From Pomphorhynchus laevis (lineage: Eukaryota; Acanthocephala; Palaeacanthocephala; Echinorhynchida; Pomphorhynchidae), in the NCBI GenBank assembly GCA_012934845.2, contig WNNJ02000865.1, positions 1-64,000 on the forward strand: DNA of 64,000 nt. Direction: 5' to 3'. Positions within the stretch are counted from its first letter, which is position 1. Each line of letters opens with the position of its first letter. The position numbers and the translations under genes were made by a program. Of the stretch, positions 1 to 64,000 are shown piece after piece. A model generated the notes under the pieces. That model did no database searches, was not told the DNA's origin, and saw nothing but the letters and a program-made list of their open reading frames with translations.

Positions 1-557
1 TATATAATATTTTAATTATACCTGTATGTAAACAAAATAAGGTTATCATTAATAACTGCTAGTCTTGCACGGTTATTATAAGCTCTTAAGCTTGAGATTA
101 AGATGGAGGATAAACATCAATATATTCATTATTGGTAAATTTTTATGGGAAATTAATCAGGTATGATTTTTTTTATTATTTAAAAAAGGATAGCAGATAA
201 ATTGAATTGGTGTATTTTGGATTGATGAAAACTGTGAACGCATTTGTAATATTACAAATTGCCAGCAAAATTACAAATTATTTATGCTATTTTCAAAGAA
301 CACCTGATATTTTGTATGATTATAAATGGAGTTTAATGCTAATGACTCCTTCTGAATTGGCGTGAACCCAGGTTTAGAACCCAGACATGTTGTCTAATAG
401 ATAATTATATTTTAAAGATAATTATAAATTGTTTTTATTCAAAATAATTATATATGTCCATTATTTCACTAAATAATTGTATTGTTCATCGAAGCGAGAG
501 TATTTCGTCTTATATAAGACTTTTAGATAGCTATAAAATGTGATACAATTAGCTTAC

Positions 558-772
558 CTGTCTTTGATAATATACTGCTCTGCAACGAATCCCATTCTGA
601 TTTACAAAATATACGATTACAGTTCACAAAGTATTGTTCACCTTTTACCAAAACTCTACTGCAGTAATAGCATTTAAAACAGCTGTGATGAACTGGCGAT
701 CCATTAAAGAACTGAACCATGGAGCCAGGCTTTATGCTCTCAGTGCATAAAGCACAATTTATTCCAAAATAT
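558..772 (-). CDS. LIM-domain (LIM-homeodomain type) gene, LIM2 exon
   Basis: Internal exon, open throughout (215 nt), between an AG acceptor at 773-774 and a GTAAGC donor starting at 557. It encodes a complete second LIM zinc finger: the first pair in CALC, the H-x2-C-x2-C-x2-C core in HHSCFKCYYC, and the closing part FCKSEWD. It starts with one base of a split codon that completes the two bases left by the LIM1 exon at 3794-3963, so the join reads CPDHYHR-YFGINCALC. Paired LIM domains with a very short linker are typical of LIM-homeodomain transcription factors and LIM-only proteins; the LMX1 type is the nearest I can recall. LIM domains bind partner proteins such as LDB/Chip. The last zinc ligand position is Glu (C-x2-E) where Asp, His or Cys is usual. 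No homeobox lies in the window; it would be further downstream, off the left edge. Confidence 0.85.
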
Positions 773-2639
773 CTTAATTGAGAAAAAAATCATTTTTAAA
801 TGATCTCTTTATGTAGCTATACAACTAGATTATTATTACCCAAACATAATATGCAAAATTCGGACAGTTTTTACAATTCAAATCACAATGTCAAGCATAG
901 ATGACGTATAATTGTGCAATTAAAAAATAACCTTTTACATATATTTTATGTAAAACATAACCCTTTACCTATTTTATTTTTTCAGCAGTAAAATTTTAAA
1001 GTACAAATTCAATGTGTTAAATCGAATTTGTATTAAACGTTCTTGAACAATTGAACAATCCAATTTGTATTAATGGTAAATACCATGTACCAAATTTGGG
1101 GTGATAGCAAAGTCTACGTGCTAAACATTATGGTCGTAAAACAGATGTCTGAATACACTTTTAATGAATTTGTATTTTTGCTACAAAAATAGGCATAGAA
1201 GTTTTAAATTTTTTCAATTATTAAAATTTATGAAATTTAAACATTTTAAATGTTATATAAAATAATATTTTAATTTTGTGTTTAGTGATACAGTTTAAGA
1301 TTAATTTAGAAAATGTAAAAAAATTTCATTTTGTGCATGCGTTCGAATCCTTTAAGCTTTTGATATGTTACTTTGAGTGTCTATCATACTATGTATAATC
1401 TTCTTTGACAGTAGTTGCCGCCGATCTTGAATATCTTTAATTTGATGATCTCAAGATCACAGTAGCGATCGTTTAGTGGCAACGTGTGAACAATCTTAAC
1501 TTTATATTTTCATTGATTAACAGTTTCAACGATACGTTTTTATTGCTTTTATTTTACTGCATTGATTTTGCATTCAAAGTGCCGTGGGTGTAGAATATAC
1601 AAGATATCTAATAAGCATTCTCTTTCCGTCGTTGTTCGTTGAGCAATAAATAATTGATAAGACAACGTATTGATTGATTTAATATGAAAACAGTCTGTGC
1701 TTCTTGACGTATATGCCCTTTGATCATTCAATTTGGTCATCCGCAACAAATCAAATATGAAACTTGTGCTTGATTATATTGTCAAAAAGCATACATTTTA
1801 AAATTAAGATACTATTTTTCATAAATAGCTTAAAAGATGACATAATCTGAAAGTTACACTTGATTGCTACTCTACAATTTAAACAAAAAATAGTCAAATT
1901 GATACCGGAATTTAAATTTACTTACAAATAACCCAAAAGCTTCCAATAAAAGTTCTTTAGTATACATAATATCGCATGTCATTTATTTTTTAATTGCGCA
2001 TTTTAGTATTGTTCATGATAATCTCAGTACAGAATAGTTATTTTAATACTTTGATAAATTAGATAACATTTAATGTAATATACCACAATAATTGAATAAT
2101 TATTCAACAATTATATTTGAGATATATTGTTTTAAAATATATAGATACAAATGCTAAAATATATTGAAGGAGTATTTAAAACAATTCTAGCATGTGTCAT
2201 TTGTTGGTGAGGCCATCAACACTAATCGACATTTTTTGATATTTAAAGAGTGCTGAAATACTATGGCAAATCAATAGATAGAGTTATTGGTGCCTAAGTT
2301 ATTAGTCAAGTTATTAGTCGTTATTAGTAAAATATATTTTGAAATATTTAAAATACATTTGTAGAACAACTCAAAATGAAAAAAATAAAAAATATACTAA
2401 AAACGAGAATTTTTATCACTCGTTCAGAACTACTTTTTTAGAACTTTTCGACTACAATCGTTTTATTAATCAGATCAAGATAAACATTAAAGTATTGAAT
2501 GAAAATGATGAAATTATCGAATTAAAAAGTTCATTGATTACCAAATTAAAAAATAAAATTAACAAAATATTAAATGTGTCAATCATTTATTTTCGATTGA
2601 TCTGCCTTGCAATAAATTGTTATTATTTAATAAATTATT
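773..2639. other. AT-rich intron of the LIM gene (left part)
   Basis: Intronic sequence between the LIM2 and LIM1 exons of the minus-strand gene. It is A+T-rich. I see short open frames (for example at 1549-1749 on the minus strand and 2339-2641 on the plus strand) but nothing with a recognisable domain or convincing splice borders. A less AT-rich patch at about 1410-1760 has no assignable function. Confidence 0.5.
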
Positions 2640-2760
2640 AATTAGAGACAGTTCAAAATCAACATCGTCATTAATCCTAGAGTAATTTAAATTTCATATT
2701 AATTCCTAATTTATTAATTGTCTAGACATCGGATGATAAATCGATAAATCCAAAATGTTG
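2640..2760 (+). pseudogene. Fragment similar to the end of gene X exon 1
   Basis: Plus-strand sequence from ATTAGAGACAGTTCAAAATC onwards closely resembles the 3' end of gene X exon 1 and the start of its intron (about 26452-26560), including the shared ATCGGATGAT and ATCGATAAA patches. The donor-proximal GGGTAATT of the real exon is ATTAAT here, so it could not splice the same way. It lies inside the LIM intron in the opposite orientation to the LIM exons. Confidence 0.6.
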
Positions 2761-2767
2761 TAATTTG

Positions 2768-3601
2768 ATCGATAAGTTAATTTAAAATATAATTTGATTT
2801 ACAAATTAAAATAAATTTTTATTAAGACACAATGAAAACTTAAAAAATTGCCGTTGCCTTTAGTTTTCAATATTTTTTATTTTCATCTTAATTCAAAGTA
2901 TGCAAAAGTTAAAAATATTTACTAATAAACTCAATATTTTAACTTTAAAAAAAAATTATTTTTGTTTTTAGTTTTCAAACTAAAACGAATATTTAATTAT
3001 ATTTAATTATTTAAATTAAATTGTGGAATACAATTTAAAATGAATGATATATAACATTTGCAAAGAATGTTTTTAATTTAACTTGATTGCACCTGTGAGC
3101 TGAAATTCCCTCTGGTTGTGGCAGGACATTATCCTCACAGGTATTGTTTAAAATCCTCACAAGTATATTTAAATTTAATAAATAGACAATATACTACAAC
3201 AATAAAAGACTGATTAATAAAGTTATTTATAATAAATTATTAATAATAAGTTGATTAAAAGGAATAATCTGATTATTAAAACAATTTAAAACCATAAAAA
3301 TCACATCTAATTGTATATATCATTAATTTTAAATTGTATTCAACAATTTAATTTAAATAATTAAATAGAATTAAATATACGTTTTAGTTTGAAAACTAAA
3401 AAAAATAATATATTTAAAGCTAAAATATTGAGTTTATTAGTAAATATTTTTAACTTATACATACTTTGAATTAAGATGAAAATAAAAAATATGGAAAACT
3501 AAAAGCAAAGGCAATTTTTTACTTGGAATAAATGTATATTGCATCTTAATAAAATTGCAACTTGTAAATTAAATTATATTTTAAGTTAACTTGTTGATCG
3601 A
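2768..3601. repeat. Large inverted repeat (foldback) in the LIM intron
   Basis: Arms of about 290-300 bases (about 2768-3057 and 3303-3601) are imperfect reverse complements; for example TTTAGTTTTCAATATTTTTT in the left arm mirrors an ATGGAAAACTAAAAGC-type stretch in the right arm. The roughly 245-base centre carries a LINE-tail-like piece (GAGCTGAAATTCCCTCTGG) also found at 27710 and 28110. The shape is that of a foldback/MITE element or an inverted duplication. Confidence 0.65.
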
Positions 3602-3990
3602 ATTCCAATAATTTGTATTTATCTGTCTCACAATAAATTGGGACAATTCGAACATTATCAAAGTTGATTATGCAATTAAATTAATATTTAAAACGTACTT
3701 TTAAAAAAATATTATCAATTTCAACGATATTTACTCCACTTTATGGCAGTTGAGAGTAATTTAATGTATAAATATTTAAATTACAAATTTTACCTGTGGT
3801 AATGATCTGGACAGTACAGTTCATCTGAGACTCTGTAGCATTTTTCTGACAATTGGCATTTACAAATATTGCATTTGAGACAGTTTTTGTGCCATGGTGT
3901 TCCTGCAACCCAATAAATAAATTCATCTAGTATTTTATGCTCGCAGGACTCACATCTCTGATGCTGAAATACTTTGTTTTTAAGAGAAAA
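3053..3990. repeat. Segmental duplication, copy 1 (LIM1 exon region)
   Basis: The stretch from about 3053 to 3990, including the LIM1 exon and its 3' intron, is repeated at about 28070-28890 in the same orientation. The two differ by scattered substitutions and indels, including a loss of about 100 bases near 28430-28440 and of about 15 bases inside the exon copy. The upstream part of the block (2640-2760 here, 26452-26560 there) belongs to the same duplication, interrupted by a LINE in copy 2. Confidence 0.8.
3794..3963 (-). CDS. LIM-domain (LIM-homeodomain type) gene, LIM1 exon
   Basis: Internal exon of 170 nt, between acceptor TTTCAG (ending at 3964) and donor GTAAAA (starting at 3793). 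It encodes one complete LIM zinc finger: CESC, then WHKNCLKCNICKCQ, then YCPDHYH. All eight expected zinc-ligand positions are present. It ends with two bases of a split Arg codon, completed by the first base of the LIM2 exon. Damaged copies of this exon lie at 28703-28870 and 30762-30846, but this is the only intact one and the only one with a phase-compatible partner, so I take it as the functional parent. Upstream exons (start codon, N-terminus) were not identified. Confidence 0.85.
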
Positions 3991-6900
3991 TTTAAGGAAA
4001 ACTAGAAAAAATTACATGAACAAATTTAAATGTAGAGTCATTATTTTCTCTTATCCAATCATAAAGAAATAATTTATTTTTTTTTGTAAATTTAAAATTA
4101 TAATGTTAAATTACATAATGTGATAGAGCGCAAGTAAATTAAGATACATTAAATTATTAAATAATTTAATAAATAATAAAATTTAGTTGTTTAACTTTAG
4201 ATAAATTATAAATTAGTTAAATAATATCAAGCATAAAGATAAATATGCTTTCGTAGATAAAATTTATAGTTTACACAAAATATAAATAAGATATATAATA
4301 ACTACAAAATATAAATTTTTCAATTTAAAATATTAACAAAAAAGAAAATTCCAAAGTTTTTGTAAATTAGTAATAAATTTTAACTGAATTCTGTAAATAT
4401 TAATTATAGATATTAATTATTGATATTAATTAATATTAATTAATCTATAAATATCGAATTTGTCATATTGAATATTTTTCATATTTCAAATGATCTTTAC
4501 CTTTTTTACTTTTTATAAATATTTTAAATATTTAAGTAATAAATGGTATAGTAATTGCAATGATGCTTAGTTACAGTTCATTCTTAGTTTGATCATTGCT
4601 ATTATTTTTTTCTTTTCGATGGATACACGCCACAATCAAATTTACACTATCGAATGTTTGAGAAAATAATTTACTAGAAAAATAATAGAAAACTTATGTT
4701 CTCTTCAATCATGAATTAAAACTACTTCTTAAATTTGCTAAGCAAATTAGATCATTATAATGTCAAATCACTGCCAGATCATTGTAATCAGATCAGATCA
4801 TTGTAATCAGATCATTGCCATATTATATAATAATCCTATAATGTAATGCCAGAGTATCAGATCAGCTAATTGATAAATAAAAATAATATAATTAAATAAG
4901 AAATAATTAAATAATAAATAATTTAAAAATTTTATGGAAGATTTTATATTATTTATATAAATACTAATACTGAATATATTAAAATATATAATTTATATAT
5001 TTTATATAAATACAGTAATGACTCTTTTCTTGGACTTCTTCAATTCGAATAAGTCCAATTGGAATAAGGCAAATTGCAATAGAACATAGACTGGTCAGAA
5101 CAAACAAGATCTTTCCAAGGGAATCTACTAACATAAGTATGGTTTAAAACGACATTACACGTCATCTGCTCTATTTCTTTACGTCATCTGTACCAATTTT
5201 ATAATTACGTTTGAGAAAGCGGCATCGGTACTAAGAGAACAGATGCTCAATCGCAGATTAGTACCTGAGTCGATATACATAACAATGATACTGTAGACGG
5301 AAATAAATCGAACAGCAACCTCAAATTTCTCTATCAAAATGTCAGCAAATGTACGACAAAGAAACTCATGAAGGTGTTTATAACTACTTCAACCTCGGCC
5401 TAACGATCCCGGGTTCCGGAGATATTTGCACTGCTTTGTTATTTGTATAAATTGTTTACTACCTGTACTTATATAATATTGTAATTTCAGATACTTTAAA
5501 GAAGGCTGCTCGGACAGCCGACCAAATGGTTAAAATAGAATTTGTATATACTTTCTCGGGGATGATTGGCCATATGAAGATTTATAAAAAGTAATGAAAT
5601 AAAATTTAAATAATTAAAAAATAAATAATTGCATAATTATAAAATTAATAATTGTTATATAATATTTTATATTATTTATATAAATACTAATATTAAATAT
5701 ATTAAAATATATAAGATATATATTTTTATAAATACAGTTATATCGTATCTTTTATGTTTACCATTTTTTATTTTAAATTAACTGGCATTAATTAAAATTA
5801 TTTATCAGTAATATTTTAAATTTACATTAAATATATTATACATTATTCTAATATTTATAATATTAATACCTAATATATTTTAATATTTTACATCAAATAA
5901 TATTTTTTAAATGTATTTCAGCAAAATTAATGACCTAAAAATTCACAACATTGACGAAACTACGAGAGGAAAAATTGTCGAGTGTGCTTTGTCGTAAATT
6001 TTGAACCTCGAATGAATGAGGGTGTACATTAAACTTCAAATTTTTATTTTCATATTTTAGAAGCTTATATTATTTATAAATAAAAAGTAATTAAATAAAA
6101 TTTACATAATTTAAAAATAAACAATTGAATAATTATAAATGTTTTTCTGCAAACAAATGGCAATTAATAATTGACAAATATTTTTTCATTAAAAATAAAT
6201 CTGAATAAAATTTAAATAACAAACGATTAAATAATTAATAATTAATAATCGTTACATCAGATTGTATATAATTTATATAAAAAGGATTAGAGGTCATCAG
6301 GAGGAACTGCTATGTAATATGTTTCAGCCCCCTATTTCTCAACACAACATAGAAAAAAGGATTTTCATTAATAAAAAAGCTACAAAAATTTAATAATAAA
6401 TAATAATAAGTAATTTTATATCAGATTTCAAAGAATACATAGTTTCAGTATTTCTGGTAGAGGTTATATTACCGAGAAAACATTCAATAATAATTTGTCA
6501 GTAGAACAAATCAGATCAGATAATTGAGTTTACGTATTTTATACGATATATGAATAAAAATAAGGATAAATAATGAATAATTATATAAGATTTTATACAA
6601 TTTATATTTATATCAAGTTAAAATAATAAATTGAAATATAAAATAAACGTCAATTTTTATGAATTGACTAATAAATAACAGACGATTTATAAGAATAAAG
6701 ATTAGAGGTCCTTAAAAAATACTGCTATATTATCATATTCAAATTCAAATTTCAATATTTCAAATTCAAATTTATATAATATGATTTTTCTGTTTATATT
6801 GCTGTAACTACTTCTTTTAATGCATTTATGGGCTACAATTCTTAATAAATTTTATTTAAAAATGAAGTATCATTTAATAATGAATTATAAATTATAATAT

Positions 6901-7327
6901 ATTTTTAATAATACTTATGTCATATACGGTCGTCATTTGTTTACAGCGAAACATATCTAAGTATTTTTGTGTTGCTTATCAAACTGACTAGTGATGTGAA
7001 AGATTAAAAATATTTTCGCACTTGTAGATGTTTAACTTTTATTGTAATTTAAATTTAACTTTTTTATTTTATATTATTTTGTTGATTAAGATTAAAAAAA
7101 TATTATTATTTAATAAATAATTACTTATTTTTATTAATATCAATTAAAATTTAAAATTGAAATTTAAAATAAAAAATTAATTTTTATGGATTGACTAATA
7201 AATAACAGACAATGTATATTATTATTAGAGGTAATAATATATTACCTCTAATATATATTATTAGGTTTAGAGGTCATTAGTATTAGAGGTCCTTGACTCA
7301 AAATAAATATAAGAGCTCATTATTATT
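3991..7327. other. AT-rich non-coding region with MITE remnants
   Basis: No exon could be supported. It holds a local tandem of the motif AGATCATTGTAATC (about 4740-4820), two similar AT-rich blocks at about 4920-5010 and 5640-5730, and a more complex, less AT-rich stretch at 5100-5590 of unknown nature. Partial copies of the MITE-like family (GGTCATCAGGAGGAACTGC motif) lie near 6280-6360, 6490-6720 and 7180-7300. Confidence 0.5.
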
Positions 7328-8763
7328 TTGTAATATTAATTTTAAGAATTATTGAAAAATTGAGATCTACAAATTGTGAAATTTTGAAACAAAGTCTAAA
7401 TGTCATTTATATTTAATTGAACATTTATAGCTGTGCATTTCTTCTAATGTTGGTAGAATGAATTGCTTTTTAATAAAATAAATATGAGAGCTCATTAGTA
7501 TTAGAAGTCTCAATATTTTGAGATTTAAGCGAAAATATACAAAATTTGCTGGCAATGTGATTTTTTAATACTGTACATGATTTAAGTGGTGATTTAACTG
7601 TAAATTTGTAAATATTTTTCAAAGTGATTATTAAACCTAATCACGTTTTATTGGGTGTGGCCATATTTTAATTTAAGAAAATTGCATTCGACAGTCAATC
7701 GTATCTATTTTATCGAATAAAATAGAGATATCCATTTATCTGATAAAAATTGAGGTGATTGATTTTATAATATATATAATTATACCAAGTTAAAATAAAT
7801 TTATAATAAAACTCAATTTTAATTAAAATTGAGTTTTAAATAATAATTAAAATAATTGAAATTTAAAATTGAAATTTAAAATAAAAAATCAATTTTTATG
7901 AATTGTCTAATAAATAACAGACGATGTATAAGAATAAGGATTAGCGATCATTAGTATTAGAGGTCATTGACTCAAAATAAATATGAGAGCTCATAAGTAT
8001 TAGAAGTTTCGATATTTTGAGATTTCAGCGAAAATATACAAAATTTGCTGGCAATGTGATTTTATAACGATTTTGTTCAATCGATTATAATCGCTGATAA
8101 ATAAAACATGTAATTATAACTAAAAAATTTGTTTTCAAGTAGATTTATAAATCAGAATTTAAATAATTTCAGCATAAAAATAACTTGGACTCATTTTAAC
8201 TTTCATCTACAGCCTTATAGCTTCCTAGACAGATCACTAATCCATTCATCTAAGAGATTAGCAATGATGCCCGTATTAAATTAATTGTCGATTCACCTAA
8301 TTACCCGTAAATGTAATGTCAGTATCCTTTCTTTTAGTTTCGGATAATTTTTAAATTCCATTCACTGATTTTATGGTTTCCTGTTTATAATCATTTGTGT
8401 ACTCAGAGAGATTATATGCATAATACGTTATGATATACATATATTTTAATAACAATAAATCAAATTATAAAATCGGCATTCATATAACTGAAAACTTAAA
8501 AATTCGAAAATCCTTTCAAATGGAAACCTCTCCTGTTGTAAAAAATACCTTAACCAGCATATTCAATTTATGACTAAAAATGTCTTTTGAATATTTTGAC
8601 AATCAGAATTTATGATCTTATCTCTCATCAATTGTCTTATCATTTTATCAAATGATAAGACAATTGATAAGACATATTTATGAAAATGATATTTCCAAAT
8701 TACATTTTAAACGCTCTTTATTTTTAGAAAAGTGACTGCTACTTATAACTGCTAGTTACAAAC
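7328..8763. repeat. 1.44-kb duplicated block, copy 1
   Basis: Bases 7328-8763 recur almost identically at 49388-50824, about 42 kb away in the same orientation. I saw only a few single-base differences and one-base indels over the length. No coding frame with a recognisable domain is present. It contains MITE-family motifs (ACAGACGATGTATAAGAATA near 7917) and a perfect 18-bp hairpin at 8628-8667. Confidence 0.9.
8628..8667. repeat. Perfect 18-bp-arm hairpin
   Basis: TCAATTGTCTTATCATTT (8628-8645) is followed after a 4-base loop by its exact reverse complement (8650-8667). The same hairpin is conserved in the second copy of the block near 50689-50728. It could be a transposon structure; it has no T-run suggesting a terminator. 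Confidence 0.85.
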
Positions 8764-10720
8764 ATCCTTGAAGTAAACAGAAAATCTATAAATGGAATAT
8801 TTAATAAAAAAGATAAATACTAAACCATATTTTTTATTTTAACCATTACAACTATAATTTCAAAGCCTTAAAGGCTGTTTCAATTTGTTTTTCGTCTGCA
8901 ATGTGTTAATAAAATTTCAAAAATATTATAAAAACTTATTTAATACGAAATTAGACCTAATATAATAATAAAAAATGTATTATGATATATCTCATTATAT
9001 TTTTAGTGATAAATGCGATTCTTTTGTCATTAAGTGAAAGAAACTGTTAAAAATTCAAAAGTTCGTGTTTTTGAAGTTCAAGTTTGTGAAAAGTTAATGT
9101 GAAATACATTTTGAGTTGTTGATTGTTTTTTAATTCTATACATTAGCAGCACTTGGTCAAAAAAAAACTTAAAAAATTAAAAATTCGTGTTTTCAAAGTT
9201 GAATTGAAATTGGATTAAATGATTATTAAAAGTCAATCTGAAATACATTTTGAATTGATTAATCAGTAGGTGATCGTTTGTCAATTATTGATTCAAAGTA
9301 TGAATCTCATGAAATCTATACGTTTTAAGAAAATTGGAATAATTAAATATTTCAATATTTCAAAAATATTGAAATATTTTTTATTCTGAAAAATTTTTTT
9401 TAATAAAATTTTTTTATTAAAATTTTTTATTCTGCGCAAAAGGCGCAGAATAAAAAAAATGTTTTATTGCAATTTAAACTCAACAACACAAAGCTAATGT
9501 CTTTGTGAACAAAAGATATTGATTAAAAAAGTCTAATAATATTTTAGAACTGAAAGTTTTAAGCTTCAACTGTTTATATAGCAAAATATTTAGGTCAACA
9601 AAATATAAAAATAAAATGTCGGTAAGCTATGTAGACAAATATTTATAATATTTATAAATTAGCAAATATTATTTATTTCCTTATTGTATTAAATGTATTA
9701 TATAATTTGACATTATAATTATCATTTTTAAATAATAGAAATAAATTTTAAATAATTAAATTTTACTATTTTAAGAGAATTAAATTATTAATTTATTAAA
9801 TTTAATTTTTATAATTTAAATTTAAATAATGCGATACAGCTATTATTCATGCATGATTTGATAAGATGTCTAGTGTAAATGATAAGATAAAGTTCCGATA
9901 TTAAAATATTTGATACCGGTAAATATATTATGCTAATATATAATATATTAGTTTAAAATTTTAAACTTTTCTTATATCAAATTATATAATTAACTACAAA
10001 TTATAGGCAACATTCATAATAATAATTTTACCTCCGTTTCCATGCATGCGTCGCAAACTACTTAACACATTTGCTTATAAATGCTAGCTATGAATTAAGA
10101 TAATTTGATTGGTCTATTTATTACTGTCGAATTACTGAGAGTGCCACATATCGGCAACATAAAAAATAATAATTATCTTCCCAGTGTATCTTTAATGTTA
10201 ATTTTCATCAGTTCAGCGATACATTAGTTAACGTGCAAGAACTTTCAGCGAATCAGAATCGCGCTTAAAGCTTTATAAGTAAAAATTCATATTTAAAGAT
10301 ATCAGTAAAAATTTAAATTTACATCCATCATCATTGAAATAAAAAAATATCAAATTGCGCAATTACTTTGAGCTTATTACAATTAATGCAATATTTCTCA
10401 CGCTCTCATTTCGTTTGTCGCTAATCGTCAGGCGATCTAACGATTTCTTTTTTAATCCATCATTTGCCACATTTGCCAACATGATATTTATGGAAACAAA
10501 TTAAACATTCATAGTATTAATAATGTTATGTAATATAATTAAATGTAATATTATCTTAATGGTATACTGAAGAAAAATTACACTTTATATTAAAAATATA
10601 ATATTTTTATATTATGTTATATTATATTATTTTTATATTATACTATTTATTTATTATTTATTATATTATTTTTAATATTATTTATTATATATCAATAAAT
10701 TATATTACATAATATTATAT
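8764..10720. other. AT-rich region, no gene seen
   Basis: I found no supported exon. There is a local palindrome around AAAGGCGCAGAATAAAAA (9415-9460) and a direct repeat of the GTTCGTGTTTT...AAGTT type at about 9060 and 9185. The rest is low-complexity A/T sequence. Confidence 0.45.
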
Positions 10721-10724
10721 AAGA

Positions 10725-11085
10725 CAGTACTGATCAGGTAACTGAGTCTACGTCTATTAAATTATTTGAAAAATTAAATAATAAATAATAATACGTAATT
10801 TTATAATTTTATATAAGATTTTATATATTTTATTAGTTATATTTATTTCAAGTCAAAATTTATGATTGAAATTTAAGAAAAGTTAATTTTAATAAATTGA
10901 ATAATAAATAACATACGATGTATAAGAATAAAAATAAGAGGTAATCAGGAGGAAATGCTATGTTATCAGGTATATATCCTTTTTCCTCAACCCAACATAA
11001 CAGCGAGCCAAATACATGCTAATTACGTATTTTGTTTGATAAAATTTAATTAAATAAGGATTAGAGGTCATCAGGATGAAATGCT
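10725..11085 (+). repeat. MITE-like family member
   Basis: Begins with GATCAGGTAACTGAGTCTAC, has an AT-rich centre, then ACATACGATGTATAAGAATA, GTAATCAGGAGGAAATGC and a GC-richer end with AACATAACAGCGAGCCAAAT. The same order of blocks recurs at 22810-23175, 43850-44155 (minus), 51160-51475 and 57405-57650. A partial extra copy of the GGTCATCAGG part follows at about 11055-11100. There is no coding capacity, so it is a non-autonomous element. Confidence 0.7.
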
Positions 11086-11689
11086 ATGTTATATGATACA
11101 TACAATGATATGCAATTGTTTTTTTTTGATTAAAATTAATTTATAGATTGTAATTATATTTTTGTCATTTAACAAAGGTATTCCATTTGTAATGCATAAT
11201 TTTATTTCTATCTTACGGTAACAAAATGTTTTCTAACATTTTGTTAAATAACAAAATATTTGAAGTCAAATGTAGTTTGTCTAAATCCGATAAAACACGT
11301 TCCCTAAAACATTTATACAAATACTACAATGGCAGTATCTCTATCTACGTCAGCTTTGGAAGCAGAGAAATTGAAAGTCTCAGTATCCTCAAATATTTTT
11401 CACTAACGCAAAAGATATTCGCAATTAGATATCATACATTGAATGTAAGGCAGAAACATATAATTTAGAAATCATAACAGAACTATTTTGTAGATAGTCA
11501 TCAACAAAATATAATTTAGCTCTCGTCATTGCAGTTATCTAGAAAATATTATTTAGCTCTCGTCGTTGTAGTTGCCGGGATGGCATCGTTATCGCCATCC
11601 TAGTGGTAAGCATGATGTTGCACTCATAACTTCAGATAATGCGTTTAATAAAATTTTGTACACACAATTATATAATTATAAATAAAATA

Positions 11690-11838
11690 TATCTTTATGG
11701 AACGAGAATAGTATTTTTATTTAATACAACAAAACGTTAATGTCCGATATCTCAATAGCTACTGCTATCATCGTCAGGAAACTGACGATGATAGCATACC
11801 ATGATTTTGTTGTATTATTCTTCGTTCCATAAAGATTT
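11690..11838. repeat. Foldback element
   Basis: TCTTTATGGAACGAGAATA...AATACAACAAAA at about 11690-11735 is mirrored by TTTTGTTGTATTATTC...CGTTCCATAAAGA at about 11803-11834. Inside sits a second, tight palindrome, CTATCATCGTCAG / CTGACGATGATAG (about 11767-11797). Related GATAGC...GCTATCATC hairpins occur near 17255, 21575 and 29100. Confidence 0.75.
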
Positions 11839-11861
11839 TATTTATAAAAGAAAGCAGAAAA

Positions 11862-13300
11862 TTGATATTTTCAAAAATATATATTTATAGTTTATTTTGC
11901 CATAATCCTTTGAATTTTGACTCTATTGCCACATCAGCCTGGTTAGAACAAGTCGTTCATTTTATAATGAGAAAAAACGCATATATAGATAAACATCAGA
12001 GTGATGTGAATTGTATGTGTAACGTGTTAAAACGTATTGTTTCATTATATACATTATATAATTCCTCTATTCTAACAATTCATGTTGATCAATCTAAGCC
12101 CAAATGTACATCTAAATGGGTTATAAATGACACACGAGATCATTTAATGTTAAATTCTAAAAATAAAGTGTTTAGCTTTTTAGAAGTTGGATACTAATAG
12201 TTCATTAACTACAGATAATTCACCTAGTTGCATTTTGAGCTCTTTCGAACCCGTTTCAATCTATAACTTTAATCCTAAATTGATTAATCCGCTTGATTTC
12301 CAAAAGAAATCAAGAAAGTAAAATAGTAAACTTGCTAGCGAACTTACTGTAATTGATAAAATTTCATATGAGAAATATTTCGAGAAATTCATATGCAAGG
12401 AAACTGCTCAGCTTAAGAATATAATCAGAAGTTAAAAAAGGTATATCACAATGTTCGTTTAAACAATTTGATACAAATGTACATTAAATTAACAAGGAAA
12501 TTGCAGTATTTGATAAAATTTCGAATAAGAATAAAGTTATACATAAAGATTTATTTGAAATCATAGTTTCTTTATCAGATATTAGTTTTGAGTACCGAAA
12601 ATATGTCCCAAGCATGCCTGATTGAATGCGCCTGTGTCTGGTGGATGTGTTGTCGGAACCAACTATTCTCTGAGAGCCTACGATTAGTTAACGTTCTAAT
12701 GTGCCTAGAAACTTGTAATGTAGTATTAGTTTTTAAAAAAGGTCAATTAATATGTAAATTGGCACATCACCTAACATCTGTACTTTCAGTAATCGCTAAA
12801 ATTCTAGAAAGATGTTTTCGTAGACTAACTATTTCGAAAAAAGTCAATTTGTATTTCGCTCTGGAGCATCGACAACCAATGTTCTATTGTCAATACAGTT
12901 TTACTCGCCTCTTCCCTGTAGTAAATCCTTTACATGTTGACATGGCAAAAGCTTTTGCCATGTCAACATGGCAAAAGTGAAGGATTCTCTTCAACACCGA
13001 AAATGCAAAAGTGAAGGATTCTCTGATTGGCGTAGTAGCTTTCTGAACTCTTATTTGGCTATTCGATTTCAATTTATATCTCTAGAGACAATTTCAGTTT
13101 CGCATTGACAAGTCAAATGATCCACCTCAAAGTGTTATTTGCGTATGCTGACGATCCAATATTCTAACATGCAGTAATAGCGTAATACTCTCAAACATTC
13201 TAATTGAACAGGAATTAAGTAATCTTAAAGAATGGTACTCGCGCAATAATCTTATTATAAATGTTATGAAATGAAAAATCATTCATTTTGCTTTTTTAAA
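11862..13300 (+). pseudogene. Decayed non-LTR retrotransposon (CR1/Jockey-like RT)
   Basis: Several plus-strand frames carry pieces of one LINE polyprotein in the expected order. About 11862-12197: a region resembling the endonuclease-RT linker (KCTSKWVINDTRDHL). About 12720-12830: RT motifs including VLSVIAKILERCF. About 12850-12900, in another frame: FVFRSGASTTNVLLSI, the equivalent of the usual FGFR-x-G-x-STxxA block. About 13140-13170: a YADD catalytic box (AYADDP). About 13220-13260: WYSRNNLIIN. Frameshifts and stops separate the pieces, and a 38-bp palindrome plus a short direct duplication interrupt it at 12935-13026. It is dead as a gene. Clade assignment is from motif style only. Confidence 0.7.
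12935..12972. repeat. 38-bp perfect palindrome inside the LINE fragment
   Basis: CATGTTGACATGGCAAAAG is followed directly by its exact reverse complement with no spacer. Immediately downstream, GCAAAAGTGAAGGATTCTCT occurs twice (from 12973 and from 13006). This looks like a template-switch or fold-back repair scar in the RT region. Confidence 0.9.
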
Positions 13301-13949
13301 CGACCTCATTATAATCCACTGTTATTTAATTTTTGTCCAAAGAGGGTTAGCAACGCAAATATTTTGGGCTTGACATTTGGGTCAAACTGTAGCAGACGCG
13401 ACAGAGCGGTCACTGCTTGAACAATGACCGAAAGAAGCATAGCACAATAGCGGCACCTTAAGGTGGTAGTTATATGAACAAAAGCATTAGCTATCATAGA
13501 AACGGTTGTAAGCAATTAAGAAAGCCTTGCAGTATTATTATATAAAATGTTATATTGTTATCTGAATAGAAAAAGTAAAAAAATCTCACTGTATCTGAGG
13601 CCATAACATATAGAAGACTAAAACGGAAAAAATTACGATTGATTTAACTCTATTAATTTTGTTCATGCTTCTTTTCCTAAAGAAGCATGAACAAAAATCC
13701 CCTTTCTCCACTGTGCCGATTTCCACAATTTTCTCAAACAAGAAATCATCTTCCTCCGGAAGTACAGCTCCATTTTTTTCAAGAAGGAAAAAATGGCATC
13801 TACAGAAAAAGGGAAATGATGACAATGCTAGTAGGAGGAAAGGTTTAGTGGCTTCTCTGTTGGAGCTGGGGTAGGGAGGACAACCTTACCTACGCTGGAT
13901 TCAAACAAAAGGTTTAGCTACCATTCTTAATGACACCAATGCAATAGTA
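13301..13949. other. Mixed region with a hairpin, possible LINE ORF1 remnant
   Basis: 13657-13696 is a perfect 18-bp-arm hairpin (TTTTGTTCATGCTTCTTT and its complement around a 4-base loop). From 13697 to about 13873 a plus-strand frame is open and Ser/Lys-rich and leads toward the endonuclease fragment that follows, so it may be the end of that element's first ORF. An open minus frame at 13309-13515 has no recognisable domain. Confidence 0.45.
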
Positions 13950-14530
13950 AGTAGCCCCGAACCGTTTTCACCGAAAATCATTCAGTGGAACTCGAGAAAT
14001 GCTTCTCCCCTTAGCCTTCTATCTGGTCGAGATGCAGATGTTCTAGTCCTTGAGAAGACTAGATCTATTTGTCATCCAGAACATTACTCGATTTATCTCA
14101 AAGCCCATAACCACCCACTATACTCCTTATATAATCCTTCCTTACTCCTCTTCATCTCAAGTCTTCTTACCTTAGTTAAAAGCCACTTAAGATCATCCCT
14201 CCTACTGAACTATTCTTGTCCTGCCCTGTCTTGTTTAGTAATAACATTCTGGAAGAACGGTAAACGTATCAGCTTAGCTAATATCTATAATTGGCCGGGT
14301 GAGATTCACAAGAATCGTGACCTCCTGGATCGTATTTTAGGTAGCGCCAATGATATGTTACTTAATTACTTTAACGACAAAACTGGTTGTTGAATTAATG
14401 CAGCACTCCGCAGAGCCTGAAACGAATATCAGATTCACAAACCACCGTCCCCACCTTTAATTGCGCAAAAACAAATTATCTCCTCGACATACTACTGCTA
14501 CATGGGAAGTGGTTGCTACATGGGAACTTT
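13950..14530 (+). pseudogene. LINE endonuclease fragment, same family as the element at 61017-64000
   Basis: Matches 62290-62850 closely. The translated start has IIQWNSRNASPLSLLSGRD then ADVLVLEKTRSI, corresponding to ILQWNSGGAS and DVIVL-stop-ETRSI in the other copy. This is the N-terminal part of an apurinic-type (APE) endonuclease (QWN motif). It stays open over roughly 400 bases, then stops appear after NDKTGC and the copy ends near 14530. It has no RT domain here, so it is internally truncated. Confidence 0.8.
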
Positions 14531-15085
14531 GAATATCGTGGAAATATTTGTAGAAATATTTTTTATTAAATATAATAATTATTGAATCTTTTACACAAAG
14601 CATCCTTCTAATAAAATTATAAATAATTATAAATTATTTATAAATTATTATTAAATTATAAATAAATATAATTTTATATCTTCAATCTTTATGTATGGGA
14701 ATATATCGAAGCGTATTTTTCTAAATTTAATATTTTTTTCTTTTCAGTATTGAAAATTTCATTCTTTTTCAATATTGAAAAAAAAAGAAATTTGAAATTG
14801 AAAATTTCATATTTTGTTTAACAGCATTTATTATATAGAAGATTAAATAAAATTTTATCGTGAAAATAATATTTTTTATATATTTAAATATTATAAATTA
14901 AATATTATAAATATTTAAATTTTATATCTTTAATATTTTTATCGCTATCGTTATTAATAGACGACTAAACTATTTTAAATTAGATATAAATTATTTAACA
15001 ATTAGTATATTATTTAACAAATATTATAATATTATTTTCTATTAACTAAATTAGTAGGATTTAAAGTGGAATGTTTTTTTGTTAG
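14531..15085. other. AT-rich region, no gene seen
   Basis: Low-complexity A/T with a palindromic stretch near 14745-14815 (TTCAGTATTGAAAATTTCAT and TTCAATATTGAAAA). No frame or repeat with a recognisable identity. Confidence 0.4.
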
Positions 15086-15109
15086 ACTTTAGAAACGAAA
15101 AATCCAATT

Positions 15110-15770
15110 AGAATCCAATCCAAAATATAGCTTATTTATTAACTTCACATGCTACAGATTTGTTTCGAGCTGTGAGATCTGTAAAGAAATTGTTGGCCTA
15201 GTACGACACTATGTGGTTTGTTAAATTAAAATTTACTTAGATTAGAGATATAGCTAGTAGCTAATTGATAAATTAGTCAAACACTTCTTTAAATTTATTT
15301 ATTATTACTGATAAATTAGTCAATCATTAAGTTCTTTGATTTTGTTAGAAACAATTATGTAGAAATAATTTAAATATTATTTTAATTTTAATTATAAATA
15401 TAATTTAAATTATATAATATAATCGGTCGAACTTCAGGGCACAACACTTTGACAGATTTTATCATACAATCTTTTATCAATGCACCATCAGCAAATGGTT
15501 TGCCTTTTCGTGCCAAAATATAGCTTATTTTGTAACTGGAACATGCTACAGATTTGTTTCGAGCTGTGATATCTGTAAAGAAATTGTTGGCCTAGTACGA
15601 CACTATGTGGCTTGTTAAATTAAAATTTACTTAGAATAGAGATATAGCTAGTAGCTTAATGATAAATTAGTCAAACACTTCTTTGATTTTATTAGAAACA
15701 ATTGTGTAGAAATAATTTAAATATTATTTTAATTTAAATTATAAATATAATTTTATATCTTTAATCTTTA
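15110..15770. repeat. Two tandem copies of a unit of about 390 bp
   Basis: The block at about 15120-15410 recurs at about 15515-15760 in the same orientation. Both contain GCTACAGATTTGTTTCGAGC, TAGTACGACACTATGTGG and GATATAGCTAGTAGCT, then TAGAAATAATTTAAATATTA. Copy 1 has a 40-60 base insertion of AT-rich sequence. No coding potential was seen; a tandem duplication of a dispersed repeat is the likely explanation. Confidence 0.75.
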
Positions 15771-16089
15771 TGTAGCATATTTTTCTAAATTTAATAGTTT
15801 AATCTTCAATGAATTGATGTTATATTTGAATAAATCACTTTTTATGGATCTTTTATGCAAATCCTACTTCTAAAAATCAGTCCCACCACTGCTTAAAAAG
15901 AAAAATCTCCTTTTATTTAAACTTTTTTCTTAAAAGTTTACACTTTTACTCAACCTCTTAATTCACAATAAAATTTTAATTTTAGACAAATTATTTTACT
16001 AATTTAAGAGACGTCAAGTGATTTGTTTTCAAGCAGGTTTAGCCCTGAAATTTCATACATCAGTTAAACTTAAAGTGATAACTTTTAAC

Positions 16090-16800
16090 CATGGCACATT
16101 GAGTGTACATTCAAGTTTGTTGCCAATTTTAAAAGTGTGTCAAAGTGACTCGATTGCCTGTGTATGATCACCTATCCACGAAATTTTGAATGTGGTTAAT
16201 AGTTCAGCGAGTATATTTCATGCCTTGAATTTTTTCAATTCCGCTGTACGATGACCACATGTCAGGGATTATGATGAATCGAGATGCTATCGAAGTACGC
16301 ATTGCATTCTCCAATGTTTCTTTCGACCTATTGGCTACTGTATACATATATCCTTCGCTTCCCTGTAAATTCCGCCAAACCTACATTGCTGTGGGAGATT
16401 CGCCATTTATTATTCTCAGGACGGGAAATGAGTGTCTCATCGATCTTAATATGCAGTCCAGTTCCGGCAATCGCAGTATGAGTTTCCAAGAGTCGTTAAG
16501 CGCACACTTCTCGCAGGAAATTATTCCAGTCCACAGTGGTGTGTGATGAAATTTCAAGTTCTTTGGCACAAAACTCGACAACCGTGAGTTTTTAATACAA
16601 AAATATAAATAAACAGCACAATTATGTGACACATCAGTTTCGAGTCTTGAATCCAAGTATCCTTTCGAATGGTGATTTCCCTGTGATATCCACGAATATT
16701 ACATCACTATCTGTATGATACAACATCAAGTGTCATTAGATGACTTTTACTGCAGTCAGACTGCTCATAAAGTATCTCTTGTGCTTGTAAGAAGATGATG
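16090..16800 (-). pseudogene. Merlin / ISXO2-type DDE transposase fossil
   Basis: Read on the minus strand, the pieces follow the order of the IS1595/ISXO2 (Merlin superfamily) transposase. First comes SIRKDTWIQDSKL (zinc-ribbon/N-terminal region), then SSHTTVDWNNFLREVC (the conserved WxxxLREVC block), then GLHIKIDETLISR (first catalytic Asp region, IDE), then IIPDMWSSYSGI (second Asp region, xDxWxxY), then TINHIQNFVD (the HxxxNFVD signature). A TAA lies after LREVCA and at least two frame changes separate the blocks, so it is inactive. These elements move by cut-and-paste DNA transposition. I did not find clear terminal repeats. Confidence 0.8.
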
Positions 16801-18330
16801 GCCAATTTTTTTCAATAATACCATTCTACTTATTGTATTCAGTGAGTAACTTAAATCCAGGATATACACAAATCCAAAAAATACAAACGTTTAGCGGTTA
16901 CATATCACCTAAGTAAAAAAGATGAATTTATTTAATAGAAATCGGAATTTAAATATTGCATTATTTAAGATGATTTAATATGTGGAATCAAAACAAGTTG
17001 AAATTTGAAATGTTCAATTCGAATTTAATTTAATGATCGAAAACCGCAACGCTTTAATTATATTAAATGCGTAGACTCAGTTTGCTGATTTGATTTATGA
17101 ACTATAATATTATCAATATTATTAAATTTATTTATTTTTCAATTAAAATTTAAAATGTAATTTTAATCATTAATTATTAAATTTTTTTACCAAACTTTTG
17201 TAAATTTAAGGAATCACAAAATTAGTTTTATTCCAAAAATTGCAATATTTCGATAGGTTCTGCTATTATCCATAAAAATTACAAATAATTTATTCATAAA
17301 TTAAATTTATATAAACGGCAAACTTGATGTATGAGTGTTTTTATAATTTGTGTTTTTAAATTAATACTTTTATTAAATTTATTTTTACTTTTATTTTTCT
17401 TTTTGTAATTTTCCCGATTATCGAGATATTATAATTTTAGAATTAAACTAATTTTTTCGTTCCTGCAAATTTATCAAACTATAAGAAGAAATAAATAGGT
17501 ATTTTCAATAATTCTTACTTATCATTTGATCAGATATAATTTTATCGTTTTTGTCATCTTGGATTTTTAATTATAAGAGATAATTTAATAACTATTAATA
17601 ATTTGTATTTAATATTTAAATAATTATAAAATATCGTTATTTCAAACATTTTACATACATTTTAATTTCATATATTTATATCTCAGTAAATGTTGAAATG
17701 TATAAGATTTATTCTAGTAAATCAACAAGAAGAAACATGAAAGGTTTATATGCAATTGCAATCATCATCAGAAATAAATCAGTCAATTGTCCAAAAAATT
17801 TAATACAACTTTTGTAAAATAACTTTTTAACTTTACAATAACCAATTTTTCTCTTATGATAAATACAGTTACATTCAAATTTTTTTATAAATTTGTTACC
17901 TCCATATTAAAAACTTTTGTTTTATTATGACATAAGTTTAAATGACAAAGATTAAAGATAAATTGCATAAAGATTAATAATATTATTAGTCAAATTAATT
18001 AATAAGATTATTAATCTTATTATTAATAAGATTTTTAATTATAACGTTATTTATAATATTTGTGATATTATAAAAACTTAATAGACTGGGAATGGAACAC
18101 CATATTATATATTAAATATTATATATACAATATTACATATTATATTACATATTATATATAGAACTATATATTTAATACTATATTACATATTATATATTGA
18201 ACCATATTAATATACATACATATATTAATAGATTGTATATTTTTCAGGTTATTATATTATTGATATAGTAAATACATCATAAATATGGATTCCGAATTTA
18301 ATTTGTACTGTATTCAAAGTAGTTGCCGAT
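16801..18330. other. AT-rich region, no gene seen
   Basis: Contains an inverted MITE end near 17070-17095 (GCGTAGACTCAGTTTGCTGA), a GATAGGTTCTGCTATTATCC hairpin-type motif near 17250, and a (TATATTA)-type simple-sequence stretch at about 18100-18230. No exon could be supported. Confidence 0.45.
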
Positions 18331-18356
18331 TGAAATACGGTTCGATCACCGAACTG

Positions 18357-18552
18357 CAGGCTTCATGTCACTTCTAGACGACAGTTATTCAGTACTCACT
18401 GGTCGTTTCGGTGAAATTTTTTGTGACCGCCTTCATTCACAATGTCACACAGGCCACCGAAACGACCAGTGAGTACTTCATTTTACTGATGAGTGTTGCC
18501 GGGTACTCCTCATTTTGGTGCTAAAGTGATCGTCTAGAAGTGACATGGTGAC
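18357..18552. repeat. GC-richer foldback element
   Basis: CATGTCACTTCTAGACGA (about 18365) pairs with TCGTCTAGAAGTGACATG (about 18529-18546). TACTCACTGGTCGTTTCGGTG (18393-18413) pairs with the complementary CACCGAAACGACCAGTGAGTA (about 18457-18477). A centre of about 43 bases separates the inner arms. It stands out from its AT-rich surroundings. A GGTTCGATCACC string just upstream resembles a tRNA B box, so a SINE-derived inverted pair is possible. Confidence 0.8.
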
Positions 18553-18599
18553 TGAAAGTCGTGAATCGAAGTCCAGTCTATCAAGCAACACCATTTTAT

Positions 18600-21500
18600 A
18601 TAAATGCCGAATTTCTTAAGAAATCCTGGACCGTTGTTTATATATACATTTATTATATATTTATATTTAAATAATTTGCACATTTACCATTAAAAATGTA
18701 TATAAATAAAATGTATATATACATTTATCATATATTTATATATACAATATATATTCATTCATTTATTTATCAAATTTAATAACAAATGTTATTTTTATTA
18801 ATTTAATAAATAAATTTATTTATTTAATTAATTTAATTAATTCTAATCACTTACAAATTAAGATTAATTATATTAGTTATAACTTCTCAAGTTTTCTCAA
18901 TGCGCCATAGATGTTTTAAAGGACTATATAAACATCATATACTGATGTTTCCATACTTTCAATGTTAAAAAATAATAAAGCTTAATAACTTACAAAAACA
19001 ACTTAAAATGTCTGAGCAGTAATTTCATTATTCTTGAAAAGTTATGTAATTCAATAGTAAATTTTTGTTTATTTATTTTTCGTATTTCTGTTTATTGCAT
19101 TAAAATTATTCAATATTATAAATCTGGCTTTTAAAGAACCTCAGTGCCCAGCAACGGATGTAACACATTTATTTATGTCTTGTCATTGTAGTGTAAATAT
19201 ATAGTTTAAATATGAAAGCAAATTATATTTGTTATATTTTTGCAGCAAACAAATCAATATAATTCCATCCAGAAAGTTCTGAATGCTTTCCTCGTTCAAG
19301 TAATTTTGATAGAAATTATATTAAGTGCAATTTTAGAACCGGTCTAAGAATTTTGAAAATAATTAACAATAGATGCTGAAAGCTTAAATTTTGTTGAAGT
19401 ACTTAACTTTTGAAAATTACTTCAAGACCTCTCAAGATATATTTGTTTGCATACAAAATGTCTATCAAAAATCTATTTCTAAAACTTTTAAGGCTGAATT
19501 GAAAATAAAAGTTAAAGAGTCTTCACTTGGCAACAAGATTCAAGTAAAGTTTAATAGTAACAACAAAATAGAGCTTATGTATGTATATGGGTAGTTAGAT
19601 CCTATATATATGCTAAAGACAAACATTGAAATATCGTCAAACTAGTTGATTTATTTTCAATATGAATGAATTTGTTTAAATAGGAGGCCTAAATTACACA
19701 AATATTTAACAGATAACGAAAACTTGATAAAATATGTCGTAATAAAATTCATTATCAAAATTAATATTTAATCAAATTCATGAAATCATTTTCCCAGCTT
19801 TAATTTTATTATTGACATACCAAATTAATTGATTATTTAAGTAATTAAATAATCAAATTTAAACTTAAAATAATTTGTTAGTTTATAGTTAAAATTTGTT
19901 GGGTAAATTTTAAAATTTGTTGGGTAAATGACAAAACACGTATTATTACAAGTAAAGGATATTAAAGGATATAATATATATAATATATATAATATATCTA
20001 TAAAAGGATACTAAGTTATTATCAATTAAAAATTATATAAATAAATTTTTAATATTATTAATATGTTATAGTCAACGATAATTTCGATAATTTCAAAATA
20101 AATTATATTTTCACAAAATAAATATACTTTTATTAATTAGAGGTTTATCAAGAATTCTTATGTGGAAGTCATATAACAGTTTGATTAATCCATATTTCAT
20201 TTATAAAATCATACAAGATTTAATGAATTTATATTTTTAAAAAATTAAAATCTGTTGTAATATTATATTTTTTGGAATATAACTAATTTTTTATCTTCTT
20301 TTTAATTTATGAAACGTAATGAATAATAAAACTGTAAACGGCAAAGAAAATGGATCCATTGGTAAATGGATAAATGACAGCAATAATATTGGCTACAAAG
20401 ATGATATTTCACAATTCGGTACATTATGTACCAAATATCAAAAAAGATATTTAAGACAGAAATTTCGAATTCTAAATTTAAAAAAAATTTTTCGCGATGT
20501 AAAGTAATTCACGATATAAAGTAATAAATAAATTAATTAAAATTAAATTAATAATTAAAAATATTTAATAATTAATCAATAATAATTAAATTAATAATTT
20601 TTGTGATAAATAGTTATACATAAGTAATATAGTAATACTCATTGTCCGTTATAAATTAGTTAATAAATTGCGTATTTAGTATCAAATACGTCTTAAGAAA
20701 GAACTGATAACGAAACTGCTGATGAGCGGATCATAATATTATGAATATGATTAAATAACTTATATAAATAAGTAAAATCTCCATCTAAGCCAAAATATGT
20801 TATTCATGATAATCATGTGGAATTTGCGACTTAGAATATTAAATTTATGGTTAAAATAGTAAATATGTAAAATAGTAAATCAATGATTTTAAAATTGATT
20901 ACAAAAACAAAACTAATTTATTGCTTGAGCGATATACAAAATTACATATTTAATCTGACTTAAGGTAAAGTTAATTATCAAAATGAAAAATTATATAACC
21001 AACGAATTAGATAAATTAATCTAAAAATGAATTAAGGTAGATTAAATACTTAAACGTACTGAAAATAATAAAATAATTAAGTTGAAACAAGTTTTAAGTC
21101 AAATATAATGAAAGAACAATATCATGTTATTTCATATTGGACAAAATTCTATGATTTTAGAATTTATATATTAAATGAGAATAATATGTATGGGCAACAT
21201 GCATTTCCTCTGAAATACATCGTTAATAGTATCACCTTACATCGTAAGGTAAAATACATCGTTAATAGTATATTATTATCATCTTAATAATATATATTAC
21301 TTAATATATATAGTATATCAGTATATATAATATATAATATAAATTAATATATAATATATAAGATATATTATATAAGATATAATAAATCAATATTATATAT
21401 ATTTAAATATATAACATATATCTAAATATATCTAAATAATATTAATTACTTTTAAACGAAAGTGTGTATTAGTTATTCATTAACATTTATAAATTAAGAA

Positions 21501-22800
21501 ATAATAATTTACATTATTACAGGAACGAAGAAGAAAATATCCTTTATTTGATAAAAATTCTATATTTTGATAGCTCCTGCTATCATCAACAGAATTACAA
21601 AAAAATGTTTTAATTATTTGAAAAAAAATTGAAACATTTTTCTTTACTAAACCCACATTTGTGGGTTTAGTATTTATTAACAACATATACTATTTAAATA
21701 TGATTTAAGGATATGAATAGTACTATTTCATAGGTAGGAATATTTATTTCTACCGAATTTAAAACCGATAACTATTGGTAAATCGACCTAATTTTACGAA
21801 GATGTGTAAATTGTCTAGGTATTTCACAAGAAATTTAATTTAATAATTTACATTTTTTTAATATTAGCGATTTTGATAATTGTTTTTGAGTAGATTCTAT
21901 GTTAAATCAAATTAAACCATATAATTTAGTCTGTTAAGTTATTATCATACTATAATTTTATAAATTAATTATAATTATTATTAATTTTAATAAATTATAA
22001 AAATATTTTTATTATAATTTTACTATTATTATCAGATTATAATTTTGTCTGATAATCGACTTTATAAGAAATCCATATGTGTGTTTCCTAAAGTAATATT
22101 TTGATTAAAAGCGCGAGACATATGATTCATTGTAAATCAATCCAAATTATATGTTTAGTAGTGGATATTTTCTTTTATTAATATATTGTCAATTATTTAA
22201 TTATTGACTTTTTACTAGTTTATTTTTTTCTATTAAAAATGTTATATTTTTTAAATTGATTTAAGAAAAATAGTCAAAAATTGCACGACTTGTATAAACC
22301 AGGATTTAAGCTTGAATTTAAAGATTATTTAATTTAAATGCTTTAAAAAACAATTGATATGCTATCTTGTTTCGGTCTTTACACCTCGACATTAAAATAA
22401 TTATAAATTTCTTTAAGTGAACAATAATTTCTCATTTCATCTTTCCTCTAGATGTTTAAACGCCTCGAACAATTTAAGAATAGATTAAACGTATCATTGG
22501 GCAATTATAGTTTTATTTAAGAAGATGATATTGTTAAAAATACATTCTAATTCATACTATAAGAATTATATGTTGAAGCTGTATTTTTATTATGATTTGA
22601 TGCATTTAGTAAAGCATCAAATTGTCCTCGGACTACTCAATGAAAGCTCGCAATTTTTTAGAACCTGCACTTTCAAATTAGTGGTTAAAATTGATTATAA
22701 CATGTTAGAGTATTAAAACAAAATCGAATTATATACCTTTGTGTAAAATTATCAATATTTGACTATAATTCGCTAACATTATCATATTTATTGCAAACGC
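18600..22800. other. AT-rich region with small unassigned open frames
   Basis: Open frames at 19391-19594 and 20319-20507 (both plus) have methionine starts but no recognisable domain. The second could be a short first exon, because GGATCCATTG is followed by GTAAATGG, a possible phase-1 donor; I have no partner exon for it. AT microsatellite-like stretches lie at 18650-18760, 19960-19990 and 21280-21430. A GATAGC...GCTATCATC hairpin motif is at about 21570. Confidence 0.4.
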
Positions 22801-22809
22801 TACCTTACA

Positions 22810-23175
22810 CCCTTTTAAAAGATCAGATCAGTAAACTCTGTGTACCTATATATGTATATATTTAGGTGTACCTATATAGGTATCTATTTAGGTAACAATT
22901 TTGTATAACAAAATAAAAAAATTTATCTTAGTTTTAATAAAAGTCGCTTTTTAAATAAAGTGCAATTTCTATGAATTGACTAACAAATAACAGACGATGT
23001 ATCATAATTAAAATTAGTGTGGTCATCTGGAAGAACTGCGATGTTATCAGTTTCGGCCAATACACAACATAAACACAATAGCAGCGTGGAAAAATGCATG
23101 CAAATGACATAGCAGCGGGTCAATAAACACATAGCAGCGGGTCAAATACGTGCTAAGGATGTATTTCCTCTGATA
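22810..23175 (+). repeat. MITE-like family member
   Basis: Has GATCAGATCAGTAAACTC, then TAACAAATAACAGACGATGT, GTCATCTGGAAGAACTGCG and a terminal GC-rich part with two versions of AGCAGCGGGTCAA. It is internally rearranged compared with the copy at 51160-51475. Confidence 0.65.
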
Positions 23176-23339
23176 AAATAAATTATCCTAAAACAAATTA
23201 TTATCCATAAAAAATAACCGCTTAAGAGTTTATTTATTCTTATGATATTGTGTTGATTTATATATTTAAGTATTTTCTGTTTAATTGCATTTTTATAGTA
23301 ACCTAGTTTAATTAATGCATCTATTAAATTATTTAAATG

Positions 23340-23850
23340 ATTTTAAAGAAAGCCAATATCATTACATATTGTTGCAATTCGTAATATTTCATTATTTAAT
23401 GTATTATATTTTATATTATATGGTATGCATGAATGCCTATGATAAAATATGTTTTTTGTAAATTTGAATATGTCGTCTTTACGATATAAATTAATAGTAG
23501 TTTTAGTTAATGTTAATTTAATGTTCATATCTAGATATACACCTTCTTTATCATTAATATTAATTTTATTAAGAATGAAGCTACCTTGATAAATTTGTTC
23601 ACTAATTGAATAAAAATGATTAGAATTAAATACATATATATCATCAATGTATCAAAACATATATTTCATATATCTATAGTTTAGATTTAGTTTATACACA
23701 GTTATGAACAAATTCATTTTCTATAAAGCTTAAAAACAAGTCAGCTATAATTGAGCTACTATTACCTCCCATTGGAAAAACTTATATTTGTCTAAATATC
23801 GATGTCCTTACTTTTAAATAAGTTTGATTTATCAATATTTAAGGCTTTTA
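23340..23850 (-). pseudogene. Penelope-like reverse transcriptase fragment
   Basis: The minus strand encodes, in order: FPMGGNSSSIIADLFLSFIE (the xPMGxxxxxxxADL block before the catalytic palm), a degenerate region where the YxDD box should be (stops present), then SEQIYQGS, NINDKEGVYLDMNIKL, and HSCIPYNIKYNTLNN followed by the C-terminal thumb region. This order fits RTs of the Penelope-like class. Stops and frame shifts make it non-functional. Closely related pieces are at 24110-24990 and 57735-58120. Confidence 0.65.
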
Positions 23851-23853
23851 TTA

Positions 23854-23975
23854 ATTCAATTTTATCCATATTTGATTATTTGATTCAATTTTATCCATAT
23901 TTGATTATTTGATTCAATTTAATCCATATTTGACTATTTGATTCAATTTTATCCATATTTGATTATTTGATTATT
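23854..23975. repeat. 29-bp minisatellite, about four units
   Basis: ATTCAATTTTATCCATAT followed by TTGATTATTTG repeats about four times with single-base changes. It grew at the edge of the Penelope-like RT fragment, inside what was coding sequence. Confidence 0.8.
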
Positions 23976-24109
23976 TGATAGTTTAATTTTTGTTAGATAC
24001 GAAATTATCTGTTTATAAGTACAAACTTAATTAATTTTTAATTATAATACAAAGTATATTTTTTATTATCCTTAAAAAATTTTCGCTTAATAGTTTAAAT
24101 TTATTTTCA

Positions 24110-24990
24110 ATAATATTAAGTTGATTTATAAATTTTACTATTTTCTGTTTAATTTTATTTTTGTAGGAACCTAGTTTAAAATGTGGATCGATTAAATTAT
24201 TTTAACAAGGAAGCTAATATCATTACATATTATGGTAATTCTTAAAATTTAGTTATTTAATGTATTATATTTAATATTATATGGTATGCAAGAATGCTCA
24301 AGTAAAAATATGTTTATTGTAAATTTAAATAAATCATCTTTGCAATGTAAATTAAAAGTAGTTTTAATTGATGTTAATTTAATGCTTATATCTAGATATA
24401 CACCTTCTTTATCATTAATATTGGCTTTATTAAGAATGAGGCTACCTGGATAAATTTGTTCGCTTATTGAATATAAATTATTAGAGTTTAATACACGTAT
24501 ATCATAAATATATCGAAACATATTTAATATATTTATATAGTTTAGATTTATTTTTTAAACAGTTATGAACAAATTCATATTCTATAAAGCTTAAAAGTAA
24601 ATCAGCTATAATTAGGCTACTATTACCTCCCATTGGAACACCTTTTACTTGTCTAAATATAGATGTCCCTACTTTTAAGATAATTTTGATTTATCAAAAT
24701 ATTTAAGGATTCTATTAATTCAATTTTATCCATATATTTATATTTACATGACGGTTTAATTTTTGTTAATTTATTACAGCATATATATGTATATATATTT
24801 TTCAAAATATAAGATTAATTAATAATATAAGATTAATTAATTTCTCTAACGCTTCTTTGATATCTGCTAAATCTAGATTTGTATAAAGCGTACTAAAATC
24901 GTACGTATTTATGTTTTGGAAATTTATTCCTTCTGTGTGTTCTAAAAATTCTTTTGTAGAATTAATACTGAAATAGTACTTGGAGAAAGC
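24110..24990 (-). pseudogene. Penelope-like reverse transcriptase fragment, longer copy
   Basis: On the minus strand it starts upstream with TYDFSTLYTNLDLADIK, the RT block containing the first catalytic Asp (DFSTLYT), and has the VPMGGN block. The catalytic box reads FRYIYDIRVLNSN, so one Asp of the expected YIDD is Tyr. SEQIYPGSLILNKANINDKE and YLDISIKLT follow, then HSCIPYNIKYNTLNN. Frame breaks separate these parts. It is adjacent to, and in the same orientation as, the shorter copy at 23340-23850. Confidence 0.7.
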
Positions 24991-25430
24991 ATATTCGTAA
25001 CGTCAAGAAAACAAGCGCAACTCGTATGTATTTTCTTCGTGAATTAAAACGATTAGGAGCTTGCCGGGATCAATTAGTTCTATTTTACAATTCATGCATA
25101 CTCTCGATCCTTACATACGGTTATCCAACTTTTTGCACATTGTACCAAAGAGAGCATAGTATGCTTGTGAAAATTCACAGTAAAGCTCATTGAATATGTG
25201 GATGCGAGTTGCCTACATTTGATGCAATTCTAGTCAATATGTTCAAGAAAGAGGCAAACTCGAACATTCTTCAAACGCTTACTGAACAGTCTTATTTATG
25301 TCACACCAATAATCATTTATAATCAGCTGCTCTACGATCAAATCGTAAGTGGGCAACAGCTTGTTGTAGGACATAACATCTAAAAAATAGATTTCTCTAC
25401 CGGGTTCTTGATTACATAAATTCGTGTGGA
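24965..25430 (+). pseudogene. LINE RT C-terminal fragment
   Basis: The plus-strand frame has RMYFLRELKRLGACRDQLVL then FYNSCILSILTYGYPTFC, the conserved 'xxYxSxIxSxLxYxxPxW' region that follows the RT palm in CR1/Jockey-like LINEs. A TGA follows KIHSKAH and two more breaks occur before NRFLYRVLDYINSCGK near the end. It begins abruptly where the Penelope-like fragment (opposite strand) ends. Confidence 0.65.
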
Positions 25431-26248
25431 AAATAAATTTCGGGTCTTCAAAGTAGTTCGCATTCCAAATATGAAACTACTATTTATTTTGGCTATTTAT
25501 TTTCTCTATATTGTTATCAATTTGTACAATGAAAGTGTTACAAATAGCGAAGATATCCGCTATTTGGATTTTTTGATAAATAAAGGATCTTGAATTGAAT
25601 TATAGTCGTTATTATAAAATCGTTATTATATATCACTTATGTTATTTTGATGGATATTTATATAATTTTGATAACATTTTTCTTAATTCTTAATTTTTAC
25701 GTAATTATTTATTATGGGTACATATTTGTTCGTTTACTTTATCACATAAAAGTTTTACAATTACATTCTATTTATATAATGTTTTTGTATTTATATTTTT
25801 AAATATTTAATTTGAATTTTCTCTTCTAAAATATTTCTTTGAATGTTTTTTCTTCAGATATCGATTTGTACAAATTGATTTTTTTCTTCAAATTTACGGT
25901 AATACTGTAATTATCAATCCGTAAAATTGTTTATCAAATAACGAAACAATTTGTGTCAAGAGTATCGCCCAAAATTTAAAACCTATTTGGTTCTATGCGA
26001 AATGCAAATAAAATAGTATTTTCTAGTTAAAATAAACGTGTGAATTTTAATTTTTTCAGTATTTGTTTGTTCTTCAAATAGATAACATTGCTTTGAGGGA
26101 TATACTGAGTTAACAATACCGTACTTTAAAAATAAAGGTTGCTTTTCAACAATAACAATGTTATGATAACAAAATAATTAGTCATATATATGCTGTAAAA
26201 ACTACGATGAAATGTTTGCAATGAAAATTGCGTGAAGAGGTACTACAG
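25431..26248. other. Presumed upstream region of gene X
   Basis: A+T-rich, without an assigned frame. An AG at 26247-26248 in TACTACAG could be an acceptor, in which case the next exon would start at 26249 rather than being the first. No promoter element can be called with confidence. Confidence 0.35.
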
Positions 26249-26253
26249 GCAAT

Positions 26254-26482
26254 ATGATGAACGACCTAGAATATCCGGTAGCTAGTTCTCAAAACCGTAT
26301 GAATGCTCTAAGATCACGAATTCTAAGTAGACTGTCGGAAAAGAGTGAAGTGAGCGTTGATGTAGAAACTTTAACATCAGAATATAGTGGCGGAATGAGC
26401 AATGATAATGAATCAAAAATAATTGATAATAAAAATTATGAACGTATAGCTATTAGAGACAGTTCAAAATCGACATCGTCGG
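26254..26482 (+). CDS. Gene X exon 1 (N-terminus)
   Basis: Encodes 76 residues starting MMNDLEYPVASSQNRM and ending SSKSTSS, then one base of a split Gly/Asp codon before donor GTAATT (26483). Composition is Ser/Asn/Glu/Arg-rich with RSRILSRLSEKSE near residues 19-31. The phase-1 end matches the phase-1 start of every repeat exon. Two Met codons in a row give the start; an upstream AG (26247-26248) would also give an in-frame exon start at 26249, so this may be a second exon. Confidence 0.65.
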
Positions 26483-29400
26483 GTAATTGAAGAGTAATTT
26501 GAATTTCCTATAAGATTTTTATTAATTGTCAAGGCAATACATCGGATGATGAATCGATAAAAAAAATATTTTCAAATCAAGGTAAGTTAAAAATAAGTTG
26601 ATTTAATAAAGTTGATTATTAAGACTTCATGGAACGCACATTTAATTGTTTTTAAGAATATATAAAGGTTGAAATTGACTACGTTGCTGTCCCGGATCCA
26701 TATTGCTGGATTTGATCAGTATATTTTTATTTAATTAAACTTGATTGCATCTGTTTGGCTTCGTCAGGGTTGCCCTTTGTCTCCACTTTTGTTCCTTGAT
26801 TACATGGACAAAATTTCGAGACTGGCTGCTCTGACGGATGTCGGCCTTCAGTTTGGTTCCATCAGGATACCATATCTGCTTTTTGCATATGACGTTGTTT
26901 TGTTATCTTCTTGCCCCTTGGACTTACAATGCCTACTAGAACGATTCACGATGGAATGCCAAGCAGCAGGGATGTTGGTTAGTACCTCCAAGACTGCCTC
27001 TATGTGTTCGTATCGGATCAGGTGGCAATGTCAATCCGGATTGGGAACAGGGTTCTTCCTGATGTGGAGGATTTCAAGTATCTTCAGGTATTGTTCTCGA
27101 GGAACCGCAAAAACATCAAGGAGATTAAAAAGCGGATTTGTGCAGCTAATGCAGCAATGTGTTCTTTGTACAAATCTGTCGTGGTGAAGCGGGAGTTGAG
27201 TCTTCGGGTGAAGCTTTCGGTTTACCACGCAATCTTCGTTCATATCTTAACCTATGGTCATGAACTTTGGGTTATGGCGGAAAATACCATATCTCGAATA
27301 CAGGCAAACGAAATGAGGTTCCTTCGCAGTGTGGTTGGTCTTAACCTTAGAGATAACGTTGGAGTAAAATATCTGCTTTTTCACATCGAAAAAAGTCAGC
27401 TGAGGTGGCTAGGACACGTTCTGTGGATGTCTAGGGATCACCTTCCTCGGAGGATTTTCCAGGCCGGACTCTCTGGAATGAGACATCGAAGTCGACCTCG
27501 GTATCGGTGTAGAGATCAAATGTCGAAACTGGCCGAAGACCACCTTGGGATATTTAAAAGAGAACTCTGGTCTGTCGCCCAGAATCGCGATGTCTGAAGT
27601 AGTTATTCGTTTCCTGCTTCCAAGACCCGGCACCCGAACCAGTGGTTGACAGGTAAAATCTCGTATATTATTTGTTTTTACTTGCCGATAAATTGTTGCT
27701 TTGCATATTTGAGCTGAAATTCTTTGTGGTTGTGACATGGCATTATCCTTACAGATATTGTTCCCTTTCTAGATAATGCAGGACGCTACTAACCAGCCTG
27801 AGTGGGTCTAATCAGAAGCTGACCATACCTACATTTCATGTTTCGACTCTTATTATCTGCTCATTCAGTACAATTATGCTGATCGGATTTGAACTCAGGG
27901 ACGTCTGTATCATGATTCAACGCCATACCCCCTAGGCTGGCTTCTCCGGTAGTGTAGATATATATATCTGTATAGTACTTTTGGTAGGGAATCGTATCCT
28001 AATGATCTATTAGAAACCTACCCTATGTGTGTGATCCGTCAGCCGGATCATTGTTTTCATGCTGCCATTTGCAAATAATGTTTTTAATTTAACTTGATTG
28101 CATCTGTGAGCTGAAATTCCCTCTGACTGTGGCAGGACATTATCCTCACAGGTATTGTTTAAAATCCTCACCAGTATATTTTAATTTAATAAATAGACAA
28201 CAGACTACAACAATAAGAGACTGATCAATAAAGTTATTTATAATAAGTTATTAATAATAAGTTGATTAATAAGAATAATCTGATTATTAAAACAATTTAA
28301 AACTATAAAAATCACATTTAATTGTATATATCATTAATTTTAAATTGTATTCAACAATTTAATTTAAATAATTAAATAGAATTAAATATACGTTTTAGTT
28401 TCAAACTAAAAACAAAAAAAATATATATTTAAAGTTTAAATATTGGAATAAATGTATATTGTATCTTAATAAAATTTCAACTTGTAAATCAAATTATATT
28501 TTAAATTAACTTGTCAATCAAATTTAATTAATTTGAATTGATCTGTCTCACAATAAATTGGGACAATTCGAACATTATCAAAGTTGATTATGCAATTAAA
28601 TTAATATTTAAAACGTACTTTTAAAAAAATATTATCAATTTCAACGATATTTACTCCACTTTATGGCAGTTGAGAGTAATTTAATGTATAAATATTTAAA
28701 TTACAAATTTTACCTGTAGTAATGATGTGGACAGTACAGTTCATCGGAGACTCTGTAGCATTTACCTGACAATTGGCATTTACAAATATTGCATTTGAGG
28801 CAGTTTTTGTGCCATAATGTTCCTGCTTCATCTAGTATTTTATGCTCGCAGGACTCAAATCTCTGATGCTGAAATACTTTGTTTTTAAGTTTTGTATACC
28901 TTTTGTTAATTTTGTATTAAAATTGGAGAAACAACAATATCGAATAAACGTTCAATCTAATTGAACGTTTATTACAGTCTAATCGTACAGTCTAATTTTA
29001 AATGCAAAGTTTAAAATTATATCTCACTAGCCTGATAAAAATATATTCATAAGCCAAACAACCCAAACTCTGACTCGAGCTCTGAGTCGAATCGAAAGTA
29101 TTGATAGCTGCTGCCATTTATTATATGAAAGACAATACGTAATGACAATTGTTCTAACTTTTTGAGTATAAAATTAGAGCACAAACAGTATCCAATATGT
29201 GGAATATTTGTCTGTTTTCATAAAACAAACAGGGAGTTTATTTGTGGATTTTGTGCCTTTGAATTACTTTCCGGATTTCCAAGTGGTCGCTGTTTCGATT
29301 AAGGTGATAATTCATTTGTGGCTGATTCGTCAAATGACCTGCTATCTAACCAACATCAATGTATACGAATTCAATTACCTCAACTTGACCCGACAGTAAC

Positions 29401-32400
29401 ACCTGATTCGGCCTGAAGATTTGACGTCATTGTCCTCTATGTGCCCATCTATTTTTCTACTATTTTCTCAGCCAGCTTCAATCACTCCTAATGTCGTTCA
29501 GACGGCCCTCACCGCGTATTTATCATCCTAATATATCATCTTCCAATCATGTTTCAATACCTTCCTCACCTGATCATGTCTCTCATTAGATTCCAATATG
29601 TGGAATATTTGTCTGTTTTTCATAAAACATACAAACTTGATTACAAAATGGTATTCCAATGGGCAGAACAGTATCTAATTATGTACTAATTATTAAATAG
29701 TTTAATAAGAATAAATAATTTTATTAAATAAATCAAAATAAAATAAACTTGCAAAGTGAATATCACCTTTTCCATTTGGTGAGGTCCAAATGGAAAAGGT
29801 GTAAAAAGTGTTTGAAAATTGTAAGTTTTAAAAGTTTTAAAAATTTTCAGTCAAAACTCATTATTAAATAGGTGGTAAACATATTTTTTAATTGAAAATG
29901 TTTTATTGAAAATATAATTTAATAATATTATAATTAATATATACTAAATTATTATATATTAATTATTATATGATCACATATTATATAATTAGGAAAGGTG
30001 GCGTGAATATTTGGAGGAAATTTCTACTGAAGAGTTCCCGCATCCACCGATTCCACAAGATCTAGCAATACTCGGTCCCGTACACCCAATCCTTACATAA
30101 GAAGTTGAAGAAGCGATAAAACAGATGGAGGCAGGGAAAACATCAGGTCCAGATGACATTTCATCAGATATATGGAAGGCTAGGTGTTGGAATCCTGTTC
30201 GCTGAATTACAAATTTCTTCAATCAAGTCATCGAAGAGGAAAATATGCCGAACGACTGGAATAATAGTATAACAATACCGATCTGGAAAAGGAAGGATAG
30301 CCTAGCCGATTGTTGCAATTATCGCCCGATCAGACTACTTCCTCACACCGTAAAGATCTTCGAGCGTATACTTGATATACGGATACGTAGTGTCACGAAA
30401 AGTAGCATTAATCATGTCGGTTTCGTTAAAGAATACGAAACCACTGACGTCATGCACGTAACGCAACTCCTGCTCGAAAAGCATCGAGAAAAAGGCAAAC
30501 CCCTTCATGTGGCATTTCTCGATTTGGAAAAGGTATTCGACAGTGTTCCCCATAAACTTATTTGGCAAGCCTTGCGTTTGCATTATGTCTCAGAAAGACT
30601 AATTCGCTGTATCCAGCTCTTCAATCGCGACTCGAAGAGTAGAGTACGAAGCCCGGCCGGATTTTCTAGGCCGTTTCGAGTTTCCGTCGGAGTTCATCAA
30701 AGAAGCGCCCTTTCCCCAATTCTGTTCATTCTCGCAATGGATTTAATAACTAGTGGGATACAAATTTTAGCTGTAGTAATGATCTGGACAGTACAGTTCA
30801 TGAGAGACTCTGTAGCATTTATCTGACACTTGGCATTTACAAATATACACCATACACCATATTATACGCCGATAAGGTTTTATTGACAACAAATGACAAG
30901 ACGGATCTCGAAAATCAAGTCCAGTTTTGCAGTAACCGATTAGCACAAAATGGTCTACATTTGAACAACCAAAAGACTGAGTATCTGACAACTGATCCGA
31001 ATGAAACTGGCACAATTAGTCTTAATGGAATGAACCTGATTCGGACCGAAAGCTTCAATGTCGGAATGATACTCTAGGCTGACGGTGACCTTAGGGCTGA
31101 GGTGAATGCAAGGATCAGTGCTCATTGGACTAAGTGGCGTGCGAAGACAGGGTTATATGTGATCGATGTATGAAGGATAGTATTAAATCCGAAATATATC
31201 GGAAAGTGATTTGTCCTGCTGCTTTGTATGGTGCCCGAGTTCTAGTCAATTACAAAGAACACCAAAAATCGCATCGCTGTCATAGAGACTAAGATGCTGA
31301 GATAAACAAGTGGAGTCACTTGCCTCGATCATCTGCGAAACGGCGAAATTCGACAACGGTACCGTATTGTGCCAATCAATGACAAAATGAGCGAAACCCG
31401 TCTTCGGTGGTTCGGTCACACTCTGCGTACAAGTGAAGAATCAATTGTGAAAGCAGGCCTGAACATACAGGTAGATGGTAAACGCCTAAAAGGTAGACCA
31501 AAACAGCGATGGCTCGACACAGTAAACAAGGATTTGCAAGCTGCTTGATTGCACCTGAATCTGGCCCACAACCGTGCGATATGAAGGACGCGTTCATTGA
31601 GAGCCGACTCCGCTTCCATACGGGATAAACGGCAAAAGAAAAAGAATAAGATATTATATAATTATAGGCAAAAAATTATAGTCAAAAGATATTTATATAT
31701 TAATATATATTTTTTATTTGATCAAATAAAACATTTTTAAGATATTAAAGGGATTGGTAAGATGATGGGGCATTGTAACAGAGCAACATTTAGAACACAA
31801 TTTGTTAATCATATAACTTAAATATAATATAATTTAAGTAGTAAAAGATTATCAAGTAATTTTTGACAATAATTAAAAAATATTTTCAGCAAATTTTTAA
31901 ATAAATTTATAAAATAATTAAAACTAATTAGAATTTTCAATCTTTATTATCAATTGAATCATTAAATATATCTCATCACCATGATTGCAAATTAAATTGT
32001 TTAAACGCGTTGAATAATTTTTTATGTTCAACGACCAAAATATTTTTGACACAGCGCAAAAGTAATTATTGTTAGTCATTATCTATCTTAATAAGGAATT
32101 CAATAATTTTAACGCAAAATATCATTTTATATAATATGTTTCAAAATATTAATTAAATAATATAATTAATAATTGTTTTTAGATTTTCTATAATTTAAAT
32201 CAAGTTAGTCATTATCTATCTAAATAAGGAATTCAATAATTTTAACGCAAAATATCTGTTATACTGATAGAAACATAAAAATTTTTAATTAAGATAATTC
32301 CTACATTTCACAAATTCCGACATCGAATGACAAAACTTTACAATATTCAACGCTCACAAAACTTCAGGCTTCAAGCGAAGGTGAGTAAGGTTATTTGTGA

Positions 32401-35400
32401 CACAGTGCAAAAGTAATTATCAAATCAGCTAACTGAGTCTACGTTAGCTATGAAGCCGATATAAGAGTACCGTTTACCTCCGCAGACATTGCTTCTGAGT
32501 ATTTAAAGTACTTCAATAATAATCTCTCCAAGTTTGGTTTACTTACTTTTAAACCTATTCAAGCGTCAATCAAAATAACAGATATTCCCACTGACCTAAG
32601 CACAAACGACTTCCATGTTTTTCACAACATGGAAAAACAAAAAATCAAATCAGCTAACTGAGTCTACGTATTGTTATATAATTATAAAATAAACAAAACA
32701 TAATAATGCTGAATCAAAATTTAATAATTAAATAATAAAATTAATAATTGCTTTTAGATTTTCTATAATTTAAATCAAGTTAGTCATTATCTATCTAAAT
32801 AAGGAATTCAATAATTTTAACGCAAAATATCATTTTATATAATATGTTTAATTAGTAGCAACGAAGAACTGCGTCAATATTCTTTTGAATAACTCCTCAC
32901 ATTGCCCACATTTGACGCTGGCTACTCAACTTGGTTGGTTAAGACAAGGTCTCAGTGATGCATGACTAATAGCCATAAACAATCCGATTGGGACATTCCC
33001 CTCGTTAAACAAGCTCATGAATCTTTAATTGAAGGCTCGGAAGGCGAGGCATCTCGCATGCGAATTATGGAGGTATCCACAAGTGAGTCTGATGCTTGGC
33101 TAAACATAGTCCCAATTGGTGCCCTAGGAACTTTGCTCGATGACGAGGTTGTGATATTGAGCATTTCCCTAAGACTAGGCCTTCCTACATGTACTCCACG
33201 CATATGTCATTGTGGAGCGTCAGTTGACGAGTCAGGACGGCACGTATTAGCATGCAGAAATCCGAGAGGAAGATTCTCCAGAAACTCGGAAATAAACTCA
33301 GTGAAAGCATAGTCCTCAACACCGTCAACGGCTCAAACATTCTAGAGCCATCCAATGTATGCAGATCGGACGGTCGACGTCCAGACGGATTCACCATTTT
33401 CCCTTGGCGTGAAGGGAAATGTTTGATGTGGAACGCCACCTGAGTGGGCACTTTCGCTGCCAGCAATGTTAGGAATGCACCAAGAGGAGCGGGCGAAGAC
33501 TCTTCATATGTCGCAGAGCGGAAATGGCTGAAATATACCGACTTGACCATGTCCCACATATTTTGCCTTTTTGGAGTAGAGACTTATGGATCACTGGGCT
33601 CTTCCGCTTTGGCTCTTGTTAAGGATATAAGAAAAGGATTGAAGCACGTTACCGGGGATTCATGTGATACTTCATACCTCCTCCAAAACGTTAGCATCGC
33701 CATCCAACGTGGAAATGCTGTTAGCATTCTGGCAACGGCTCTAAAGGCCAAGAGCATGGTAGGCTGCCGGTAGCAGCAAGTCTTGCTAAAAGAATGACAT
33801 TTCTCTAGGAATAAGACAAACGTTATCTTGTATTTATCTTTTTTAATATTATTGTGTTGAAATATAAAATTAAAGATAATTTTTGTGAACCTCGTATTAC
33901 TTTAAATTAAATTATATACAATTAAAATCGATTATACAATCGATTTATTTTCAGCAACCAGAAGTAAACGCAAAAATATGCCGTTAGAGTACAACGACTG
34001 ATATTATATGCATTATGCTGTTTAAATTTCAGCGCTCTATGACACGGTTTCTTTTATGGATGTGTAGAACACCCATATTTGCTCCCCACGAATTCGTGTA
34101 AAACGCAATTTTGCAATAACCGGAACCGTCATTAAATGAAGTACTAAAAATTTGTTCAACTTTTGAAATATCTCAACACACGAAAGCATAACTAAAAATA
34201 TTCCTCTTTTACTTCATTTGTAACTTTTTTATTTTCAAATAATATCAGCTAACAGAGTCTACGTATTTAATATAATTATAAAATAAACAAAACATAATAA
34301 TGCTAAATCAAAATTTAATAATTAAATAATAAAATTAAAAATTGTTTTTAGATTTTCTATAATTTAAATCAAGTTAGTCATTATCTATCTAAATAAGGAA
34401 TTCAATAATTTTAACGCAAAATATCATTTTATATAATATGTTTCAAAATATTAATTAAATAATATAATTAATAATTGTTTTTAGATTTTCTATAATTTAA
34501 ATCAAGTTAGTCATTATCTATCTAAATAAGGAATTCAATAATTTTAACGCAAAATATCTGTTATACTGATAGAAACATAAAAAATTTTAATTAAGATAAT
34601 TCCTACATTTCACAAATTCCGACATCGAATGACAAAACTTTACAATATTCAACGCTCACAAAACTTCAGGCTTCAAGCGAAGGTGAGTAAGGTTATTTGT
34701 GACTAAAGAGGAAGACTTCAAAAATATTATTCAAATACCAATTGAGAAACATTAAACGTATATTTGATTAAGATTTTAATAACGTTCCACAGATGGCGAA
34801 ATCAGCTTCCAAGAATTTTTCAGATTCATCAAGTACACGGCAACGAGCTCCAAGTTATGGTAAGTAATGAAATTTGAGGATTAAAATAGAATGACAAATT
34901 CAAAATAAAAAAATCTAAAATATACGTGGTCCTTTTAAAATAATAAAAAAAAACAGAATTTATTCTATTAAGAAATTGGCTTTATTCCCACAATTAAACC
35001 AACAGATTCCACAAATCTCTCATTTCTATTGAATCCGAGACATCGAGCTACTAGCAATGGTAAATAAATTTATGTCTGAATTTTAATAAGTGATCGATTA
35101 AAAATAAAAACATGAACAACAATTATTTAAAACAGATTCCACGAATTTCCGACATTCATCGACTACAAGACTTCGAGCTCCAAGCCAAGGTAAGAAACGA
35201 TATTTCTTAATTTTTATTATATAGTAAGCAATTCAAAATAAAAATACTTCAATGAATAACTATTTGTAATTTAAAGTTCAATAACCTAACAACAAAATAA
35301 TTTATATTAAGATGCTGGTTATATTCCCCAAGTTCCAACGTCAATTTCGACAAATTTAACAAATTCATCGACTGCAAGACTTCGAGCTCCAAGCCACGGT

Positions 35401-38400
35401 AAGAAACGATATCTGTTAATTTTTATTATATAGTAAGCAATTCAAAATAAAAATACTTCAATGAATAACCATTTATAATTTAAAGTTCAATAACCTAACA
35501 ACAAAATAATTTATATTAAGATGCTGGTTATATTCCCCAAGTTCCAACGTCAATTTCGACAAATTTAACAAATTCATCGACTGCAAGACTTCGAGCTCCA
35601 AGCCACGGTAAGAAACGATATCTGTGAACTTTTAGTATAGTAAGCAATTCAAAATAAAAATACTTCAATGAATAACCATTTATAATTTAAAGTTCAATAA
35701 CCTAACAACAAAATAATTTATATTAAGATGCTGGTTATATTCCCCAAGTTCCAACGTCAATTTCGACAAATTTAACAAATTCATCGACTGCAAGACTTCG
35801 AGCTCCAAGCCACGGTAAGAAACGATATCTGTGAACTTTTAGTATAGTAAGCAATTCAAAATAAAAATACTCTAATGAATACCTATTTATAATTTAAAGG
35901 TATATAATCAAACAACATAATAATTAATATTAAGATATCGGCAATATTCCACAAATTCCGACATCAGATTCCACAAATTTCCGACATTCATCGACTGCAA
36001 GACTTCGAGCTCCAAGCCAAGGTAAGAAACGCTATCTGTTAATTTTTATTAGAGAGACAAATACAAAATAAGATATATGTTAACGAATAACTATTTATAA
36101 TTTAAAGGTTTTTAATCTAACAACATAATAATTAATATTAAGATATCGGCTATATTTCACAAATTCCGACATCAGATTCCACACATTTTCGATATTCATC
36201 GACTTCAATACTTCGAGCTCCAAGCCACGGTATAAACGCTATCTGTTAATTTTTATTAGAGAGACAAATACAAAATAAGATATATGTTAACGAATAACTA
36301 TTTATAATTTAAACGTTTATAATCTAACAACATTATAATTTTTATTAAGATATCGGCTATATTTCACAAACTCCAACACCAGTTTCCACAAATTTCCCAC
36401 ATTCATCTACTACAAGACTTCGAGCTCCAAGCCACGGTATTAACGCTATCTGTTAATTTTTAGTATAGTAAGCAATTAAAAATAAAAATATTTCAATGAA
36501 TAAATGTTTTTAATTTAAAGGTATATAATCAAACAAAATAATAATTTATATTAAGATGCTGGTTATATTCCGCAAGTTCCAACGTCAATTTCGACAAATT
36601 TCCAACAGTCATCGACTGCAAGACTTCGAGCTCCAAGCCTCGGTAAGAAACGATATCTGTTAATTTTTATTATATAGTAAGCAATTCAAAATAAAAATAC
36701 TTCAATGAATAACTATTTATAATTTAAAGGTTAATAATCTAACAACATAATAATTAATATTAAGATATCGGCTATATTCCACAAATTCCGACATCAGATT
36801 CCACACATTTTCGATATTCATCGACTTCAATACTTCGAGCTCCAAGCCACGGTGAGTAACGATATCTCTTAATTTTTATTGTAGTACACAATTAAAAATA
36901 AAAATACTCCAATATATAAATGTTTTTAATTTAAAGGCATATGAAAACAACATAATTTATATTAAGATATTGGTTATATTCCCCAAGTTCCAACATCAAT
37001 TTCGACTAATTTCCCACATTCTTCTACTACACAACTTCGAGCTCCAAGCCACGGTAAGTAACAATATCTGTGAATTTTTATCAGCGGGACAAATACAAAA
37101 TAAAAAATATTTTAATAAATAAATGTTAAAATTAAAAGGCATATAGTGTATTTGCATACTTATTCTTTTTAAGTTATTAGCTATATGACCCAGATTCCAA
37201 AATCAGATTCAACTAATTTCCCACATTCATCTACTACAAGACTTCGAGCTCCAAGCAACGGTAAGTAACGCTATCTATGAATTTTTATTAGAGTAATAAA
37301 TAAAAAATAAAAATATTTTATTTGAATAAATTTTATCGTGGAACTACGGATCAACTGTTCACTCTCTCAACTATCCTCAAACGCTCTTAGTAGTTCGCTC
37401 TACCGATCTACATGTACTTTGTAGATTTGGAGAAGGCGTTTGGTCGAGTTCCTCGAGAGAGATTGTGGGAGGTACTAAAGGAGTATGGAGTACCACTCTA
37501 TCTTCAGGTAGCTGTGGCTTATCTGCGTGAACAAAGTATGAGTTGTGTTCGTGTTCAAAGTAGGAAGTCTGAATCATTTCCAGTAGGCGTTGGGCTTCGT
37601 CAGGGTTGTCCTTTGTCTCCACTTTTGTTTCTTGTTTACATGGTCAAAATTACGAGACGGGCTGATCTGTCGGATGTCGGTCTTCAGTTCGGTTCCATCA
37701 GGATACCATCCCTGCTTTTTGCAGATGACGTTGTCTTGTTCGCTCTTGTTCTGAGGACTTACAATGCCTACTACATCGATTTATGATGGAATGCTAAGCT
37801 GCAGGGATGTTGGTATCTCCAAGACTGTCTCTATGTGTTCGTCCAGGATTCAGGTGTCAACGTCAACCAGGATTGTAAAAAATATTCTTCCTGATGTGGA
37901 GGATTTCAAGTATCTTGGGATATTGTTCTCGAGAGACGGCAGGTACATCAGGGAGATTGATAAACGAATCTGTTTAGCTAACGCAGCAAAGCGTTCTTTG
38001 AACAGGTTTGTAGTGGTGAAGCGGGAGTTGAGTCTTGGAGCGAAGCTTTCAGTATACCACGCAATATTCGTTCCTATCTTAACCTATGGTCATGAACTTT
38101 AGATTATAACCGAAAGGATAATATTTCGGATACACGCGTACGAAATGAGGTTCCTTGCGTAGTGGCAGGTCACTTAGCCTTAGAAATAAAGTCAGGAATT
38201 AGGCTATCTGGAATGGACTCGTATTAAAGTCACTGCTTCTCAACATAAAAAAGTCAGTTGAGATGGATAAGACACGTTCTGAGGATGTCTAGAGATCGCC
38301 TTTCTCAATGGAATTTTCTAGGCCCGACTCTCTGGAAATAGACCTCGAGGTAAACCTCAGTACCGGTGGATAGATCAAATCTCGAAACTAGTCGAAGAGC

Positions 38401-41400
38401 ACTTTGGACTATTAGAAAGAGAACTATGGCTTGTCGCCCAGGATCGCGATTAATGGAGTAGTTTGACTCGTATACTGCATCTTACCCAACAACCGAATCA
38501 GTAGTTGACAAGAAAAATCTTGTGTTACTCTTATTTTTCTTGTCGAGAAAAAATCCTTTGTTGTATTTGTATTTCCATGCAAATGCAGCAAAGGATTTTG
38601 CTGCAATCTTGTTCCTGTTGTTACAACGTTTTATTTTTAACACACCATGCTATTAAAGATCACGTCATTCGATCTAAATAATTCGACAAATAAATTCGTA
38701 GTATTCGCGAGTTAAAACATTTGTAAATTCGCTATAATTTAGAATTCCTATATGTATTCTATAAACTAATCCTTTAAAGGATACATTTGAATCGAGTAAC
38801 TGTCCTCAATCAGTCGAATAACGATTTATTGCAAATTTAGAAGTATTGAAATCGTTTGGAAATATTGTCTATAAAGCGAAAATGAGTGTATGTCAAAGAG
38901 ATTTTTAATTACTTGTTTGAGATCGTCGCTGCAATTAAAAAAGGGTCTTTAATACAATATTACAATTCAATTGTTCTCCAGTCATCCGTAGTATTAGATT
39001 TGATGTACCTTCATCTTCTTACTCCGTCGTATATTCGAATGTCAACAGTTAAGATTCAGCAGGACTGGCAAATCTAAGCATTAAATTCACTGAAAACAAA
39101 GTTTGGTGTATGGCAAAATCTAGAATACGTCCGTCATAAAATTATATGTTCACTCCTACAGTAACATGTTAAAAATGGAAACTGAGAGTCAAAATTTGCA
39201 ATTGATCTATCCCAACTTAGAAAGTTGTGATTTTGCTACTTGATGCAGTGGATAAATAACTAGACGTTTATACAATTAAAGTTTAATTTCATACCTAATT
39301 ATTATTTTATTATCAATATAATGATATATATACTTAATATAATAAAATTATCATAAACTTCCTAAGTTCATAAACTTTAAGTTTCAGGTTAGATATATTT
39401 AATTATAAATAATTAAATATAATTAATATATTTGTAAAATTTAATTTTTAAATATGCATTTGCAAATTTAGTGTTGTAGCACTTAATGTGAAGTTACCAG
39501 AAGTCGTTCTGGTAATTCATACACATGACTCATGTTGCCGTCTGCCAGTCTTCATCTGCATCTAGTAGGAACTGATGAGTTGATGACGAAACGATACTTG
39601 TTACTGTTATCATTGTTCTTTCGTATCTGGCTTCAATTATTGTTAACGTAATTCACGCGAAGTGGTTTCATTCTCTCTTTTGAGTAATTCAAATTAATAA
39701 TATGTATTTACAAAACTGATATATTTATGAAAAAATCAACTATCAAAATAAAAATTAATATCAAATTGATAATATTGCAATATCATTTTCAAAATTATGT
39801 TTTGTTTGAATGCTAGTTTATCTATGAAACATTATAATATTAAATTTTGTTTCATTAAATATAAAAGGAAATCAATGACTTTTTAGAATTGCTTTAATAT
39901 GTTGTTTGATAGCAACAACAAGATTTATCAATCGAAAAACAATGAGCGTTGATGTTAATTATGTCGGCACACCCAACATTTGTAACCCCTTAGAGCAAAG
40001 GCTAAGGTTTCTCAAGCTCTTCGTCTCTCGATTACCCATCATAGTCCGCCTCGATTGGACTCTCCGGGGGGGGGTAAAAGACCCCTAGGTGGTTCAGTCG
40101 AAGTGTGGCGTGTTGGATTGGCTGGCGGGCTCAGATCCCACTGAACCTGATGTCATGATGTAGGAGGACTCAATCAGTCTGCAGTAGAAGAACTCTCTCA
40201 CGTAGTTCTGCTTTTTGCTTTTCTTTTTTAACTGACATTTATTATTTAACCCATGTATAATTTTGTTAAGAAAATCTTCATTATTACATTTGTAATGCTT
40301 ATTTTTTATTAAAGGCGAACTACAACGTTCATCAAAGTTATCTGATGTATGGAATAATGATGACAAGTTAAACAGGTATTCATTAGAAATATTTATGGTA
40401 TTTTTATTCTAAATTACCTTAGTGAAACGCTAATGTTACATCATTTACATGCACAATTTAAAATTTTCTAGGAATTCACATGGCAATTATATTGCATCTG
40501 CTCATGAAACTCAAGGTGATTTTAACTACTTCTCAATTTGTATATTCATTCCAATTAATAACAGGCGGTTATCAGCAACCACCATCAGTACGTTCAAGCA
40601 CTGATTTTAACAAAAGACAAGAAAGAAAAAGCATGGAAGGCAATCAATACGGGTAAATTAGAAGTTAAAAAAGATTTTATTTAATATTGTATAATACTTT
40701 TCTAAACGATTATTTGCTGATAATTTTTCAGATAACAAAGTACAATTAAGTTTGCAAATGCATAATTAAGGATTAAATTTTACAAATATCTTAATTAGAG
40801 ATTGTTATAAAGAGTCAAACTCTATAAGCAATCAGTGTGTTTAATATTAAACTTTAATAACTATTAATTGCATTAAATAAATTAATTACTTAATAACTAT
40901 TAATTACATTAAATATATTAATTACATTTTATTTAATATTTATGAATTTCAAATTGTATTTCTAATTAAAAGCCATTTGTAATTTTAATAGTTTTGTTCA
41001 TAGTGTTAACATTATTTCTATCTTAATATTTGTTTTATACAATAATATTATTGACTAAGAATCAAGTACTGTCGAAGTGGTGTAGCTACAGGCGCGCACT
41101 GATAAGACCACACTGTAGTGATGAGTAGACTAAGGTCAAAACGCCTCATTGGAGGCTAGGAGTCTGTGGTAGGCGCATCCCGGGTTAAGCTTTCCGACGA
41201 AATTTGTAAAAAAGCATGAGGTTTAAACTTTCCTGTTCGTGGGTAATACTAAAAAAGTAAAGTCAATTCTTTCAGATTTATTTCAGAATTATAAAGCGTC
41301 ACCAAATGATGATGTAATAATATTATTAATTGGTTTATAAGTAATTAAAATTTAAAAAAAATTAATTTATTAAAATTGATATTTTAAATTTACTATATAA

Positions 41401-41413
41401 TAATACTATTTTC

Positions 41414-41497
<84 letters not shown>

Positions 41498-42946
41498 AAC
41501 ACTTTGTATTCAATTGTAATTTGAATACAAATTACAAATCCAAACTTTGAATTTAATTGCAAATGATATTTTGTTACATTTAGTATTCCACCTAGTAATT
41601 ATTACACAAATCTACTGGGACCTGACGCGTTTGAAGATAAAGTAATAGACATTGATTTTGCCGCAATTGAAATGGCGAATTATCCAACCACGATACCGGT
41701 AGGTATAATAGTAAAGAACGCGTACATTAAACCTGAACATATGGCTTACAACAATTCCGGTAACACTGTGTTTCCCAACATTCAATATTTCCGACAATCT
41801 AATCACATTAATGATGCTGATAAGTTCACAGCCGCATACCCAATGGATGCATCACAATATTTGAACGAAACAATTAGTAGTAGCGATGATACCCCCGGAA
41901 GTTTTGAAAATTCACGATATGAAAATCACATAATCGACGATAGATATCTTCAAATCGATCCTAGAAATTTATCTACATCCACATTCTACACTGATCCAAA
42001 AAACAAATTCAAGGTATATGATATTTTAAAAATATTTATTTGCTCTAAGCATTTATTTGCTTTGATAAAGACTGTAATTATTATATCAACAATTCATTTC
42101 GCTGAATTAAATGTTTCTTTCGATAAAAATAACTAAATTATAAATATTTTATGAATAAAAAATATAACAGTTTTCCACGGTGTCACGCAATTTCTAATTT
42201 CGTGAAACCGTGGATAATCAGACAAGCTAAGTAGATTATCAAATAAACCCGTTAGATTATCAAATAAGCTTCGTAGATTATCAGATAAACCCCCAAAACT
42301 ATCAAAAGACTAGAATGGCATTTCAGTAATTTTAAAAGATTGTAGTCATAAGTGCTGAAGAATTGTGTTTTTAAAAAGTCGTTAGCTATGAAGAGTCGTG
42401 ATGGATAAAAATTTATTACGACTAATAATTCATCACGTAATTGATAAAAGTCTTAATTAGATAATAAAATATATCATCAAGAGTAGTGATGCATCGTTAA
42501 TGGTGTTGTTAAAATTACAAATGATATCCATATTAAACGAATATCTAATTTTCAGAAAATACCTTGCATCGGAATGACGTCGGATATTTATCATATTTTT
42601 GTTAAAAATCTATTCTATGCCAATATTTTTATTTCTTATGTTGATTAACAGGGCTCATCAGGATTAATAAATATTTTTAATATCTTATAATTTTTAATAA
42701 TTTACTTTATTATATAATAATTTGTAGATTATATATTTAATTTATATTTATATTTTTTATATTAATTAATTTATATTATTTTTAATAATTACAATTTATC
42801 AAATGTTCACTATAATAATTTATCAAATGTTTTATTTAATATTTACATTTTATTATTAATGATCATAATAGCTAACTCAGTCCACGTATTTTATACTAAA
42901 TATAAATAAAAAAGACGATAAATAATAAATAATTATATAAGATTTC

Positions 42947-43026
<80 letters not shown>

Positions 43027-46000
43027 GATTTGATTCAACCAGGACTGTCTAATATACCTATCTGCTTTTCTCTATATATAGAGAGAATTTCATGCTTCTA
43101 CACCGCAAGACGGCGTACCGCTTCGGCTTTGAGAATCCTCATAAGTTGCAGCAAAACAGTGTATACACATGAAAAACATACTATATATAGATTAAAGCAG
43201 AAAGAATTCACAATATGCTAATTGCATGACGTAGCTTGCGCTTTCGAAGTCAATGCAATGCAGTGAATTCTTTTCAGTGTAATAGACATCAGCTGGATCA
43301 CTAAATGACCAATATAATATATTACAAAGGAAACAGCACCGCCGCCTGTGATCCTCGGAGGACCAATAAATAAATAAAAGATTTGATTCAACTAGGACTG
43401 TCTATTTTACCTATCTGCTTTTCTCTATATATAGAGAATTTTATGCTTCTACACTGCAAGACGGCGTACCGTTTCGGCTTTGAGAATACTCATCAGTTGC
43501 ATCAATACAGTGTATACACATGAAAAACATACTATACATAGATTAAAGCAGAAAGAATTCACCATATGCTAATTGCATGACGTAGCTTGCGCTTTCGAAG
43601 TCAATGTAATGCAGTAAATTCTTTTCGGTGTAATATACATCAGCGGGATCACTAAATGACCAATATAATATATTACAAGAGAAACAGCACCGCCGCCTGG
43701 GATCCTCGGAGGACCAATAAATAAATTAAAGATTTGATTCAACTAGGACTGTCTATTTTACCTATCTGCTTTTCTCTATATATAGAGAAAAGCAGATAGT
43801 CCTGGTCGAAATATATTCACAAACTACAAATCTAAATTCAATATTGGCACCGCTGCTATGTTGGGTAGAGGAGTTAGGGGCCGAAACCTGATAGCATAGC
43901 AGTTCCTCCTGATGACCTCTAATTCTTATTCTGATACAACGTCTGTTATTTATTAGTCAATTCATAAAAATGACGTTTATTTTAAATTTTATTTTTTATC
44001 TTTTATTTTTATTTTTTAACTTGATTAAAATTATAGAAAATCTAAAAACAATTATTAATTTTATTATTTAATTATTAAATTTTGATTTAGCATTATTATG
44101 TTTTGTTTATTTTATAATTATATAACAATACGTAGACTCAGTTAGCTGATTTAATTTAAATATATGCAAATTAAAATCACAGCATCATCTCATCAATTGA
44201 CTTTAAGCTGAACTGTGAAAGAATGAAACATTGTCGTATGTGTAACGGCTATTTGCAAAATTGTTGGCTAAATCGACATCGGCATTTAACATCTTTGTTA
44301 TGACACGAAATGGAGTAACAAGATCATAACAGCTAACTCAGTCTACGTATTTTATACTATATATAATTAGAAAAGACAATAAATAATAAATAATTATATA
44401 AGATTTTGTGTAATATATTTATATTTAAAGTTAACATTTAAAATTAAAATTAAAATTAAAAATAAAAATCAATTTATATGAATTGACTAATTTATATAAA
44501 TGAATGTGAATAATTCATATAAGAAATATAGGTCATCAGGGATTGGATAACTAATATAAAACCCAAAAGAGGATTTTCCAATTATTAATAAATTATTAAA
44601 AATTCAGAGGATTTTTATTTAATATTTATTTTTTATTATTACGGTATATAACAAATGAATTACTTTTCCCGTCTATTCCTGTTCTGATTGAAGGAATCGG
44701 GAACACTGAAACAGCATACACTAACTCTCTGCTGTTTAGACTTTTGAATCTAATCAGTAGTGAGCTGCTGCACAACTGGATTGAAGTGCAGCACTCTTAG
44801 ACAGCTTAATGAGTCCTTCTAGTACAATTCATGTACTAGGAATTAACACTAGTGAGAGTATTCATCACGAATAATTTACTCGCCAAGACCTAACAAGTAG
44901 GATTTAAAAGCACCCTTATCGAGCACACAAAAAACCAAGCTCCTTTATTGCTGGTCTTAATGCTATAACAAGTGAATTACTTTTCCCGTCTATTTCTGTT
45001 CTGATTGAAAGAATCCAGTTATGCAGCAGCCCCTACTGATGATACTCAAAAGTCCAAACAGCATAGAGCTAGTTTAAGCTGTTTGAGTCTTCCCGATTCC
45101 TTCAATCAGAACAGAAATAGACGGGAAAAGTAATTCATTTGTTATAGCATTACAACGAGCAATGAAAGAGCTTGGTTGATGGTCGCTCGATAATAGTACT
45201 TTTAAAATCCTACTACTGATTAGACTCAACAGTCTAAACAGCAGAGAGTTAGTTTATGAGTCCTCACGATTCTTTAATTATAGTATATGCAAAAGATCGT
45301 AATATTAAACAGATAAAATAGATTACGATCAAAAGATTTATTTATCAACCCATATACCACAAGCAAGAGAAATATTACAGTTTATACAAATATGCAGTAA
45401 AGAGAAAAATATTTACAAACTACAAATCTAAATTCAATATTACTATAAATTTAAATTCAATGAACTTCAAATATATGCAAATTAAAATCACAGCATTATC
45501 TCATCAATTGACTTTAAGCTGAACTGTGAAAGAATGAAACATTGTCGTATGTGTAACGGCTATTTGCAAAATTGTTGGCAAAATCGACATCGGCATTTAA
45601 CATCTTTGATATGACACGAAATGGAGTAACAAGATTAATAAAATTGTAATTTATAAAGATTATAAATAAAAAATGATATTAATTTAATTTTATATTAAAT
45701 TAATTATAATCTTTAATTATAATGGTATAGTTATAGATCATGGTATTATACACATATAATATCTGCTATAGATTTTAATTATTACTGAATAATATAAATA
45801 TTTATTATTTTCTATATTTAAAAAATATATCATATCAATATTTAAAATATATTTATTAGAACATTTAATAATAAAAATTCATGGCTCGGGAACAACCAGT
45901 ACCAGAACGAGTTATCCCAAACTCGCCTTTCGTTTATTTCAGGACAACTCGTCCCAGAACTAACTAGCGAACAAAAGAAACTAATATTAATATAAACCAA

Positions 46001-47353
46001 CTACTCTAACACTATCCTAACAATCTGAAACTTATAATGAGGAAACACGGTCTAAAAGGCATAAAGCCTAAATTATACAGAGATATCAATAAATTCTGCC
46101 TATAAATAGTTTTGTATTTTTTATATTTATTTTATAAAAAATCTAACTCAATTTAAAATTTTAAGATCAAATTTCTCAAAAGTTTGCACATAGACCTAAA
46201 TACCTTTTTACAAGAATCCTAACTCGGTCATTTTTATTGACACTTTTTCCAAAGAAGAACAAAATATGAATTTTAAACTTACATAAATTAGCGCCGGGAA
46301 ATATTTGGAAATTACTGAAATAAATTTTAAAAATTATTACCATTTTCCCCTTCTCTCTTTCCCCCTTTATAACAACTTTCTAGAAAAAAAATTGTTCAAC
46401 AGTTCAACAATTTTCTGGAGTTTTTGGTGCAATTGTTTCTTTAAAAAAGATCTTAAAAAAATCGGAGACGATCTGTCCCAAAATAAACAAAGGCGAGATT
46501 GGGCCAACTCATCCCAGGACGAGTTGGCCTCCCCAATTATCTTTTATATTAAAAAAACATATTATATAAATATTTAAAATATATTTATTAGAACATTTAA
46601 TAATTAAAATTCAGATTTAATAAACATATTTATATAATATATAAATATATAATATATAAGTATATAAAAATATAACATATAGAATATTATAATATTCAAT
46701 ATTTTTTATATTAAAAATTTACAGATAATTTAATAAATATATTATTTAAGCTTTACGTATTATTATTTTATTTAATACTTATATTTTATTATTAATATAG
46801 AAATTATAAATATAATATTTTGTCAATATTTTATGTAATTTTTATATTTTATTATTAATATTTTATTTAATATGTGTGCAAGGTTGACCAATAGAGTGAC
46901 ATGTCACTAATATGCATATCTTCAGTGAAAATGTTTCTGTATATTATATATGCGGTGACAATAACGTTACCTATATTATTAATATTATATTATTATATTA
47001 TATTATTATATTATAATATAATATTATATTATATTATTATACTATATTATATAATATGATATATAATATATAATATACTATATAATATAATAATATTATA
47101 TTATACTATATTATACTATATTATATTATATTATTATACTATATGATACTATATTATACTATATTATTATATTATATCATTATACATATTATTAATATTA
47201 GAATTTCAAACAAAATATGTTGTTATTAAATGGTAAAAAATATTTGGGATTGTAATTTATGCTCTGTTTTAGATTAACGAAATTGAATTCGACGCGGACG
47301 TGGAACAATTACTAAAAGCGTCAGGAGCAGGGAATTATATAAATAATATATAA
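26254..47353 (+). CDS. Gene X: unrecognised gene with 15 tandem repeat exons (whole model)
   Basis: Assembled by splice phase: exon 1 (26254-26482), repeat exons a-o (32294-37260), C-terminal exons at 40315-40375, 40472-40515, 40565-40652, 41584-42013 and 47273-47353. Total 2205 nt, 734 residues plus TAA, with every junction in frame. The protein has a polar 76-residue N-terminus, about 424 residues of 29-residue Ser/Thr/Pro/Arg-rich repeats, and a roughly 230-residue polar C-terminal part. I see no signal peptide, membrane segment or known domain, so the repeat part is probably disordered. All repeat exons are phase 1-1 and multiples of three, so any could be skipped without changing frame. 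Introns host several LINEs. The function is unknown, and additional exons in the long introns cannot be excluded. Confidence 0.75.
26741..28070 (+). pseudogene. 5'-truncated LINE (family L-A) in gene X intron 1
   Basis: Begins inside the RT domain: RQGCPLSPLLFLDYM, then LLFAYDVVLL (catalytic FADD mutated to FAYD). After a frame change come LPDVEDFKYLQVLFSR, KRELSLRVKLSVYHAIFVH, ILTYGHELWVM, and the C-terminal KSQLRWLGHVLWMSRD. The last frame ends with TGA at 27597 and a 3' UTR follows. The sequence CTTGATTGCATCTGT stands immediately before the LINE (about 26740) and again at about 28093-28107, as expected for a target-site duplication. Sister copies are at 37340-38640 and 53545-53990. Related proteins are common in fish and invertebrates; I leave the clade open (CR1/L2/Rex-like). 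Confidence 0.8.
28070..28890. repeat. Segmental duplication, copy 2
   Basis: Homologous to 3053-3990 in the same orientation, including the LINE-tail-like centre, the right arm of the inverted repeat and the LIM1 exon. The left part of the block continues at 26452-26560, on the other side of the inserted LINE. Confidence 0.8.
28703..28870 (-). pseudogene. LIM1 pseudo-exon in gene X intron 1
   Basis: A copy of the LIM1 exon at 3794-3963 with about 15 bases missing in the region coding EFIYWVAG, TGG (Trp of WHKN) changed so that CCATGG reads CATAAT, and several other changes. The splice signals are still recognisable (TTTCAG before, GTAAAA after). No LIM2 exon accompanies it. It lies antisense to gene X and should be spliced out with the intron. 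Confidence 0.8.
28891..29989. other. Intron sequence with a 400-bp direct repeat pair
   Basis: TCCAATATGTGGAATATTTG occurs at about 29190 and again at about 29591, each followed by TCTGTTTT...CATAAAACA. Between them is a less AT-rich segment with an open plus frame (29199-29399) that I cannot assign. A hairpin, CACCTTTTCCATTTGG / CCAAATGGAAAAGGTG, lies at about 29765-29802. This may be an inserted element with long direct terminal repeats. Confidence 0.5.
29990..31640 (+). pseudogene. RTE-like LINE, near full RT, in gene X intron 1
   Basis: RT motifs in order: VEEAIKQMEAGKTSGPDD, then IPIWKRKDSLADCCNYRPI, RLLPHTVKIFERILD, then HVAFLDLEKVFDSVPHKLIW, VGVHQRSALSPILFIL. After a break come YADKVLLTT (YADD changed to YADK), LAQNGLHLNNQKTEYL, and the C-terminal RLRWFGH-type block. 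This order is that of RTE-clade elements. Several stops and frameshifts are present. An 85-base piece of the LIM1 exon lies where the short segment before YADD should be (30762-30846). Confidence 0.8.
30762..30846 (-). pseudogene. LIM1 exon fragment embedded in the RTE-like RT
   Basis: The minus strand reads ICKCQVSDKCYRVSHELY then CPDHYYS, the second half of the LIM1 exon, plus about 8 intron bases at its 3' side. The donor is mutated (GGTAAA became GCTAAA on the minus strand). The edges are abrupt: AATAACTAGTGGGATAC on the left is RT sequence (MDLITSGI), and ACACCATATTATACGCCGAT on the right is the YADD region. Confidence 0.85.
31641..32293. other. Intron 1 end, AT-rich, with duplicated segments
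   Basis: The 3' part of this stretch (about 32060-32293) repeats AAGTTAGTCATTATCTATCT twice and belongs to the block copied at 34343-34595, directly upstream of the second copy of the repeat exon. Confidence 0.5.
32294..32380 (+). CDS. Gene X repeat exon a
   Basis: 87 nt, acceptor TTAATTAAG, donor GTGAGT, phase 1-1. Peptide D-NSYISQIPTSNDKTLQYST-LTKLQASSE, the most diverged repeat: it lacks the RLRAPS ending (KLQASS instead). Its sequence is almost identical to exon b. Confidence 0.75.
32448..32640 (+). pseudogene. LINE ORF1 (gag-like) fragment
   Basis: An open plus frame of about 190 bases reads ADIRVPFTSADIASEYLKYF then NNNLSKFGLLTFKPIQASIK, clearly related to KISFVSNDLAANYLEYFSAN in the ORF1 of the element at 61017-64000 (not identical; a different subfamily). 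It is flanked by a direct repeat, AATCAAATCAGCTAACTGAG (from about 32421 and from about 32642), so it was inserted into, or created a duplication of, a MITE end. Confidence 0.7.
32865..33775 (+). pseudogene. LINE-like C-terminal domain with nuclease-like motif
   Basis: The first frame (32962 on) has SDAWLNIVPIGALGTLLDDE then CHCGASVDESGRHVLACRNP, a C-x-C...H-x3-C zinc-binding block. A frameshift near 33270-33300 follows, then SDGRRPDGFTIFPWREGKC and LMWNAT, one TGA, then a helical tail ending NVSIAIQRGNAVSILATA. This type of domain occurs at the C-terminus of RT proteins in many invertebrate genomes. The RPDG...W-[DN]-x-T pattern resembles a PD-(D/E)xK-type nuclease core, which is my inference. 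A 5'-truncated retroelement is the likely source; no RT domain precedes it. Confidence 0.65.
33776..34595. other. Intron between repeat exons a and b
   Basis: After the LINE fragment comes about 450 bases of unassigned sequence with a slightly higher GC patch at 33955-34140. Then a MITE end (CAGCTAACAGAGTCTACGTA at about 34247) and the duplicated block that ends in exon b. Confidence 0.45.
34596..34682 (+). CDS. Gene X repeat exon b
   Basis: 87 nt, acceptor TTAATTAAG, donor GTGAGT. Same peptide as exon a (NSYISQIPTSND...KLQASSE). It is the duplicate nearest to the rest of the array. Confidence 0.8.
34773..34859 (+). CDS. Gene X repeat exon c
   Basis: 87 nt, acceptor TTGATTAAG, donor GTAAGT. 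Peptide starts D-FNNVPQMAKSASKNF and ends STRQRAPSY. It is diverged in the first half but keeps PQ, S-x-K/T-NF and RAPS. A second AG inside (CCACAG, 34792) would give a shorter exon starting ATGGCG. Confidence 0.8.
34973..35059 (+). CDS. Gene X repeat exon d
   Basis: 87 nt, acceptor TCTATTAAG, donor GTAAAT. Peptide E-IGFIPTIKPTDSTNLS then NPRHRATSN. It is diverged at the end (RHRATS instead of RLRAPS). Confidence 0.8.
35136..35189 (+). CDS. Gene X repeat exon e (short, 54 nt)
   Basis: Acceptor TTTAAAACAG, donor GTAAGA, still phase 1-1. It encodes only the second part of the repeat, D-STNFRHSSTTRLRAPSQ (18 residues). The upstream third (the GYIPQ part) and the usual ATTAAG acceptor are absent here; the internal CAG-ATTCC, coding sequence in other units, serves as the acceptor. 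Confidence 0.75.
35312..35398 (+). CDS. Gene X repeat exon f
   Basis: 87 nt, acceptor TATATTAAG, donor GTAAGA. Type-A repeat: D-AGYIPQVPTSISTNL then TNSSTARLRAPSH. Identical in sequence to exons g and h. Confidence 0.85.
35521..35607 (+). CDS. Gene X repeat exon g
   Basis: 87 nt, same sequence as exon f; starts 209 bases after it. The flanking introns are also nearly the same, so this is a very recent tandem copy. Confidence 0.85.
35728..35814 (+). CDS. Gene X repeat exon h
   Basis: 87 nt, same sequence as exons f and g; starts 207 bases after g. The downstream intron carries TGTGAACTTTTAGTATAG, shared with the intron after g. Confidence 0.85.
35935..36021 (+). CDS. Gene X repeat exon i
   Basis: 87 nt, donor GTAAGA. 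Type-I repeat: D-IGNIPQIPTSDSTNFRH then SSTARLRAPSQ. Its second half is nearly the same as the short exon e. Confidence 0.85.
36143..36229 (+). CDS. Gene X repeat exon j
   Basis: 87 nt. Type-I: D-IGYISQIPTSDSTHFRY then SSTSILRAPSH. The donor is GTATAA, weaker than the GTAAGA of its neighbours. Exon m has the same sequence with a better donor. Confidence 0.8.
36350..36436 (+). CDS. Gene X repeat exon k
   Basis: 87 nt. D-IGYISQTPTPVSTNFPH then SSTTRLRAPSH. Donor GTATTA, also weak. Confidence 0.8.
36556..36642 (+). CDS. Gene X repeat exon l
   Basis: 87 nt, donor GTAAGA. Type-A: D-AGYIPQVPTSISTNFQQ then SSTARLRAPSL. Confidence 0.85.
36765..36851 (+). CDS. Gene X repeat exon m
   Basis: 87 nt, donor GTGAGT. 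Type-I: D-IGYIPQIPTSDSTHFRY then SSTSILRAPSH, the partner of exon j three units away. Confidence 0.85.
36967..37053 (+). CDS. Gene X repeat exon n
   Basis: 87 nt, donor GTAAGT. D-IGYIPQVPTSISTNFPH then SSTTQLRAPSH, a mixture of type-I start and type-A middle, which suggests past exchange between units. Confidence 0.85.
37174..37260 (+). CDS. Gene X repeat exon o (last of the array)
   Basis: 87 nt, acceptor TTTTTAAG, donor GTAAGT. V-ISYMTQIPKSDSTNFPH then SSTTRLRAPSN. The split first codon is Val instead of Asp. A LINE begins about 80 bases after its donor. Confidence 0.8.
37340..38640 (+). pseudogene. 5'-truncated LINE (family L-A) after the exon array
   Basis: Carries MYFVDLEKAFGRVPRERLWE (RT block with the first catalytic Asp), LRQGCPLSPLLFLVYMVK, and an intact LLFADDVVLF box. 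A stop follows after TYNAYYIDL. Further frames give ILPDVEDFKYLGILFSRDGR and VPILTYGHEL, with degenerate C-terminal sequence to about 38460 and a 3' UTR to about 38640. It sits in the intron between repeat exon o and the first C-terminal exon. It is less damaged than the copy at 26741 in the catalytic box but has more stops later. Confidence 0.8.
38641..40314. other. Intron of gene X, with a GC-rich patch and a hammerhead-like motif
   Basis: Mostly AT-rich. At about 39480-39660 a complex segment contains CTGATGAGTTGATGACGAAAC, which has the two conserved hammerhead core boxes (CTGATGA and GAAA) but lacks a matching cleavage triplet with proper helices in my reading. At about 39950-40170 a GC-rich patch with a run of nine or so G (near 40065-40075) and TCAGATCCCACTGAACCT looks like part of an unidentified element. 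No exon is supported. Confidence 0.45.
40315..40375 (+). CDS. Gene X C-terminal exon 1
   Basis: 61 nt, acceptor TTATTAAAG, donor GTATTC. Enters in phase 1 and leaves in phase 2. Peptide G-ELQRSSKLSDVWNNDDKLN. The phase fits exon o before it and the next exon after it. Confidence 0.7.
40472..40515 (+). CDS. Gene X C-terminal exon 2
   Basis: 44 nt, acceptor TTTTCTAG, donor GTGATT. Enters in phase 2 and leaves in phase 1. Peptide R-NSHGNYIASAHETQ. Confidence 0.7.
40565..40652 (+). CDS. Gene X C-terminal exon 3
   Basis: 88 nt, acceptor AATAACAG, donor GTAAAT. Peptide G-GYQQPPSVRSSTDFNKRQE then RKSMEGNQY. The intron before it is only 49 nt. GYQQPPSVRSST loosely recalls the repeat unit (GYIPQIPTS...SST), so it may be an old, diverged repeat. 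Confidence 0.75.
41090..41265. repeat. Unidentified GC-richer element in intron
   Basis: The segment with GTCGAAGTGGTGTAGCTACA, GGTCAAAACGCCTCATTGG and CATCCCGGGTTAAGC contrasts with its AT-rich surroundings. It might be a SINE head (box-A/box-B-like spacing), but the boxes are not close enough to consensus to call a tRNA-derived promoter. Confidence 0.35.
41415..41493. repeat. (AT)n microsatellite
   Basis: An almost pure AT dinucleotide run of about 75 bases, 90 bases upstream of the exon at 41584. Confidence 0.95.
41584..42013 (+). CDS. Gene X C-terminal exon 4 (largest)
   Basis: 430 nt, acceptor TTACATTTAG, donor GTATAT, enters in phase 2 and leaves in phase 0. It is open throughout in an AT-rich setting, so it is unlikely by chance. 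It encodes about 143 residues including GPDAFEDKVIDIDFAAIE and YPTTIPVGIIVKNAYIKPE, then a Ser/Asp/Asn/Tyr-rich tail ending FYTDPKNKFK. I do not recognise the domain. It has no Cys at all and no transmembrane segment. Confidence 0.85.
42173..42300. repeat. Hairpin and 21-bp tandem repeat
   Basis: TCCACGGTGTCACG (42174-42187) pairs with CGTGAAACCGTGGA (42201-42214), 13 of 14 positions. At 42233-42300 the unit TAGATTATCAAATAA plus 6 variable bases occurs three times. Confidence 0.75.
42301..42948. other. Intron, AT-rich, no gene seen
   Basis: Ends with a MITE end, ATAGCTAACTCAGTCCACGT, at about 42869, before the AT run. Nothing else is assignable. Confidence 0.45.
42949..43022. repeat. (AT)n microsatellite
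   Basis: A pure AT run of about 72 bases that directly precedes the first 353-bp unit. Confidence 0.95.
43027..43805. repeat. 353-bp tandem repeat, two full units and one truncated
   Basis: Units start at 43027, 43380 and 43731 with GATTTGATTCAAC. Each contains TATCTGCTTTTCTCTATATA, CAAGACGGCGTACCG, GACGTAGCTTGCGCTTTCGA and GATCCTCGGAGGACCAATAA. Units 1 and 2 are about 95% alike by eye. Unit 3 stops after about 50 bases and folds back on itself (TCTGCTTTTCTCTATATATA / GAGAAAAGCAGATAG), ending AGTCCTGGTCG, the complement of the unit start. The unit has no protein-coding frame I trust. Confidence 0.85.
43850..44155 (-). repeat. MITE-like family member, near complete
   Basis: Minus-strand order: ATCAGCTAACTGAGTCTACG, AT-rich centre, AACAGACGTTGTATCAGAAT, GGTCATCAGGAGGAACTGC, and GTTTCGGCCCC...AACATAGCAGCGGTGCC. 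About 305 bases. It is the most complete compact copy in the window. Confidence 0.75.
44157..44330 (+). repeat. 165-bp direct repeat, copy 1
   Basis: From AAATATATGCAAATTAAAAT to ATGGAGTAACAAGAT. It is repeated with about two substitutions at 45468-45640, so the pair brackets the foldback element between them. Confidence 0.85.
44335..44600 (+). repeat. MITE-like family fragment
   Basis: Starts with CAGCTAACTCAGTCTACGTA and continues in the AT-rich centre; the 3' GC-rich end is degenerate (AGGTCATCAGGGATTGG near 44531). Confidence 0.6.
44649..45290. repeat. Nested foldback transposon-like element
   Basis: AATTACTTTTCCCGTCTATT occurs three times: direct at about 44660 and 44973, and inverted at about 45113-45132. 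Each is part of a 50-55 base block with CTGTTCTGATTGAA(G/A)GAAT. CTCTCTGCTGTTTAGACTTT (about 44731) is mirrored by AGTCTAAACAGCAGAGAGTT (about 45231). The structure implies one inverted-repeat element that was itself partly duplicated. No transposase frame is present. Confidence 0.8.
45468..45640 (+). repeat. 165-bp direct repeat, copy 2
   Basis: Second copy of 44157-44330, preceded by CACAAACTACAAATCTAAAT-type sequence also present at about 43816, so the duplication probably extends over more than the 165 bases. Confidence 0.85.
45838..46614. repeat. TIR-like element within a 45-bp direct repeat
   Basis: AACTCGCCTTTCGTTTATTT (about 45929) pairs imperfectly with AAATAAACAAAGGCGAGATT (about 46481), and AACGAGTTATCCC with a GGACGAGTTGGCC region in the right end. 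The element (about 45884-46535) is bracketed by AATATATTTATTAGAACATT... at 45846 and 46579, a direct repeat of about 45 bases, too long for an ordinary target-site duplication. An open frame at 46305-46577 is low complexity and probably not coding. Confidence 0.65.
46620..47210. repeat. A/T-only simple sequence block
   Basis: Long stretches made of TATATTA-type words, almost without G or C from about 46970 to 47190. It lies directly upstream of the last exon of gene X. Confidence 0.85.
47273..47353 (+). CDS. Gene X terminal exon with stop
   Basis: Acceptor CTGTTTTAG, then 26 codons and TAA. Phase 0, matching the phase-0 end of the exon at 41584-42013. Peptide INEIEFDADVEQLLKASGAG then NYINNI. 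The acidic amphipathic stretch is rich in codons with G/C at position 3 compared with the sequence around it. The gap to the previous exon is 5.26 kb and filled with repeats. Confidence 0.75.
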   Translation: MNEIEFDADVEQLLKASGAGNYINNI

Positions 47354-47417
47354 TATCGCCAATTTAATATTCAATTTCAGTGCATTTCTAAACAAATAGT
47401 TTAGTTTAAAGTGTCGA

Positions 47418-47423
47418 AATAAA
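47418..47423 (+). terminator. Candidate poly(A) signal of gene X
   Basis: AATAAA 65 bases after the stop codon. In such AT-rich DNA the motif is frequent, so position is the only support. Confidence 0.4.
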
Positions 47424-47429
47424 TTATTT

Positions 47430-49387
47430 TTTGATTTTTAAAATTTAGAATTTAATTTCGTTCTTTCGATAAACAAATATGAATGCTGCAGTATTAAATA
47501 ATGCATATTAAAAGATGCAGTATTTGATATTAATATTTGAAAATAAAGAACACAATGGTAGAAACTTTATTCAAAAACATCAATGAACAACGAGTCGAAT
47601 ATAAATATTAATATAATTATAATTATAATATATAATAATTTATATTGTCGAAGAATCAAGGATATAATAAATGCATTTATCCAAATCAACATTATTCACA
47701 AATTAATTGCTAATAATAAAATCTATATTCTTTAATATTTAAAACAGACTTAAAAATGTGAATTTGAAGTCTAATAGTTCGAATCATTTGAATTACACTT
47801 TTTCCCTTCGATATTGGTCTTTCATAAAAAGGTAACAACCAGTATATGTTAATGGTTAGAAGGAATGTTTATAAAGTTTTGACTTAAAAAGCCATAAAAG
47901 TAGAAAATTCAGAAATTTATTCCGGACAGAGCAATATAATTCAACGCTTATAACACTCACAACACTTAAGTGCTGCAACAGGAAGTTCGTTCTAAGTTTT
48001 GACGACCAGTTGTTTTTCAAGTTGAAATTTTAAGGTCAAAGCTGCTTACCAAATCCCCATTCTGTTATGTTATGTTTTGTATATCCTCATTCGGTAACTT
48101 ATTCGTCTAAATGTCTGAGGTTTTCATGCCAGCCACTTTTGCTTTAATATCTGCGACAACAGATTAGTTCACTGTGTTCAGTGAACATTCGTTTGGATTT
48201 GCTATAAATCAGTGTTTGTATTTACTATTGATAATCGATAAACAAATTCAGTTATAAACTGAAAATTGCTACAGTGTTTGTGGCTGATAATTTTATTTAC
48301 AATTTTTGATTAAATAAATTGATTTAGATAAATATTTAATAATATAATTAATTAACTATAGATTGTAATAAAATCGCATATTAAAGGTGATAACGACTCA
48401 AAATAGATTATTAGTTACATTAAATAAAAACCATCGATAAAGAAGTTTTATTGATAATTTGTAAATTCCCAATTGATAGCAACAGGATATTATAAGAGGG
48501 AGTTAATCAATATTATTTTTAATTAATCAAATCAGTGTTTGTATAAACTGATTATTTACTTTTATTTACTTAAGATCTCTTCCTTACTGGCTAGACTAAT
48601 TATCCAGTATAGCTAGAAATTCCTCAGTATATTAAACCTGTAATGTAATGAATTTCTAAAATTCCACAGCGTGGTAGTAAATTCTTTCAAAGAGGTGAAA
48701 GGATAAGTTATAACTGATATCATCGCATTTTTGGATATGAGATGTCTAATCGTACAAAACGGCCGGACCCCTCACGGCTGAATACTCGCACAAATTCCCT
48801 AGTGTTGTTTGAAACACACGGGAATTTGTGTGAGGTTACAGCCTCGTCTGCTTTTGTGATAACTGTAAAGATACTGGCAATTCTTACGATGCTAAACGAA
48901 GCTCAGATGCATTTTTTTTACTAAACTGTTACGTGTGTAAATCTTAGAGTAATTGACTAAATAACGCAAAAGGGCGTTATACAAAACAAACTTATTAACA
49001 TTTATTAATAAGTACTTACCTGGATATAGCTTAAATACACAGAAGGCATAAAAAGCAAACTTATTAACATTTATTAATAAGTACTTACCTTTATATAGCT
49101 TAAATACACATTGCAGAAAGTGCATTTCAGCAATAATTTCAAGGCGATAACTTAAGCCTATTTAAGTCAAACATCATTGGAAGTTCAAAGGTGATAAATG
49201 GTTGATTTAACAAGTTAGTTTGCGAGATAGAATCAGATCAGATAACTAAGTTTACGTATTTTATATTATAAAGATAATACAATTAGAAAATTATAAATAA
49301 AGATAAATAAAAAAAATTATAAATAATTATAAATTGAACAATGAAGTTAAAATAAAAAATTGAAATATAAAATAAAACTCAAATTTT
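47430..49387. other. Region without a supported gene; hairpin and 70-bp tandem
   Basis: 48775-48845 contains a hairpin: CGCACAAATTCCCTAGTG and the mirrored ACGGGAATTTGTGTGAGG around a 15-base centre. At 48986-49110 a 70-base unit with ACTTATTAACATTTATTAAT is repeated twice. A MITE end (CAGATAACTAAGTTTACGTA) is at about 49240. The rest is unassigned; 47900-48200 is less AT-rich but has no recognisable frame. Confidence 0.45.
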
Positions 49388-50824
49388 GTAATATTAATTT
49401 TAAGAATTATTGAAAAATTGAGATCTACAAATTGTGAAATTTTGAAACAAAGTCTAAATGTCATTTATATTTAATTGAACATTTATAGCTGTGCATTTCT
49501 TCTAATGTTGGTAGAATGAATTGCTTTTTAATAAAATAAATATGAGAGCTCATTAGTATTAGAAGTCTCAATATTTTGAGATTTAAGCGAAAATATACAA
49601 AATTTGCTGGCAATGTGATTTTTTAATACTGTACATGATTTAAGTGGTGATTTAACTGTAAATTTGTAAATATTTTTCAAAGTGATTATTAAACCTAATC
49701 ACGTTTTATTGGGTGTGGCCATATTTTAATTTAAGAAAATTGCATTCGACAGTCAATCGTATCTATTTTATCGAATAAAATAGAGATATCCATTTATCTG
49801 ATAAAAATTGAGGTGATTGATTTTATAATATATATAATTATACCAAGTTAAAATAAATTTATAATAAAACTCAATTTTAATTAAAATTGAGTTTTAAATA
49901 ATAATTAAAAATAATTGAAATTTAAAATTGAAATTTAAAATAAAAAATCAATTTTTATGAATTGTCTAATAAATAACAGACGATGTATAAGAATAAGGAT
50001 TAGCGATCATTAGTATTAGAGGTCATTGACTCAAAATAAATATGAGAGCTCATAAGTATTAGAAGTTTCGATATTTTGAGATTTCAGCGAAAATATACAA
50101 AATTTGCTGGCAATGTGATTTTATAACGATTTTGTTCAATCGATTATAATCGCTGATAAATAAAACATGTAATTATAACTAAAAAATTTGTTTTCAAGTA
50201 GATTTATAAATCAGAATTTAAATAATTTCAGCATAAAAATAACTTGGACTCATTTTAACTTTCATCTACAGCCTTATAGCTTCCTAGACAGATCACTTAT
50301 CCATTCATCTAAGAGATTAGCAATGATGCCCGTATTAAATTAATTGTCGATTCACCTAATTACCCGTAAATGTAATGTCAGTATCCTTTCTTTTAGTTTC
50401 GGATAATTTTTAAATTCCATTCACTGATTTTATGGTTTCCTGTTTATAATCATTTGTGTACTCAGAGAGATTATATGCATAATACGTTATGATATACATA
50501 TATTTTAATAACAATAAATCAAATTATAAAATCGGCATTTATATAACTGAAAACTTAAAAATTCGAAAATCCTTTCAAATGGAAACCTCTCCTGTTGTAA
50601 AAAATACCTTAACCAGCATATTCAATTTATGACTAAAAATGTCTTTTGAATATTTTGACAATCAGAATTTATGATCTTATCTCTCATCAATTGTCTTATC
50701 ATTTTATCAAATGATAAGACAATTGATAAGACATATTTATGAAAATGATATTTCCAAATTACATTTTAAACGCTCTTTATTTTTAGAAAAGTGACTGCTA
50801 CTTATAACTGCTAGTTACAAACAT
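49388..50824. repeat. 1.44-kb duplicated block, copy 2
   Basis: Near-identical to 7328-8763. One visible difference is GATCACTTATCC here against GATCACTAATCC in copy 1; another is one extra A in AATAATTAAAAATAATTG. After 50824 a short piece (AACAATAAATCAAATTATAA) repeats sequence from inside the block (about 50508), so the right boundary was rearranged. Confidence 0.9.
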
Positions 50825-51159
50825 TTGATTTAATAACAATAAATCAAATTATAAAATCGGCATTATAATTGGCAATTATAATCGCTGATTATAATTGTAG
50901 ACAATTATAATCAGCGATTGATTATAATTGTCTTATAGACATGTCACTTACCCATTCATCTAATGTATAATTTATTTAATTCATAAATTAAAAATAAAGA
51001 ATAAAAATAATTATATAAGATTTTATACAATTTTTATTTATATCATTTTATATCAATTTTTATGAATATAATCACAAATTATTTTGGTAGTCTTGATCAA
51101 TCAGCACAGCTAGGAAAACATAAATTAATTAAAAATAAATAATTTTTATTCATATATTA
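50825..51159. other. Rearranged edge of the duplicated block
   Basis: Contains internal inverted words (GGCAATTATAATCGCTGATT and ACAATTATAATCAGCG) and a partial MITE centre near 50985-51065. Confidence 0.5.
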
Positions 51160-51475
51160 ATCAGATCAGCTAACTGAGTCTGTGTATTTTATACAATTTA
51201 TAAATTAAAAATAATGCTGAATAAAATTTAAACAATAAATAATTAAATAATAAATAATTATAAATAATTATTAGATAAGATTTTATATAATTCATATCAA
51301 GTTAAAATTTAAAATTGAAATTTAAAATTGAAATTCAATTTTTATTAATTTAATAATAAATAACATACGATGCATCAGAATGAGGATTAGAGGCCATCAG
51401 GAGGAACTGCTATGTTATCAGGCTTCAGCAGCGGGGTCAAATAAGTGCTAACGACGTATTTCCTCTAATGAAATT
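51160..51475 (+). repeat. MITE-like family member
   Basis: ATCAGATCAGCTAACTGAGT at the start, ACATACGATGCATCAGAATG, GGCCATCAGGAGGAACTGC, and CAGCAGCGGGGTCAAATAAG with GACGTATTTCCTCTAATG at the end. The ends share ATCAG...TACGT in inverted orientation, weak terminal repeats at best. Confidence 0.7.
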
Positions 51476-51479
51476 AGAA

Positions 51480-53540
51480 GAAATACGTTTAAAAGTACGT
51501 TTTTATTAGCGAAACTAGCGAAATGAATTTAAATTCGAAAAATAAATAGCATTGATGAGCAGGCAGCAAATTTACTTAGATAGTGACACTCATTTCAGTA
51601 ATTTTATTCTAGAGATATACAGTTAAAAAAAACAAGTCAAAAGTCGTAAGAACAGAAGTTATAAGCTCCCATCTGACGATTCTTCTTGAGTTAAGACTCG
51701 TTCCAGCGATTAGTTTTGATTGATCTCAAATAAGAATTCCAAATTCTACGTCGATTTCATGCTTCAACTAAATTAGCTGAAATTATTAGACGGTAGATAT
51801 TCCTAGAAATTTGTTTAGATCTGTTTGGTCCATAACTACTTTTGTTATCTTCAAACATGATAGAACTTCTAGGAGTGATAAAAAATCTGGTCTGCATGTA
51901 ATCAAACTCCAGAGTATCGTTATAATACTGTAGTATGCTATCGCTATCACTGGATTCAGCCTTCAGCCTTCGACAATTAGTTATTATTTTAAGCTTGCGA
52001 CAATCGTTATCATGACGATACGTAAATCTACTCTAAATATTAAACAGACTACTTTTAAATAAGATTATTTCTAAATATTATAGCAGCGACTAAAAATATT
52101 ATCTTCTATAACGGATTCTGTTGTCATCTGACGACAAATCAGGCATCTCCGCATTGTGCAGATGTCCGGATACTCCGTTTAGGATATTTTCTAAAATATG
52201 ATATTTACTTTCTAAGTATCTATTTAACATAAAATATACAGAGTTGTTATGCAATTCTATTTTACATGAATCCTTTTATTTTATCATTTATTTGTCAATT
52301 TTATAAATTCCTTTTAGATTTTAACGCGAATACGAACGCCAATAACAACGGCAATAAAATTGCCGTTTTATTGGAACGGTAATAGGGACGCCTAAAGGAA
52401 CGCCAATAAGAACGATAATAAAATGGCCAATAGAGAAGACAATATGAACTTCCTTACCAATTAATCCGACTGACGATGACTGCTGAGTGGTTAGGAGCCG
52501 TCTAAGAGTGATACTTTGAACTGATGGAGCCGATAATTGAAGTTCATTTTAAGAAGCAAATATAGATTAACAATCAATCGAAGTGTTGAAAAAATTGGCA
52601 AAGATGAAAAAGAGTTACTACTCATGATAGAAGCAATTAGACAGCTGAAATTGGCTGAAGATAATGGATCATATGGTATAATATAAAAATTCTTCGGCAT
52701 GAGATTTTATTTTGCTGTCGTTGCATGTTTTTACATAGGATTTCATTAGAGAACACATTTAGTAATAATTTAGTAATATGATGTCTTACAACGTGCTCCG
52801 AGAACTATTAAGCTTCATTTTTATAATCGTAAATGTTGTCTAAATCCTTAGTTCGATTGCATGCAGAGCTGGCTATGCATATAGTCCAAAAAGTATATAG
52901 TTTAAAACATACATAGTTCAAATAGTATATACTTCCATTCTATTTAAACAGCTATATACATTCACCGCTTGACTCACCTGGAATTCTTTGTCATTCCAAA
53001 ACCGTGTTTCCGTGTCGTTTCCACTCTTTAAACGACACATGTTAATAAGTTCGAAGGATATTATAGTGGTGTTGCAGATCTGCAATCTTCCATGTTGTAC
53101 CGGCATCAGTGGACTCGTTATAAATGTCCATTGCAACAAATGTTCCGACATTGGAGATTATTGAAGTGACTAACGTTTAGAAGATAGTTAAATTTTAGCC
53201 TAAACTTTCAAGCATGTTCTTAATAATATGGTAAGGAGAGCTTGTACAAGGGCCTCATTGAAAATTCCATTTATTTGAAAATTAATATTACTTAAATTTC
53301 CAAATCCTTTTAATTAAAATACTTTTAACTCAGTTATCTCTACAGTAGGGACTTATATTACTATTCTGAAACTTATCAATGATATCTTCATATAAAGTAC
53401 ATATTATCCATCATATATTTAAATTATAAATCATATATTTGAAGAATAAACTCAATGCACATATTGTTAGATTGATCCAAAAGCGCACATGATGAGTTTT
53501 GTAAGTGAATGAAATATTAAGGCTTCATTAATTTTGTGCA
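51480..53540. other. Unassigned, moderately AT-rich region
   Basis: Candidate frames without recognisable domains: plus 52543-52685, reading RLTINRSVEKIGKDEKELLL then MIEAIRQLKLAEDNGSY and a stop; and minus 52970-53151, reading MSEHLLQWTFITSPLMPVQH and continuing to NDKEFQ before a good donor (GTGAGT). Either could be an exon of an unknown gene; I found no partner exons. A short direct repeat of the type CAATAAGAACG/ACGCCAATAA is at 52325-52430. Confidence 0.4.
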
Positions 53541-53544
53541 CCTT

Positions 53545-53990
53545 TCAGGTGACAAAAATGAGGTTCATTCGCGGTGTGGCCGGTCTTAGCCTCAGAGATA
53601 AGGTTAGGAATTCGGTCATCCGGGATGGACTCGGAGTAAAGTCGCTGCTTCTCAACATCGAAGAAAGTCAGTTGAGGTGGCTAGGACACGTTCTGATGAT
53701 GTCTAGGGATCGCCTTCCTCAGAGGGTATTCCAGGCCGGACTACCGGGAAAGTTACCTCTAGGTAAACCTTGATACCGGTTGAGAGATCAAATCTCGAAA
53801 CTGGCCGAAGACTACTTTGGGCTTTCTGAAAGAAAACTCTGGTCTGTCGCTCAGAATCGCAATGTCTGAAGTAATTTGGTTCGTGCACTGCATCCACGAA
53901 CTAACACCCGGACCAGTGGTTGACAGGAAAAATCTTGTGTATCTGTTTATTTTTCTTGTCAAAAAATTGTTGTTATTGTAATTTAGAGCC
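53545..53990 (+). pseudogene. LINE family L-A, C-terminal remnant
   Basis: Reads VTKMRFIRGVAGLSLRDKVR, then ESQLRWLGHVLMMSRDRLPQ, then a stop after LPLGKP. KLAEDYFGLSERKLWSVAQN follows in the same frame. Same family as 26741-28070 and 37340-38640; only the C-terminus and 3' UTR survive. Confidence 0.8.
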
Positions 53991-54049
53991 CCTTTATATC
54001 TTGTTCGTTTTTTTTAATTATTTATTTATTTACAATATTGGTTACCCCT

Positions 54050-54750
54050 CTAATGGGTCAATCAATACACTTTGTTGTTAAGTAAAAAGTCAAATTTTTG
54101 TGAAATTCGAAATTCGCCTTCTTTGCATCGTCAAAGACAAATTTAGCAATACAAATGGACACATTTGCTCTCAGCTTTCTGATTATGTCGGGATATTTAT
54201 CGACCAAGTTATCCGACATTTTCTTAGCCATTTGTTTAAAAATCATATTCGCTTCTTCCCCAATACCTCTAACTACTGAAAATATCATCGGATAAAACGA
54301 TCCCTCGTCAATTTTCTTAATACGCTATGAATACTTAGCATTTTTGCGATTCTCATTATATTTAAAAGGATCGTTCATTCTTTCCAATGAATATGATGGA
54401 GCCAAATTGTCGAACACATGTCTAAATAAAACCGCTCCAAAATATTCCCGTATAAATCATTACAACTGATGTCTGCTCTTGCTTCTCTATCCCGTGTAGT
54501 TGTAGTTACCTCGAATTGAAAGCCTTCTGGTACAGGTTTTAATACGATTTCCTTTGTCACCAATTCACATGCACCTTTTTTAAGATTCAGCTATTTCGTC
54601 CACTACTATGTTGTGTCTTATAAAGTTGTATCCGCCACAGTGACATGATAATGCATGAACTGAATTAAGTGCTGATCCACATTCACATGTCTTAAAAGTG
54701 TAATCGGTATTCAACCCATATCGTACTGTTATTGCGTCCTGGAATTCCAT
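54050..54750 (-). pseudogene. Retroelement C-terminal domain with zinc motif and nuclease-like core
   Basis: Minus strand, in order: MEFQDAITVRYGLNTDYTFK, then TCECGSALNSVHALSCHCGG (C-x-CG...H-x3-C zinc-binding block), YNFIRHNIVVDEIAE, a stop, then VTKEIVLKPVPEGFQFE and REARADISCNDLY...ILERFYLDMCS, then FYPMIFSVVRGIGEEANMIF. A similar arrangement, with a D-x-S...FxD[VM]x pattern like a PD-(D/E)xK nuclease, is known to me from repetitive proteins of cnidarians and other invertebrates. Two stops and one frame break are present. It is on the strand opposite to the LINE next to it. Confidence 0.65.
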
Positions 54751-56471
54751 TGTACTCAAAAATCTTTTACCGTCGTAGGTATATGACCTTAATTAAGAAG
54801 ATGCCCCTTATATGCTTGCGTTGCTTAAGATTGTTTTTAAATTTTTTCGTGAAGATAGGATTTTGTTTTGTAACAATAAGGAATAATATCCTAAAATTGC
54901 TTGTGGTAAGGTTAAAGATTACTAAAACAATATTAAGATAACAATATATTTTTTAGATATTATAGTATCCTTTTAGATATTATAATATTCTATCGTAGAT
55001 AACTTGATCTACAACAAACATAATCAAGAAAACAATTTCATTAATCAACAAGCAAGTACGATTTTACCGAAATGAAATTATCAATTATTTATAAATATAT
55101 TATTAATAATATAAATATATGATGTTAATATTATATTAATATATAATATTAATATATTGATAATATATTAATATAATATTAATATAAATATATTATGTAT
55201 ATATTATATGATAATATGATATGGTACTTTATATGACGATCAGATTTGTAAGTTCGAAAATAGTTATATAAGCCTCTACTGTGGAGATAACTGAGTTAAA
55301 AGTATTTTAATTAAAAGGATTTTGGAAATTTAAGCAATATTAATTTTCAAATAAATGGAATTTTCTATAAATGGAATAAATGGAAATTTTTTTAAAGCAA
55401 ACTTTTAGCCTAAAATTCATTGCAATGCTTTAACTTTGCAATGAATAGTAAGAGTTAAGAAAAAAATTATTATTTGTTAACAATATTTCAGTTTATCACC
55501 ATTATCAGGTAAATATATAAAATAATTCAATTATAATAAATTTAATTTGAATAAGTAAACCAAATAAGTAACTTGTTATTGTTGAGTTTCGGGCAAAACG
55601 ATTTTATGTATATCGACTCAATAATACGTGATTCTAGCGTGTTCTTTTAGTAAAAATATCAGTATAGGTAATATCAACATTAATATTGAAATGCAGTTTT
55701 AAATTTAGGAATCAACTTAACAACCCATTTAAATATGGATACAAGCAAGGAGAAGATAACCTTACAGGTTTTCGATATTGCTGATATAATTGTGATTAGT
55801 TCACTATAAAGTAGGCATCAATTCACTTCAATTCGTTGATGTGAGTCGCATCATCGATTTGCACAATATAGCATAGTTTACATGATGCCTATTTTGAAGT
55901 GGTAAATGTGCTATTTTAAAGTGGATAAATATGCTAACATGTATTAGAATCAAGATTATAGGTAATCAGAAGAAACTACTATGTTATCAGGTTTCAGTTC
56001 ATGTTGCGAAGCTCAACATCAGCGGGACCGAATTGTTTCGACCTGACATAGCAGCGGGGCCAAATACATTCTAATAATTCATTTCCTTTGATGCAATCTT
56101 AAACGCAATGCCTTATTCTAAAAAGAATTATATTATTTATTATTTATTCATAAAGATTTCCCACTAAAAAATGAAACATTTAATAATTTGCGAACCAGAG
56201 ATAGTCATTCGAATGCCACAATGGGTTCAAGAGTCTTTGCTTTATTCTGAAGACATATGCCCCATATGTCTTTAGAATAAAGAATTAAATCTAATTTTTT
56301 TTATTTCTGCTTTATTCTAAAGTTTTGCTCAAATTACCGAAGTGAATGAAATGTAAATCGTGTTTGCAAGCCGCAATAATGTAAGCCAAAATATAAATTT
56401 TAAACGGACATTTTATTATTAAGTTTAATTTACGATATCATTGAGTAGATAAGATTAAGGAAAAAATTGTT
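54751..56471. other. AT-rich intergenic region
   Basis: Includes A/T-only words at 55080-55230 and a MITE fragment at about 55930-56095 (ATCAGAAGAAACTACTATG, CATAGCAGCGGGGCCAAATA). A hairpin of the type ATTCTGAAGACATATGCCCC / ATATGTCTTTAGAATAA is at about 56243-56283, just downstream of the SLC17-like stop codon. Confidence 0.5.
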
Positions 56472-56614
56472 TTATATTATTCGCTTCGCAGTTCCGAAAA
56501 TAAAATATACAATATAACCCAGTAAACAAACAAGTGAGGATAATCGAAAGACTGTGTTCCAATCGTTATTGCTCCGTTGTAGAAACGATCCGACAACCAA
56601 AACACCGGTAAAAC
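56472..56614 (-). CDS. SLC17-like terminal exon
   Basis: Acceptor TTTTCAG, then two bases completing a Gly codon, then FTGVLVVGSFLQRSNNDW and LSSLVCLLGYIVYFIFGTAK, RII, stop. It covers the last two membrane segments and the short cytoplasmic tail. Confidence 0.85.
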
Positions 56615-58844
56615 CTGAAAATGTGATTAACCCGATTAATTTACAAACTAAAACGGTTAATTTATAGCAACATTTCTATACTACAGAAATATCGGAATAA
56701 TTTAAAAATCAATTAAACGTAAAACATAGTTTGAAAAATAAATAGCTCTAATCTGTCACTGGTAATCGACACGCCTGGAGTAACATGATTCCCAAAATTT
56801 ATCCATGAACCAACATCCGGATACTTACTGAATACTAATGTATAGTGTGTCTATTATATTATTATATAATAATGTAGTGATTTTTTTAAAGCCACTCCGC
56901 CTTTCGGCTTGGGCATATAAAAAAAAGATTATAAGATAACAAATATAAAGTCAGAACAGTTGTCTTTCTTCTTATTTCTTGAGCTGTTTAAAATTTCATT
57001 GATTGGCTCGAATTGATTCTACGTGACACCGGTACGCATCGTCAGCCGAAATAAGCCTATAAGCCTACCCCCACTTCAGCGTATCTATTGTTTTTAAAGA
57101 TAAAGAAGACAAATGAGCACAGGAAAATACATGTAAGAGTGATGAGCATGCTGTGTTGCAAAAATAGCATACTCAAGTTGATGATCGTTTATGTATGATT
57201 CTTCCTTTTTTACAGAACTTGGGGTGATTAAATAATAATATAATAAACAATATAATAATATAATATATTATATTATTATATTATTTTTAAAAAGTATTTT
57301 TTATAAGTATTAACACATCTTTTTAGTTTTAAAAAGATGTATTGATTCAAACATCATACTATCGATGTATAAAATTTAACATTAAATTAACATTTCACAA
57401 TAAATCAGATGAGTGAACTGATCCTACGTATTTTGTACTATATATTTATTAAAAATATTTAAATCTTAAGATTTTATTTAATTTAAATTCATATAAAATA
57501 AGAATTTAAGAAAATCAATTTATGCATTGATTAATAAATAATTTACCATTGGGAGGAACTTCTATGCTATCAGGTTTCGGCCCTTCTTCTTCGACATAAC
57601 ATAGCACCGGGGCCAAATGCGTGCTAATGACGTATTTCCTCTTATGAAACTTGATTATCATAATCTTATTCTAATACGTATATGATATATTATATATATT
57701 ATAGTATTACAAATATATTATATATATTTTTAATATTATTGTGTTAATGTATATATTTTACTATTCTCTGTTTGATGGTATTTTATAGTAACCTAGTTTA
57801 AAATATACTTTTATTAAATTATTTAAATGATTTAAATGATTTTGAAACCTAGTTTTAAATATGCATCTATTAAATTATTTAAATGATTTTGAACGTAGCC
57901 AATATCATTACATATTGTTGCAATTCTTAAAATTTCATTATTTAATGTATTATATTTTATATTATATGGTATGCATGAATGCCTATTTAATATTATATAG
58001 TATGAATGCTCATGCAAAAATATGTTTCTTGTAAATTTGAATATGTCATCTTTACGATATAAATTAATAGTAGTTTTAGTTAATGTTAATTTAATGTTCA
58101 TATCTAGATATATACCAATTTAATATACTAACAGATGTTAATTTAATATTCCAAAATGCTAACAGACGTTAGCGAAATATTAATAAAATTTTCCTTTTTT
58201 CTTTAATCGAGCTCCGATAATTCTTCAAATAAGCTTTAATCATATTAAATGTAACTAGTTGTTGATGATTTGAACAAAGGTAAAATTTTCGGAATATAAG
58301 GAAGTAAGACGTACCAGGAACCGCACCAACCATATTCATGAATCCTTGTTAATTTCAAAACAAATGTTAAATAGTAAAGCAGTAAAACAAATATACCAAA
58401 AACTGTCCCTGCATTGTTGGGACATATATCCTGCGGGTTAATCATCAGACCAACGGTGACCATACTGTAACATGATATAGCCATCATCAGTATGATGAGT
58501 GAAATTATTAAAGAATGTGACGACAGGGTTAAAACATGAAGACAAAGTCCGGTACAAACGAGGGAAACAAATGTCGCAGATTTTCTAATTGTAGTTAGCG
58601 AATAATCCTTTGCCAATACATCGCAAAGTTTACCACCCATTGCAGTCAATGGCAGCGATACACACCAAGGAATTACGTTTACCACCCATTGCTGTAAATG
58701 CATGCTAAAAATATAAATAGAGATAATGAATGGCAAACTTTTGCTTCCGGGTGTTTATCGTGGAAATACGTAGGTAGCCATGAAAACAGGATCGAAAAAC
58801 ATACATTTTGACACAGGTAGGCAAATATCAGAGCCCTAAAATAT
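56472..58844 (-). CDS. SLC17A9: SLC17-family vesicular transporter, C-terminal exons (SLC17A9/VNUT-like)
   Basis: Four exons joined by phase: 58739-58844, 58397-58691, 58315-58344 and 56472-56614 (stop TAA at 56472-56474). The protein is a major-facilitator transporter. Diagnostic pieces: ILFSWLPTYFHDKHPEAK joined to QWVVNVIPWCVSLPLTAMGG, then GLMINPQDICPNNAGTVFG joined to FMNMVGAVPG and FTGVLVVGSFL. These match the region from TM7 to TM12 of SLC17 organic-anion transporters; SLC17A9, which loads ATP into secretory vesicles, is the nearest I can recall. The N-terminal half should lie upstream (above 58844), but I could not recognise further exons before the LINE sequences. The 1.7-kb intron 56615-58314 holds a MITE and a Penelope-like fragment. 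Confidence 0.8.
57405..57650 (+). repeat. MITE-like family member in the SLC17-like intron
   Basis: CAGATGAGTGAACTGATCCT at the start; CCATTGGGAGGAACTTCTAT, then GGTTTCGGCCCTTC and CATAGCACCGGGGCCAAAT, ending GACGTATTTCCTCTTATG. Confidence 0.65.
57735..58120 (-). pseudogene. Penelope-like RT C-terminal fragment
   Basis: MNIKLTLTKTTINLYRKDDI then HSCIPYNIKYNTLNNEILRI, NDIGYVQNHLNNLIDAYLKL. Same family as 23340-23850. A 60-base stretch coding NHLNNLIDAYLKLG is duplicated at the left end, and a 40-base tandem copy interrupts the HEHS region. Confidence 0.65.
58315..58344 (-). CDS. SLC17-like 30-nt microexon
   Basis: Acceptor TTAACAAG, donor GTACGT, phase 1-1. It encodes FMNMVGAVP plus split Gly codons at both ends, exactly the residues expected between AGTVFG and GFTGV in this family. 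Reading through it without splicing gives stops or non-family sequence, so the splice model is well supported. Confidence 0.85.
58397..58691 (-). CDS. SLC17-like internal exon, four membrane segments
   Basis: Acceptor ATTTACAG, donor GTATAT, 295 nt. QWVVNVIPWCVSLPLTAMGG, then KDYSLTTIRKSATFVSLVCT, hydrophobic helices, and NPQDICPNNAGTVF. The intron before it is 47 nt (58692-58738). Confidence 0.85.
58739..58844 (-). CDS. SLC17-like internal exon, TM7 region
   Basis: Acceptor TTACAATCAG, donor GTTTGC, enters in phase 2. YFRALIFAYLCQNVCFSILF then SWLPTYFHDKHPEAK. The [ST]WLPTYF motif is typical of SLC17 proteins. Confidence 0.8.
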
Positions 58845-59669
58845 CTGATTGTAATCCATGATAATACATGGTAATCAAATAAGCAAAGCGTTAAACTAAC
58901 TTGTGCGCAATTTTACAGTAATTGTATAGAAAATATTGCACATTTTGCGATTATCTGATTATATAATAAGAATGAAGAAACAGTTTTTTATACGGATTTC
59001 TTGTACGCTCAAATTGAAAACAGAATAGATTTATATTTTGGTGATTACCGTCCAGACGATTTTCTGAACAAAAACCATGTTAGAAAACAAAAGGGAGAAA
59101 AGGTTAGACAAACATATTTTGGGCATGATTATATATAATAAATATTTATTCGATATATAATTTAGTTTATCGATTATATATGTAATTTAATTACAAATTC
59201 AACAAAACACTGTTGTATCTTAGTAAAGTGGCTAACTTGCAAATGCTAGATTGTTCGTTTTCAAATAAATTTGGCTATTACCATAAGGATTTACAAATCC
59301 TTTAACAAACCGATATTTTTAGTTTTGATTACAATGAATTTGTCGAAAAATTTAAAAAAAATATTTACTTGATAATTAATAGTTATTTCATTAATTTATT
59401 CAATAATTATATATGTTTTCCATTCACACCGGCAAACAAAGCCAATATTTATATTTGTATCTAAGACGTTTCGCCCTTTACGGGGATTTTTCAATCTACA
59501 ATTTAAGAACACACATCAAATGTTAAATCATAAGTCAAATATATAAAAAAAGTATAAATAATGAATTGCCTACGATATCGAGGTATGCCATTATATATAA
59601 GATTTATTTTTACGTGGCAAATGAAAGCCAGCGCACGCTTGCATGACCACAACAACACAATCTAAATCA
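58845..59669. other. Presumed SLC17-like intron with a Penelope-type end
   Basis: At 59460-59510 the minus strand reads GAAAAATCCCCGTAAAGGGC then GAAACGTCTTAGATAC. This is like the degenerate hammerhead-type terminal region (stem plus GAAACGTC) of Penelope-like elements. No further SLC17 exon could be placed with confidence. Confidence 0.5.
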
Positions 59670-60205
59670 TGTTTCGAGGAGGTGGGTACGGAGGCGGCAT
59701 TTGAATGCAATAAAGGAGGTAGTGCTGCGGACGTCGAGTGGGAGCTGATTCCAGGCGAGTGGGGCTGCGACGAGGAAGGATCAGAAACCGTAGTTGTTAG
59801 GGTAATTGGGAACGTAGAGTAAAAGGGAATTACGATAACGCAGTAATAAAGATGTGGAACGAGTGTCGTCTAAGAAAGGGAGGTTGATGAACGATGGACA
59901 GCCGACAGCGATGAGACGAAAAGTTACGAGAAGAAGGGGAGTTGTATGCAGATGTGGATGGTAGGCCAGGAGAGTTGAGCAAGGTATGTGGATGTGTGGT
60001 CAAAGCGACGGAGGCGTAGGAGCACTCGAACGGCGGAGTTAACGATGCGTTGTGGGAGTAAGATGATGGATTTTAAAGAATTGGCGAAAAGGAAGAAGCA
60101 TTAATCGATTTTAGGGAAAAGAAGCGATGAAAGAAGAGACATACAGGAACGGAAGTCGATAAGGGGGCGGATACAGCGGATGTCACGGAGAATTAAGTTA
60201 GACGA
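59670..60205 (-). pseudogene. LINE RT C-terminal region (CR1/L2-like)
   Basis: Minus strand, in pieces: LPQRIVNSAVRVLLRLRRFD, then SFLVAAPLAWNQLPLDVRST, then TSFIAFKCRLRTHLLET and stop near 59673. The last two pieces form the 'AAPxxWNxLP...SFKxRLKTHL' tail of CR1/L2-type LINE polyproteins. The G+C content is clearly above the surroundings. Frame changes and stops separate the pieces. Confidence 0.75.
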
Positions 60206-60248
60206 GTGAACCTTGTCTGTATTTTATTTGTCTACTTTAATCTGTATT

Positions 60249-60490
60249 TTATCTACGTTTTTGTTCTGATTCTGCCATCATCTGCACTATAATCGTTTGC
60301 TCAAATGTCGTTCTTAAATTCGTATTAATCATTGCTTCGCTAACACCACGTAATTAAATATCTGCGTGAGTTGAGGTGTGCAGTGATTCACAATTGCATC
60401 GAGTTGAATAATTCCCCTTATTAAATCAGATTGTCTACTAAATGTAGGATCATTGAAAGAGCGGACTCCCCGGCGTATTATACTTGACAT
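60249..60490 (-). pseudogene. Small unrecognised ORF with one frameshift
   Basis: Starts ATG at 60490: MSSIIRRGVRSFNDPTFSRQ then SDLIRGIIQLDAIVNHCTPQ, LTQIFNYV. After a one-base shift near 60350 it continues RGVSEAMINTNLRTTFEQTI then IVQMMAESEQKRR and a stop at 60249. About 80 residues, and the two halves have similar composition. I do not recognise it. It lies directly upstream of the minus-strand LINE tail, so it might be part of a composite element or a retrocopy. Confidence 0.4.
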
Positions 60491-60499
60491 TCTCTAAGG

Positions 60500-61016
60500 T
60501 AGCTAAATATATATCTCCCAATGAAGCAGGAGGTAGCATTCGTTAATTTGTATCTTAATTTAATATACGTGCTGGTTATGCTGTCAGTCTCTAACATTTT
60601 GTCAGCATTTTGATCGTGATCTATTACTATGTTTACATCCACCTTTTTCTAGACAAGGTAACACCTTAATTTTCGATCTTATTAGCAGATCTTATAGTAT
60701 CTCATCCGAGCTTATTATATATGATAAACCAAGAGTTTGCTTTTACATTAAACTAACAAATTTTGTTCATTTGATCAACATATAATTTGCAGAATAAATT
60801 TTAATTTTTAATATCCAAATGTACATTTGATATCGAATGTATTACACCAAAAATATTTTATTATTAATGTTTTTATTGGCTCCCTAATCTGAAATCCAAT
60901 GTCAAATGCTATGAAACTCTAAGAAAATTTTTATTTCTACTACTTGAAGTAGTGGAAATAAATTTATACATACACAACATTTAATAGTCAATTTTGTATT
61001 AAGAAGTCGCTAAAAA
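60500..61016. other. AT-rich spacer before the terminal LINE
   Basis: I see no exon. A short palindrome, TTTATTTCTACTACTTGAAG and TAGTGGAAATAAAT, lies at about 60930-60962. Confidence 0.4.
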
Positions 61017-62123
61017 ATGTGTAGTGTACAAGTAACTTCGGAGCTATCAAACGATAGCAGCAAAAATCATTCAAAAATCAACGATAATTCTACAAAATAA
61101 GACAAATTAAAGGAAAATCTAACTACGGATCCAAGTAACAAGGTTAGTAATTTTTCTATGATCTCAGGTGATGGGGAGGTGCTTTCCCCATTCCTAAATT
61201 AAAGAATTTGCTGATAATTAAAGTTAAGAAACCGATTGAAAAACACGATCTCTACAATAAATTTTTGACATCCTTCAACAAACAGTTTCAGAACAGGGTT
61301 CTATTTAACTCTGTTAGGTTACACCCTGCAGAGGTGAAGATCTCTTTTGTCTCGAATGACCTCGCCGCAAACTACTTGGAGTACTTCTCCGCCAATTTAG
61401 CTGAATATGGTGAAATCTCATCCAAGCCTATCCTGGCCTCACTGAAAGTTTCAAATCTTCCCTGTTCAATGGAAGAAGATATACGTTCTTTTATGGCTAA
61501 ATTCAAAGTCAGCAATCTGAGGTCAATCCAGGGTAGAGACGGAAACCCTATCCCGGTTAGCTTTTGCAATGCTCCCGTAAATATTGTCGAGTCCTTGTCT
61601 AATTCTGCGTCGAATCCCTTTATGGGTTTCAATATAAGATTCACGATCACAGAGAGGGATGATCTGACCTGTCCCCACTGCAGCCGGTGTCACAAATGGG
61701 GACACTGGGCCTCCAGCTGCAGTGGGACCCCTTCGTGTGGGGTCTGTAGCTCCACCAGCTGCCCTTCTCTTACAACTACCGATCGCTGCGAGCCCCCCCC
61801 TTTCCTGCTCGAATTGCGGAGGGTGCCATCCTGCTTGGAGCAGGAAATGTTTTCTATTCAAAGAATATAGAAAGTTATTCTTGCTAAAACCGCCCAATCC
61901 GGCAAAGTCATTCTCGGTCGCTGCAGCTCCACGTATGGATGACGCTGACATTCTACGGATTATCGACTTAAAGACTTCGAATGCTCTTCGGCAGATGGAG
62001 GAGTTAGTACACACTATCCTAACTGTTATCGGGACTAATCCTGTGCTTCCTGTTTCCTCGGTTCCGGAGTCGAAAAAGAGAGGGGGCTTCAGCCCATGCC
62101 GTCCTCCCACTCAAGATTGGTAA
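61017..62123 (+). pseudogene. LINE ORF1 (gag-like, CCHC zinc knuckles)
   Basis: Possible start ATG at 61017, with stops soon after. The main frame runs from 61172: VKISFVSNDLAANYLEYFSA and further N-terminal gag-like sequence, then zinc knuckles CPHCSRCHKWGHWASSC and CGVCSSTSC. At a run of C (about 61793-61800) the frame shifts. In the next frame CSNCGGCHPAWSRKC completes the third knuckle, followed by a C-terminal tail ending CRPPTQDW and stop at 62121. ORF1 proteins of this kind bind element RNA in Jockey/I-type LINEs. One base of slippage in the C run would explain the break. Confidence 0.75.
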
Positions 62124-62271
62124 GCTAACCCAACAGAAAACTAATAAGGGAAATGAAGATACTGCCCAGGGGCAAGTACCTTCCTTGGAGGGGGCTAGTG
62201 GTGGGAAGGGCAACCTTCCTGCACCTAGCTTTGTCTAGGTAGGTAATCCCTCATCCAACTAATCCATCACA

Positions 62272-64000
62272 ATGCAGAGTACTCGTGAGCCTTTTTCACT
62301 GAATATCCTTCAGTGGAACTCGGGAGGTGCTTCCGCCCTTAGACTTCTATCTGGTAGAGATGCAGATGTTATAGTCCTTTAGGAGACGCGGTCTATCCGT
62401 CTCCCCCAAGACATTACTCGATTGATCCCAAAGCATATCTGTTCCCACAATACTCCGTACATAACCCCACTTCACTCATCTTTATCTCAAGGAATCTTGA
62501 CCTTAGTTAAATGATCATAAAGTCCTCCCTCCTATTAAATTACTCGTGTCCAGCCATATCTGGTCTAGTAGTTTTACTCTGTAAGAACGGAACAAGCCCC
62601 AGTATAGCCAATGCCTATATACGTCCAGGGGAAATTCACAAGAACCGTGACCTCCTGGCTAGTATTATTGACAGCGGCTATAACATGACACTTGGGGACT
62701 TCAACTACAGTACTGGCCGTTGGATCAACGCAGCACTTCGCAGAGCTAGGAACGGTTATCTTATTCACAAACCACCGTCCCCTACCTTTCATTGCACATC
62801 AACAAATTCTATCCTCGACATTTTACTGCTTCACTCGAGGTGGTTGTTAAAACCCTTCTGCACGGCGCAGTCGCGCCAGCAATTGTCTACCTCTCATGAC
62901 CTAATTCGTTGGAGGATTGAAGAAGATATGTTGCTTCGAAGGAGGTTTCACTTTGATCCGATCAGAGCGGCCCTCTTTCAAGCGGCTATCCAACTCTTTC
63001 CCAGAATAGGAAATGAGAGTTTGACCGAATTTAATACCTACCTCTTTTCGCAAGCTACCGCGATTTTATCGACTACCTATAAAGGTCGTATATACAATCC
63101 TACTCCGACGAAACTCAAGGTCCTAGCAAAATTGCTTAACCTCCCTAATCTCTCTGTTTCCACCAGAATGCTCTCTCGAATGAATACTGGAGCACTAGAT
63201 ATAGGTTCCAGCTGAGTAGGGATAGGATGAGTATTGCTCGCCTTAATCCTTCTCAGTCTTCCTTTTGGAAGATTTTTAAGAAAGAGAAGTTTGTTTGCTG
63301 GAAGGATAGAGCATTGGGTTGGATAGGTAATGTAGGCCTTGATAAAGTTTTGGAGGAGTACTAGCCCTACACAACTATGGAGCCCCTTTATCACCTCAAC
63401 CAATCCTGGCTTGGTGTAACGTAAGGAGTAAGGATCTATCTGTTACGGATATCCTTAACTCCTGCGGTCCTGCTCATGCCCTAAAGATCTGCGACCCATT
63501 TCGATTCAAAATGCCCTCGTGTCGATTTACGAAAAAGCGCTTGCGCGTAAAATCCGCGACCATTTAAGTAGGCGTAATTTGATCCCTCCAGGTTTTCATG
63601 GGTTCGTCAAAGGTCGCTCGGTCCAATTCAGCAGTTGGTGAGGTGGAGCAGTTTTGTAGGGATAATAGCCATCGTCTAGTTGTGGCTGTTTTCCTTGACT
63701 TTTCTGCTGCATTTGACCACATCTCTATTCCTTTTGTGATTTCTTATCTCAGGTCCCTCGGGTTGCCTGCGAGAATTGTGAACAGAGTGGAGATCCTGTT
63801 GTTTACCAAGCGATTTTACTATGAAGACGACCCTGATGCGCGTCAGTTCTACCCTATTACGGGTTTACCTCAAGGATCCCCACTTTCTCCTATCTTATAT
63901 CTTGCTGCCTCTATTAAACTATTCAAAATATTTAAACGCGAACAACGTCTTGTGGTGTACGCTGATGATACCACAGCACTGTTCACTGGACACAGGTGTA
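62272..64000 (+). pseudogene. LINE ORF2: APE endonuclease and RT, cut by the window end
   Basis: ATG at 62272: NILQWNSGGASALRLLSGRD and ADVIVL, then TAG where Q is expected (VIVLQETRS in related proteins). Then comes a frame with NYSCPAISGLVVLLCKNGTS, MTLGDFNYSTGRWINAALRR (the GDFN endonuclease motif) and SPTFHCTSTNSILDILLL. RT follows from about 63650: LVVAVFLDFSAAFDHISIPF, LPQGSPLSPILYLAA, VVYADDTTALFTG (catalytic YADD) up to the window end. There are stops and two or more frame breaks. The endonuclease plus CCHC ORF1 fit the Jockey/I group. The 13950-14530 copy belongs to the same family. Confidence 0.8.

Follow-up and report, generated by a model that had tools for sequence, protein, structure and literature searches.

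Disordered proteins of variable length are known to arise through tandem arrays of symmetric exons. Gene annotation covers the sequences of such arrays poorly, and very few genomes are available for the Acanthocephala. In the tropoelastin and collagen genes, symmetric cassette exons encode repeats, and the loss of an exon keeps the reading frame. In the titin of vertebrate muscle, the PEVK region has a repetitive part that has grown and shrunk as exons were duplicated or lost, and LINE insertions have been linked to the duplications (PMC6469411). The microexon genes (MEGs) of schistosomes have exons of 6 to 81 bp, mostly 15 bp, and encode proteins of no more than 189 residues that start with a signal peptide (PMC10526429).

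The window analyzed here, 64,000 nucleotides of a Pomphorhynchus laevis contig, contains an array of 15 tandem exon-like units on the forward strand between positions 32294 and 37260. Fourteen units measure 87 nt and one 54 nt. Each is preceded by AG and followed by GT (15/15), all are phase 1-1, and none has a stop in the coding frame, while the other two forward frames contain stops in 5/15 and 6/15 units. A sequence check thus reproduced the unit number, lengths, positions, borders and phases given in the initial annotation. Taking at least three adjacent homologous exons with equal phase at both ends as the definition of a tandem symmetric-exon array, we found 15 such units, all 1-1. Within 32294-37260, stop-free 87-nt AG...GT stretches in the coding phase numbered 15, of which 14 were the units themselves and one, at 33577, was spurious, compared with 18 in the remaining 59,033 nt of the forward strand and 25 on the entire reverse strand. 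When positions 34501-37300 were shuffled 200 times, a mean of 0.375 such stretches (maximum, 3) was obtained; 13 were observed there. A profile built from units E06 to E15 recovered the 15 units from the window, along with one chance-level match (E 0.49) at 61876-61833.

The first unit, E01 (32294-32380), is identical to E02 (34596-34682), from which it is separated by an intron of 2,215 nt. E03 (34773-34859), with the motif RQRAPS, E04 (34973-35059), with RHRATS, and the 54-nt E05 (35136-35189), in which the 5'-most 33 nt of a unit are missing, follow after introns 2, 3 and 4 of 90, 113 and 76 nt. The remaining units are E06 (35312-35398), E07 (35521-35607), E08 (35728-35814), E09 (35935-36021), E10 (36143-36229), E11 (36350-36436), E12 (36556-36642), E13 (36765-36851), E14 (36967-37053) and E15 (37174-37260), all of 87 nt, with the exon of E07 identical to those of E06 and E08. 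All ten of these young units fit into 2 kb. For the array as a whole, introns of about 120 nt and a period of about 207 bp had been proposed; they apply to introns 5 to 14 (115 to 122 nt) and units 6 to 15 (spacing, 202 to 209 bp) but not to introns 1 to 4. The 29-residue consensus is roughly D-I/A-G-Y-I-P-Q-I/V-P-T-S-x-S-T-N-F-x-x-S-S-T-x-R-L-R-A-P-S, but the units split into subtypes (DAGYIPQVPTSIST and DIGYIPQIPTSDST) and E01 to E04 are strongly diverged.

Judged from its sequence, the array has an architecture of a known kind, like that of titin PEVK, while the predicted protein matches nothing searched. As in titin, a long run of short exons each repeats a disordered segment (here, predicted disorder); this array also lies among LINE copies, and its young part is mosaic. 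It differs in being rich in S, T, P and N rather than in P, E, V and K, and in having 15 units compared with about 110 in titin. Within the exons of our 750-residue gene model, no Pfam match to Ig, Fn3 or other titin domains was obtained. The array shares with tropoelastin and collagen genes symmetric, repeat-encoding exons whose loss is frame neutral, although it contains no elastin or collagen repeat and has no Pfam match to either. The initial annotation had likened it both to repeat-exon genes and to microexon genes. The former likeness stands, with titin PEVK the better comparison, whereas the latter is weak. Schistosome MEGs resemble this locus in having many short exons divisible by three and in being parasite genes without a recognized family. 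However, the exons of MEGs are not one repeated unit, whereas here they are 87-nt near-copies; most exons of such genes fall within 6 to 81 bp, and 14 of the 15 units here measure 87 nt; and the modeled product has 750 residues with no signal-like, hydrophobic start at its modeled N terminus.

The array units fit into a forward-strand model of 22 exons (26254-47353) in which phases chain through to a stop, a result that supports reading the array as a coding tandem array of symmetric exons, predicted to be spliced. Modeled exon 1 (26254-26482) is an open frame that carries the first ATG and the N-terminal 76 residues plus one base and ends at the donor GGTAATTG. Exon 2 (26534-26581; 48 nt, phase 1-1) has AG/GT borders and fits in phase. 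Downstream of the array, an AG/GT-bordered exon at 40315-40375 enters in phase 1 and leaves in phase 2, and is followed in the phase-chained model by exons at 40472-40515 and 40565-40652, a large C-terminal exon of 143 residues (41584-42013) with a single genome match, and a last exon containing the stop (47273-47353). An in-frame acceptor, CTACAG followed by GCAAT, lies directly 5' of modeled exon 1. Because of this acceptor, earlier exons are possible, and the modeled start may be preceded by an upstream exon.

Searches of the protein collection with the 750-residue model gave no match at an E of ≤10 among 7,999 candidates scored, in a collection that possibly includes few animal proteins, which makes the absence of a homologue weak evidence. 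The 143-residue exon yielded two candidates and no match, four pattern matches to viral contigs gave none that was confirmed, and NCBIfam gave no match. In Pfam, the model produced only subthreshold matches, among them PF16058 (Mucin-like; E 1.1e-4, six stretches), whose 23.0 bits fall below the curated cutoff of 28.7. Two matches to sequences of solved structures (E 0.82 to 0.85) and one PHROGs match of unknown function (E 0.06) were taken as chance. No paper listed in a limited set of literature searches described this repeat. The earlier view that the repeat belongs to no described family agrees with the protein, Pfam and NCBIfam searches, which returned no confirmed homologue, and we infer that the protein may be lineage specific.

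Across the 249-Mb assembly (3,242 contigs), the array unit was matched at this single locus, whereas an adjoining LINE fragment, used as a positive control, gave 1610 candidates in the same genome, of which 40 were scored. A dispersed satellite or transposon-borne repeat was rejected on this contrast. The proposal that the array might be a nontranscribed satellite without conservation of frame is countered on two of its three points: the unit has a single locus, and diverged units have retained both the frame and the length of the exon. What is left of the proposal concerns transcription and conservation between species. LINE insertions or copies occupy the large introns around the array. The two forward-strand copies of a segmental duplication, at 32071-32402 (containing E01) and 34373-34704 (containing E02), differ at 3/332 positions, so one of the two is a recent duplicate.

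The units carry a readable record of exchange. Among young units, the nearest neighbor switches between unit halves, a mark of recombination, and intron 6 shares its first 60 nt with those after E12 and its last 60 nt with those after E07. As read from these patterns, the young units are recombination mosaics. Since exons and introns alike are mosaic, recombination-driven length change has occurred, and past change of the array in the genome is shown at the level of DNA sequence.

Constraint on the encoded protein was modest. In E06 to E14, gaps affect 0/87 exon and 10/123 intron columns, no unit has a stop, and divergence is 0.093 at codon position 2, 0.172 at position 1, 0.186 at position 3 and 0.182 in introns; overall, exons and introns of the young units diverge similarly. 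Simulation led us to expect 78 amino acid changes and 4.9 units containing a stop, where 43 and 0 were observed, but it treats units as independent and therefore overstates constraint. A fairer test counts each unique variant once: 29 nonsynonymous, 14 synonymous and 0 stop variants were observed (expected, 30.8, 9.4 and 2.8), with P values of 0.07 and 0.05, or 0.22 and 0.15 under a flat mutation model. These values are only suggestive of amino acid constraint. The old units E02 to E04 are still exactly 87 nt at 64 to 68% exon identity to the consensus, and neither they nor E15 contain a stop (joint chance, about 0.02); at the amino acid level, however, E02, E03, E04 and E15 are no closer to the consensus than their DNA divergence would predict. 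Introns 2 to 4 have changed in length, and their global alignments score at the shuffled level. The exon-intron contrast is not absolute, since introns 3 and 4 retain some local similarity to young introns (reached in 0/200 and 2/200 shuffles) and one genome match crosses the border of E04 and continues for 54 nt of intron 4.

On balance, we think it somewhat probable that this single-copy gene encodes a disordered repeat protein specific to its lineage, with unequal crossing-over altering the number of repeats. The homogeneous 207-bp repeats would allow the array to grow or shrink by unequal crossing-over or gene conversion, and breakpoints would be tolerated because every junction is in phase 1. 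Because all units share one phase, neither the loss nor the gain of any of them would shift the frame, which upholds the earlier statement on skipping and duplication. The product would be a nonsecreted disordered chain along which the basic-serine motif RxRAPS is multiplied, and copy number would determine how long the chain is and how many potential sites for phosphorylation or docking it carries. Skipping of exons may contribute further, with E10 and E11 expected to be skipped first given their poor donors.

Splicing could instead be the main source of diversity, with exons alternately skipped so that one gene yields many protein lengths, a reading we consider rather unlikely. Any subset of the phase 1-1 units keeps the frame, and the donors of E10 and E11 match the consensus at only 4/9 positions. 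Furthermore, the acceptor of E05 coincides with an internal AG of other units that is in frame in 7/14 of the 87-nt units; its use would remove 33 nt without shifting the frame and could produce a version 11 residues shorter. Nevertheless, symmetric phases arise from tandem duplication alone and do not require use, and most donors match at 6 to 8/9 positions and are expected to be constitutive. The generation of isoforms by exon skipping is a prediction from the array.

The most frequent residues of the array are Ser (19.1%), Thr (12.2%), Pro (9.0%), Ile (7.6%), Arg (6.5%), Leu (6.0%), Ala (6.0%) and Asn (5.5%), and the modeled protein contains no Cys. The 29-residue unit is probably unfolded, although the charge-hydropathy rule does not clearly decide for or against disorder, as the array falls at its boundary (mean, 0.426 versus 0.423). 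RxRxxS, the consensus of AGC-type kinases, occurs in 10/15 repeats (5/15 units are without it); RxRxxS/T occurs 11 times in the 750 residues, 10 of them in the array, compared with 0.57 in shuffles. A26 and S28 are invariant in 15/15 units. A disordered, phospho-tunable, lineage-specific scaffold could be built on these features, and we regard it as improbable: RxRAPS and P-Q-x-P-T-S would be multiplied exon by exon, and the in-frame internal acceptors would give a form 11 residues shorter of half the units. If this reading is true, the number of sites per molecule would be set jointly by the choice of exons and by copy number in the genome.

The same richness in Ser, Thr and Pro could point to a mucin-like glycoprotein that is secreted, covers the surface of the parasite and carries O-glycans on its repeats. 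PF16058 shares S/T-rich repeats with the array, and E06 to E08 contain the sequons NLT and NSS for N-glycosylation. However, the PF16058 score is below the cutoff and composition easily yields such matches. Moreover, the model lacks a hydrophobic or signal-peptide-like N terminus, as assessed by hydropathy with an in-frame acceptor lying upstream, and has no transmembrane-like stretch (top 19-residue hydropathy, 1.22). We hold a secreted mucin to be distinctly improbable. A decaying or untranscribed repeat, its open frame a relic of a former gene, would account for the similar divergence of young exons and introns, the at most suggestive constraint tests, the LINE insertions in large introns and the recent duplicate E01, but it is very unlikely given that 15/15 units have an open frame and the two splice dinucleotides, that the exons on either side likewise chain in phase to a stop and that exon length is constant except in E05, whose loss is in frame.

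The array is compact and yields clear predictions on copy-number polymorphism and exon skipping in an acanthocephalan. If confirmed by RNA reads, it would allow protein length change that stems from recombination to be told apart from that which stems from splicing in a tractable setting. The P. laevis genome paper gives LINEs at 36%, a GC content of 32.9% and a mitochondrial GC content of 42.5%, and names raw data under BioProject PRJNA554558 and a transcriptome, GIBA00000000 (PMC7310846). The present assembly resembles that genome in its low GC, in mitochondrial fragments richer in G+C and in its LINE load. Mitochondrial COX1-like fragments were best read under a code in which AGR specifies Ser and TGA specifies Trp, and a complete 18S gene was also read. 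A query with a nematode major sperm protein gave no match, an outcome that carries no weight as evidence, and no Rfam match was found in the window at gathering scores.

The 15 tandem homologous exons (E01 to E15), which encode a 29-residue repeat, were identified by two features, flanking AG and GT dinucleotides and an open phase-1 frame. Both features were found for every unit of the array proposed by the initial annotation: E01 (32294-32380), E02 (34596-34682), E03 (34773-34859), E04 (34973-35059), E05 (35136-35189, only 54 nt), E06 (35312-35398), E07 (35521-35607), E08 (35728-35814), E09 (35935-36021), E10 (36143-36229), E11 (36350-36436), E12 (36556-36642), E13 (36765-36851), E14 (36967-37053), and E15 (37174-37260). 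None of the 15 units contains a stop in the coding frame, compared with 5 and 6 of 15 in the two other forward frames. The G+C content is 41% in the exon units and 19% in introns 2 to 14, numbered by the unit they follow. Tandem Repeats Finder detected a 207-bp period over 35137-37315, with the 415-bp double period scoring slightly higher. The introns of about 120 nt and the period of about 207 bp described initially hold for introns 5 to 14 (115 to 122 nt) and units E06 to E15 (202 to 209 bp) but not for the region of introns 1 to 4, which measure 2,215, 90, 113, and 76 nt. E01 to E05 are the older, irregular 5' part of the array. As a structure, the array is well supported; its role as a generator of diversity is hypothetical.

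Three lines of evidence from the sequence point toward a coding array. Compared with the E06-to-E15 consensus, the old units E02, E03, and E04 are changed at 30, 31, and 28 of 87 positions, and all keep their length and both splice dinucleotides without acquiring a stop; under a simple model, the chance of these three and E15 all staying open is about 0.02. The introns downstream of E02 to E04 have altered lengths, and their global alignment (0.78, 0.73, and 0.83 for introns 2, 3, and 4) shows no or hardly any gain over shuffled sequences (0.74, 0.74, and 0.81). Local alignment detected no likeness in intron 2 (47 of 200 shuffles were as good) and some remaining similarity in introns 3 and 4 (0 and 2 of 200, respectively). 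Since these two introns retain likeness and one genome-search match continues from E04 into the first 54 nt of intron 4, the exon-intron contrast in the old units is one of degree. Among the young units E06 to E14, gapped columns number 0 of 87 in the exon and 10 of 123 in the intron. Divergence is 0.093 at codon position 2, compared to 0.172 at position 1, 0.186 at position 3, and 0.182 in the introns. Two observations count against these lines. With each variant counted once, there were 29 nonsynonymous changes (30.8 expected), 14 synonymous ones (9.4 expected), and 0 stops (2.8 expected); P values were 0.07 for synonymous changes and 0.05 for stops, or 0.22 and 0.15 if the mutation spectrum was taken as flat. 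Moreover, at the protein level, E02, E03, E04, and E15 match the consensus to the extent that their DNA divergence predicts. In our reading, the array preserves frame, length, and splice sites firmly and the exact residues loosely, as many disordered repeats do.

A satellite, the alternative named in the initial annotation, fits poorly with the distribution of the units in the P. laevis genome (249 Mb, 3,242 contigs). In searches whose match counts are lower bounds, both the unit protein and a 622-nt stretch of unit DNA matched solely the array locus, and the C-terminal exon gave 1 match. The search was able to find repeats, because a LINE fragment (37340-38480) yielded 1,610 candidates, 40 of which were scored. 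Around the array, we modeled seven exons, at 26254-26482, 26534-26581, 40315-40375, 40472-40515, 40565-40652, 41584-42013 (C-terminal), and 47273-47353 (ending in the stop). Their phases chain consistently with the array to give a product of 750 residues, which constitutes a model and not independent proof, as the exons were picked by eye with the previously annotated range in mind. The start is uncertain because an in-frame acceptor lies a few bases before the ATG.

Exon and intron form one duplicated unit, since both are repeated. E01 and E02 each lie inside a 332-nt copy, the two copies being 2,302 bp apart; because these differ at only 3 positions, one of the two exons is a recent duplicate that is not necessarily in use. 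The closest relative of a unit switches between parts of the same unit. The intron after E06 shares its first 60 nt with that after E12 and its last 60 nt with that after E07, E14 is closest to E06 to E08 in its first half and to E11 in its second, and the exons of E10 and E13 are 1 base apart with introns 72% alike. Unequal crossing-over or conversion between units would be expected to leave such mosaics. E05 lacks 33 nt of exon, lost together with the acceptor, and it starts at the site of an internal in-frame AG that is retained in 7 of the 14 87-nt units (E03, E04, E09, E10, E11, E13, and E15).

The modeled protein contains no cysteine, its highest 19-residue hydropathy is 1.22, and its N terminus lacks a hydrophobic stretch. 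Ser plus Thr make up 31% of the array and Pro 9%; by the charge-hydropathy rule, the array falls at the boundary and the flanks on the disordered side. All 15 units share A at position 26 and S at position 28, and RxRxxS, a consensus of AGC-type kinases, is present in 10 (E03 to E09, E11, E12, and E15). A match to the Pfam Mucin-like family fell below the cutoff and was treated as a composition effect. In agreement with the initial statement that no described family is known to carry this repeat, no homologue was found in a protein collection, solved-structure sequences, NCBIfam, or viral contigs. The layout is of a known kind; the repeat sequence itself has no assigned family. The nearest working analogue is titin PEVK, in whose C-terminal part length shifts via exon duplication and loss with involvement of LINE elements (PMC6469411). 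MEG genes are unlike the array gene in the size of their exons and in their signal peptide (PMC10526429).

A LINE with reverse transcriptase is present in two copies, one on either side of the array (26735-27597 and 37340-38480), the second including a Pfam RVT_1 domain at 37394-37786. Their protein presumably resembles LINEs of bony fish, a likeness that, if true, would make horizontal transfer into a fish parasite an interesting possibility. The large intron preceding the array holds another, different reverse transcriptase fragment (30206-30826; RVT_1, E value of 8.8e-14). Two related minus-strand frames (23343-23651 and 24249-24554) look like Penelope-type reverse transcriptase. LINE-like frames at 61172-63215 include a weak, below-cutoff endonuclease match (Exo_endo_phos_2) and a cysteine-rich stretch resembling a zinc knuckle. 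A 351-bp tandem repeat (43013-43789; 2.2 copies, 93% identity) adjoins a TA run and matched no Rfam family at gathering score. An open minus-strand frame at 58245-58754 resembles by eye an MFS-type sugar/anion transporter, with no match in Pfam at an E value of 0.01 or among solved structures.

Elsewhere in the genome, COX1-like pieces (loci L017, L018, L019, and L020) occur across several contigs, and in such fragments AGR reads as Ser and TGA as Trp, which marks the genome as that of an animal. Stop codons besides TGA are present in L018 and L019, which suggests that these two are nuclear copies of mitochondrial DNA. An 18S gene that is complete and divergent lies on another contig, together with 5.8S and the beginning of 28S. 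A conserved 18S stretch gave 56 matches over many contigs, often two per contig and about 10 to 16 kb apart.
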